Assembly: GCF_011397635.1 (NCBI RefSeq)
Contig: NC_064771.1
Location: 18,477,379 to 18,541,378, forward strand
Origin: Epinephelus fuscoguttatus
Taxonomy: Eukaryota; Chordata; Actinopteri; Perciformes; Serranidae
Length of the DNA: 64,000 nt
Direction of reading: 5' to 3'
Shown here: piece by piece, positions 1 to 64,000 of the stretch
How positions within the stretch are numbered: the first letter of the stretch is position 1
How the letters are laid out: the number at the start of each line of letters is the position of its first letter
Notes under the pieces: model-generated
The model's database searches: none
Seen by the model: the letters and a program-made list of their open reading frames with translations, nothing else
Told to the model about the DNA's origin: nothing
Program-made: the position numbers and the translations under genes

Positions 1-315
1 GTGAGGCTCAGAGGGAGCTAGCCTTGTTGCTACAAGTGGCAATTACATTACAACTTGGCACTGTGTGTTTATTACGTCTTGTTTTGCCTTTGAGATAAAA
101 CCTTTGAAATGTTTGTGTTATCTGTTTAAACACAGAGTAACTAGCAACAGCAGAGAGGTGTCAGCTAACTGACTCAAGGATGCCTTCATATCTACTTTTA
201 AGTTTGCTAGCATTAGCCACCATTAGCTGCTAGTCACAGCAGGACAAGCAGGACTGTGTGTAACCGGTGTGCTCTAGTGTTGTCTGCATTGTGTTGTTAT
301 GAAGAGGCCCAGAGC

Positions 316-370
316 ATGGATATCTTTGGAGGCGATCTCCGTTTATTCCTGACAGCTCTGACAGCAAGAG
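316..370 (+). other. Candidate first coding exon of the Ig gene (signal peptide)
   Basis: The ATG at 316 opens 18 codons with a hydrophobic stretch (LRLFLTALTA), then a donor (gtaaaa) at 371. The phase is 1, which joins exactly to the V exon at 3716. An out-of-frame ATG at 299 starts a 17-codon overlapping uORF. I found no better signal-peptide exon up to 3715, but there is no direct evidence of splicing. Confidence 0.45.
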
Positions 371-3300
371 GTAAAAACACAGTCCTCTGTTAATTAAAAC
401 CATATAACTTAACCCCCTACACAAATGAACTTACACAGGAATATGTTAGCATATTATACAGTAAGTCTGGGCTGAAAAATGGACTTATAAACAGTTTAAC
501 AGCGCGGAAACACGGAAATTACTACGGCAATGTCGCTTACCTCTCCCATGGAATACAACAGCAAAAGGGGAGAGGCAAGGCGAGAGACACCCCTTTACAG
601 GTGGGGTACCCCCGAAGGGGTACAGAAACTGAGTATCAAATTCCACACATTGTCTATGGACAGTGGTGTAGAGGTAGTTGATGAGGTGGGTGTACTACTA
701 AGTGGATAGGCAGGTTAGCGTGGAGGAAGTGGGTATACTCTCCTATATATTACAATGGCTTTTTGGCTGATAGGTGAGTATACTGTAAATGGCCAGAAAA
801 AGAAGTGGGCATACCATGTATACCTGCGCATACCCTCCACTACACCACTGACTATGGAGGCCTACGAGTGTCAGGTAATAACAACTAAAAGCCCCCCTTT
901 GATTAGACGACTTCAGACATACAGTATGCACAGTGTTTTCTACAGGCCTACGCTGATTTATTTATTTATTTAATCTTATTTTATTGCACAGTTGCACATG
1001 GCGCACTGACTCAGCCCCTCCATGCTCCTATTTCTCTGTTTGTCAGACCAAAAATGAGACAAGAATTATCACGCTAGCAATCCCACAATCCCTTTGCCTC
1101 ATTTCCCGCCTGTGCGGATTGTTTCACCAGGAGGAGAGCTGGCAGCAGCTCAGCAACTTGCGAAATGGCCCTTCAGCCAGCGGCTATAGCAGCTTGAATT
1201 CAGTCAGCATGAGCACCAGCCAGCAGCAGCACCGGGTCTAACCTGTTAGCTGATCCAACAGGGAGTTGAGGCTGTCCGGTTCCCCGAAGCTGGGGTTGGT
1301 GCTGGCTTGATTCATATTGCCACGGCCACTGACTGGGGATCTGTCTCCACAGCTGCTCTGTGGTGGCGGGGAGTGAGGTGGAGCACACATTGTGATCGTT
1401 TATTAGCTACATAAACGAGCTTCATGCTGCAGCTGTGAAGCTTTGGCTCCAGTTAGCAGAAGGCTAAAATATTGGCAACGTTTTCTCTTAGTCTCTGGAA
1501 CGCTTTGCTGATATTATTTTATTAATTGTCAGGATACGACAATAAGTCCATCTTCCCTTCTTGTGGTTGCCTTGTAGTGTAAGCAGCTGTTGGCAGTGCT
1601 GGAATAGCAACTTTTTGTGTACGATTCTTCGCCATTGAATCAGGCTTTCACCATCTTAAGGAAGGCACGCGCGCATCTGCATTAGTAGAACAGCCAATAG
1701 GAGCGCTCTCTCTCCGAAATGGCCTGTGGTTGGCCAATAGATATTGCAGAAATCTATTTTTCTCTCAGCTCAGAGTTTGGGGTTTTTGCCCAATGACGCC
1801 AAAATTCAAGTACCTACATGAGCCTTAACACTTGTCGCCAACATACTTTCCAGGTGTGCCAAACTCAATGCATAATTTCAGCTTTACTCTCGATTTTAAA
1901 TTCAATAACAAACTTCTAGCAAAACTATAAACATTGGTTGTCCATATTGCTTCACCATTTTGCCAACTGCCTTTCCACGTTGACGTGAGCTGCTTCGCTC
2001 AAGACAGCATCGCATGTGATGTGGATTAAGTCTTTATAATGCAGTTGTTTTTGTTTTCTTTTACTTAGCTTTGGTTATTTGAGTATTGTTTACCCTTATT
2101 TGTGTTGATAGTGTGCTACATTCAGAATACACATCCATGCTTCACACATTTGGTTTCTGTGTGTATGTGTGTTTCCATGTATGAGAATTGGATTGCTAGC
2201 TGCCACACCCTACACACAGAAAAAGCAAAAGCCAAGTGTTTTTCATCAGTGCGAAGTAGGTGCTTAATCTGCTTATTCAGATGATGGATTGTGTGTGCTA
2301 TGTTGACACAAGAACAAGATTTAGAAGAGGCTGCAAAAATTGTTTGCTTTCCCCGGAGATGTAAAATGTTTTGCTTGTTTAGTGTGTAGAGTTTTGCATA
2401 AGTACCTTATAGTTTCAAGGATAGTGCCTAAGCAATCAGGTAAAAAACTGGAACAGAACAAAGGTGGTTTTTATTACTTATGGATTCAAACTTGGAAGAA
2501 GAATATTGTGTAAATGTTTTTCTTTTGAAGGACATAATAGCTTCACAGGAGTTACACAATGTACAGGGTTCCCACATCCATGGAAAACCTGGAAAAGTTA
2601 TAATAATAATACATTTTATAAATTTATAAGATATCACAATCACATCTCCAGGCCTGGAGAAGTCTTAGAATCAGTAAAAATCATTGAAAGTTTTGAAAGA
2701 AATCATGAAATTGTTGCTGAAATCAACATTTTGTTTACTATCACATACGTTTCCTCATTTTCTTCCCACATTCTGTCTCTCCCTTCATGTATGCCAGTTA
2801 GCCGAAATTATGTTTGAATAGCATTTTAATCTGTCATATTCAAAAAATGTATGACAAGTTTTTACCAAGAAGTTTTTCATCCTACCGCACTGGCAACAGC
2901 CATAGCTGGAGGTATTATGTTTTCAGGTTGTCCGTATTTACATACATACATACGTCACATTCTCATGAATGCAAAATCTCAAGAACACCTTCAGGGAATT
3001 TCTTCAAATTTGGCACAAACATCCACTTGGACTCAATGACGAGCTGATTAGATTTTGGTGGTCATAAGTCAGAGGTCAAGATCACTGTGACCTTGTTTGT
3101 CTCATTCTTGTGACCACGGTGTCTCAAGAATGCCTCAAGGGAATTTTTTAAAATTTGGCACAAATGTTCACTTGGACTCAGCGATGAACTGATTAGATTT
3201 TGGTGGTCATAAGTCAAAGGTCAAGATCACTGTGACCTTGTTTGTCTCATTCCTGTGAACACAATTTTTCAAGAACACCTTAAGGGAATTTCTTCAGATT

Positions 3301-6300
3301 TGCCACAAACGTTCACTTGGATTTAAATGATGCACTGATTAGATTTTGGTGGTCATAAGTCAAAGGCCAAGATCTCTGTGACCTTGTTTGTCTCATTCCT
3401 GTGAACACGATATCTAAAGAAGACCTTGAGGGAATTTCTTTAAATTTGGCACAAACGTCCACTTGGACTCAACAATGAACTGATTAGATTTTGGTGGTCA
3501 AAGGTCAAAATCACTGTGACCTTGTTTGTGTCATTCATGTGAATGCGATATCTCAAGAAGACCTTTATGGAATTTCTTCAAATTTGCCACAAACGTCCAC
3601 TTGGACTAAAGAATGAGCAGATTAGAATGTACTGCCGTAAAGGATCATCAATGAGTGCAGTTCAGCAAAGGCTCTTTATGTCCTCTCCATCTAAACTTTC
3701 TTTCTCTGCTCACAGTGTCTCCAAGTGAAATACAGGCCAGCCCAAATACAAACGCAATCCTCCCCTGCAACGTGACGTTCCCCCTCTCTGCAACAGGGGA
3801 CAAAATAGACAAGTCTCTCATCCAAGTCAGCTGGATAAGTAATGGCTCTGACATCGCCTCATTCGGAGAGGGAGTGCCACAGATAAAGCCAGGCTTCAGT
3901 TGGGACACCACTGATTTCGTCAACGGGGACTTTTCACTGACCGTCCTCAGAGCCGCTCTCGACCTGCAGGGGGTGTATGAATGCACAGTCAGCTACAACT
4001 CCACAGCCGTGCGCTCCAGCAACGTTACATTTAGTATCCTCGGTACGCCTCGTCTTTGTCCAGTTGTTGAGATTTGATTTGCACATTTAACTGCACATTT
4101 CAACCTAAAAGCAGGTACACAGCTGAAATTTTAATCCCCTCTTATTCCTTCTTCTCCCCTTTTTAGCCTCCCCCACTCTCTCTGTCCCTCAGCAGTGGAT
4201 GGTGTTAGAAACAGAGAGTCATCTCAAATGCCATGCAGATGCTTTCTATCCTCCCCCTGTCTTCTTCTCCTGGACCAGAGATGGGCAAGTGATTCAACCT
4301 CCCTACATCGTTGAAGGTGAACAGACTCCAGATGGGTACTACATGGCTGTGGGCAACCTGACCTTCTACCCTTCACGCGAGGACCAGAATGCAACCTTTG
4401 GCTGCAAAGTGTCACACAATGGCAGCGACCGCAAGCTTGATTTCATGCTTAATATCACCTGTGAGTGACACAAAGACACACTGAGTCAACCACAATGACT
4501 CATTACCTTTTTAACTTTATGTAGAATCACAATAGCTGCCTCTGTCAATCATTAAAGGACAATCTGTGAGAACATCTGCTGTTGTTTTTAAATCAGATTA
4601 AGCTCATGATTAAACATTTAGATATTGTCTTTGTCTCCACAGATCTCCCTTCTGTGAGACTTTCTGTCATTCCCTCGCACTCCAACAACATTCCTCTCAC
4701 TCTTTACTGTGACATGGAGAATTTCTACCCAGAGGAAGTGTCCGTGTCGTGGCTTCAAAATGGCACAGTCCTCCCTGAGCCCCTTGCCACCGAGCAGAAC
4801 CCAGATGGGACCTATAGAAGTAGACGCTACTATACTTTGAGTCCTGAGCAGAGGGAGCAAGGTGGGAAGGTGGAGTGTGCAGTTAACCAACCGGGGGTAA
4901 TGCATCCAGTCAGCGGCTCAGCGTACCTAGAGAAACTGGACCCTCGAGGTATATATTTGATACAATTTTCAACATTCTTAAAAGTAGAGCAGACACAGGG
5001 TACAATTCACATTTGAGACATGCAATCATTTTTGTTTCTCAGTATCTTTTTCACTTTGATTGATGGTGATAGATAATCTAATGACGTCAGACGACAAATG
5101 TCTGAGAACTGCAAAAGCAAAACAAAGTCTGGCTGCAAGATAAAGAGACATTGTGCAGTTGTTTGCAACTTGTTCATCTTGTTCTTGATGCTTGCATAAT
5201 GTAATCATACACACTTCTCTCACTCTGTTTCCTCCCAGATGAAGCTCCAGTGTTGACTAAATCAGCCAAAGCATCTGTGGCCATGATGTGTATTTCTATT
5301 GTACTGGTCTTCCTGCTCTGCTTTGGCTTTTCTTGGAGGAGAAGAGATGGTGAGTCAGAGGGCAGTGGTACGCACCACAAGCACCCTCAAAGGGACAGCT
5401 CACCCGAAATCAAAAGAACATAGTTTGAGTTGCAGAGTGTTGGCAATATCGGCTGTAGAGATGTTTGCCTCTTCTTGAATGTGATGGACCTAGATGACAA
5501 CCTTATGGTGCTCAATACACCCCCAAAAAAAATTAAAAAATGAAAACTCAGCATCAATGTCTCTTTCCAGAAGTCATGACCGGGTTACTCAAGATACCCA
5601 AGATGGGGGCGGCAGTAGTTCAGTCCACAGGGACTTGGCTTGGGAACTGGAGGGTTCCTGTTCAAGTCCCTGTCCGGACCAAAATATGAAGCGTGGACTG
5701 GTAGCTGGAGAGGTGCCAGTTCACCTCCTGGGCACTGCCGAGGTGCCCCTGAGCAAGGCACTGAACCCCCCAACCGCTCAGAGCGCCTGTCATGGGCTGC
5801 CCAGTCTGACATCTCTCCACTTAGTGCATGTATAGGTCCAGTTTGTGCTTGTGTGTGTTCGGACCTGTGTGTAATTGACAACAGAGTGAAAAATTGAATT
5901 TCCCCTCGGGGATTAATAAAGTATATAAAAAAAATAAAATAAAAATAAATAAATAAATAATCCACAGACCTTGTTGTGAGCAGTTTCATGTAGGAACTAT
6001 TGTCTTTCTACTGAACTACACCCACCAACCATATCACGGCGCAGGAGGACGCGTGCATCTACTCAGGCTCGTGCTCCTCCTCATCTGAGCTGTAATGTTA
6101 GCTAGCTCAGTGGTGCTACGTGAGCTAGCAGTAGATGCACGCTTCCTTTTTTTTTAGGGTTGTAAGATGTGGTTCAGTAGAAAGAAAATGACACACTAGG
6201 GCTGCATCTACAGTGATATGTTTTTTATTTTAAAATACATAACCATTGCCATGTTTACGCCTAACATCCACACTACTCTGGTGTTTTTGAACCCCAAAAA

Positions 6301-9300
6301 CAGACCTTTGAAAACACTGCTGACCCCGTTTTAGTTTGAAAACTCTTTTGTGATTTAATTTTTCTTGTGTCAGTACTCCCTTTTCATCGCCACAGCTTCC
6401 TTTAGCGATAATTAGTAAACAGGTGCCGTGAGCAGCACGCATGGCATGGCAGCTTTATTTGTATAGCATATTTCATACATTTGGGGTCAATTCAAAGTTG
6501 AGAAAAATTGAGTTTGAAAATATAGCTGCAATCATTACAGGGTGGAGTAGACGAAATGGGAATGTTTTTAGCTTTGACTTAAAAGTATATCACGTATCTA
6601 AGAGGAAGCTACAAAAATTATGGACACAGCGCTGGAAAAAAAACATAAATAAAGCAAATCTGGGGTTGACTCTCACCTATACTTCAGCTGGTGATACTGT
6701 TTACGAACAGTACCCCACAATTCCTGCATTGTACACTTTTATCTTAAACTTCGACTTATAACTGCAAACTTGATTCTTCAGTCGACACTCTTGCTGTCAG
6801 GCCTGTATCTATGTTAAGAATGTACCAGTACTCAAGATGGACAGGCCATATCATCAGCAGCTCTCACTTGTTACAGGCTACCTAACTTGCTATCATGGAC
6901 ACAAAAAGACGGGCATTCAATTTTTGCTTCTTGTAGCAATAGGCCTCTGCAGAGGCGGACACAGCACGTCAGTCAAATTCAAAATTAATCGTCTCAGCAA
7001 TCGAAATTTAATCAGGACCAGGAAATTTACAGCGTCATCATATGTTTTGAGTAGCCTGTCAATCATTATGTTTCAGTGTTTATTTTGTTCCCCATTTCAT
7101 TGTAATTGCCATACAGACCTAACGACAGTGCTGCTGCCATGTGTGGCAGTTATTTATAATTTAGGACAGGGTCTATGTCAGTGGTTCCCAACTGGTCCAA
7201 ACACGGGGTCCAGATTTCTCCTTAGTCTTGGTTCAAGGTCCACACAGTTTATAGATTTAGCATCATGCATGTCAAGTGTGTTTTTTACAAACTTGACGTG
7301 TTTGCAGGTCACTTGTGGTCCATTCAGAATGGACCAGCAACCTGCATTTTGACCGTGACCCACCAGTTGGGAACCACTGGTCTGATTTTTTTGTAAATGC
7401 AGTTAGGAAACATTTTACTGTAGTAAAGTGAGGTAAGATGGGATGTTCAGATGTTCAAAAGATATGCGAGTAGAGATACTACAAAAAGGCATTGTCTTTA
7501 AAACCAAAATCTTGAAAATGCAACAAGGCCTCTGTTCTTTATTGGCATAACTCTGAACTGGCGTTTACAGTATCACATTTCCATAAACTATTATGTTGCT
7601 AAACTATAAGCACTTAGACACGATGGGTTTCAGGCAGACTGTGAGGAATGCATGCTTGACAGCAAACCTTATAGATATTGCACATCAGCTGTCACCTCAA
7701 CATCCTCTTTACTGTCACTAACTAATTTATCTGTGTTCTTTTTTTCCTCCCTCAGAGAAACAGAAGTCCCTGAATGTGTCGGGGATCATCCTCCCGCCAC
7801 GCGTGATCGTAGGTCAAAAGGGCAGGGTGACAGTGAGCATTGAGGGCAGGAGGGTGGACCGAGTCCAGACTGCATGGTTCCTCAATGACACTCCTATCTC
7901 TGACACTTCACTCACAGGTAGGAGAGGTCACACACATCCATATAACGAGCACTTCAAGGGCGTAGGTTTCATTTCAACATAAGAAGCCTGGAGTCCTCTC
8001 CAGGCAAGTTTTGAGCATCAAACTTTTCATTTCCTGCATTCTGGTGAAGTTTTACACACCAGTTAGTGGTGGAAATGTTTTCATTCACGTAGAGAAAAAT
8101 ACAAAATCAATAGATGATGATGATTATGAAAATTTAATAGAATGTAACACAGTAAAGCTTTCAGGCTTTCAGCTTTCAAATACTCATTCTCCTGTAGATC
8201 AACTTTTCTTCTAATGTATCTCTGCTGATTAGTAGCATAGTGGGAATACTGTCTTTCAGAATAAGGGGAAGAAATTAAATATTTTGTGCATGTAAACATA
8301 GTCAGTGTGGAAAAGATGATGCTTTCAACTTTAAAGACATAGTTCAACATTTTGTGTTTTTTCAATGTTTTCCCAAGAATCAAAGACAAGATAAAAACCA
8401 CTCACATATCTGTACAGTAAATATGAAGCTACCACTATCAGATAAGTCAACATGTTTTATCGTACTTGTTTAATCAGTACAAAAACCAAAGCAGCAAAAC
8501 AACACACTGGGGTTTGATGTGGGAATGATGTGCCACACTATTTCTTGGCCAGACACAGTGAATTCCTTGGGGTGCTGTTGTCACGGTGACGTTGCCAAAC
8601 AACCAGCAGAGATGCAGATTTTATACTGTTTTTGTACAGACTAAACAAACCAGAGAACATGTCTATTTTGTGAGCTTGCAGGTGCTGGTGTGTGGAGTTT
8701 ATCACCTTTAGAAAGAGGCAGGCTCGCTGTCTCCTCCTGTTTCTATTCTTTATACTTAAGCTAAGCTCCTTCAAGGCAACTTAAAGAAATACTTTACCCA
8801 CAAAATGATCATTAATGAATCTGTTAGTCATGTTGTGTTATCTTGAATTCATGAGGAACACTTTGTTTTTCTTACATGCCTCCACAGAAAACATACTGAT
8901 TTAGTGGTTGGTTGGGGATCACATTTAACAGTAGCAAAACTATATCAAAACATCCGTTTACAGACTCTCACAAAATTTGTGCAGTAAAATCCAAGTCTCA
9001 TTTATCCAGTCATATTTAGTTGTTCTTTTATCTCAGACATGTTAGGATGTTACATACCTTGACATGTTTCGGCAGCCTTCCTCAGAAGTGTCACTTGGTG
9101 GTGGTTGTGACGCATGTTTATGAGCTGATCTGTCAATCAGCCGATATTAGGGTCCGTCTGCCGCCTCTCCAGGACGCTGTTCCAGGTGTGGGAGAGCATG
9201 TATGCCCCCCCGTCCCTGTTCATCGTCCCTGGGCCCCGCTTCCCTATTTCAATAGCCTCCCTGATCCATCGCCGGTATTTGTTGTCCTCGGTGTGTATGA

Positions 9301-12300
9301 CTCTGGCCTTGTCCCTTGGACACTTCTGAGGAAGGCGTAAGTTTCCGCCAAAACATGTCAAGGTATGTAACATCCTGACATGTCTGAGATAAAAGAACAA
9401 CTAAAGTCATTATCAGAAACTAAAGACATAATGAACACCATTGAACTACTAAGAGTTTGACTTTGAAGATATCATAGATAAGTTTAATTTTCAGTTAGGT
9501 TCTGGATAAGGTTTTTTAGTGATAATGCATGTGCTTGGGAAAAACTGAGCATACGACTGGATAAATGAGACTTGAATTATACTGCAAGAGTTGTGTCAGA
9601 GTGTGTAAATGGATGTTTTGCTGTAGTTTTGCTGTTTTAAACGTGGTCAGTCAATAAATCAGTATGTTCGCTGTTTTCTGTGGAGGCACACAAGTTCAAG
9701 GTGACACGACATGACTAATTTATGAATAGTACAAACGATCATTTTGTGAGTGAAGTTTTCCTTCAAAGGGATTGTTTGTGTTTTTTTGTCAAGTGTGGCT
9801 GTATGATATACAGTGGTGCCAGGGCCCTCTGCCCAGAGTTTGCATGTTCTCCCTGTGTCAGTGTGGGTTTTCTCTGTGTACTCCAGCTTCCTCCCGCATT
9901 CCAAAGACATGCAGGTTGTTTGGTGAAATTGCTCGTAGGTATGAATGTGAGCATGACAGGTTGTCTGTCTCTGTGTGTCAGCCCTGTGATAACCTCATGA
10001 CCTGCCTCTCACCAATGTCAGCTGGGATAGACTGAAGCACACCCGGGACCCCCAACAGCATAAGTGGTTACGGAAAATAAATGAATGAATGTCTGAGATA
10101 CTTATCTATAGTCTGTGTCCTACATACAGTAGGTGGCTGTTGGCACACTCCCTGTTTGCAGAACAGCTTACCAGTGATGTACAGTGCAAGGCTCTGCTGG
10201 GCGTATTTGCACAGGAATATGGAAGTTTTACGGTTGAGAAAATGTAGCTCCAAAGGAAAGTGCTGACTGACGGCAAGGTGAAGCGGTGCAGATATTATAA
10301 ACATAAAGAGGTTGATGTTGACTTTTTTTAAGTAGCTAAAACACATATTGCTGATAACCCTAATCCAATGCATAGCTGAACATCTAGGGTGCTAGTCCTG
10401 TCTGTTTCTGCAAACAGGGAGCGTGCCAACCGCCATCTACTGTAGGTAAGTATCTCATACAGCCCCACTTCAAAAAACCTGGACTATAACTTTCAAGGGA
10501 AATAAAAATGTGGAAAGCAGAATGATGTCACATGAGATGTCTTCTATTTGTATTGTAACTACTCCTAAACCATACCATGTTTTCTCTTTTACACTTAATT
10601 CTGCTAACACTGTACAACCTCACACACATAGGAACCTCCAAAGCTAACTTTAACTGCCTCTATAACCCTCTAACCACCATCCATCTGCCCTACGGTCTAA
10701 CTCTCACCTCTCCAGTGTCGGAGAAAGGCCCTCTGCTGTCCTCCAGAGGCCAGATGGGTTACTACAAGCTGCACACTCAGGGGCCGTTGCATTCATCTGG
10801 AAGTGGCATTCAACAGCTGACCTCCTCCCTCACCTTCATCCCCCAGATTTCAACCCACAAGGGGGCGGTGTTTAAGTGTCAGGTGTCCTACGTGGGCAAA
10901 GATAAGATCGTGGTGGAGAGAGTGTCAGAGAAGTTTACCATCCTGTGTAAGAAAGATTTTCATTTACTCATACTGCATCTGCTTTTCTGTGATCACAGCA
11001 ATTTATGGAATTGATATCTTTGTACACTTTGTCTTTTAGCTGCTCCGGAGGTATCAGAAATCCAGCTTGCAGAGACACCAAGTGACTCAGGTAAACATCT
11101 TATTCTGTTGCACTTTAATGGATGTAAAACATTCCTGGTTGTGAGAGGCTGCATCTCTGCAATTCCTGTCTTCCAGATGTCATCAGCATGACCGTCCGGG
11201 CGTCACATTTCCATCCGGACGTCATTACCTTCCGCTGGTTCTGCCAGGGGAGCGAGCTGAGCCCTGTGGCCTCCCAGGCCTCGTCCTCGCCTCGACCCAA
11301 CTCTGAAGGCTTTTTCTCAGCCTTCAGCCAGTGTAAGCTGCCCCGCAGTGAACTGGAGAAGGGTGGCACTAAAGTGTGGGTCAGTGTTCACCACATCGCC
11401 CTGAAGCAGCCCGTCACCCGCGAGACCAGAGGTAAGAACGAGATGAAGAAAGGGCATACAGTTTGACAGTAAAAATCAAAGCTTACATCTCCACTTTAAC
11501 CCAAATAGGATTCATCAAGACGCCGTGTGTGTCCGAAATCGTCGGCTCCACTTCTTCCCCAGACCAGACTTTGACCCTTGGATGTGAGATCACAGATTTC
11601 TACCCTCTGAATGTGTCAGTCACCTGGCTGAGGCTGAGGGAGGGAGAGCAGGATGACAGAGAGGAGGAGGTGTTAGAGGGAGGAGAGATGTGGGGCCCCA
11701 TACAGACTCAGCCCGGACTCTACAGGGCCACGGCCATTCTGAGGAGAAAGGCAGTGAATCAGGAGAAAAAGGAAAGAGGAGGGATTATCTGTAGAGTGGA
11801 GCACTGTTCCCTACACGAGCCTATGGAGAAACACTGGAGATATGTTGACATCGGTATGAATCATCATCATTGGACATTATCCCTATGATATAGTTCTTTC
11901 AATGTCTAAACTCAAACTTCACTCTAAGATATTATTCCTATTCATTCACTTCCTGTTTGTATTCCTTCAGCTGCTCCGTCCATTCCTCCATCGCTCTCTG
12001 TCTGTTGGAGCAGTGAAGGCGTTGGTGTGTTCTCCGTCCTGTTGAAGGGAGGTCACCCTAAGGCCAAATTACTCTGGGCAGCAGGAGGACACACTCTCTC
12101 ACCACTGGTGTCCAACGAGACAGAGGAGATAGGAGACGACGGGCAGAGGGAGCTGAAAAGTGTGTGTGCCTTGGAGAGATCCACGAACCTGCCACATCAG
12201 ACTAACAAGCAGCTGGAGAGACAGAAGAATGGACACGCCATAAGTACATGTCATTGCTTTATATACATACCTCTTGTTTTAAAGAGTATTTAAAGGGGAA

Positions 12301-15015
12301 TTCCAAAAATTTAACACATCATGTATGTATTGTCGTCTGTGGCTCTAGAGGAGCTATTAAAGTCTGGGAGAGTAACCCTGGTGATGTCATCTAGCCTCAG
12401 TCCCGCCCACACTGGAAGGGAAAACAATGATAGTTACGCTTGAGGTAACAGTCAGGTCAGCAGAACACCTAAAAGAGACCTCAAGGTCAGACTACTTGAC
12501 CTTGAGGCTTCCCAGTTGTGGCGGAGGGAACACAGCTGCCCAGATAAGGGTGCTTAGCCAGCTCTGTTGCCATAGCTCCCAGGGTTAAGGGGAAGGGAGA
12601 TTGCCCCATGTTCCAGGCTCAACAGACGAGAGACTCTTTTTAGATATGTGCATTTTGTTAGAGACAGTCAAGGTGATTCAGCTCGAGCCAGGTGAGTGTG
12701 CTTGTTGTTTAAAGTTGGTAACCAATAGAAACTTCACATAGCCATAGGTCAGGACAGAATAACCTTATCTGGGAACATGGAGTAACTCACAAGGGAATAC
12801 TGTTTGGGTTAAATGCAAGAACTAGGCAAGGACACCCTCAGAAACTCTGGACGGCATACACAGTGTGACACTCAGTATGTTGAGCGGGGATTCTCTTCGA
12901 TCAAGTCTTCAGAAGACAAAATTGGATATTGCTGACATTACTTTCATAAAGTGGAGGTTTTGTATGTATTAAATGAGTTACTTTTGCTAATTTGTCCAGA
13001 AAGACTGTTTACGTTAAAGGTAACTATGCTATGCAAGGCCTGGTGTTGATATTTGTAGATTAAATGATGATCTTACCTGGTGATTTGATCAAATATTGGT
13101 AGTACACAAGTTGCCTGAAGAAAATGTTTGCAACGTAGGTTACTGCAAACCACGGATATGTTACATTTTTACATTTCAAAGGTATTAAATCAGCATTTCT
13201 TAGGTGACTTAGTAAATGAGCTGACTTTTTCATTGAGAGGAGGAGGGGATGGTGGATGGTGTGTCACCGTGGTGAAACACCTGCCAACCTGCAGGCCACT
13301 GTTTTTTGAAACCAAAAAACAAAAGTGGTTGTGTTTTAGCGAGTCATTGCTGTGTTTCCAGTTGCTTTTTAGCCGCCATATGTGGGTGTTTTTTAGGGAC
13401 CAATTGTGATTTTCTTTTTTTTTTAAGAATTTTTTTGGGGGGCATTTTTTGCCTTTAATGGACAGGACAGTTAAGTGTGAAAGGGAGAGAGAGAGGGAGT
13501 GACATGCAGCAAAAGGCCACAGGCTGGACTTGAACCCGGGCCGCTGCGGCAACAGCCTTGTACATGGGGCGCCTGCTCTGCCACTAAGCCACCGATGTCC
13601 CGAATCCTGATTTTCCACAGGGCATAGTCCCCAAAAAATCATTCGTTTTTTACATGGACATCGCTGTGTTTTCTGCTGTGATTTTGCCCCCAACACTGGA
13701 GATTTTAAGCTCAAACATGATCTTTTTTCTAAACATAACCAAGTTGTTTTTGTGCCTAAACCTAGCCACATGTTAACCACAGCATTATTAAAATTTAAAG
13801 TTCCGTAAACTTAACGTATCAATGGTTTGCAGAAATGTACAACACCAAAAAATTTTCTGGCGATTGATTTAGTTGTAAATATCAAAGTATTTCACTTCTG
13901 AAATAAGCAAAGGTAAGGAGAGGGGACTTTAAGACAGACTGACAATATTGAGTTTGACAATATACATTTTCCTTTCTGATAGACACAGGTTGCTAAAATA
14001 ATCCTTTAAATGTAATGTTTTTAGCTAGCGACAGGTTTTTGTGAGGTTATCAGCTGTTGGTTGCAAATCGTGGTGACAATTGTTTTCCCGTCTGGTGGGC
14101 GTGGTTTCAGGGTATGATGCCCTCTTTCTTTGTTTTTGGCTCGGGTTCAATGTCAGCAAGTTTTTGTTGGGAGCCCTGTGCCACAAAGTTGGGCCTGGGG
14201 TTTAAAAATATGTGGATAGTGATGAAACATGATTTTCCTATTGCATTATGGGAAGTTCAGTATTCTCTCCTTCACCAGTCTCCTTGAAAGTATCAGGTGT
14301 GCAAACTAGATTTACATTTGTGTGAGATCTAAAATATCTTGTGCATGTTAAGTGGAAACTCAACACACACCCTCCACGCAGTGTTTGCTCTGACGTCTGA
14401 GGTTGCACTCCCTCATATGCCACACTGTGGTCACTCTGATGTGTGGGGGAGGGGTATGATATGCAGAAAGCCAAAAAAGCCAATACAGTATTTCTATTTT
14501 GTCTGACATAAAACACTCTACATAAACTTTGGTCCTGTCTTCATTTTTTACTGTTGTTGCTTCACAGAAACAAAAGCAGCCGTCACAGACCCCCACACTG
14601 AAGGCATTGAATACATCGACGAACACGTGGATGGAGAGAATAACAACATTGACAGGGACGAGGAGACAAAGTCAGACTTGGATGAAGACAGTGACAAAGA
14701 AAGAGACGAAGACCCGGGAGCACTGCACATCAACAGAGTGAACTTGAGGAAGGGCCCCAGAGAGAACGAGAGAGCACGTTTGAGAGTGTGCGTGGAGATC
14801 ACACACCCCGCGCTCAAGCTTCCTGTTTATCGGACCTGGACAGGTGAGACAAACGAACAGATTAAACAGAGTCTACATCATGAGTGAAAGATAACTGAAG
14901 TGCCAACTGCCAAAAAGTTGATGTGACACTCAACAGGAAGTTAGCTCATGTTTTCCAGCTTGATCTTGTGTCTTCTCTTTCAGAGCCCAATGAGGAAATT
15001 TCATCTTCCGCATGA
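316..15015 (+). CDS. Multi-Ig transmembrane protein (V-C1-C1-TM plus C-terminal Ig-like modules)
   Basis: Model exons: 316-370, 3716-4042, 4167-4460, 4643-4948, 5239-5349, 7756-7917, 10632-10946, 11040-11090, 11177-11431, 11509-11853, 11971-12243, 14568-14843, 14984-15015; 933 aa. Every junction is phase 1, as usual for Ig exons. Residues 1-18 are a short hydrophobic signal-like start (the least certain exon). Residues 19-127 are a V-type domain with Cys, Trp and the GVYEC motif. Residues 128-225 and 226-327 are C1-type domains with FYP and a Cys pair. A helix at about 340-360 is followed by RRR, implying N-out/C-in topology. Residues 365-933 hold further V/C1-like modules, an acidic linker and a stop. 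The ectodomain has about nine N-glycosylation sequons, the tail about four. The V-C1-C1-TM order resembles SIRP or tapasin-related receptors; no orthologue is recognised. The second half could instead be a separate gene or an isoform. Confidence 0.72.
371..2957 (+). other. Ig gene intron 1, left part
   Basis: No recognised coding domain on the plus strand. It holds a possible antisense exon (1243-1390) with CCAAT boxes nearby (1694, 1734, 1790). The rest is AT-rich sequence with no clear feature. Confidence 0.4.
1243..1390 (-). CDS. Possible first exon of a divergent minus-strand gene
   Basis: Read on the minus strand from the ATG at 1390, a Pro/Ser-rich open frame of 49 codons (MCAPPHSPPPQ, ending DSLNSLLDQLTG) runs to a donor-like ag|gttaga at 1243. 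Three CCAAT motifs lie 300-400 bp upstream at 1694, 1734 and 1790, as in a housekeeping promoter. The remainder would lie left of position 1 or be hidden in introns. I do not recognise the family. It may be a chance ORF in a GC-rich patch. Confidence 0.3.
2958..3640 (+). repeat. Tandem array of ~140-bp units, about five copies
   Basis: Units begin near 2958, 3115, 3262, 3405 and 3540 (last one partial). Shared blocks are gggaatttcttcaaatttgg, cacaaacgtccacttggact, gattagattttggtggtca and a block with AGGTCA followed by TGTGACCT. It ends about 75 bp before the V-domain exon. Similar AATTTGGCACA-type blocks are widespread in fish genomes. Confidence 0.85.
5239..5349 (+). other. Transmembrane exon of the Ig gene
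   Basis: This 111-nt exon (phase 1-1) encodes 37 aa: a short stalk, a hydrophobic helix of about 20 residues (VAMMCISIVLVFLLCFGF) and the stop-transfer RRR. It is a multiple of three with equal phases, so skipping it would keep the frame and remove the membrane anchor. Confidence 0.8.
5389..6200 (+). mobile_element. MITE-like repeat interrupted by a SINE
   Basis: It starts with AAAGGGACAGCTCACC, the terminus of a common fish fold-back family. Its distal part (about 5963-6150) matches, in inverted or rearranged form, the element at 34753-35091: both contain the GTTAGCTAGCTCAG and AGTAGATGCACGCTTCCTT blocks and the TGAGCAGTTTCATGTAGG end. The SINE at 5608-5960 sits inside. Confidence 0.6.
5608..5960 (+). 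mobile_element. tRNA-derived SINE
   Basis: A tRNA-like head is visible (GGCAGTAGTTCAGTCCACAGG as box A region, GGTTCCTGTTCAAGTCC as box B). The body is followed by a LINE-type tail (ccctcggggattaataaagt) and an A/T-rich AAATAAAT tract. It is in plus orientation, in intron 5 of the Ig gene. Confidence 0.8.
7179..7379. mobile_element. hAT-type MITE, 201 bp
   Basis: The ends are inverted repeats (CAGTGGTTCCCAACTGG and CCAGTTGGGAACCACTG). Flanks gtctatgt and gtctgatt look like a decayed 8-bp target duplication. A second copy is at 51473-51792. There is no coding capacity. Confidence 0.8.
7756..7917 (+). other. First exon after the TM exon (N-terminal half of a V-like module)
   Basis: It encodes KSLNVSGIILPPRVIVGQ and continues to a TAWFLNDT segment, in phase with the TM exon. 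The B-strand position where a Cys is expected is not Cys. The second half of the module is on exon 10632-10946. Confidence 0.65.
8780..9772. mobile_element. Long imperfect fold-back element with a nested palindrome
   Basis: The left arm (8780-9016) is repeated in reverse complement at about 9545-9772; for example ACAGAAAACATACTGATTTA and GTCTCATTTATCCAGTC recur inverted. A second palindrome is nested at 9017-9406, bounded by TAGTTGTTCTTTTATCTCAG and its complement. No ORF of note. It lies in intron 6 of the Ig gene. Confidence 0.75.
9800..10090 (+). mobile_element. 3' end of an L2-type LINE
   Basis: It carries blocks typical of fish L2-type 3' ends: TTTGCATGTTCTCCCTGTGT, CCAAAGACATGCAGGTTG, GTCAGCTGGGATAGACTG and a final ATAAATGAATGAATG tail. 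It is truncated at its 5' end. Confidence 0.6.
10091..10461. mobile_element. Fold-back MITE
   Basis: The left arm (10091-10165) and right arm (about 10400-10461) are inverted copies sharing GAGATACTTA, the CTACAGTAGGTGGC-type block and TCCCTGTTTGCAGAA. The middle has no coding signal. Confidence 0.7.
12244..14567 (+). other. Ig gene intron 11
   Basis: Mostly unannotated. Near 12874-12930 a short frame reads VERGFSSIKSS, reminiscent of the C-terminal region of hAT transposases, but it is too short to call. A SINE in minus orientation lies at 13414-13602. Confidence 0.4.
13414..13602 (-). mobile_element. tRNA-derived SINE, minus strand
   Basis: Read on the minus strand it begins with a tRNA-like head (GTGGCTTAGTGGCAGAGCAG as box A, GGGTTCAAGTCCAGCC as box B). 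A body and a tail (TTAAAGGCAAAAAATG) ending in poly-A follow. Confidence 0.8.
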
Positions 15016-15279
15016 CAGCCCTGATGTGTGCAAGAGTGCCACTGTATTTCATATATCCCATATAATATATCTAATATATATCTTTATAGTAGTAGCCAAG
15101 GTAGTCTTTGATGATGTGGATTTGCATCTACTATGTTTGGTTTTTATTTATTACCTTTTATTCTTAATCTGTCACCCATCACCTTTTTCCAACCTCATGA
15201 TTTTTTATAAATGTTCATATTTTTGTACGAATAATTTTACAATAATAATCTGGTTCTTTTTCCTCAATCTGCTTTGGAG

Positions 15280-15285
15280 AATAAA
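15280..15285 (+). terminator. Poly(A) signal of the Ig gene
   Basis: AATAAA about 265 bp after the stop codon at 15015, with a T-rich downstream stretch. Confidence 0.6.
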
Positions 15286-15708
15286 ATCTAATTTTTTTTG
15301 AAGAGATGTTTCTTTGTATTTTGTTTTTCTCTGTGAAGATGAGTCAACAGGCAGAGTTACTGTAGTTCTCTTCTGTTCAGTGTTCTCATATCTGCTATTG
15401 GTCAACCACTGAAAGAAGTTCTCATTTTAAAACACACTTCTGTTTTTTCTCTGCTGCACTCCGACCACAGAGAATGTCACTTCACTGCTCTGAGCGGACG
15501 AGGTGCTGCGTGGTTGAACTGTGAAATTAAGATGTTGTTTAGTTTAGAACTTCCTTCTTATTCAGCGAGTACGTCGACCACGGCTGCAAACATGCATATT
15601 GCAAAATACAGTTTTCATTCCTTGTATATGAAATAAGATTTGTGTATTTTGTGTTCTGCAAAATTCTACCAGCTTCCACAGATATTGTCTATGTGATACT
15701 TTTTAGTA

Positions 15709-16836
15709 TACACACTGGCCACTTTATTAGGTACACCTTGACCCCTTTTGCCTTCAGAACTGCCTTAATTCTTCATTTCATAGATTCAACAAGGTGCTGG
15801 AAACATTCCTCAGAGATTTCGGTCCATATTGACATGATAGCATCACACAGTTGCTGCAGAAAGTGCTCTATTGGATTGAGATCTGGTGACTGTGAAGGCC
15901 AGTGGAGTACAGTGAACTCATTGTCATGTTCAAGAAACCAGTTTGAGATGATTTGAGCTTTGTGACATGGTGCGTTATCCTGCTGGAAGTAGCCATCAGA
16001 AGATGGGTACACTGGTCATAAAGGGATGGACACAGTCAGCAACAATACTCAGGTAGGCTGTGGTGTTTAAACCATGCTCAGTTGGTACTAAGGGGCCCAA
16101 AGTGTGCCAAGAAAATCTCCCTCACACATTTACACCACCAGCAGCAGCCTGAACCGTTGATACAAGGCAGGATGGATCCATGCTTTCATGTTGTTTACAC
16201 CAAATTCTGACCCTACCATCTGAATGTGGCAGCAGAAATCCAGACTCATCAGACCAGGCAACGTTTTTCCAATCTTCTATTGTCCAGTTTTGGTGAGCCT
16301 GTGTGAACTGTAGCCTCAGTTTCCTGTTGTTAGCTGACAGGAGTGGCACCTGGTGTGGTCTTCTGCTGCTGTAGCCCATCTGCTTCAAGGTTGGACGTGT
16401 TGTTGGTTCAGAGATGGTCTTCTGCAGACCTTGGTTGTAATGAATGGTTATTTGAGTTGCCTTTCTATCATCTTGAACCAGTCTGGCCATTCTCCTCTGA
16501 TCTCTGGCATCAACAAGGCATTTTCACCCAGAGAACTGCTGCTCACTGGATATTTTCTCTTTTTCGGACCATCCTCTGTAAACCCTAGAGATGGTTGTGT
16601 GTGAAAATCTGAAATACTCAGACCAGCCTGTCTGATACCAACAACCATGCCATGTTCAAAGTCACTTAAATCACCTTTCTTCCCCATTCTGATGCTCGGT
16701 TTGACCTTCAGCAGGTCGTCTTGACCATGTCTACATGCCTAAATGCATTGAGTTGCTGCCACGTGATTGGCTGATTAGCTGTTTGTGTTAACAAGCTGTT
16801 GAACAGGTGTACCTTATAAAGTGGTCAGTGAGTGTA
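15709..16836 (-). pseudogene. Degenerate Tc1-like transposon
   Basis: The ends are inverted (TACACACTGGCCACTTTATT... and ...AAGTGGTCAGTGAGTGTA) with TA at the borders. On the minus strand three fragments in different frames show Tc1-family transposase features: an N-terminal helix-turn-helix region (16448-16687), the first catalytic Asp in VAWSDESGF (16122-16490), then QQDNAPCHKA and SPDLNPIEH with the remaining catalytic residues (15773-16012). Frameshifts and stops between the fragments make it inactive. Confidence 0.92.
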
Positions 16837-17722
16837 TGTTTTCTAAATTTCAAAAAGAGGACTACATGACCAATGGAAACCTCATACAGCTGCTACTATC
16901 TACTATCTACTACTATCACTATCATGAACATACACTTTGCATGTACTGTATAATAGTGTGCACATCAGCAAGAACTCAATAAGTAGGAATTTTTTGACGT
17001 GACAAGGAAAAAGGTGAATAAATATAACTTTTGCAGGAGAGTGTCAATAATTGACAACAATGCTAAATGCTTAAAGTGTAGCTGTGTGAACAGTACTCCT
17101 CCAATTTAGCATTACACTCTCCTAATATTGAGTCCAGCCCAGACACCAGAAGAAACTGTTGGCTAGTACGTTTCCACAAAGTACGACATTATTTACACAT
17201 TTCGTACATATGATATCAGCAACAGTGACATAATATATATGATCTGACTTTGTCACTGGGAAGTTGAGGGGATGGTAGAGGGTGTGTCACCTAGGCGAGA
17301 TATTTAGAAGTGTATTTGTCCCCCTCAATAAAAACATAAAAGTAGCAGAGGACTTTATTTTGACACAACTAAAGACATTTAACCATAAATTGATGCAAAA
17401 AAGGCACAAGCCGGTGCTTAGAAATTCACCAGAATGCAGAAAGTTAAGTGTTGGATGCTCAAAATTTTATGAAGAAGGACCTGGTCCGCCCGGTCATACC
17501 AGACCAAGTAAGCCCTACAGCTGTAGCAGCAAAATCCCTGAGTGTATGGAAGTGAAAAGGGTGTGTTTCAGTGCTTCTGCATTCAAATTTAATTTGGTCA
17601 AGAGTATATTAGTTTTACTTTGGAGACCGACGTAGTGATGTGCCCAAAGACTGTCTTTGTTATATTAAACTCAAGAAAAAACATAGATGCTCTTGAAGAA
17701 AAGGGTCAGCACATGGGTAGGC

Positions 17723-18043
17723 AAAATGAACTTCAGGCACTCAGATGTGGAGCTGGAACAAATGCTTAAAAAGTTTAAAAGCCTTTATTCAAAAAAAACA
17801 TGGCTGCTTACATTAAAACACTGACTTGTCTTCATCGGGGTTTTTTTTATTTAAAATTTTTATTTTATATTTTATTTTATTTTATGTATTTCTTTTATTT
17901 TTATTTTTTGCATTCTGATGAAGACCTTAGGGTTGAAACTGGTCAGTGTTTTAATGTAAGCCATGTTTTTTAATAAAGGCATTTTAACTTAATTCAACTG
18001 CATTAGTTCCTGCTCCATTCATGAGTGCCTGAAGTTCATTTTT
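17723..18043. mobile_element. Fold-back MITE
   Basis: Outer arms aaaatgaacttcaggcactc and its complement lie at 17723 and 18043. Further inverted blocks AACATGGCTGCTTACATTAA and AAACACTGACTTGTCTTCATC sit nearer the centre, around a T/A-rich middle (17842-17925). Confidence 0.75.
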
Positions 18044-18604
18044 TCTTTCCCTATATTCTATTAACTGACAAATTTCAGTCTTGTTTAAGCACATTTTTAA
18101 AATTACAGTGCTGTGTGGGTGGTGTATCTCTAATTTGAACACCAGTCAACCAAATGCAGGCCAATCTGTACTGTTATATTTAAGTTTAAGAGACTTTATA
18201 TTATGGGATGTTTGCAAAGACTGAGATCTGTTTATTTTTGGGAAGTTGGTCCTAATCATGAAGACGCGTTCAGGAGCTCCTGGTGTTGATGAATCAACAT
18301 GAACTCTGCTGAATGTGATCAGATCTATTTAAAAACACCCACATCAGCTCTGAAAGCAGCTGTGGCCTGACTTAACAGAAGCTCTGCGCATATCCGCAAA
18401 CTGTGCAACACGTAAGCTTGATGCTGTGGCGACTCAGCTGTGTTAATCACCTTCTTCCTCATCATGATACACCGGACATATGTCTATACAAGGAACTGAG
18501 CCGCGGCCATCAGCGGAGGCGCACAGGGCTGGGCGCGTTTGGATGGAGCTGCTGTCGAGTTACAGGAAGGTTTAACTTAACTGTTTGTCACATCCAGAGG
18601 AATA

Positions 18605-21600
18605 ATGTCAGAAGGTCAGAGGGACAACACGGAGGAAGGTTTGAGGATGGACGAAGACAGTCCCATGATCAGCAGGGTGGAGAGGACTTTTTGGACAGTT
18701 TGGGTGAGCTGCTGCTGCTGCGTCTTAACGCGACATAACTGCTTTAATTTTAATGTTAGCAGCAGTAAACGTGGATGGAAAGTCTCCATCTTCCTGTGTC
18801 CGTGAACCCCCCTCAGTCTCACTCTCTCACTCTGCACGCACACACACACACACACACACATATGGTATGTTCATACAGGAACAGCACTGACAAAGAAGGT
18901 CATATGAGGTGTTAAATGCACACTACAGAGCCAAAAGTACATGGACACCCAAACATTACATCACTGCTGTTTTTAAATCTGTCTTCAGGAAATTTGTCAT
19001 TTGCACATTGTTCTTGTTGTTTTTTTAATTGTCTAACAATCTCACAAAACATTCCTGAGTGTGAAGAACTCAGAAAACAGAGGCAAAGTCTATATTTTTG
19101 TGTCGGTTTAAAAGCAGTTGAATATTTTAAGCCAGTATTCATCATTTACTGAGTATTGGAAACTTTATTTTTCATATGCAAACATGCATTTAGACAGATT
19201 GCACAGTTTTTCCCTGCTCAGCTGATCTGCTACACGCTCATTTAAACGGTCTAGCTTACACTAGTTTATTGCATTTATGTGGAAGTGATTATTTGTTGGT
19301 GTAGCACTATAACACTGTCTGTGTTTTGCCTACAATTAGAGCCTATTACATAGCTCTGTCTGGGAATTTCCACTAGGAAATATATTAGGAACGTTACAGA
19401 TTTATCCCCCCTCATTCCTCAGCAAAAGCATGAGTGAGGTAGTGATGTTGGACTGTAAGGCCTGGCTCACAAACTATTGTTGTGTTTCAGCAGACCCTCT
19501 TCACAGTGGAAATTTTCACTTGTATGAACTGGAAACACACTGAGAACATTAATGATGGCTGTATTATATTTAGTAGTATGAGTCAAAGAGTCCTCCAACC
19601 CACAGGACCAGGACAGTCTCATATGAACGTTGAGCTTACTAGATGCTTAAAGGTGCTTCAATGCTCCTGTTTTTAGAACAGCAATGGATGATTATGTTTA
19701 AAGCTACAGTGGATAACTTTTGTGAACATAACTTTTTGTCGTATTTGCTGAAAATGTCATTATATTGTGAAAGTAGGATGTCAGACAGTCTGTGAAAAAA
19801 TTATGTCTCTCCCCATCTTCTGCCTCTAATGACATTTGCTAGGATCTACGACTATGCACAGACAACAACCAATCAGAGCTGAGCTGTCAGTGATGTCAAT
19901 TACTGCTCATGAACTGAAGTCAAACTGTCAAACGAGGCAGCGCTGATCAAATATGAAACAAGATTCTGTTACAGCATTGCCTATTTCTCACCTCAGATGT
20001 TTTCAGAAACATTCAGCTGTAAAATGAGAAAGTCTGTGACCCAGCTGCCATGTTAAAAACAAACACCATCCACCAGCCGGAGCAAACTTTCTTGGCTCTG
20101 ACTGGTTGGTTTTATTCATGTGCTATACGGCTGTTAGAAGTGTAACCATAACGCCTAGTAGCAAGGGAAGACTGTAACCATAATTACTGCACACATTATA
20201 TTCTGGAGTTATTTTTCTTACTTAATGGGATAGTGCACCCAGAAAGGAAAATTCAGCCATTATCTACTCACCCATATGCCGAGGGAGGCTCAGGTGAAGT
20301 TTTAGAGTCCTCACATCCCTTGCGAAGATCCCAGGGGAGAGGGGGTAGCAACACAACTCCACCTAATGGAGGCTGACGGCGCCCCAGATTCAAAAGTCTA
20401 AAAACACATCATTGAGACCACAAAATATCTCCATACTGCTCGTGCTTAGTGATCCAAGTGTCCTGAAGCCCCGACATAAAAAGTTGTTTGGAAAAACGTC
20501 ATTTGAACTCTGTTTTTAGCCTCATTGTAGCCTGTAGCTCTAACTGCCTCTCTGGAAACCGCGCTCACATGTGTGCGCGCTTGCACGCAAGACCAGCGAA
20601 AGCACGTGAACACACATGAACGCGGTGCCCACTTGGATCACTACGGATGAGCAGTATGGAGATATTTTGTGGTGTCAATTACGTGTTTTTGGACTTTTGA
20701 ATCTGGGGCGCCATAAGCCTCCATTAGGTGGAGTTGTGTTGCTACTCCCTCTCCCCTTGGATCTCTGCAAGTGATGTGAGGACTCTAAAACTTCACCTGA
20801 GCCTCCCTCGGCATATGGGTGAGTAGATAATGGCTGGATTTTCATTTTTGGGTGCACTATCCCTTTAAGTTACTGTGTTATTTATTAATGGATTCAGCAT
20901 TATTGAGTTACTGGTAAGGTGTTATTTCATCGTCATTTATGGTACTTTGTGTATTGTTTCATTTGTATTGTCATGTGCAGTGTTTAAGTGGAGTCACTGT
21001 GTTCCCTTGGTTATGAGCTAATTGGTTCCTTCCTGCTCTTGTTTTGAAGGGACAGGTGTGAGTGATACACGAGAGAGAGTGAGTGTCTCGTGCTTAACGG
21101 TAAAGGGAAGTTGCTGTACCTCCAAAGTTGGGGTGTGTTAACAACTGCCTTACCATGTTGGTAAAAATTAAATGAAGAGGAAGAAACGAATGTTGCAGCC
21201 CTCTGGGGAACACCAACAATCAAGAAAAGAGGGTTAAAGGAGTGCTACACTGCAACAGAGTAGGCAGAGGATTTTTTCACAGATTATGTCTCATCTGTTT
21301 CAGCAAATATGAGAAAAGGTTATTTTGTAGCTTTCATGTGAAAAATGTTGCTTGTAATGACAACCCTACAGGCAATTATTACCAGCTCTGCAGTTCCTCT
21401 CAGCTCAAAGGAGCATTTTAGCTTCTTTCAGCTCATTGTTTTGGTTTTATGGCCGCAACTTTGAAACCAGGCTACCTGTATGCCGCCAGTCCAGCACCAA
21501 ACAGCAGACAAAGTTAGTTATAGCTGTTGATCATAATGCAGCATTTAGTACCTAAAGAACCAGATACAGAAGATTTTGAAGAGAGCCTTAGGTCGCTTGA

Positions 21601-24600
21601 AACACGACACCAAGTTAATGTTAATTTTTCAGAGGTGTTGGATGGAGCTGTGGTTTGTGTGGGCCGGTCAGGATCTTCCACATCAAACTCAGAAAACCAT
21701 TTATGGACCTTGCTTTGTGTATGAGGGCATTGTGATGTTGAAACAGGAAAGGGCCTTCCCCAAACTGTTGCTGCAAAGCTGGAACAACACTATTGTGTAA
21801 AAAGCCTTGTATGCTGTAATATTAAGATTTCCCTTTACTGTAATGAAGGGGCCTTTCCCAAACCTTCAAACACGGCCTCAGATCAAAAGTACGGGAAGGT
21901 AGGAACAGGGATGTCCATATACTTTTGGCCATATAGTATAAGTATGGTAATATAGCAGATGCACATGGTATGAATGTGGGGGAAAATACAGAACAAAGAC
22001 AAATCATTCAAAAATGGGGAAATACATAGAGGAAATGTTGATCAATTAATAACATAATAAATCTTTCTCTCTTTATCTCCTCCTCAGTCCTACATAACTG
22101 GAGCTGTGAACAGATTCTTCAGGCCAGAGCCCACTAACGTCACCAGCAATGATCCAAACTCCATCCAGGATTTAGCAGTTGACAGTGAGCCCGCTAACTG
22201 TGGCCACGCAGAGGGGGACACCAGTGGAGCAGGGGTGGATGAGGAAAAGCCTGTTGCGACAGCCGCTCTGCTTAGCTCATCTCGGCCACTTGTGGCCTGG
22301 GAGATTTGCACCACAGAGATCAACTTAGAGCCTGATGAAGAAAGCGTGCCGTGCGAAACCCAGCTGAGCAGAGGCAGCGAGAGCGAAGCATCTGAGGAAG
22401 GTGAGGGCACCAGAGAGGAACAGTTGGGCCGAGCAGGAAATGACGATGCAGGGCTGTTCTTTGCTCAAGACGACAAACGAGAAGAAGACGGAGATGAGAA
22501 ATTGCACACTCGCAGACAAGATGTGATGTCAGAGAATGGTGAGACAGAAGAGCATGCCAACATCAGGTCACTAAAAACTACAGGTGATGCAGTGAGCGAA
22601 GACATGGAGGAAAGTAGAGGAGGTGCTGAGGACAGTGAGAGGGCGGTGACACTGGATGAAACCATCCAACTAAAGGAAGCAGAGGACAAAATGCAGCATG
22701 AGGATGAACAAGATTTGCAGGCGGAAGATAGTGAGCTAAAACCGTGTCTGACTGCAGATTTGACTGCAGTAGAAGAGGATAACATGCACGTGGAAGAGTC
22801 GAAGATGCAGCGGAACAAGGCAGATACAGCGGTGATGCATGAGGAAGGAGGAAACACTGATGGTGTGCCACAGCTGGGGTCTGAGAGTGAGTCCGATGAG
22901 GGAGCGAGACAAGTTGAGCATCAGCTCTCAGCCTGTGAAGAGTCCTCAGACGACCACAGGGATTTCAAGGAGGACCCAGGCTTTAGTCCACTGCTTGTTG
23001 AATTACAAATGACCTACGACAAAAGCAGCACTGTGTCTGAGGATGAGCTAACTGCTGTCGAGCAACAGCATGTGATGGCTCGAAGAAGTGAAAGTGATGA
23101 AGTTGAGGATACGAAAGAGGAGACGGATGGTAGCGCCTTGGATGTGAGTGAGGCTGCAAACAACCAGACAATGGATGAAGCTCCAGAGCAGGAAGACAAC
23201 ATTAAAACACTTGCTGGAGTCATCATATCTGAACATGTTACATATAGGGAAGAAGCCATGCAGCATTCACCAGAACAAGAAGACGACATCAAAACAGTTA
23301 CAGAAGACATTTTAGCTGAACATGTTACATGTAGCGAAGAAGTCATGCAGAATGCTCCACAAATGGAGGAAGAAATCAAAACAGTTACAGAGGATATCAT
23401 CACTGAACGTGTTATGAGCAGCGGTGGATTTGTGCAGAATGCTCTAGAGCGGGAAGACAACATTGAAACAGTTACAGATGATACTTTAACTGAACATGTT
23501 ACACGCAGCGAAGAATTTGTGCAATATTTACTGGAGCAGGAAGACGACAGTTTAACTGAACATGTTACAGACAGCAGAGAATTCGTGCAGAATGCTCCAG
23601 AGTTAGAAGAAGAAATCAAAACAGTTACAGAAGATATCATCACTGAACTTCTTATAAGCAGCTGCGAATTTGTGCAGAATGCTCTAGAGCAGGAAGACGA
23701 CATCGAAACAGTTACAGAGGACATTTTAACTGAACATGTTACATGCAGCGAAGAAGTCACCCAAAACGCTCCTGAACAGGAAGACAACATTTTAACCGAA
23801 CATGTTACATGTAGTGAAGAAGTCACCCAAAACGCTCCTGAGCAGGAAGACGACATTTTAACTGAACATGTTACATGTAGTGAAGACGTCACCCAAAACG
23901 CTCCTGAACAGGAAGACGGCATTTTAACTGAACATGTTATAGGCAGCGGAGAATTCGTGCAGAATGCTCTGGAGCTAGAAGAAGAAATCAAAACAGTTAC
24001 AGAAGATATCATCACTGAACTTCTTATAAGCAGCTGCGAATTTGTGCAGAATGCTCTAGAGCAGGAAGACGACATCGAAACAGTTACAGAGGACATTTTA
24101 ACTGAACAGGTTACATGCAGCGAAGAAGTCACCCAAAACGCTCCTGAACAGGAAGACGTCATTTTAACTGAACATGTTACATGTAGCGACGAATTTGTGC
24201 AGAATGCTCCCGAGCAGGAAGATGCCATTGAAACACTTAAAGAAGATACTTTAACTGAACATGTTAAATGTAGCGAAGAAGTCACCCAAAATGCTCCTGA
24301 GCAGGAAGACGACATCAAAACAGTTACAGAAGGCGACACTTTCACTGAACATGTTACACGCAGTGAAGAAGTCACCCAAAATGCTTCTGAGCAGGAAGAT
24401 CACATTTTATCTGAACATGTTACATGTAGCGAAGAAGTCATGCAGAATTTCCCGGAGCAGGATGATGACATCAAAACAGATACTGAAGCCAACATTTTAA
24501 CTGAACATGTTACATGTAGTGACAAATTCATGCAGAATGCTCCCGAGCAGGAAGACAGCATCAAAACAGTTACAGAAGATATTATCATTGAACATGTTAC

Positions 24601-27600
24601 ATGCAGCGAAGAGTTCGTGCAGCATGCTCCAGAGCAGGAAGACGACATTATAACTGAACATGTTACACACGGCGACGAAATCATGCAGAACACTCCTGAG
24701 CAGGAAGATGACATTTTAACTGAACATGTTATATGTAGTGAAGAAGTCACGCATCATTCACCAGAGCAGGAAGGCGACATCGAAACACTTACAGCAGATG
24801 TTTTAACTGAACGTGTTACATGCAGCGATGACATCATGCAGAATGCTCCAGAGCAGGAAGACGACATCGAAGCAGTTACAGAAGATGACATTTTAACTGA
24901 GCATGTTACACACAGTGAAGAATTCATGCAGAATGCTGAGTCAGAGCTGCACACAGCTGACTTTGCAGATGTAGAACAAGAGGATGTGGCTGAAGACACT
25001 GAAGTGCAAACCAAATCAAGAGAGGCAGATGATGTCGAGACAGAAAGCCATGGCTCTCTGATCGATACAAACTCTGATATCACAACACACACTTCAGCAG
25101 ATGAGAGTTATTTTGCTCAAGTAGAAGAGGAGAGTCTCTCCAGTGAAGCAGTCAACAAAGAAAGTGACATGGAAATAGCATGTATAGCCACCTCAGTTAT
25201 GGATAAACCTGACGGCGAGACTGGACAGGAAATGAGCAGAGAGTTTAAAAATATTCCCCAGAGTATGTGTGAAGGCCGTGTTGTTGTGTCGGAGGAGCTA
25301 AACTCTCCGACATGTGAGGAAACACGAGAGGGAGTTCCTGAATACAACAATGAGCCAGATGAAAATACAACACAAGGGTTCCTGGAGGACGAAGGTTACG
25401 AGGAAATCCAGGGCAGCCCATTACCAGAAGAGGTGGAGAGCAAAGAGCCGGAGAGCCTTCAAAACAGCGGCTGGAGCGCCGGAGCTGACTGTTTACTGGT
25501 GAGGGAGCATATGGGAGAGGAACAAGGTGTTAAGAATAGCTTTGGTTTGGTTGTGGAGGATCACGCTGAAATACTGCGGCTCGCTGATGCTGGAATGCCA
25601 CAAGAAACAGAGACACCACTTGTCGAAACTGTAATTCAAGGATCCGGACATTTAGTTGAGGTAGAGGACAGAGAATTACTAGTTGATTCAATGAAAATGG
25701 GGATCGAGGAGGAAACAGAAAAGGAATCTGAGTCAGACGTCGAATCAACAAACAAGGACGATAAGGCAACAGAAGAGCCGCAAGATGGGACTGAAGAGCT
25801 TTCGGTCGATCTAGAAAAAGACGAAGGATTGTGTGATCCCAAAGTAGCTGTTGCTGCTGGAGTCGGCTGGGAGACAACAGGAGCTTTAGCAGCACAGGAA
25901 GTGCTCGAAGATGACACTTTCCCTGAGGCTGAAGTACAGAAGATGACAGAGACAAGCTACTTTCACGGATTGGTCGATGTCATGAACTCGGAGCAACAGC
26001 TGACATCTAGTTTACTAGATGACATTACTCAATCTGAATTCCTGAAACACTCAGATGAGACTGAGTCTGTATTACTTGAAGATGTAGAAATACAAGATGC
26101 AGGTTATGCAGTTGAGATGGAGGCAGCAGCGGATGAAATGCAAGGCAGAAATGAGATGGAGATTTTTCATCTGCAGGCAACTGAAATGGCTGAATTGGAA
26201 CTGTCTGGACCAGCTGAGTCACTGGAGACAAAAAATCAACTATCCGATGAAGTGCTTGAGATAAGCAATGAGGAGATGTTACCTGAAGCCCCTGGTGAAT
26301 CAATGACGGCCCAGTCTGAACCACAAGATTTGATTTTGATATCAACAGAGGATACAACAAAGCATGTGACAGAATCAGGGAGGAGTCACGCTGAGGAAAC
26401 AGTTAGCTCAATCAGTGGACATGCGGATGTGATTGATGAAGAGATCCTTGACTTGTGGATACAGACGGCTTCGTCGGAGGACAATGATGGCATACAGCAA
26501 CAAGAAGGGCCAGAGCCTGGACAACAAACGGAGCCATCAAATGAGGAACAAGGTGAAATGTCATCAGCACAGACAGAGAAGGATGAAGAGCAGCTTGTGG
26601 ATTTAGTGAGTGACACAGAGATGTCTTCATCAACGGTAGAGTCTGGATTTTTGGACCAGTCTCTTGGTGAATGGGGCACACAAAGCAATGAAACCCAGCA
26701 ACCAAAGTCAACTAGCACCGAGTCATTCCAAGGAATTCATGAGATGTTGGCAGACATCTCTGAATCCTCTACACAACACTCCGATTTTCTGATGGAGGAA
26801 ACCGCTGAGACAGATCTGAAACAGGATGAGTCAATCACTGCGACAAGATTTCACCCAGATTCCGGAGTCACGTCACCAGAGAAAGAAGATCTGAATCAGG
26901 AATCTGATAAATCACAAGAAGAAACCGAGGAAGAAAGAGCTGAAGCAGTGGAGACTGAAACTGGATCGCAGAAAGAGATCGATGCTGAGGAGGCAGAATT
27001 AGCAGAGAAAACTGACTGGAAAGACACAGAAGAAGCAGATGTTCAGTCAGACAAAGCAGAAACTGAAGATAAGCCTTTAGAAATGTCTGACTCTCCAGAT
27101 GAAATCAAACACACTGAATCAGAACGATCTGGAAGCAGCTCAGAGGCTTCGTTAGAGGAGGGAGTAGTGTTGACAGAATCTGGTTCACAGGACGACACCT
27201 GCACTGAATCCGAGAGGTTATCGATGTTGCCCTCACTGGACGAACCACAGCCCAGACAATCAGAGGATATTGCTGAATCAGAAGCTGGGGCTGAGGTGGC
27301 AGAACAGCTGACGACAAAGTCTGAAGATGAAATGGAGGTATCTTTTCTGAAATAACATTTTAATCATTATAACATCTTATTAAGGGTATAGTGTGTAGGA
27401 TTTAGAGGCATCTAGTGGTGAGGTTGCAGAAATAAAACTTCTCACGATGTGAAAACACAACTGGCCCTATCTAGAGCCAGTGTTTGGTTTGTCCCTTCTG
27501 GGCTACTGTTGAAACCAACCTGGTCTCACTCCCAATTTGTTAAATAGCAATGCTTGGTCAATGGCCCTTGGCTTCAAACACTGATACACAACGGCACCCT

Positions 27601-29729
27601 TTACATCCGGGCAACACTGCCTACGTGAGCAGTGCGTGACTACTACCTCTCTAAACTCATGCGTAAGGTGTTCACACAGACATTGTTGCTGCTGCGGTGC
27701 TGCTGCAGAGCTTCCTGCCACTATGAATACTGTTATTTCCACTATTAAAAGCCAGTACTCTGCTCATTTATGGAGCTGTGGAAGCCACTGCATTTTCAAC
27801 AACAAGTTCCTGCAAATATTTCAAAACAAAATGCCTTGTGTTTACAAATGAAGGGATTCTGTCAACTGAAACATTATCAGAAGGCTTTTGTTTCAAAACA
27901 GGAAGTGTTGAGTTAAAATTAAGCATATTGTTTTCATGTCTGTGACAGATATAGATATTGAAACTGTAGTATAAGCCAGTATGATGTCAATATAATTATT
28001 AAAAGACCATCTCTATTTTTGCTAAAAAAAAAAAAAAAAAAAAAGTGCGCGTCCTGCCAAAAAAAATAGGGAAGACTCAGAATCGTAAGATGTTCCACAG
28101 CTGAGCAGCAGTCAAGCCATGCCATATGGCTGCTCTCACCTGTAAAAATGGGCGCCGAAAAAGAAATTACAAGATATTCTGTAACTTACACGCACTGATC
28201 ATGCAGACAGTGTGGCCTGGGCTTTAGCAGCACCATTTTTTTTATGCTTTTGGCAACTACCACAGTATAAAGAGCAAGAAAGTCCACATAGAGTGGGTGG
28301 ATGTGTCAAATAAACTCTGGACTTTCACCTGGAAAACAGCTGTTTGTTTCCCAAGTGAAACCAAAAGTCAGTTGAGTTATTTTAATAACAGCATAGCGTG
28401 CTAGTATGTGTAACATGCTATGCTAGTGACATATGTCACGTGATGTTACATTACATATGTACTTATTTTAAGTACACTATGTTTTTTCCAAACCTAATTA
28501 CATGCTTTTTTTACTAAACCTAAAGAAGTAAACCCAAAAACAAAATGTTTTACTAACATTCTAAGTTTATTTCGAAAAGAGACTGTATGCATGTAACGAG
28601 CAGAGACTGTACATTTCCTGTGAAATGGAAAAATTATTTAGAAAAGACAAAATGTAAATTTACGCACCGTCTGTGAGTGTCCAAAATGATGCTGGAAGGG
28701 TACCTAGCACGTCATATTTTGACATGTAGGGCCACTGACTAAGCACTCCCAGCGAGTTGGGAGTGAGAATGTGTTGTAAAAACAATATGGCAGGCTCCCT
28801 GAGAGAGGACTCTCTCCATAAACGGCTTATTCGAAGGTAACGAATACACAACAGTTCTTATTTTCAGGTTGTTATTATACACTGATGAAAACAAAGTTAT
28901 GAATGTCAAATACCATTTCTGCCAAAAGATGCCTTTGTGTCTGACACACTGGACCTTTAAATCATGAATAATTTATTCACAACCCACAGAGATGATGTGA
29001 AATCAGCTGTTGTTGTCATTCCAGGTAGACACTTTTGTGCTGGACTTTACTGTGCAAAGATCAAGAATCGCTGTTAAAAATCCTCGTGTAAGGCCACCCA
29101 AAGATCCCCGCTCCCTTCTGCATATGCCCTCATTGGATCCCACACCCTCTGTACCTCAGCCAGCCAAAGTCCCTATAGGTGTACCTCTGGGAGGCATGGG
29201 CATTGGAATAAAACTTCCTGGTATGTCACTTACAGCACATAGAAAGCCACCACCTTGAGTCTTCAATGTCCAGTTGTTTTTCATGATCTGTAAATAATGT
29301 CATACATTTTGTTTTTTAGGACTTGGTGCTGGTTTTCCTGTTCTAAAGAAGACTCAGCGGGTGGTTAGAGATGAAAATAAACCAGAAACCCCCTCAGAGG
29401 TAGGCGACTATTAATAATCTTTGAATTCCACTTTTATCTCATGTTGAGGTATGTGTGTTATTAAAATGTCTCAATATCAACAGGAGACAAAGCCAGAGGA
29501 GAAGAGTGACACTCCCAAACAAGATGAAGCACCACAGAGACCTAAATGGATGCCTCCAAAACATCCAGGGTAAAACCCCATCTCACAGTATTCACATAAT
29601 CATATTCAGCACAAAATCATCTTGTGTTCAGACATTTTCTGACTCTTAGTTTTCTCGTGCCTGTCTAGATTTGGAAATCCACTTATGTCTGAGCTGAAGA
29701 GCAAACTGAAGAAGACCACAAAAGAGTGA
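18605..29729 (+). CDS. apobr: Apolipoprotein B receptor-like protein, giant acidic repeat protein
   Basis: Exons: 18605-18703, 22088-27337, 29025-29220, 29320-29399, 29484-29569, 29669-29729; 1923 aa. Exon 1 (33 aa) and the start of exon 2 (SYITGAVNRFF) form a weakly amphipathic N-terminus like the start of human APOBR. The body is extremely Glu/Asp-rich and disordered, with 22 tandem repeats at residues about 391-986. The C-terminus returns to conserved sequence: a basic VPRSR-like segment (VQRSRIAVKNPRVRPP), Pro-rich linkers, a Gly-rich GVPLGGMGIGIK, and a terminal HPGFGNPLMSELKSKLKK matching the FGLAHPGMMQELQARL-type end of human APOBR. The adjacency to eif3c, as in human 16p11.2, supports the call. 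APOBR is a macrophage receptor for triglyceride-rich lipoproteins; no clear TM helix is visible here. The human protein is about 1,090 aa, so this one is much longer. Confidence 0.8.
18838..18860. repeat. (CA)n microsatellite
   Basis: About a dozen CA units in intron 1 of the apobr-like gene. Confidence 0.9.
18916..21938. mobile_element. TIR-bearing DNA element, about 3 kb, with nested insertion
   Basis: The left end reads CACTACAGAGCCAAAAGTAC and the right end is its approximate reverse complement (ACTTTTGGCCATATAGTA). The interior has no intact transposase. The palindromic element at 20222-20868 is nested within it. The two ends could also belong to separate fragments. Confidence 0.5.
20222..20868. 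mobile_element. Palindromic MITE flanked by TTAA
   Basis: TTAA flanks both ends, followed by inverted GGGATAGTGCACCC and GGGTGCACTATCCC. The arms stay complementary for about 240 bp (blocks CTCACCCATATGCCGAGGGA, TTTTAGAGTCCTCACATC, CTCCACCTAATGGAGGC and their complements). TTAA target sites are characteristic of piggyBac-type mobilisation. Confidence 0.85.
23169..24942 (+). repeat. Coding tandem repeat array, 22 units
   Basis: Within the giant apobr-like exon, 22 imperfect units of 29-30 or 22 codons follow one another. The long unit has the form PEQEDDIETVTEDILTEHVT plus CSEEVTQNA. The short form lacks the central IETVTED segment. A block of five units (124 codons, 372 bp) starting near 23601 is copied at about 23973, with the first ~190 bp almost identical. 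Confidence 0.92.
27380..28960. mobile_element. TTAA-flanked repeat, copy 1 (1.58 kb)
   Basis: It begins TTAA followed by a GTGTGTAGGATTTAGAGGCA block and ends with CACACTGGACC then TTTAA. The same ends recur at 42490-43393 and 57529-58649. The copy contains a poly-A run at 28023-28044. It occupies most of intron 2 of the apobr-like gene; no transposase frame is visible. Confidence 0.75.
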
Positions 29730-29872
29730 GGAGGAGAAGAAGATGGATTGTAGTTAATGCTTTGTGTGGATATTTGAATATAATATACAAATGGCTTTAT
29801 TTTTGGTGTATTTATGAAACTGAATACAGTGATGACATTTTCATTGTGTCAGTTATTTTCTGTATGTTTTGT

Positions 29873-29878
29873 AATAAA
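29873..29878 (+). terminator. Poly(A) signal of the apobr-like gene
   Basis: AATAAA 144 bp after the stop codon. Confidence 0.65.
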
Positions 29879-29884
29879 CCTTAA

Positions 29885-30690
29885 CTGAAAAAAGGAGTGT
29901 TACTTTCTTACACACAGTGCAAGAGGTGGGTATTTAGCACACACAATAATCATAGCCTCAAATCTCTTTGGGTTGCAAATGGACATAAACCTGGAATACA
30001 CTGATCAGTTTGCAGCTATTCATAGTATAAACAGTTACAGAGTCAGTCTCTCTGATGAAGTCATGGTGATGTTGAAACCTTGGTCTGTTTGCACTATTAC
30101 AGCCTGCAAATTAAACATTGTGCTCCAGTCCTTTTCTTTTCCCTTTGATGTTCTCTGTCCTTGAACTAAGAGGCACCTGATTTAGCCTCATGCTGCAGGA
30201 TGATGCAGAGGAAACCCTGTTTCAACATGGACATTATAAACTATTGAAGCCAACAGTGGAGACAGTGGCTGTGTGGATGACTCAGTGTTGGTGAAAGACC
30301 TATCAGAGCCTCAAACCATATTGTTTGAGCAGCTGCACGAAGCTTGCATGCTGTATATACAGTATTTGAATGTGTACACATGCTACACATACTATACATA
30401 ACCATCCAACCCATGTATATTCATTCAGCATTTAATTCTCTGCACTTTTTATATAGTGTACAACCTACACAACCCTTCACTTGTACACAGACTTTTATAT
30501 ATATATATATATATTTTTTTTTACTTTTATTCTTATTGTTCAGCATTGGTTCTTTTTACATATCTCTAGAAATCACAGGAATGTAGTCAATGTTTAATAT
30601 AGTTTAATCTGGTTTTATCGAGACAGTAGGTGGCAGTATAGCCCAATCGAATGTGTGGTCATTATTTACTCTTAAACTCACGAAGAAGAA
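29885..30690. other. Intergenic spacer
   Basis: No gene recognised. It includes a short (TA)n run near 30498-30511. Confidence 0.5.
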
Positions 30691-30703
30691 CCTGTCGGCT
30701 GAA

Positions 30704-30749
30704 ATTGGTTGGAATCATCCAATCAGCGTGCGGTGAGCTTACGTTTGAA
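30704..30749 (+). promoter_or_regulatory. CCAAT/CHR-type cell-cycle promoter elements
   Basis: An inverted CCAAT box (ATTGG at 30704), a direct CCAAT box (30719-30723) and TTTGAA (30744-30749) lie 140-185 bp before the ATG of the next gene. Paired CCAAT boxes followed by a TTTGAA cell-cycle homology region are the hallmark of DREAM/MuvB-regulated G2/M genes. Function is inferred from motif and spacing only. Confidence 0.5.
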
Positions 30750-30886
30750 CCAGAGCGGCGCTCCAGAAGTTGTGACTTTATGAACGTTTCGGTGTTATTT
30801 TAACATTCAGCTGACTTTCGTGGATACGTGTTACATTCAGCAGACTCCAATATAAAGGAGAAAGTATTTACCGTCTTTCCAAAGAC

Positions 30887-33800
30887 ATGAACCTCCCCCA
30901 CGAAGTGCCTCTGAAGTTAGGTAAGTCAAAGTTGTTTCCGTTTTACCCACTAACGTTACCAGGCTAATGTTAGCTTAGCATCGTTCGGGACTTTGTCATG
31001 CCTCGAGCATAACGTCACTACTGTAACGTTAACCTCTCAAACTTGACAACAACATCGGTTAATGCTTGTCTCTACATTTTTTAAACTGCCACGTTGTGTA
31101 TGTCACCTCTGCTGCTTATGAACCTTACCTGCTGACTGAAGTTGCAATGTTATTGTTTCAGGCTAACGTAATATGTGTTTTACCAAACTAAACTGAAGGT
31201 TTATCATCGTTATGACAAATGTTTTGTCCTGCTGTTGGACCTGTGATCTTAATATAGCCTACTGTCAAATTACATGACGGAAATAGTTGACACTAGTCAG
31301 TGGTCATCAGTTGACTTTATTCAGGGTGTCTGTAGGTCCTTAAAAAAGCAGTAAAATGTCTTAAATTCAAATTTATAAATATTAGTCCTTAGAAGTATTT
31401 TGTTGTGTGAACTTTTATTTTTTTCAGGTTTTAATTTGCCACAAACATTGTATCCCATTTAATTTATCCATCTTCTAAGTTATTTTTGTCAAAATGAGTC
31501 AAGCTATTTGGCGTGAAAGTCCATATGTCTGATGTTACAAAGTTTTAAACCTACCACTGAACCTAATCTTAATGTCTTTTTACTTAATACTTGCAATTAC
31601 ATGTTGGCAAAATGTAGATTAACTTAACTCACTGTAATAACCATATTCCTATATAAAACCCACCTCTGCATGGGTGTGCTTACCTGTATACTTACCTGCA
31701 ATGCTTGAATAAGACAAACACGATTCATCATCATGATCATTATCAAATCAGTCTTAAATTTGGTTAGAAATTATCCTAAAAAGTTCTTAAAAAGGCATTA
31801 AATTTAAGTGTCAGACGCCTGTAGGCACAAGGAGTGGGAATCACCAGAGGCTCCATGATAGGATATTATCACAGTACTTAGGCCACAATACAATATTATT
31901 GGATTTTAAACATTTTGCAATATGCTGAGTCTTTTTCTAATTGGATAAAGTTTTCAGTGTGTTCATTTCAGTTTATTTTATTATTGTAGGCTAACCAAAA
32001 TTTATTTTGTGTTACTTTGTAATATTAATAATGTATTTAGTAAAAAAAAAAAAAAAAAAAAAGTCAATACTTCCACTTTCTTTTTTACAAGCTATTCTGT
32101 ACATGAACTATTTTAAAAATTGTTTTGCCACTAATATAATCTTGTAGTCAAGTCATTTCGATTTAAAGCTGACAATAATTGTATATATTGTCCCACTGGA
32201 AGTTTACGTGATCTGGTAATGTAAAAGTAAAAATATTTTTGCACTAATTAAATCATTTGATTCACAGGCTGCAGGCAAGAGTCTGAGAGGACACCTGAGA
32301 AAGTGTTCTCTGGGCACTCACTGAGTCACTTAGATGCTCCTATGTGCAGGCTGGATGCTGAGTACTTCCCAGAAATCACCCTCCTCGAAGTTACATGTGA
32401 TTCAATTCTTCCTGGCAGTGTGCCTGCTACGCCTCTAACAGCTGGGTCTGTGAAGAGCAGGTTTGCCTTTCCCCAGCCTTCTCCATTTCATTACACCACC
32501 AATTTAAACCCCATTTTGTCAGAAACAGGCTTAAATGACATAAAGAGTGCTAAAGAAAACACGTCTGAAGTCCATTCTCCTGAACTGTCAAGACATAATG
32601 GGACAACAGCCAGTAAAGACCTTAATGTCGAGATGGTTGACTCCCCTGAGAGTAAGTACGCTCTTGAGCGCTTTCTGGATTTCCCAGAAATTACTCTCCT
32701 TGATGCTACACGTGATTCAGACCTATCACAAGGAGGGGAGTTATCCTCCATGGAGGCCACGCGGGATATCTCACCAATGGATAGTTTGAAAAACAACATG
32801 CCTCCCTCAGAGCTCAGTGGACAAACTGCGGCAGAGCCTGTCAGATCAGACATGAATCAAACTGGAGAATTGTCAAATACTCTCACTGGCAGTGTCACTC
32901 ACACCACAAGCTCCTTATGTGAACAGTCTGATAAGAGTGTGGGGGAAAACATAACACAAGCTTCCTTGGAACTAACTCGGGATGTTTCTACAGGCAGTGT
33001 TTTGGAAAACAGTAGGCCTGCTTTAGAGCACAGCAGACAAGACATGGCGAAGATTCAAGCAACAGCCGAGGACACACTTGGTACCCATCCTGCTAATGTT
33101 ACTCACAGCATAAACTCGAGTGACATGTCTGTTCAGGGCGCTGCATCAGAGGTCTCTACTTGTGATGTGCAGTGTAACAATAGTTTGAAGAATGTCACTT
33201 TTGAGCTTCAAAGTGAACCTGTAGCGACTTCCAATACTGTGGAAGCTAAAAATGTAAACCCACTTCCCAGCAATGATGCCGAGCTCACCAGCGTCGTGCC
33301 ACAATCGAGCCCAAAAACTGCTGGATCTTTGAACGGCACATTTACCTCTCTGCAGTCCCCCCAGTTGAGTCCCTCCACCAATTTAAACACCACTACTCAA
33401 ATACCCGGGCCTCAAAATAACACGCTGGATCTTCCCTCTTCTAGTGAAGACAGTCCCAAAGCAGAGAGTGTGGCTACAGATCAGGCTACTTCAGTCTCTG
33501 ACAACACCATCGAAACCTCCCTTGTTTTGAGTAAAACTCGCTCTGCTGTAACGGCAGGTAATTCATGTGATATGCAGAATGCCACTTTTGACAGGCAATC
33601 TCTTCGGAAATCCAGTGGCAATACTATTTTAGGGGAAGCTGGTGCTGCAACCTTTTGCCTCCAGAACACTTTTGATACTAAACCTCCCTTGAAGCAGAAT
33701 GGCACAATAACATTGTCAGAGAGCTCAGGTGACAGTCACCAGAGCACTTTCGACAAGCCTCTAAAGGTCTACAATGCAACGAGTAGCCCTAAAGAAAACA

Positions 33801-36800
33801 AGTCTGAGCACTCACAATCAGGTCTGCCTGTGACAGATGGTCTCCCCGACCCTTTGGGCCAACAAAGCATAGATATGGAGAGCAACAAAGCAAACACATT
33901 TGATTGGGAGGACTCCCTAGATTTAAAGGCAGACTTTTTGATCACTTCAACACCAATGACTGGCTGTAAAAATTTTATCTTTAACCCTCGACAAGAGGAG
34001 GGCAAAATCATAGGGGCGCAGAAGAATCTGTATGGCGATGGTCCCAGTAAGCCAGATGGTCAGGTGCCATCAGATGTTCCATCAAACATCATCTCTGACC
34101 GAAAAACTTTCTTGACACATCCAGCTGGTAAATCCCTTTTGCCTCCTTCGAAAGCTGCATCCCAGCTGTTGAAACCCAAGCCGGCATCTGCACTTCCAGG
34201 AAGGTTTGAGCTGTTGACATCAGGCCTGCCCATGACGAGACAAAGAGCCCAAGCTGAAGCCTTGAGAAATACTGCTGCTCCTGATGCGCCCCAAGCGGTA
34301 GGATTTAAATGTCTTCTTGTAATCCACTAAGGCATTAAGTGCACAAAATGCTGGCAGTAGAGATGTTCAGATACCATTTTTTCATTCCTCATACCGATTC
34401 TAATACCTGAACTTGCTGGTCAGGGGGCATTCCCGATACTGGTATTGAATCAACTCTAGTTTACAGCACGTTGTGTCCCATGAACTAGATCAAATGAACT
34501 CTGAAGGTCTTGTCAGTTTTGTCTTTTAAATCCACTTTTTAATGAGTGAGACCAGAAATCTGAGCAGAAGCATTGATGGCATGTGACAGTCGGTGGATGA
34601 TATCCTCTGTTCTTGTGTTTTTTAGAGCACAGGAATATCAAGCTCTTACAACTTACGCCCATCAACAACAGGTAGGCAGTGTGGATTCTGTTTTTAGAAT
34701 GGGCTCGGTAGATTGCAGTTTTATTCTTCATAAATGCTTAGACTAAATTGTCAAAGGGACAGTTCACCTCAAATCAAAAGAAGAAAAAAGAAGAAAGTCA
34801 TGGACAAGAGGCTTGTGATTGCAACAGCTCGGGATGTAAAAACATTAATGGCGTCCCTCTGGGCTGAGCTGTAACGTTAGCTAGCTCAGCGGTGTTAGGT
34901 GAAGTAGCAGTAGATGCACGCTTCCTTCTGTGCTGTGATTTGGTTGGCAGGTGTAACTCAGTAGACAGAAAATAGTTCCCTACATGAAACTGCTCACAGT
35001 TCTAGAGAAGGCAGAAATCTGTATACTCACACCAAAACTATCTAGATTGATAAATAGCACTACTGGTCATTATGGGGTGAACTGTCCCTTTTTAAAGTAT
35101 GCAGTGAGAATTGTAAGCATCAGTACACTCTATGAACTAATGTTAAAATTTGTTCCTATGTTATTTTTATGTGCAACTGTGCGCACAGTATTCACAGTCC
35201 CCACACTATCTAACCTCTGTGCAAACATTAGGATTCAAGCCACCCAGTTCAGGCTTGCAGAGACCGCAGTTGAGCGGCATACCGTCAGGCATCCAGAGAG
35301 CTGCAACAGGTCTCAGGCTGCCATCAGCAAGAATCAATTCATCAGCTTCTTCAATTTCAAGCAAGCTCCGTGGACCTACAGGTACCGACACAGTCAGACA
35401 TATATAAATAGTTACCAGGATGATATTGTGAATTATTTTAGCCAGAATAATCGTGACATGAAATTTTCACGTTGTCCCATTCCTGCTTGTGTGACATGCT
35501 TGGTCATTAATTTCAATTTAATTGTTTTTGTTGTTATTTGTCTCCCTCTTTATACACATCAGCTGCTAACCCTGCGACGAAGACTTCACAGGAAAAGAAG
35601 CAGCCCTTAACCAGAGGTGAAACTTTGCCAGTTGCAAAGAGGAAGAGATTGGGTAAAAACTGAGTCTTTGCAAAAGAGCGTGGTAATCAGCCAAGTATTT
35701 TTCCTTAGCATTTTAAAGACTGGCCTGGTTAGTACAACACCTTTAACTAAAACTGTGCAACAGTTAATGTGATGGTGTTCACAGGCTGGACCTTTCTGAG
35801 TTTACAAAATACACACTCACACTTGTATCTAATCCACAGATGCTCCCTTACCGCCCAGTAGTGCTGAAGTCCCAGCATCATCCTGTGATGCGGCAAACAA
35901 AGCCAAAAGCCTCAAACAGCCCACAACCAGCAAAAGAGCTTTGCCAGCTAAAACCCAAAAGGATGGTAAGTTGGATTTGCATCTGTTATGTATAATTATT
36001 AAGCTAGACTATGATGTAATTTGTGTTTCTGGGGAGGTTTATGGTCTAGAGAGTTAAGTAACTTGGACTTTTTGACATTTTGTGAGTTACTTATCTGTTC
36101 TTTATCACATGCTTTCAGATGTTGCAATGCCAGCCAGTACCAGAGCAGAAACTTCGACATGTAGCGACACTTCTAGCAAAGCCAGAGCCCTGAAACAGCC
36201 TGCGACCACCCATAGGGCTGCACTGGCTAAGCCCAGAGGCCACAGTAAGCTGGGAGTGCAGAGATGCCAAAATGAGCAGCTGAGGCCACTGGAGGGACTA
36301 TTTGACAAGTCCAGTGATTTATATATTGTATAATATTTGGTGTATTCTCCATTAGGACTTTATTGTAAGGCTCCACATACAGGCTGAACATCTGCATATT
36401 CAGGTCTTGTCCTTCATCCATCTTGAGGGTGTTTAAAATACTTTTTTCTTGTTGACATTTCAGTTAATCAAACATGTCTTTTGGAGCTCTTACCAACAAT
36501 CACAATTGTGATTATGTGCATCCTTGATTCAAACCTAAGCAAAACAGTGGCCCACTATCACTTCTTAAATTTATTTCCAGTTCTTTAATACAACTGCTAA
36601 CAGTTTTGCATTAATAAAGAAGCTGGTGAAAAGTATCCAGGATGGACTATGGAGACCAGTTTGAGAATTTAAGCTCAGACTGGTGTCTGGATAATGATGA
36701 CTACACTAGCACCACCATGATCACATACAATAGTGTTGGCTGAAGGAAGCAGGAGCAATATAGGGAAGTTATACATTAGGTAGTCATTCTCACTGATCTA

Positions 36801-37989
36801 AGCCTGATACAGGAAATCAAAAAGCAGAAGATAAAGTATTGTTTGACAGAGACCATGTTGATAGTAATTTAATGATTCAAATTTTATTGCAGGATGTGCC
36901 AATTGCACTGTGCTGGAACAGCAACTGAAAATGCAGGCAGAAGAACTAAAGAGACTGAAAGAAGGTATGACACATTACTGTGGGTTTGTCTCAAAAATGA
37001 ATATTGCAAATGACCTCAAAAAGGAAATGCTGCAATGCTTTGGAGCTAAAGACATATCAGAGCTTTTTACCATCTTTCAGGAGAGGCTTTTGTACCACTC
37101 ACCAGTCAAAGAGTTGTCTCAGTAATGACAACATGTGGGAACGGGTGGGCTCTGTCCCTGGTTGGCTCAGCAGCAGGTGCATTTGGTGGCATCAGCTCTG
37201 TATCCAATCAGATTATGTGGCTGCAGTTTTAAGCAAATCAGGTGTTTAAAAAGTAGAGGGGATTTGTGCTGCACACTCTGGCTCCGTATATCCGATGTCA
37301 TAGCTGCAACAATAGGCATGTTTGAGATTCGATCACCGGCACAATGCGTGTTAGATTTGTGTCTGACTTCATCCCAACTTGCTCTGATGTCATGCAAAAG
37401 TGGACAGCAATAATCTTGTGAGAGCGAGGCGGCCGCACTTTTTTAGAGCCAGACGCTGCAGTTGCTCCACACCACTGCAAGACCCAGGGCATGATGGGAA
37501 ATGCCTGGCTCTCACCTGATCTAACAGCTGATTGGTTTAAATTATGACGTTTTAGATAAACTTTTCATAGATTTAGAGTTTGTCTGATTTGAAGGTTTAT
37601 GCTGTGAATAGAAATCATGTTGTGCTACTGATGGTGACGTGTAGTAGTCAGAGACTAAACACAAGCCGAAATATGAGTCTGATAACAGTTTTAATAAATT
37701 AGCATCAGATCTAACAGGCTGCTGGAAACTGTCAGAAAGCTGTCAGACTTCACTGCAGCTTTTTGTTACCGCCTCCTGCTGCAGCCTGTTGTAAAACAGT
37801 GTTGAATCTCAACTTCCTGTAGCATTTCCGAAATCTCACCTTCTCTGTGTTTCTTTGTACTGGTTATCATAATTGTGTCAAGATCTCGCTTTTAGTGTAT
37901 GTTGTCCTGTGTTTAACCTGATCATTATTAATGCATTTTTCTTTTTTCCAGAGCTGCTGAAGAAAAGTGAAGAGGATGAATACTTTTAA
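30887..37989 (+). CDS. Disordered Ser/Thr/Pro-rich protein with C-terminal coiled coil (putative mitotic/spindle factor)
   Basis: Exons: 30887-30920, 32268-34297, 34626-34671, 35232-35381, 35563-35652, 35840-35965, 36119-36244, 36893-36964, 37952-37989; 903 aa. Exon 2 (677 aa) is low-complexity Ser/Thr-rich sequence with a repeated FPEITLL motif (about residues 45-51 and 148-154) and several NxTF-type motifs. Residues about 700-750 are basic and rich in Ser, Pro and Gly (LPSARINSS, SSISSKLRGP), like microtubule-binding regions. Two duplicated 42-aa exons follow, then a short heptad segment (LEQQLKMQAEELKRLKEELL). Layout and promoter suggest a GTSE1/TROAP/PSRC1-like mitotic protein, but I cannot name the family with confidence. 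Confidence 0.75.
30921..32267 (+). other. Intron 1 of the coiled-coil gene
   Basis: AT-rich, with a poly-A run at 32041-32062. No other feature recognised. Confidence 0.6.
34753..35091. mobile_element. Fold-back MITE
   Basis: The ends are inverted: AAAGGGACAGTTCACC at the left and GGTGAACTGTCCCTTT at the right. It shares internal blocks with 5389-6200 and lies in intron 3 of the coiled-coil gene. Confidence 0.8.
35840..36244 (+). repeat. Tandem duplicated coding exon pair
   Basis: Exons 35840-35965 and 36119-36244 are both 126 nt and phase 1-1. Their products align end to end: both begin D, then carry AKSLKQPTTSKRALPAK versus ARALKQPATTHRAALAK. The intron between them is only 153 bp. Confidence 0.88.
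36965..37951 (+). other. Last intron of the coiled-coil gene
   Basis: No coding or clear mobile element recognised. The preceding intron (36245-36892) is likewise featureless. Confidence 0.5.
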
Positions 37990-38043
37990 TTTAATTATAT
38001 TCCTGTTGTCCACCACCAGCATCAAAGTTATATGAAATACACT

Positions 38044-38103
38044 AATAAAGTATTTGATGTGGTTTCCAAATATGTATATATCATCTGTGATATTTGAAAT
38101 AAA
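38044..38103 (+). terminator. Two poly(A) signals of the coiled-coil gene
   Basis: AATAAA occurs at 38044-38049 and 38098-38103, 55-110 bp after the stop. Confidence 0.6.
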
Positions 38104-38282
38104 GATACTATCTGAAGAGTTTGCAGTTTATTATATTTTTTGTCACAGATCTCAAAAAATGTTACATCTGGTGAATTTAACATGTCCTGCCGCTGGGTGG
38201 CGTCATAACCCGGGGCCTGTAGCTGTAGATCTGCAGTACACTGTCAGTGGACCATCCCTATGTTCTGTAGATCTACAACTGA

Positions 38283-38415
38283 CTTCCTTTCCTGACGCAA
38301 GTGCCCGGCAAGGCTGTCGCACGCCTTTATTTGTGGCCGCTGTACAGCAAAACTGGATTTTATAACAGTTCAAAGAGGACAGACACACCACAAGATAACG
38401 TTCACAAGGACGTAG
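38283..38415 (+). promoter_or_regulatory. eif3c: eif3c promoter and 5' UTR exon
   Basis: A pyrimidine tract (CTTCCTTTCCTG at 38283) is a possible TOP-like start. A non-coding exon ends at a consensus donor (TAG|gtgagt) at 38415. The next acceptor (cttcacag) is at 39334, 20 bp before the ATG. The 5' end is inferred. Confidence 0.45.
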
Positions 38416-39354
38416 GTGAGTCTGTGCCAACATTTGAGTAAACTATGCGTGAATATTCTTCGCTTTGGTGTATTTACCGGCTACACATGCGGGGAGGCCC
38501 CGTGCGCTCTCCCGGCTGGTGTTAGCGTTAGCTTAGCAACAACCTCGCGCCACGTTAGGGTTGTTAACGGTTTCGCATTGAATTGTCAGATACAAATAGA
38601 CGTTAGCTTGCTACTTAATAGGTTACAGTATGTTTTACGTTGTGAAACTTCTGAATAAAACATACTGTGCTCGACTTGTTGCTGCAACTAAAGTCTGGTG
38701 TTGTGTTTTGTAACCCATCTGTCAAAGCTAGCTAGCGTTAGCCTAGCGTAGGTTGTCGTTGCATAGCACGGACAGACGCAGGTTGCTAACTTTACCAGTG
38801 TCTGCACGCAGCCTCGCTGACTTTATCTGGAAAATTGTAACTCTAGTCACGAATTGTGTTAAATTAACCTTGAAAATGTTAACATTATGGCGTAAAGTTT
38901 CTCAAGTGAACACTGCAGTCGCATTAAGAAGCAATCCGAGCCAACATTAGCTTCAAATTGACTAAAGTTAGTTGTTGCGTAGAAACATTTAAGCTAACGT
39001 TGGCTAGCTAAACAATAGTTAGCTTGCCCAAACGCTTCAATTCCATTATCCACTTGAGATACATTGTTTTCTTCATCAGTTGTGTGATAGCAATGTTGTC
39101 ACACAGCAATGACAGTAAACTGAAAACTCATCTGCTCAGGGGGAGGTTCTCTTAATTGAGCCACACCTCTTAAATCTTGTTAATCTTAATTGATTTAGTT
39201 ATTAAAAAGTTGAGTTTTCAGATCTGTGTAAAGATGGGAAGCTAGGTTGTTTTTCTGCAACACATTTCATATAGCACAGATGTAAACAGATTAGTTGTAA
39301 TGTCTTTAATACCTTTCTCATGTTGTCTTCACAGATTGACAGCTTCCTTCAACA

Positions 39355-42300
39355 ATGTCTCGTTTCTTTGCCACCGGGTCTGACAGCGAGTCAGAGGAGT
39401 CCTCATCCGCTGATGAGATCACCCCTAAAGCACCCGGAGCAACTTTCAAGCAGTCAGTATAACTTAAAATAAATCCTGTCATCAGGACTCTAATGCTACA
39501 CTTTGTAGTAATGTCACACATGCTTGATGTTTTCACAGGTCGTTGCTTCTCAGTGATGATGAGGAGGACACTAAGAGAGTGGTGCGCAGCGCCAAAGACA
39601 AAAGGTTGGTGTGGAATCTTCATATGTTAAAAACTGTACAGGTCACACACAGGTCATACAGGGTATTGTATTGAATGTTTTCATTCTTATATCTCAGGTT
39701 TGAGGAGTTGACCAACCTCATCAAGACCATCCGCAATGCTATGAAAATTCGTGACATGGCCAAATGTTTGGAGGAGTTTGAGCAGTTATGTCGAGCCTTC
39801 CTCAAAAGCAAGACTATAGTGGACAAAGAGGGTGTCCCCCCTTTCTATATCCGTCTTTTGGCCGACCTGGAGGACTACCTGAACCAGGTCAGTAGCTCAA
39901 AGTTGAACTACAACTCTAAAAATACTAACTATGTAATGTAGCAATATGTTTGGTTTTGCCCACAGGAAGCAATGCACATTAACCTTGGTTAAGGTAGTCC
40001 TACATAATGTCCCAGTCCCTGCTTCTCCAGTGCAATAGAAATAACACAATATTTTCTTTCCAGCTTTGGGAGGACAAAGAGGGCAAGAAGAAGATGAACA
40101 AAAACAACGCAAAAGCCCTCAGTACGCTGCGTCAGAAGATCCGCAAATACAACAGAGATTATGAAACAGAAATCGCTGCATACAAGGAGGTAAACGAGGA
40201 AATTCTCTCTCAGTGGTCCTATGCTTTAAAACATACAGAAACTTTGCTGGTTCAGCGATATTAGCTACACCTGTGGATCAAAGTCAGAGGCGGGAGGCTG
40301 TTTTAATGTGTCTTGTCTATTCTGCATTACCACGACATAGGTGTCATTCGAGCTGCTCAGTGGCCACCAGATCAGTCTGTGGCTGTACTTGGCAGCTGCC
40401 ATGTGTGAATGTGTGTAACTGAAAGTGGATCAGGAGGCAGCCTGGATAAACTAAGTTAAAAAATAAATCTCAGTGTCTTCTCTCTCTGTTAGAACCCACA
40501 AGAATCTGCGGATGAAGAGGAGGAGAAGGAGGCAGAGGAATCTGGTAAGCTTGCTACAAATGCATGTTTTTATTTTAAATTACAAGATTTGTCAAATGTA
40601 TGGAGTGCAACATAGTAGGGGTTTTTTTACATTCTATACTTAATGCTCTTCCAACATTAGGGGGGGAAAAAGCAAGATCATAGGCAAACTGGTTATATTT
40701 AATAAGTCCGAGCATCATCACTAAAATTCACCCTAATTTTTGTCCTACTAGCCTCATCTTCTGATAGCGAGGGAGAGGCGGGTGACGATGGAGTGTCTGC
40801 CAAGGCCTTCTTAAAGAAAAAGCCAGAGGCTCCCCCAGAGGCCAGCAAGTTCCTCAAGTCTGCCAAAGGATCTGGGGTAAGAAGCGAGCATGCCTTTTAT
40901 AAGAACACACTACAGAGAGAACAAGGAGAAACCTGCTGCAGAAGACCCAATTCTAATGTGAGGTAATGTGTTGGACTTGTTCTCCCTTGACAGGATGAAT
41001 CGTCCTCTAGTAGTGATGACGACGATGATGAAGACTGGGGCTCAGACTCTGTGGACAGTGGCAGTGAGAGCTCAGATGAGGGAGAGGGAAAGAGTGCCTC
41101 CCTGGCTGTGGTCTTCCTCAAAAAGTGAGTCTGTCTCCACATTTTTTGTTTTTGTTTACAACGAAAAAATTTATTTATTTATTTATTTTACATCTTCTCT
41201 GTCCGTTGTATCTCAAATACATTGGGGTTTTTGACTGTTGGACAGAATATGATGTGTGTAAGCATCTTTTTGGATACCGTCAAGTCACATATACTTACCA
41301 CCCACACTGTGTGTCCATCCTCAGGACCCAGGGAGCTGAAAAATCCAGCGAAAAGAAGCTTGGAAAGAAGAAGAAGCCCAAGAAGAAAGAGCGGCTAGAG
41401 GAGGAGGCTGAGGAGGAGGGAGGAGAGGAGGTTGAGGGAGGCTGGGAGAAGGTGAAGGGAGGTGCCCCGATGGTCAAGGTAAAGAAGAGAGCAAAACTTT
41501 TTCATGTGGTGTTATCATGATTGCTGCTGCTCAAACAAGATGGTGCACTCATTCATATTGTCTTTGCCTCAATGCCATACTATTTATTTTAGCACAGGAA
41601 CAGAACATTGATTTGTCTTTGTCACAGTGAATTTATGTTCTTCTGTTGTGTATTCAATCTCCCAGGAAAAGCCCAAGATGTTTGCCAAAGGCACAGAGAT
41701 CAACGTACCAGTGGTGGTGAAGAAACTGAATGAGATTCTGCAAGCAAGAGGCAAAAAGGGCACTGACAGGTAACACTGTACCATTTACTAAAGACATAAA
41801 CGCACACATTATTCATAATTTAAAAAAAAAAATAGCATTCATTGCTTATCATTAAATTAATGCAATTTTTAAACCCCCCTCTTTCTTCTCCCTCTGACAG
41901 AGCTGCCCAGATTGAACTGCTTCATGCTCTGGCAAACATCGCTTCTGAGAATAACCTGGGCCAAGGCATTATGGTCAAGATTAAGTTCAACATCATTGCC
42001 TCCCTGTATGACTACAACCCCAACCTGGCAGCCTTCATGAAGGTGGGAGCCACTTTTTTCTTAATGTCACAGTTTCTTTTATTCAGAGTTTGTGCCTGGA
42101 AAAGTTCCACAATTAATCTAGAGAATTTGAAGAAAATAAATAACCAAATACTCAGTATGCATGTTTATGTGTTGACGTTTCAAATTAAAATTTGTTTTTC
42201 TCCAGCCTGATATGTGGAAGAAGTGCCTGGACTGTATCGACGAGCTGCTGGACATCCTCTTTGAAAACAACAACATCTTCATCGGGGAGAACATCGCAGA

Positions 42301-45300
42301 GGACAGTGAGAGTCTGGTCGCTTCAGACCAGGTATCCATCTTATCTTTTCAGTCGTTACATTTATGCTATTTTTGGTTGGCAGCAGATCCTGGTTGATGT
42401 GTAGACCATCCCAAAACTGAGTCACACTAACCATGTTGTTGTCTGTGTATGTATGATCTGTGTTGTTTATTATTGGACGTGTCATTATTTTAAAGGTCCA
42501 GTGTGTAGGATTTAGGGGCATGTCTTTATAGAAATGGCACATACTATTCAGTTCAGTTTTCATTAATGTATAATCACCTGAAAATAAGGATTGTTGTTTT
42601 TCATTACCTTAAAATAAGCCGTTTATTTCTTCATACGGAGCAGGTCCTCTTCCCAAGATTCTGCCATGTCAGGATTTCCCACACTTAATTTATTTGTGGC
42701 AGCCCACCACGATAAAAACATCTGCCGCCACATTTTGATTTCCTATTTTTGGAGCTGGAACATTTATTAGTAGTGTTGTTGGAATATTTATACTATATTC
42801 ATTGCTCCATACTCTCAGAGGGCAGAGCAAAGTCTGGGCACTGATGAAGCAGCAGAACGCCAGGCGCAGTGAAAGCAAAACTTAAGTTTGATTCCACTTG
42901 CTCATCAGCAGCTGCACCTCTAATTCATCAGTGTGATCAGATCTGATCGACACAACTCATCAATTATCCAGCAAGCGACTTAAAACTCCACAAACTGCTG
43001 CTGGGAAAAAATGAACTCATGAAGAACTCAAACTGTGCTGAGTTCACAAACTCAGATACCTATCCAATTTTGAGAGGAGACAAAAACTGATACACAAAGA
43101 CACACAAGCGTGAATAAAAAAACGTAGCACCTAACACCCCTGTCTTAGCCAGCTACCACCACACAGATTGTAATTCTTTGGGAAACACTGCATGTTGTTT
43201 CTAGAGTAACCCAGAATGGACAAACCAAACACTTGCTCTAGATATGGCCTGTTTTTTTGTTGTTGTTTTTTTTAATGTTCACATTGCCCACCGTGGTTTT
43301 CTTACACACTTGGTACACGGGAAAAGTTTCAGTTGGTTATAATTTGCAACCTCACAGCTATATGCTAATAATCCCACACACTAGACCTTTTAATGTGTGG
43401 AAGCATCATCATTTGTATGTCAGCTTACATGAAAATGTTGTTGTTACCTTCTGCAAAAACTACATGCTTTGTATGTGTTTGTCAGCCATTCAGGGTGCGT
43501 GGATGCATCTTAACGCTTGTGGAGAGGATGGATGAAGAGTTTACCAAAATCATGCAAAACACTGACCCCCACTCACAAGGTGAGCTAAATCAAAGAAGAG
43601 ACTCGAGCTTTATTTTTAATTTTGAGTATTATCATTTTAAATGTGAAAGTAAATCACTTAGCACTGGAAAATCATGCTATAGCAGGAATCCCTGAAGTGT
43701 GTTGCTGTATCATTTTTGGTTTTCAAACAGCTCTTCTTAGTAGCTTGTAGTAGCTCACTGCTTTCTTCTCCACTCTTCGTCCAGAATATGTTGACAATCT
43801 GAAAGACGAGGGCCACGTTTGTGGCATCATCGACAGGCTCCTCGAATACATGGAGAACAAGGGCAGCACGGAGGAGATTTGCCGCATCTACCTTCGCAGA
43901 ATCATGCACACCTACTACAAGTTTGACTACAAGGCTCACCGGCGCAGCCTGGGCCTGCAGGGAGAGTCCAAGGTGAGAGAAGCACAGAAGGGGAGGACCC
44001 TGTGTAAGAGAGAAATACACCTCACTATATTAGCGAGAAAGAGACCTGAGTGTCTGTTCCTGATAGACATGACAAGTTATGTTTTTAAATGACAAGGGAA
44101 CTTTAACGACCTAAATGACAAAAAATCACAGTGGGGTATAAAGTGGAAGTGGGTCTGGATGTGAGTGTGTTTGATATGTAAACAGTGTGTTGCGGTGAGC
44201 TGAGCTGAGTGTGTGATGTGCTGAATTGTGTTTCTGTTTCTATTCTATTTAGTCTGAGCAGGACCAGGAGGAGAGCGAGGGGGAGGACAGTGCCGTGATC
44301 ATGGACCGTCTCTGCAAGTTCATTTACGCCAAGGATCGCACCGACCGTATCCGTACCTGCGCCATCCTTTGTCACATCTACCACCACGCTCTGCATTCAC
44401 GCTGGTACCAGGCTCGCGACCTGATGCTGATGAGCCACCTGCAGGACAACATCCAGCATGCTGACCCCCCTGTACAGGTAGGCAGACGGTATTCATCAAG
44501 GCTGCATCGTTGTTCTCTTGTGTAGCTTTGCATCTAAGAACCTATTTCCTCTCTCTCATCTAGATCCTGTACAACAGAACCATGGTCCAGCTTGGCATTT
44601 GCGCATTCAGGCAGGGCATGATTAAAGATGCCCACAACGCCCTATTGGACATCCAGTCCTCTGGCCGTGCCAAGGAGCTCCTGGGTCAGGGACTGCTCAT
44701 GAGGAACATGCAGGAGAGGAATGCAGAGCAGGAGAAGATTGAAAAGAGGAGACAAGTAAGTCCAACATGAGCAGTAAAGTCATGTCTAAAATCGTGTTAG
44801 TTTTATTTGTTGGAAACCTGCTGGGTGAAATCTGGCATTGCTGAACTTAAGAATCTGATGTTATAGAGCCTATGTGTCAGCGAAGCACTTTAAGTACAGA
44901 CTTGATGTCAGGTTGTACGGAGCCTTACAACATTATCTTAACATTGCTTTGACCTTTCCAACAGGTGCCATTCCACATGCACATCAACCTGGAGCTGCTG
45001 GAGTGTGTGTACCTGGTGTCCGCCATGCTGCTGGAAATCCCCTACATGGCCGCCCACGAGTTTGATGCCCGCCGCAGGATGATCAGCAAGCAGTTCCATC
45101 ACCAGCTCAGAGTGGGAGAGAGACAGCCACTGCTGGGTACCTGACGCCTCATGACTCTTAACACCAGCATGTTTTAGCCATAGAGAACCCTGAGAGGATA
45201 ACTGAAGCTCTTTTTGTCTTCCAGGACCCCCAGAGAGCATGAGGGAGCACGTGGTGGCAGCCAGCAAGGCCATGAAGATGGGAGACTGGCGTACCTGCCA

Positions 45301-47094
45301 CTCATTCATCATCAATGAGAAGATGAACAGTAAGGTCTGGGACCTGTTTCCTGAGACGCAGCGAGTACGAGAGATGCTCGTCAGGTTAGCACAAACTATT
45401 ATCCATCAGTTAATTTATTTCCAATTGATCATTATTCAGTCTCATTAAGTTTCGGATCACGCCATAATGATTTACTCTGGCAATTCAGTTATAATTTACA
45501 AATACGAATTCATCGTTCTGCCCTGCGTGATTTCTTTTTTATCAATTTCCTGGTTGTTTCCTTTTTATAGGAAGATCCAAGAGGAGTCACTGAGGACTTA
45601 TCTGTTCACGTACAGCAGTGTTTATGACTCCATCAGGTAAGAACAAGATGCAAGTGTCAGTCAAAACTAAAGCGTTGGTTTGTGTAGAACAGTATGCTTT
45701 GGGCTGTAGGCTGAAGCCTCAGTTTGTGTCCACCTAAGCCCTGTTTCCACCAAACACTTGTGGGTTACTTCCTTTAGAACTGGTACATAACCCATATGGA
45801 CATGTACCTAAACTGCAGATCTGTTAAGTGTGTGTAATGAAGTGAACAGGCTGCCTTGTGGATAGCAGGCTCGATTCTGTTGCATTACCACATTTTTTTA
45901 TTGGGAAAATACTAGTGTTTTAATTTTTTGTATCTGTCCTCCAGCATGGGGACACTATCTGAGATGTTTGAGTTGGAGATAGCCACAGTTCACAGCATCA
46001 TCAGCAAGATGATCATCAACGAGGAGCTGATGGTGAGTTTTATGTCTTGATTCTTTTGGAGTAAATTTTTATCAGTATAGATGCAATAGAACGTCCATAA
46101 TGGGATTTCCAGTACATCTTCACATGCACAAATGTTATTTTTCTTTTAGTGAAAGAGTTCTTAATATTTTCTGTCCTCTTGCCAACAGGCGTCGCTCGAC
46201 CAGCCCACACAGACGGTGGTGATGCACCGCACAGAGCCCACCTCCCTGCAGAACATGGCGCTGCAGCTGGCTGAGAAACTGGGCAGCTTGGTGGAGAATA
46301 ACGAGCGCGTCTTCGACCTCAAACAAGGCGTCTACGGAGGCTACTTCAACAGAGGTGAGTTTGGACAACACACTTCACTGTATGCCATATATACCTTGTG
46401 TGTTTGCTTGTTGTTCTTCCCAAATGGTGTCAGTACTTGACCTTATAAACTTCCGGGAACATTTGTCATGCTATTTTTGCTAATAAAAGTTGTACAATGC
46501 GGTTTTATAAACAATAATAATTGGTTGTTTCATGCATTACAGATCAGAAAGGTGGCTACCAACAGAACAAATCTTACAACAGAGGTATGTTAAACCACAC
46601 TGAGGTTGCACTTTGGATATAAAAATGTTCTGACCCCATGACCTTCCCAGCATGCCTCTAATCCTCTGCAGAGGCTGTGTACTGTTGATTCATCGCTCCT
46701 TTTAACCATGTTGCTGACTGAGTTTGTTTGCATTTAATCAGTAACTAACTTGTAATGCATTAAAATGTTAGATTAAGGATGAGGGTCGGGTTTTGCCCCA
46801 ACAGAGCAAATTCATGGTGTTTATACCTGTTCATACCTGTTCAGAATGGCTACACTGAAAAGTGATTCAAAGCTATTTGACCATCCAACAGCAGTTCTGA
46901 CGGTGTCTTTGAAATTGTGTTTAAACAATTAATGTGAGTTGAAGTGATTTGCTTTTTGTCATCTGATTATGTGGCTGCCTGAAGATAATCATTCCCTTTC
47001 CATGTTCACAGATCAGAAAGGTGGTTACCAGCAGAATAAGGGAGGCTACCAGCGAGGCGGCTACAGAAATCAGAACCACCAAAACAATTACTGA
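39355..47094 (+). CDS. eif3c: Eukaryotic translation initiation factor 3 subunit C
   Basis: Coding exons: 39355-39452, 39539-39604, 39698-39887, 40064-40189, 40493-40544, 40752-40876, 40994-41124, 41325-41478, 41666-41769, 41901-42042, 42206-42331, 43486-43579, 43785-43972, 44253-44477, 44564-44755, 44965-45136, 45225-45384, 45571-45636, 45945-46032, 46189-46354, 46543-46584, 47012-47094; 929 aa, in frame throughout (human 913). It is a core scaffold of eIF3, which loads mRNA and initiator tRNA complexes on the 40S subunit in the cytoplasm. The MSRFF start, the [19 protein letters not shown] block, acidic linkers with FLKK motifs, the [20 protein letters not shown] helical region and a PCI domain (about residues 690-865, [29 protein letters not shown]) are all near-identical to vertebrate EIF3C. 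The tail is Gly/Tyr/Gln-rich and its penultimate exon is duplicated. Confidence 0.98.
42490..43393. mobile_element. TTAA-flanked repeat, copy 2 (0.9 kb)
   Basis: It starts TTAA AAGGTCCAGTGTGTAGG and ends CACACTAGACCTTTTAA, matching the ends at 27380-28960 and 57529-58649. It sits in intron 11 of eif3c. No ORF of note. Confidence 0.8.
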
Positions 47095-47325
47095 GCGTGG
47101 AACGTTTGGATTTCAGCATCTCCACCTAACTAGTCTTCATTCCATAACAACAACCTTGGTTTCTGTGCTCGACACTTGGCTGTACGCTGTTGTCCGTCAG
47201 TTGACTCAAAACAGCTTTCAGCTGATCCTGAAACAGCTGAACTGCACTGCTACAGCATAGTTTGGTTTTTCAGTACGGCCAGCTCCTTTGTATTAACGTG
47301 AAGAGTTTTTAAGGTTATTATTGCT

Positions 47326-47331
47326 AATAAA
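47326..47331 (+). terminator. eif3c: Poly(A) signal of eif3c
   Basis: AATAAA about 230 bp after the stop codon. Confidence 0.65.
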
Positions 47332-48188
47332 GGATTGTATAATGAAGGCATTGCAGTGTGGCTGGCTTGTGGCAGTGCGGTCAGGTGACAGATGGGTCAA
47401 GTATTGTTGACTTGTACTTAAATAAACAGTGACAAGAATGAAACTGCATTTTTGACTGCTTTGTTTTAGTGTAAATCCATTTAAGACATCAAAGTATGAA
47501 ACTAAATCGATAAGGTAAACCCAACCTCCTCCTGTCAGCAATAATCATCACCTTCGGTTTCACTGACTAAATTTACATGCACAATATATTCAATTTTTTT
47601 TTTTTATCGTTTATCATCATTCCTTATTGAAAAGTTTTGTGTTACAATATTTGTGTGTATCCAAAAGCCTTTTGATCTCTAAGCCTTTCATAATATGTTT
47701 TAAAGGTGTGTTTCTTTTTCCAACCAGAAATGTTGGATTTTCTTTGGGCATGCATCTCTACCACAGCCCTGCAAGCTGTTGGGTAGTTGGTTTGTGTACA
47801 GTGCACAAAGCTGTCTGAAAACAGGCAAGAGGCAGTGTGTTGCAAACTGCGGTAAAACCTGAAGTTGAGACGCTTATTCAGAATGCGCTGTGTATATAAA
47901 TATATATATCCGAGAATGTTCCTAAAACCTGAAGTAAGACCCTTATTCAGAATATCCAACCAAAATATGCTGATGGGTATCATATTCAGAATATTGTCAG
48001 ATCTGAACTACAGTGGAATACAGGTGTGCATTGACTGTTTATGTTCTTTGGACAGAGTTTGTGTGTTGATGGACTGATAAATTTACAAGAAAAATGAAGT
48101 TGCTGAAAACAGAAGGGTCTCGTCCTCCATAAGGTAAATGTGTCTGGTTCTCTCTTTACATCAAATACTGCTCTCTGGAACGACATCC

Positions 48189-49087
48189 TGGGGCCGCATT
48201 CACAAAGCTTCCTGGTACAAAGAGTTCCTCCTAGTGACAAAATACAAAGTTAAGGCTAGGTCCTGGTAAAGGAAGAAATTAATCAGAGCATCTTAGACCT
48301 TAAAAATAGCTTCAAAGGTGAAAAACTGTAAGGAGCAGGGAGGAGGACTCTTAAGAGGCTTCAGAATTTATTAATCAGAGGAGAAAATGAAAACACAAAG
48401 AGGTTAGAGAAATATTCTCAATACACTGGATGACAGTTGGTAAATAAAATGCTACAGATTCGATCCTGCAGGAATAGTATGTGTGGTTGATGTTATTAGG
48501 AGTATGCACACATTTCCCACCCAACGCTATAAAAACAGTGCAGCAGTGATGACTTCAGTCTGTCGAAACCTTCCATCAGCAGAGTGATCAAACAGACAAT
48601 GACAACACTTTCACATTTTGCAGTTCATTTAATTTCCACTGGGTGTCCACACCTGGCAGGTTCACAAAGGGGCTTGTAGGTGACAACCAATCACATCTGT
48701 TCAATGTATTATCATCCACACCTCCTCACTAAGGTCAAGGTTTCTGTCCCTTCCTTGCTCAGAGTTGCTCTGAGAAATTTGGGCTAAGTTTGAAGCTCTG
48801 AGTGTTCTCGGAATGTTTGTGAATCTGGCCCCTGATTTTCAGCGTCAGAGAAATATTTCTCAGAACTTTAATGAAGCTACAAACTTAAGGAACTGAGGCT
48901 GTATTCACAAACATTCTGAGAATACTCTCAGAGCTCCTATTCTAGCTTAATTTTTTTTTTAGTAAGGAATCCTACCGTAGGAGTGATTTAGGATCTAGTC
49001 TTAACTTTAAGGAGAGATTAGAAGAAAATGTCACTATTTCATCACAAGGAGCAACTCTTTGTAACAGGAAGCTTTGGGAATACTGCC
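48189..49087. mobile_element. Composite inverted-repeat element
   Basis: The outer ends match in inverse (ATTCACAAAGCTTCCTGGTA at 48199 and its complement near 49058). An inner pair around ATTCACAAACATTCTGAGAA (48908) has its complement near 48810. No coding capacity. It lies in the convergent eif3c/prodh2 spacer. Confidence 0.6.
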
Positions 49088-49613
49088 CCAGATTTTTAGG
49101 CAATTTCGAAAGGAAAAAACTGGAGTGTGTCTTTGTGTTATGACCAAAATGTATTAATTGCAGAGCATAAATATGGTGTGAGAGTTGAGGATGAGGAAAC
49201 CTAAACCTACACATGCCAACACCCTGTTGCAGGTTTTAAGCCAAAAGGCACTGGTGTGAGCCACATATTATCAAAGGCTTATTATTATACTCCAAATGCC
49301 ATGGAATTTTCCTCTTGTTTGAACAAGTTCTTCTTTCTGTACAAATGTGCGAGAGTGTCACTCATCCCACCCCCATAAGGTAAAACGTAAATAGGTCAGC
49401 CAAACATCCGTGAGACTCTGGCGAAGAGTAACCAGCAAGCATTAGACTCAGTCACTGTATCACCTCCACTGTCATGTTCTTGTTACTAATTAGTCATCAA
49501 GAACAGTTTTGATCATTTGGTGTGTTTGTTATTGCATAGATAACTGATTGAATGCCTTTCTGCTACACAGAAGAGCTTTCTCCCTGATTTTAAGACAATG
49601 GCTGCCATCTAAA

Positions 49614-50262
49614 TTTAGGGTGCTTTTAGACCTAGAGTTGTCCTGCTTTGGTCTGAATCAGGGACTAATTTTGTTGCTAAGTTTTAAAATTGCCTAGAGT
49701 TGGTTCGTGTTCTCACGGCAGCATTTACAAGCGAACCAGATCAAATGCCCTGCGTGAGAAAGCTGCTCTTGATTGGTCAGAATTTCCATGTGGGAAAAAT
49801 CCAGGAAGTAAAAAAAAAATGTGACACTTTCTAATGTCACAATGGAGGGACAGCTACACAGATTTTAGAGCTGGTCATCGTGGACTATATTGCTGTCATT
49901 GTTCATTTTAGTCAAACCATACAGTTTGAAAACGAGGTGCGGCTCCAACTAGAAAACAATGTTTTGATGCATTGGATGTGCCGAATGTGCATATTAAGGC
50001 AGTACAGGAGGAGGTGCACATTAATAATCCTCCAGGACTGTAACATGCTCATGTTTAACCCAAACAATGTGGATCGAGGTCGGAACACATTCTCACCACA
50101 AACAAACCGCACCAGAGTTTGACTGTAACCGGATCGAGACCACCTCTTCAAGAAGGTCTCGGTCTGGTTGTTTTGGTGTGCACCTGCCCAAAGGAACCGC
50201 ACTTAGGCAAACAAGCTTGAGTTTGATTAAACTGAAACAAACAGGGCCTTGCACACCCTTAG
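49614..50262. mobile_element. Probable hAT-like MITE
   Basis: It is bounded by AGGGTG at the left and CACCCTT at the right. Internal sequence resembles a common fish repeat in which the two halves are loosely inverted (CCTAGAGTTGG, GAACCAGATC versus GATCGAGACC). Boundaries are approximate. Confidence 0.45.
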
Positions 50263-50404
50263 AAATACTGCCGGTAGGATTTTCTCATGTCAATATATTC
50301 ACAGCATTAAGAGTTTCTCTGTGTATTTGTATAGCTCAAATGACACTGATTTTGCTAGTTCACTGATAGGAAAGATCAGACTCTTAGCAGGATTTATATT
50401 TTAC

Positions 50405-50679
50405 CGTGATATAGACATCTGGATCAGACAAGTACAATAGAAGATCATTCGCGTACAGTGTTAATTTGTGTGCCCGCCCTTCCCTTGTGATGCCCCGTAC
50501 CTTTTCAGCACACCCGATTGCCAAGGCCTCAATGGCCAGGTCAAACAAAAGAGGGGAGAGCGCCCCTGCCTGGTCCCCCTGTTTAAACGGAAATATTGAG
50601 ATAACATGCTATTGGTGTAAACAGCTGCTTTTGGGAATGTGTTTAACACTCTTATTCCATGTACAGAAGTAAGCGCCAA
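50405..50679 (-). pseudogene. L1-type LINE reverse transcriptase fragment
   Basis: On the minus strand the frame encodes SPLLFDLAIEALAIG, then HKLTLYANDLLLYLSDP, a degenerate form of the YxDD catalytic region (YADD to YAND). The preceding stretch (YFRLNRGTRQG) is in another frame, so a frameshift separates them. Both ends are truncated. Confidence 0.8.
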
Positions 50680-50791
50680 TCTCTGTATATTTGTATCGGC
50701 TGAGACAGATGTTCAGAGGTCTGGGCAACTAAGTGTTGTTTTACTAGTTTTGCAGGCAAAATGAAAATAAGTATTCCATAAATTTAAGCAG

Positions 50792-50797
50792 TTTATT
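50792..50797 (-). terminator. prodh2: Poly(A) signal of prodh2
   Basis: AATAAA on the minus strand, about 380 bp past the stop codon. Gene and eif3c converge. Confidence 0.5.
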
Positions 50798-51175
50798 TCT
50801 ATAAAACATGAAGGTATTAACAGTTTTTAATGTACAGCAGCTTGTCCATCAAACTTAACAAAACATATAATGTTGCACTTATTGTTCTTAGCTGTCATGA
50901 AATCGTTGTTCAGTTTACCACACACTCACTTAGATCAAAATTACATCACCTATTGCAAGTTTGATCCTTAATAACATTCACTTCTGTTTTTCATCAGCAT
51001 ACAGTAAGTTATGGCTTTCAAATCCTTGGATATTACAAACTTAATGACTCAAGAAATATGTAAGTGTTACTGGATTTGAACTTTTCGCTCTTGTTCCTAT
51101 GTGACTTCCTTTTCCTGAGTGCCCACTGGTTCAGCACCAATGATTCTTCTGTTTGCTCTTTCTGCTTGTAGCTTA

Positions 51176-54100
51176 TTAGGTACCTCTCCTCAGACTCAGT
51201 CTCCTGTATAGCTCTTTCCTTAGTAGGTCCCTCTCTTTGCGGATTCCCTGCAGCACGGTGCGGTTCTCTTGAGCTCGACGCACCAGGTAGGGGAGTGTGT
51301 CATCCACTGAGCCGTAGGGCACTGACTTGTATACGGCATAACCTTCTTTAGCTGGAGGGGAGAGAGAGAGAGTAGCTTAGCGTTCAGATCATGTCTGTAG
51401 CAGTTTAAATGAAGAAAAGTTGGGTGCTAAGAGCTGTTGCCTTACAACTGAAGGTTGTAAAGCAGTGGTTCCCAACTAGTGGGTCTCAATCCAGAAGTGG
51501 GTCAAGGGTACATTCCGAATGGACCGCAAGTGACTTACAAATGTGTAAAGTTTCTGAAAAACTCACTTTATTTTGAAGTACAGTGAACTTCCAGCACAGA
51601 GCTTTTAATCTGAAGTACCGTTTCCTGTTGTAGAGTGAGTGACTAATGGGCAACTATTTGACAGAGACAGCAAACTAGCTCGATGACATGGCCGAACGCA
51701 AGTATGACGCTGAATTTATTAAACTCTGTGCACCTTGAAGTAGTGACTAAGAAGAAATCTGGACCTCTGGCTGGACCAGTTGGGAACCACTGATATAAAG
51801 AATGCCAGTTGAGGCAGATCTCACCCAGTGTGAGGGAGACATGATCACACATGCCCAGCAGCTGGCCGAAACACACTGAGCCTCCATCGTTGTCTATCCC
51901 CAACTCTCTCATCCTGAAGATGAAATACAAAACAGCTACATCACTTTAAGTATTAATACCAAACCTAGGGGTAGCAAGACAAACTAAAGGGGTTGTAGAC
52001 AATCAAAATCGAGATATCATTGGCTCATGCCTGCATTACCCACAATGCAAGTGGACCGCTGACAGTTTACTATGTTTCCTCAAATCAGTACCTCCACCAA
52101 TTATCGTAGAACTTAATTTAAAAGCCTAGTCCCAATTAAATATCCAGTCCCTTTTCCTAGCCCAGTGTGGCTACACATTTTGACGAATAAAGGCCTGTCT
52201 CTATTAGAGGCCTGGTCTGGTTGCCAAGCAGTTAATCTTTATAGAAGTTATTTGGATGTTTAAAGCCAGTTTGTTGGCTGCCCGCTTGAGCTAACATTCG
52301 ATGCGGCACATCTTCTTTCCCAACTTAGCTGAGCAACAGTTTTGTGCAGAAGTAATGAAAGGCCCGTCTCAAATATAAGCCTGTTGACATCAGTGATTTA
52401 AGCAAATAATAGCCTGGGCTACTAATTTAAGTTTTACGCTAAGTAATGTTTTCACCCCTGCCTGTTTGTGTATTGTCTGTCTGTCAATCAGTTGTTAGCA
52501 TGATACCTCAAAAAGCTATAGACAGATTTTAACATCACACCCCTAACCCAGATATGGAAGAGTCAGCTCTGATGTTGAGGGACCATAGGGCCTATTTTGG
52601 GATGGAAAAAGAGGGAACACAGGTCTGATCCCATGAAGGGAAGGTGGGAGTTAGAAACTTGGTGTGCCACTCAAAAGGCTGGTGATGAAGTGCTGTGCCT
52701 GATGAGCTAACTGTTACTTAGTCACAACTTCTTTTTTCAAAGGCATATTTGCACTATTGAGTCTCATAACTGTCCAATCACTGCTCAGTAGTGGAACCGA
52801 TTTTACTGATGCATGGTGCGGCTAAGTTAGCTTCCTCTACTCTGCCCTTCAAAGGTGTCAAGACAGCTTGCTGTTGGTCAGTGTGTGTGTTAAAATTGAA
52901 CTCTACGTGGAACATTAATTCACATAGTTAGATTTTGTCTCCCTCAGCGGATCCTCTGATCGTGACGATTCCTGGATGAACTAATTTTGCAGCGAAATTT
53001 CAGTGTTTTAAAATCTTGCTGTGTCCAGGCCTTTATGCTAGTTGTGGCTAGTGTAGCCTCAAGCAGGGCTGAGGTGCAGGCTACAGAGGTCTGGTAAGTT
53101 TACTTCTTTTAAACTTCACACCCCCAGATTTTATTTTAACTTCCTAGATGTCTGAAAAGTCTCAGGTGACATCACTTTAGGAAATTTACCACACTTGATG
53201 CAATTCCCTCTGGAGCCACAAAAAGCTAAATACCTGTAAACAGATTTTGATGGTGTTCCTCTTTAACTGAAGAAGGAAGCAGAAAAACAAATGTATGCTA
53301 TAAAATCTTGTGCTATTTTCTGTCTTTCCCCTAATCTTAAATTATTTCCTGTTTTTTTATTTCAGGAGTCATGAACCAGAAAGGTTTGGTACCACTGGTG
53401 TTTTGTGTTGTTGTTAAGAAGTTGCTTGTATCTGTTGCTAAGTAGCAGTATGTAGCCTCTCAGATACAATAATGAGGCGTAAATGACAGCAGGTGCCATG
53501 TGATTTTGCAGTCTAACCGTTCAGCAGCTCGTCTCACTGACTCCTCGTTGTGAGTGGCAACTATGATCCTGAAGCGTTCGGGTTTCTTGGATATTTCCTC
53601 CAGCATCACATTCAGCGAGCCGTTATAACTGCACAAACACAAACAGATGAAATAGGTTGGTTTACTTTCAGAAATGTGTGTTTTCAATAAGGCCAAGTTT
53701 ACTATATGTAACAGACACTAATGCACCTGAGTTGACTTGTCTGAATCCAGGTACATTGGTAAAATTGACCAAACCAAGACGAGTGCTAGTCTCAGTTTTT
53801 CATAGTTATGGTGTTATCTGGGATGCATTTGCCTGGTTGTGGTTAATGACCTGCTGCCTCTTACCCACCTGTCATTGGTGTCCTCCCAGCACTTGTGGAT
53901 GGGGTCAACACGACCCTCTTTCTCTGCCAGCTTCCTCTCTTTGTCCATGTAGGCTCCTCGTACCAGCTTGACCCCCAAACAGAAGCCCTCTTTGTTGGAC
54001 AGATGCAGAGCTTCTAACAGGAGAGACCTTGACTCCTGAAAGACAGACAAAGAGAGGCATACTTGACAATGTAAGAGAATGCTCACTTAGTCTTAGTCTT

Positions 54101-57100
54101 TGATATTTAGAAAATAAAAAGACAGATTAAAGATATTTGCCTTCAGGTAACACTGATATGTGTTCCAAATCCAGGCGCCATCTTTGTTAAACTTCTTCAT
54201 CATTGCCATGGTGACCAGAGAGAGGGCGGGGTTCATGTAGGTGTACTCTGCATCAACCAGGACTCGGACTTTGTTTATACTTGCCTGAAAAAGCACGACA
54301 GATCTTTGAAATAGATTTGTTCAAGATGAAAAGTAGTAATTCAGAAATATGAAATATCAGTTTGCTGCAGTTCTCCCATGTAACATGAATTTACCCATGA
54401 TCCTTTACATCTGTACCTCTGCTATTTTGTTGAGTCTCTGCAGACCACACAGGAAATGGTTAACTTCGCTTTCATTTAAACCAGGGAAATTTATTTGCTA
54501 AAAGAGACAGAATCACCCTCATCAACACTGTAAATGTACAGTATATTTATAAACTGGGGTAAAGTAAGACATCTGACATACTGCGGACGTACCTCTCCAT
54601 CCATGGCTCTGACAAGGAGATTTAGGTCATATGGTTGTTGTGCGATGAGGGTTGTGAGTTTCACCTTGATACAAGCAGTGCAGTGACAAGAAAGACAAAA
54701 TTCAAGAACAAACTGGCCATGGACATAACAGCACACTTCAAACACTAAAATGTGTAGTCTTATCTTTTTTCCCACATACTTGAACTACATTGAGATACTG
54801 TTTGACCTCAAAAGCCTGTGAATTTCCCAAATGGTTTTCCTTGTAATCATAATGATCAGGAAAAAAAAAGTTAGTGTACCAAATAAATGTTATGTTAATA
54901 GCCCCACTCTATCGAACGATAGTCAAGGCCCAAGCAGGGACGATGCGAGGACTCTATTTTAATGCAAGGACTTATTATTTATGTGAATGAGTAGCATTTT
55001 TGAGGTGCTGAGATGCTAAAAAGGTATTGAAATGTTGCACATGCATCAAAACTGGTGACAGTTTTGATATTCAATGGGTCTCATGCTCAGGTGTGTTAAA
55101 ATTGCTCAGTAGCGCCCCCTACAAAATTTGAATTGCCTTTGCAACTTTATTGTTTAATTTACAGGTGCTTTACTTTAACGAACTCCCCCTAGAGAATTAA
55201 TCAGATAAACTTCAATTTAGGGCAGTACACTCTCAAGACCTTAACAATGAAAAGATTTGAAAAAATTTTTCTCTTTGTCTGTCTTTCAGGAGTCAAGAAA
55301 TTTTGATGTTTCATGGAATGAGGTTGCCGTGGCGAGGAAGCCATTTAGCGCGTTTCGCCATACAACAGAAGTTGTTGTAACTTGAGCATACATAGTCCAA
55401 TCTGCCCCAAATTTCCTAAAGCTGGATAAGACTCCAGGCCTATACTGAGGTATAGTCATAACACCAACTACTGGCAACAGGAAGTCAGCCTTATGTTATT
55501 ATTATTATATTATTATATTATTATTAATATTATTTGATTTACATTCATTTTGCATTACATGGTCCACAGTTGACGTACAGCAACACAATATATGTTTAAC
55601 TCATGTTCTCAGGTGCTATATAGCGGACACAAGAAGTGGTGAAGAATTTGTGATACATGATTACGGGCGCCAAACACACATACAGTTAATAACATCTAAC
55701 TCATGCGTGCAGTGTCCAACTGTCTCAGAAATGTAGGGCTGCATTGAACAGCGTCCTGCCAACACCTCCGACGTGCTTGCAGCTTTAACTAAAAAGGTCT
55801 TTCTCGACTGATTAGTCAAATTAGTAATTTCCTAAAAACATAATGAATGGTGATGGACAGCGTTGCCTTACACACAGCTCTGGGCTGAGCAGGGCTGTGA
55901 CCTTCAGCTGCATCATCGGGTCTTTGCTCCAGGCATTGCCATGGGAAATCCGCACACATTCCAACATGGCCTCCATGTTGTCATCATATCTCTTCTCTCT
56001 GGTGGTGACAAAAAGCAACATGAGGCGATACTGTACTTTCCTTTTCTACAAGCAAGAGCATATCACTTGTAACACAGGAGTGTAGAGCAGTGGCCCTCAA
56101 CTTCAAGTATCAGCACTATGATCGATGACACAGGGCTGCCCTTCAGTTATGGACAGTTCACACAGGAGGCAGGTTTATTCCTAATTTGAAGATTATGTAT
56201 TGCTGGCTGTTGTCAGCCACAGCTGCACTGTACAAAGAGGTTGATCTAGAACTCAAACTCTTCCACACAACTGTCAGACTCCATAAAGGCGAGTCCATCA
56301 TCAGGGGCTGTGCAGACTTCACTGGTGCTGCTGCAGTAGCTACAATAGGTCAGAAAGTGGCACTTCCTAAATCAGCACAGAATTTGCAGTAACAATCCAT
56401 TTATTTAATGACCTCTAACCCTTTCATACACAGCTGATGGGTTTTGATGCTATAGTTGCATTTAAGTCATTACATTGGACACTAGTGCATCATGCTATAT
56501 GCTGCCACCCACTGGCCAAGTGTTGTCAGTCTCTCAAGTCTTTCAGAACCAAGATGGCCAACGGAAAGCAAGAAATGTTGTACAGCTCAAGAATATCTTG
56601 CCAGTCCTTCTATAATAGGAGACCATGGTAGGTAAATAAAATCTGGAAACATCAAGTAACATCTAAGGAGTGATACAGCTGTTAAGGGAGGTGTAGAAAG
56701 AGAGGGGAGAAGCTGAGTCAGGAGCAAAGTTCAACACAAAGAAAAAAAATCTTGACTGAGGTTGTAATAATTCATGGATGAAAGGGCTAATATCAGCAAC
56801 AAACAAGCAAACCTTAAGCCATGACCAAATTAGTCACCACATAATGAAGTCAACAGCACTATGGAAAACACATTCACAAACCAACAGGCTACCAACAGGT
56901 TTTATGTTCTCTAAGACGTTTGCTAAGCAATATGTTAGGCAATAGACCTCTCCCTCCAGCAGCTGGTGGCAGTCAGCCAGTCTATCTCGTCCCTTGGCTT
57001 CCACCCTGTTAGATTTTGTTTTATGTATGTGTCCTGCAATTACAATGTCCAGTTAAATTTGTGAATTTTTTTTGTGTTTTGTTGTTAAGTTTGTTCGTTT

Positions 57101-59253
57101 TTCATGTTTGTATGTGGTGGTGTGTCATTTTCTGTTTTGTCAAGCCTGATCACAGTGATTTAATTATTAACCATTAGTCATACCCTGTGCTCTCTCCCAG
57201 ATCTTCCTCGATTGGCACTGCCAGCATGGGCCTCAGTCCCAGCAGGCTCATCTTCTCCATGGACTGAGAGATCTCGCTCTCATTCTCTCCGGCCACAAAC
57301 TGGGCGTACACAGTGGGCCGCAGCAGAAAGGAAAACGCCCTCCTCCCCAGAAGTTTGCGCGTTATTGACATCAGCTAAAAGAAGAGAAGAAGAATGGTGA
57401 AGGAGAGTGATGGAGACTCATGAGGTGGATCCACTGATTCCTTGGTGGAATGTAACCGAGTACTGTTCTACAATTTTTTAGGTACTTCACATGAGTCTTC
57501 TCTTTTCATGTCACTTACTGCCTCTCATTTAAAGGAGCAGCTTGTAGGATTTAGTGGCATCTAGTGGTGAGGACTGCAGATTGCAACCAGCTGAAACTGC
57601 TGCCATGTTCTAAGTCTGAACTCCTGGTTTGGATTCCTTCAGTGTTCCTTTCAGTGTTTCTACCAAACTATTTGCAGAGGTCTTTTCCTCTCCAAAACAA
57701 ATGGCCCGGTGATTTAAACGAGTTAAAACACTGATTAAAGCAGTTTCATGAAAAAATAAATAAATAAAATAAAAAAATCAGTGTTTATCCAACACTGCTT
57801 GTCACAGAGGGGCTGATGCGAAAATGAGAATAGCCCTATCTCGAGCCAGTGTTTAGTTTGTCCATTCTGGGTTACTGTAGAAACAAGCCTGGTCTCACTC
57901 CGAAGTCGTCGAAATTCGGGGCATAGGCAGTGACTTGCAGCGTTACAAACCAACGAAAAAAAGCGTCCTTTCACATTGGAATGGCTGGTTGTCATTATAG
58001 TTTAGCTGCACCCAGCGGCGTCAGGGAAATGTGGTAGGATAAGAACAAAAGTTAAGGCGGCAAATATCCGAGTGGGGCGGGCGGGACTGGTGGTGAATAG
58101 GTCCAACAAACACTGACTTTCACCCAAGGGAGTGGTGTTCATATCCCGTAAGATTCTAAAGTCAAACCCTGTTCTTTTTTCCCCACTTGTTTTTGTTGTT
58201 GAAGGAAAAATAGCGTCAATTCATGTTGTTGTACCGACATATTGCATTTATTTTGAAAGAGACTGTATGTAAACGGTAAATTTCCTGTGAAAACAGAAAT
58301 GTATTTTGAAAGAAGACAATGCATGTAACAGGCAGAACTTGACACGGTGTCCCAGAACGTCAGCAACCACAACACCCAACACAACCACACGTCGTATGTG
58401 GAAGTGGAAAATCCATGACCAAGCACATCAATATGTGACGAAGTCGGAGTGAGAATGTGTTGTAGAAACATAGCAGACGTTGTAGACGAGAATCTGCTCC
58501 CATTGTAGATATAAACGGCTCATTCTAAAGTAACAAACACACACCGATTCTTATTTTCGGGTGATTATACACTGCAGAAAACAAACTTGTTATATTATAA
58601 TCAATATCTGCCAATATATCCACCTAAATCCCACACGCTGGACCTTTAAGTCATTTTACATGCAAAAATATTTCATGATTCCAGCTTCAGAAATTTGAGG
58701 ATTTGCTGCTTTTCTTTTCAATAATTAAATGTGTTTCTCAAACCAAACAATTCAGGAAATATTTGGCAGATTAATCCATTACGAACATCATTAGTTGCAG
58801 TCCTGCACAAAAACACTTATTTTCAAATTTACACCACAGTGCAACTATGCAAACAAGGAGTGACAACAGGCAACACAGTCAGTGGCTTGACAACATTCCA
58901 GTTAAAGGAGCGCCAAAAGTTAACCATTAAGATAACGATTAAGATACATCTCTCTGTGGTGTCTTATTCATATAATGTTCCTCCAAATAATAATCATCCC
59001 AAGTGCCAAACTCAAGTCTTACCTTCCCACTGTTGTTGACGAGCACAGGGAAGGAGCAGAGGCGAAAGATGCCCAGCGCACGGAGCAGCTCACCCCAACT
59101 CTTCACTCTGAAGGCACTGGGATCCTCAAAGGCCAGAGTTGCTGAGAGAACTTCAGGCTGCTTCTCTACCACCGTCCTGGAGGCCGCAGTACCCAGCAGC
59201 CTCCGTGACAAGAGGTGAGGGAGCGAGGGGCGCAGGCGAAAGCACATCATCAT
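51176..59253 (-). CDS. prodh2: Hydroxyproline dehydrogenase (PRODH2), mitochondrial
   Basis: Exons, transcript order: 59253-59023, 57374-57184, 55998-55872, 54664-54593, 54497-54417, 54284-54141, 54035-53869, 53628-53518, 51913-51825, 51351-51176; 462 aa. It oxidises trans-4-hydroxyproline to the pyrroline carboxylate using FAD and feeds electrons to the respiratory chain. The N-terminus is Arg-rich without acids (mitochondrial targeting). Barrel motifs present: VDAEYT (245-250), KLVRGAY (305-311), ATHNEES, CFGQLLGMCDH, and YLVRRAQEN (426-434) with the substrate-carboxylate arginine pair. Ser414 in YKSVPYGS replaces the Tyr of PRODH1, the known PRODH2 signature. The start is the first of three ATGs at 59253; the GTG before it is not used. 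One intron has a GC donor. Confidence 0.95.
51473..51792. mobile_element. hAT-type MITE, 320 bp
   Basis: Inverted ends CAGTGGTTCCCAACT and AGTTGGGAACCACTG; flanks ttgtaaag and atataaag match at six of eight positions (target duplication). Same family as 7179-7379. In the last intron of prodh2. Confidence 0.85.
51914..53517 (-). other. prodh2 intron 8
   Basis: About 1.6 kb with no recognised feature. Confidence 0.5.
54139..54141 (-). other. prodh2: GC-AG splice donor in prodh2
   Basis: Exon 6 ends CTGAAG and the intron begins gcaaat. The protein resumes in frame at 54035 after ttctttcag... with homology to PRODH2 on both sides (YQCYLK then ESRSLLLEA). No GT donor keeps the frame nearby. Confidence 0.8.
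54950..55490. repeat. Dispersed fish repeat in prodh2 intron 3
   Basis: It carries blocks such as CAATGGGTCTCATGCTCAGG and AGTAGCGCCCCCTACAAAAT, of a type common in teleosts. Boundaries and family uncertain. A short TTA/ATT microsatellite follows (about 55493-55530). Confidence 0.35.
55999..57183 (-). other. prodh2 intron 2
   Basis: About 1.2 kb with no recognised feature. Confidence 0.5.
57529..58649. mobile_element. TTAA-flanked repeat, copy 3 (1.1 kb)
   Basis: Left end TTAAAGGAGCAGCTTGTAGG plus ATTTAGTGGCATCTAGTGG; right end CACACGCTGGACCTTTAA. Internal blocks are shared with 27380-28960, e.g. GCCAGTGTTTAGTTTGTCC and the TATAAACGGCTCATTCTAAA region. It lies in intron 1 of prodh2. Confidence 0.8.
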
Positions 59254-62128
59254 CACTGGACAAGTGCGTATGTGAATGTTTCTGTGTTACAGACTCTGCT
59301 TGTAGGTGGAGTCTCAATGATTTGAAGTGTTTGTGTAGATCCTCCTTGGTTGAAATTTTAAGGTGTGTTGCGTCTCCCTGCTGAAGAAGCTTTGTGTTAG
59401 ATAGAAATAGAATGATCCAGAGTGTCAGAGAGACATTATCAGAGGCTGAGTGATCAGCCCAGGAGGAAGAGATTATCTTCTCATATCAGAACGTGTTGGA
59501 TGAGGAAAAGGATAGTTTTAAAACAAAGCAAAAATCAAAACAGCTGGAATTCACTGTCTGTTAGGCTTCTCCAAAACTACCAGACGCGTCTTCCATTGAC
59601 ACTAAAATTCCAACAGATATAAATCAGCAGAAACACCTTACCCTCCTTCTCAAAAGCGTCTCTCAGAAGATCCTAAATGATGCAAAGCCAAGCAGGTGTG
59701 ATTTGAGTGGTCATCTTTTGGCTTACACACGGGTTAATGAGTGACTGCATTTAGGTAAACATCAAGTTGACCCTTAGCATCAACCCACGAGTGTTCCCTA
59801 GGTTTAACATCAACTAAATGGGCATTCACAGCTTATTTTGTCCTGAAGAACACTAGTTATGTTTTGGGATTTATTTTTGGTTGAAGCTTTGGAATAAATT
59901 CAGCTGTTAAAAGAAAATCTCAGCCTTGATAAGACATTCAGATCAAAGTGCACTCAAAGTGGGTGAAGTAGCAGAATTCAACTTGTTGCATTTATAATTG
60001 CGGCTACAACTGTGTTGCTTTTAAATAGATTTGGATTTAAGGATTTTTGAAATTTTGTACAAGCTTTTGCAAATGCACATGCAAAATCTTAAAACTTAAA
60101 TTAAGGACTCTTTAACAGGCCCAGGAAGAGAAAAAGTAGTCATATTCTAGGGAGTTTGAGATTGAACATATTTTCCTCAAAAGACAAAGCAAAGCAGCCA
60201 GAAGAAGAAATTATTAAGTGCTGCCTGTTGCCATCTCTGTCACATATCTCTGACCTGACAGACTGGAAGTCTGGAATTTCACAAGCATGTCACTCAGATC
60301 TCTGCGACGCTGGCACTGCTGACCAGCCAGGCATCACAATACTCTCTCTCAAACACTGGGGGCCGCGCACTCATAGGATACTAAAGTAATCATGCAAGCA
60401 GAAATGAAAGGCAGTTCAAGGTGATCATAGCAATCTATTAAAAAGCTTTTATACATCTGGTCTGTCATAATTGAAAAATCAAAAGGATTACTGTCCATCT
60501 GAAGCAGTAAAGGAAACACACATTGTTTTTGCGTGTAAGAACTGTCTTTAGAATGGACACCATGTCAAGTTCTGCCTCTTACATGCGTTGTCTGTTTTCA
60601 AAATACATGGAAATATATTGTTTGCTTACAGTCTCTTTCAAAAGAAACGCACTACGTCAGTACAACACCTCAAGCTGACTTTTTTTTCCTCCAACAACTA
60701 AAACACGTGGTTGGGTTTAGGAAAAAAAGAACAGGGTTTGGCTTTATCTTACTATATAATGACGAGAACTCTGTCTGTGTCTCTGTTCCACGTTTTTCTC
60801 CTCACTGACTTGGTCAATCCATGTGAAATTTGGCACAGTGGTAGAGGGTCATGGGAGGATGCGAATGAAGCAATATTACATCAATTAGCCAAAGGGGGGC
60901 GCTATAGCAACTAATTGAATTTGCAAACTTTGAATGGGCATATCTCATGACCTGTATGTCGTAGAGACATGAAACTTTGCTCAGACATGCCTCTCCTCAT
61001 GAGGAACAAATTTGCCTCAAGAACCCATAACTTCTGGTTCTATAGATTTTCCGCCATTTTGAATTTTTTGAAAAACACTTAAAATCGATCTCTTCCTAGG
61101 ATGTTTGACAGATCTGCATGAAACTCTGTGAACATAATCTAGGGACCAATATCTAAAGTTCCCTCTTGGCAAAATTTGGAAAACTTACTAAAACTGAGCT
61201 TCTATAAGGCAATGAATATTGCGGAGGGCGTGGCTCATCACATAAAGGTGTATAACATCTCAAGGGTTTCACCGATCACCACACAACTTTGTAGGCATAT
61301 GACCACACATAATCTGAGGGGACCCCTCCATTATTGACCCCATCAAACAAAATGGGGGCGCTAGAGAGCTCATTTCTTATCTAGGCCTAACCGCCATATC
61401 GATTTTTACTGAACTTGGTAGATATGTAGAACAGGACGCCTCAAGGTGACTGGAGAAATTTAACTCTAATTGGCAACTGGGTGGCGCTAAAACAACAGAA
61501 GAATGCTTAAAAATGGCTAAAATGCGACCGATCGCTGTGGCTCCCCCGTGGCCGAATGTTTCTGGGTTTTTTCTAATTTTTGGTATGACAAAGTCATGAT
61601 ATGCTGTACATGATCACGGAAACTGTCAGTGTGTCATTCTGTCTGTCCCACGTTTTTCTACTCACTGACGTGATCAATCTATGTGAAACTGCGCGGGCAT
61701 TGACAATTGGCATAGGGTAGAACGTGACAAACCTATCAGTGGGTATGGACTAGTAATCTTATAATCTTAGAGTGAAGGTCGGTGCTTGCTGGATCCAACA
61801 ATCCAAAGATCTACATGTTAGCAAAAGCAAAACACAGTTTTTATCTTTAACATGTCTAATGTTTCAGTTGAAAATAATTGAATCACAACAGCATGGAGCG
61901 TCAGACTTTTTTTTAATTTTTCACACTGGAATGGATATTTGAAAAGCAAATCTTCAATTATTTACAAATTTGGATCAATTTCATTTAATCTGTTTAGCAG
62001 CTGGATTCTTGAGAAAACAAACACACACACACACTGACAGTACATTTGGCTACTCAGACTAATGCTACACATTGCTAAAACCCCTAAAAGCGCTATCAAG
62101 CCAAAACATTTTGTCACCATTAACGTTA
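59254..62128. other. Intergenic: prodh2 promoter side and 3' region of the next gene
   Basis: No coding exon recognised. It contains the repeat at 60757-61745. The 3' UTR of the minus-strand gene occupies its right end; ATTAAA (minus strand) near 61983-61988 is a possible poly(A) signal. Confidence 0.45.
60757..61745. repeat. Dispersed repeat present as two partial direct copies
   Basis: The block CCACGTTTTTCTCCTCACTG with TCAATCCATGTGAAA at about 60787 recurs as CCACGTTTTTCTACTCACTG and TCAATCTATGTGAAA at about 61648, roughly 860 bp apart. Between them are phrases such as CATGAAACTTTGCTCAGACA and GGGGGCGCTA, common in fish repeats. Confidence 0.5.
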
Positions 62129-63729
62129 CTAAAACACAGCTCTCGTGCTCATATCCAGATAGGACCCCTGGGGGTGGGCATGGCCATGCTGGTGTTGTCT
62201 ATACAGATGCCTGAACGGGATGGAGAGAGACGAGTGAGGGTCCTGACACAGCCGGAGAGGGTAAGATGGAAAGGCGGGGTAGAGGGCTGGGGGAGGAGTG
62301 GAGGAGGGAAGACTGGAGGGGAGCGATGGATCCAGCTGAGGGAGAAGAGATGGGTGGTGCAGTACCATATCTGGGCGATAGGGGGCAGCAGGATTAAACT
62401 GTGGAATGCCTCCAATTTCAGGGTATGAGGAGGTGGAGGGATTGGGCAAGTTTTGAGGATGTGCTGCTGGTGGTGCAGAGGTGACAGACTGCTGGAAAGA
62501 GGAGGACACTGCCAAGCAAGAGGAGGGCTGGAAAGGAGGGTGAGCAAGGGAGGATGACGGATGAGTGAAGGAGGAAGGAGGGAAGCCAGCAGCAGCAGCA
62601 AGGGAGGGAGGTTGGGCTTGGTGGCTCAGATTTGGGAGGTGAAGGGCAGAGGTGGGAGCCATATTTGAAAATGACAGGTTTTGCATGTGAGGATGGACGG
62701 AGGGGAAGGCAAAGGATGTGGGGCCACCATGATTAGGGAGGGAGCACGGCAGACTGGGAGCTGGCGGGTAGTTGTGGTTGGGGAGAGGCTGAGCAATAAC
62801 TGGAACTGGATCAGGATTTGCAGGAGGGATATTTGGATAGATAAATGCTGCTGAGCTCTGATCGCTGGGTGAATTATTTTCACTGGTGATAGCTTCACCC
62901 TGCAGCGGCTGACTAGGTTGGGTGAGCAGAGTATGAACTGACATTTGGTCCTGAAGACCCGACTCACACGCAGATGGGGCGGGAAAAGAGGCGTCTGTAG
63001 GTGTTTGGGGGCTGATTGTCTCTGGGATGGCGTGGTAGGTGTTGGCAGAGGGGGAGGAGGAGGACAGGAGTGACTGTGGTGAAGAGGAGTTAGAGGGAGG
63101 CGGAGTGGGGAAGGTGAAGGAGGTCTGCTGCAGAGAGGGAGTAGTGGTGGAAGAGGAGGGGAGCGTGGGGGAGGAGGAGAGGATGGAGGGATAGTCAATA
63201 GGCTGGGGATCAGATGTATCTGAAGAGTCGGGGATGGGGAGGGAGGAGAAGGGGGACGACTGAGGAAGAGGGGCTGAGGGGAAAGAGGATGAGTTGGTCT
63301 GAACATCAGGGAAGGTGGAGGTGTATGCTGGTTCACCCATAGTGTCTGATCTGTGGAGGAGAAACAGAAAAAAGTTACATACATTAGTGCTGAAACGATA
63401 CGTTGAATTTAGGAATTTAGGAATTCCTCTCTCTCTGCATGCCTACCGTTCAATCATACGATTTGCCACCTCACTCCCTGGTGTGCCCTGCATCCCATCG
63501 GCCATGGAGATGTTGATATCAGACATCTGCGATGCCATGAATGCTTGGCCAAGATCTAGCGGCTGCTCCGAGACCAGTGTGTCCTGATAAGAGGCCTCCT
63601 CTGGTCTGAATGCACAGGAGGGGTCAGGCAGTGTGGGCAGAGGGGGCAGAGCGAGGGCCTGCAGGTCTGCTGAGCTGGTGGTTACGGCCTGTGGCAGAAG
63701 CTCAGCAGAGTCGCACGGATCACAGTTCA
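62129..63729 (-). CDS. Pro/Ser-rich protein, 3' part (5' end outside window)
   Basis: Two exons on the minus strand, 63729-63447 and 63350-62129, encode the last 500 aa up to a TAG stop. The acceptor at 63730 is ctctctcag and the donor is CG|gtaggc. The first part has short acidic/hydrophobic stretches (DLQALALPPLPTLPDPS, MSDINISMADGM). The rest is about 400 aa of Pro/Ser/Thr/Ala/His-rich disordered sequence, ending RHLYRQHQHGHAHPQGSYLD then MSTRAVF. The composition suits a transcriptional regulator's activation region. I do not recognise the family; a PRODH2-linked human 19q13 gene is one place to look. Sequence beyond 63730 is intron. Confidence 0.75.
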
Positions 63730-64000
63730 CTGAGAGAGACAAATAGACAAAGTGGTGTTTTAGGATAAGGCAATTCAAGACAATGTAGGAAGCAAGAGTT
63801 TTGACCAAGCATCCAAGGCTCAGTCCAAGCCTAGAGGGGTCTCGGGGAATTTGTTCTCTCAGGGAACAAATTAGTTGCCAAGGAAAAAAATCATTGTATA
63901 GAGCCTCCATCCTATTTTGGACCTAATCTTTTTTCAACTGTTTGTCTTCATTCTGAAACCACAACACAACAAATGTTGAGTAGGACTAATTTTCAATCCT

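Follow-up and report, generated by a model that had tools for sequence, protein, structure and literature searches.

Does this grouper locus encode a receptor whose cytosolic tail is itself built of immunoglobulin (Ig)-type modules? In the window (the whole stretch of 64,000 nucleotides analysed here), 13 exons of the forward strand between positions 316 and 15015, rebuilt from the DNA, yield a single frame of 933 residues followed by a stop codon (Table 1). Their 12 introns are all GT-AG and all in phase 1. The exons encode, in this order, a weak leader, a V module, two C1 modules, one transmembrane (TM) helix, the residues WRRRD and then a tail of 569 residues. As the original prediction had claimed, the exons downstream of the TM exon continue in the same frame and phase: eight of them, with AG/GT borders, lead in phase 1 to a TGA at 15013-15015. 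Its exon listing was incomplete, since it omitted 11040-11090, a short exon required for the second tail module (T2).

With confidence little better than even, we read this chain as one gene coding for a type I receptor of the Ig superfamily (IgSF), in which the outer part and a cytosolic Ig-type tail are predicted to be joined. This reading is favored because basic residues follow the TM helix, no second TM helix was found, Cys pairs are lost in the tail, the excess of sequons is confined to the outer part, the linking introns contain no clear leader and the frame is open throughout.

Table 1. Exons, modules and 3' signal of the predicted gene, with positions in the window
Feature	Position	Strand	Evidence or remark
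Start exon, probable	316..370	+	Short weak signal peptide MDIFGGDLRLFLTALTA..., phase-1 donor
D1, V-type Ig, Cys36-Cys108	3716..4042	+	Pfam V-set 6.2e-8
D2, C1-type Ig, Cys149-Cys207	4167..4460	+	Pfam C1-set, outer part, 3e-26 in two stretches
D3, C1-type Ig, Cys248-Cys304	4643..4948	+	Pfam C1-set; outer module closest to T2/T3
TM exon, uncharged helix, ends WRRRD	5239..5349	+	111 nt, phase 1-1, in-frame skippable
T1 first half, canonical first Cys missing, in-frame ATG missing	7756..7917	+	Frame and splice sites; Ig identity weak
T1 second half, presumed E-F-G strands, Cys501	10632..10946	+	Pfam C1-set E 0.14, under cut-off; D2 likeness
T2 short exon, presumed A strand	11040..11090	+	Exon chain
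T2, C1-type, Val/Val at canonical Cys places	11177..11431	+	Pfam C1-set 1.5e-4; AlphaFold and Foldseek
T3, C1-type, Cys651 and Cys720 retained	11509..11853	+	Pfam C1-set 1.7e-7; z 14.2 vs D3
T4 first half, putative degenerate C1, Cys replaced	11971..12243	+	Weak T2 likeness; Pfam negative; poor fold model
Acidic insert, then putative T4 F-G part	14568..14843	+	T2 likeness, 0/2000 shuffles
Last coding exon, EPNEEISSSA and TGA, 32 bases	14984..15015	+	Exon chain
AATAAA polyadenylation signal, 3' of stop	15280..15285	+	Sequence motif

Outer part, leader and membrane anchor

With its V-set and C1-set modules, the outer part has the composition of a type I IgSF receptor. The Cys pair is intact in all three modules, and nine N-glycosylation sequons were counted where 2.7 are expected (P 0.0002), in agreement with the intact pairs and roughly nine sequons described earlier. 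The TM helix contains no charged residue and has a top 19-residue hydropathy of 2.63; its exon, which had been said to end in RRR, closes with ...FSWRRRD. In the proposed receptor, the V-C1-C1 part, probably glycosylated and disulfide-bonded, would meet the ligand and the single uncharged helix would anchor the protein.

The leader peptide of the start exon is weak and its assignment, made from sequence, is uncertain. Its hydrophobic core is short (KD 2.05 across 8 residues). The exon failed a stricter first scan and is the sole leader-like exon in 1-3715 at thresholds that were lowered so that it would pass. Furthermore, four leader candidates (two of them overlapping) with higher hydropathy are located in the last 5 kb upstream of the window. 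A piece of a trypsin-like gene was also seen upstream of the window, and a diverged tandem repeat was noticed by eye in intron 1 (3000-3640).

Modules and topology of the predicted tail

Taken as a whole, the tail matches the Pfam C1-set (9e-15, in two stretches) and, in the PDB, Ig heavy chains (best match 3.7e-9). Two of its modules, T2 and T3, also lie above the C1-set cut-off when taken singly and are firmly identified by sequence as C1 domains, their nearest outer module being D3 (z 10.6 and 14.2, respectively). The AlphaFold model of the main T2 exon (pLDDT 75.5) was based on an alignment of the other C1 modules of the window, which are canonical, and is hence biased toward the C1 fold. 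So obtained, the model matched IgM C4 and MHC class II domains in Foldseek (best E 1.0e-4), with TM-scores by query length of 0.59-0.75 among the 50 matches listed.

The Ig identity of T1 is weak. Its C1-set match falls under the Pfam cut-off, but against a small C1 profile none of 212 scored shuffles did as well, and the likeness of its E-F part to D2 was equaled by one of 2000 shuffles. A single match of T1 in the PDB (E 0.63) was judged to be due to chance. T4, the least certain module, is a putative degenerate C1. It gave no match in Pfam or in a phmmer search of the PDB, 10 of 149 scored shuffles were as good against the C1 profile, and the fold model of its first half is poor (pLDDT 41.6). 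Its likeness is mainly to T2: 29 of 2000 shuffles were as good for the first half and none of 2000 for the second half, which follows an insert with 34% D/E across 58 residues. The second half also resembles T3 (10 of 2000 shuffles as good), and no likeness to D3 was found for either half (515 and 370 of 2000). The claim that six later exon groups are of Ig type is thus firm for T2 and T3 only. The structure search of the tail that had been suggested recovered Ig domains with the T2 model; for the first half of T4, the model was too poor to be used.

Disulfides are not normally kept in the cytosol. In the tail, only one of the four modules has a complete canonical Cys pair, and most of the 11 cysteines lack a canonical partner. 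Most of the earlier description of these losses is borne out by the alignment: both canonical places are Val in T2, the first Cys is absent from T1, and T3 alone keeps the pair. For T4, as aligned to T2, the first Cys is replaced as described, but the second is missing too, since Cys906 lies one place off and Val stands at the canonical place. Both canonical places of T4 read Val in this alignment, by which T2 and T4 would share the Cys loss, T1 keeping one Cys and T3 both. The tail modules had been proposed to be relaxed or re-engineered. The second term fits T2 better than simple decay, because T2 retains the core pattern of a C1 domain in spite of its missing Cys. T4 may likewise be re-engineered, or it may have ceased to be an Ig module.

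No second TM helix was found in the tail, as predicted: the best 19-residue hydropathy is 1.19, compared to 2.63 for the TM helix, and nothing TM-like that follows the TM exon is flanked by an acceptor as well as a donor (the hydrophobic stretch at 5820 lacks the donor, and four more after 14843 lack both). The TM exon itself, being symmetric (111 nt, phase 1-1), might be skipped, and D1-D3 and T1-T4 would then be secreted as one chain. Such a soluble form appears improbable, given that the tail has no excess of sequons (4 versus 3.0 expected, P 0.36, i.e. chance level) and that a complete Cys pair is present in just one of its four modules; the 11 mostly unpaired cysteines would suit the cytosol better.

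If the protein is instead a single receptor with an inner tail, the 569 residues placed in the cytosol would comprise two clear C1 modules, one weak and one putative module and the acidic insert. The motif scan, which covered ITIM and ITSM, gave no match for either in the tail, and ITAM adaptors were judged by a charged TM residue, of which there is none; the protein thus lacks the marks of an ITIM/ITAM-type receptor. Since neither type of signal was seen, the tail would most likely be a protein-binding scaffold or a cytoskeletal anchor, by analogy with cytosolic Ig modules elsewhere. One PxxP and three YxxPhi sites were also detected, the latter leaving a tyrosine-based function conceivable.

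Coding signal and the proposed joining of the two parts

Codon scores were higher in the true frame than in both other forward frames for all 13 exons, with a margin above 9 bits for 10 of them (the start, TM and last exons reached 5.1, 2.6 and 2.3). A reverse frame scored higher in three of the 13 (TM exon, 11177-11431 and last exon). Absolute scores lie close to zero, which may reflect unusual training genes. By shuffling, the seven tail exons that precede the last one would all be open with a probability of about 1.5e-11, a figure that applies to exons picked as open. Open phase-1 pseudo-exons also occur by chance, nine of them in 15021-22000 and 12 on the opposite strand of 5350-15020. Since they are not rare, splice chaining by itself is not proof, and as coding evidence the homology seen in T2 and T3 outweighs the open-frame odds.

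These data bear on whether the tail exons could be what is left of a second Ig gene or cassette that is in decay and has lost its function, whether or not it is still spliced in. The Cys losses and a T4 barely recognizable as Ig are what such a relic would be expected to display. However, the 569 codons contain no stop or frame break, even though the divergence of T2 and T3 from D3 is large, and the shuffling result (with the same reservation on the choice of exons) and the frame-specific codon signal in the tail exons also speak against decay. We therefore hold a relaxed relic to be quite unlikely; a young relic of a gene that had already diverged would still be compatible with these observations.

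What joins the outer part to the tail is frame and phase alone, and the match in phase is unremarkable because all exon borders are in phase 1. The locus could thus consist of two tandem genes, a V-C1-C1-TM receptor and a downstream T1-T4 gene with its own first exon and a cytosolic or secreted product. Several features would fit this arrangement. The intron between the two parts (5350-7755) spans 2.4 kb and contains a high-copy repeat, read-through past the donor of the TM exon would stay in an open frame (5205-5423) and give a short tail that stops at 5421, and introns split T1, T2 and T4, unlike D1-D3. The repeat (5600-5960) is interspersed in the genome, 40 places (one being itself) having been scored of 3944 candidates, and its other scored copies are 92-95% identical. 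An AATAAA cluster 3' of the TM exon (5915-5952) would make a poor gene end, because it sits inside this repeat, which has 39 other scored copies.

A separate tail gene would also need a start. The first tail exon, 7756-7917, has no in-frame ATG. A new signal peptide near 7.7-10.6 kb, which the original prediction had named as a sign of a second gene, was looked for: at the lowered thresholds, the 5.1 kb of linking introns contain three leader-like candidates (7068, 9803 and 10081), compared to three in 9.1 kb of the same strand and three in 15.7 kb of the other strand. They are nominally commoner than in the controls but not clearly above background, and none makes a convincing leader exon for the tail. 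Frame and phase also match across the two parts, a cheap agreement among phase-1 exons. On balance, two genes seem unlikely, though less so than a relic or a soluble form. The unusual receptor with a cytosolic tail put forward originally is thus the best fit as a predicted single gene, next to which the two-gene and soluble alternatives remain. Nested inverted repeats, which probably correspond to a mobile element, were observed in the T1 intron at 8933-9633 (83 nt arms 86% complementary, 59 nt arms 97%).

As for the origin of a single joined gene, a second Ig cassette or a neighboring gene, without leader and TM helix, would probably have been joined downstream; such joining need not break the frame because Ig exons are in phase 1. 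More tentatively, and in our opinion with less than even probability, an immune-type receptor of a vertebrate would have turned a whole C1-type array into a cytosolic scaffold, with Val/Val at the canonical Cys places of T2 and, as far as the alignment indicates, of T4. To our knowledge, C1-set modules are otherwise known from the secretory side. If the joined protein is real, they would work in the cytosol without disulfides as the inner machinery of a receptor, an unusual design with an Ig-type tail mostly free of disulfides. The gene would also provide a natural test case for Ig folds that survive Cys loss and for the making of new receptor architectures by phase-1 exon shuffling.

Known systems, relatives and surroundings

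The best 60 of the 2418 PDB matches of the outer part include shark UrIg2, Ig heavy chains, SIRP-alpha and B7-H6. Like the grouper gene, SIRP-alpha (2wng, E 1.5e-9) and B7-H6/NCR3LG1 (6yjp, E 1.6e-7) have V and C1 outer modules, and we know of no Ig modules in the tail of either. SIRP-alpha carries ITIMs, unlike the grouper tail, in which the scan found no match. The best match in sequence is UrIg2 (PDB 9dmx, E 9.9e-18), a non-rearranging Ig (V-C1-C2-C3) that also has V and C1 modules in series. The grouper gene differs from it by its TM helix and its predicted Ig-type tail; its identified gene neighbors are eIF3C and proline dehydrogenase. The likeness, one of sequence alone, looks like generic C1 similarity, because overlapping alignments hit the same modules. 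UrIg is described as an MHC-linked, non-rearranging shark gene (PMC10751288).

On the cytosolic side, Ig modules serve as anchors in titin, MyBP-C and palladin, where they are of the I-set and belong to sarcomeric or soluble proteins. The grouper tail differs in having C1 modules behind a receptor TM helix. If the reading is true, it would be the C1-set counterpart of the cytosolic I-set proteins, i.e. an inside-out reuse of a module of antigen-receptor type. Titin, MyBP-C, palladin and others are named as cytosolic Ig proteins in a study of the sea cucumber receptor AjNLR-new (PMC13133943). The Ig domain of this receptor lies inside the cell, where it reportedly recruits Fidgetin and binds actin. 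AjNLR-new resembles the proposed grouper receptor in being a membrane receptor with Ig on the inner side, and differs by its single Ig domain, its extracellular NACHT, its invertebrate host and its overall architecture. It may thus be taken as a published precedent for the mechanism, the architecture of the grouper protein being different. Among the papers listed in searches of the open-access literature, none described a cytosolic Ig tail in a receptor of fish.

Relatives were also searched for in the grouper genome (1.047 Gb in 26 contigs, the window being on contig 20). Of the 45 matches obtained with the outer part at E <=1, four were the gene itself; the best other match has 33% identity (E 5.8e-6), so no close paralog was found. 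Four regions were inspected, which cover seven of the 41 other matches, and the C1 exons in them look like those of MHC class II. For the tail, seven of nine matches at E <=10 were itself and the two others had E >4; hence, no relative was found elsewhere in this genome at E <=4. A search for close relatives of T3, the only module used, found none in viral contigs and prokaryote genomes, and no NCBIfam match was obtained.

Several other features were observed in the window. Just 3' of the gene, open pieces on the reverse strand (15773-16738) presumably derive from a Tc1-type transposase. Further downstream, 22061-27355 (forward strand) contains a very acidic open frame of 1764 residues, in which diverged repeats of the TEHVTCSEEVTQNAPEQEDD type are numerous, and no Pfam match was found for it at E <=0.01. 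Finally, two neighbors, eIF3C (39675-39938, forward strand, Pfam 1.8e-21) and proline dehydrogenase (53817-54086, reverse strand, Pfam 8.6e-12), are useful as synteny markers.
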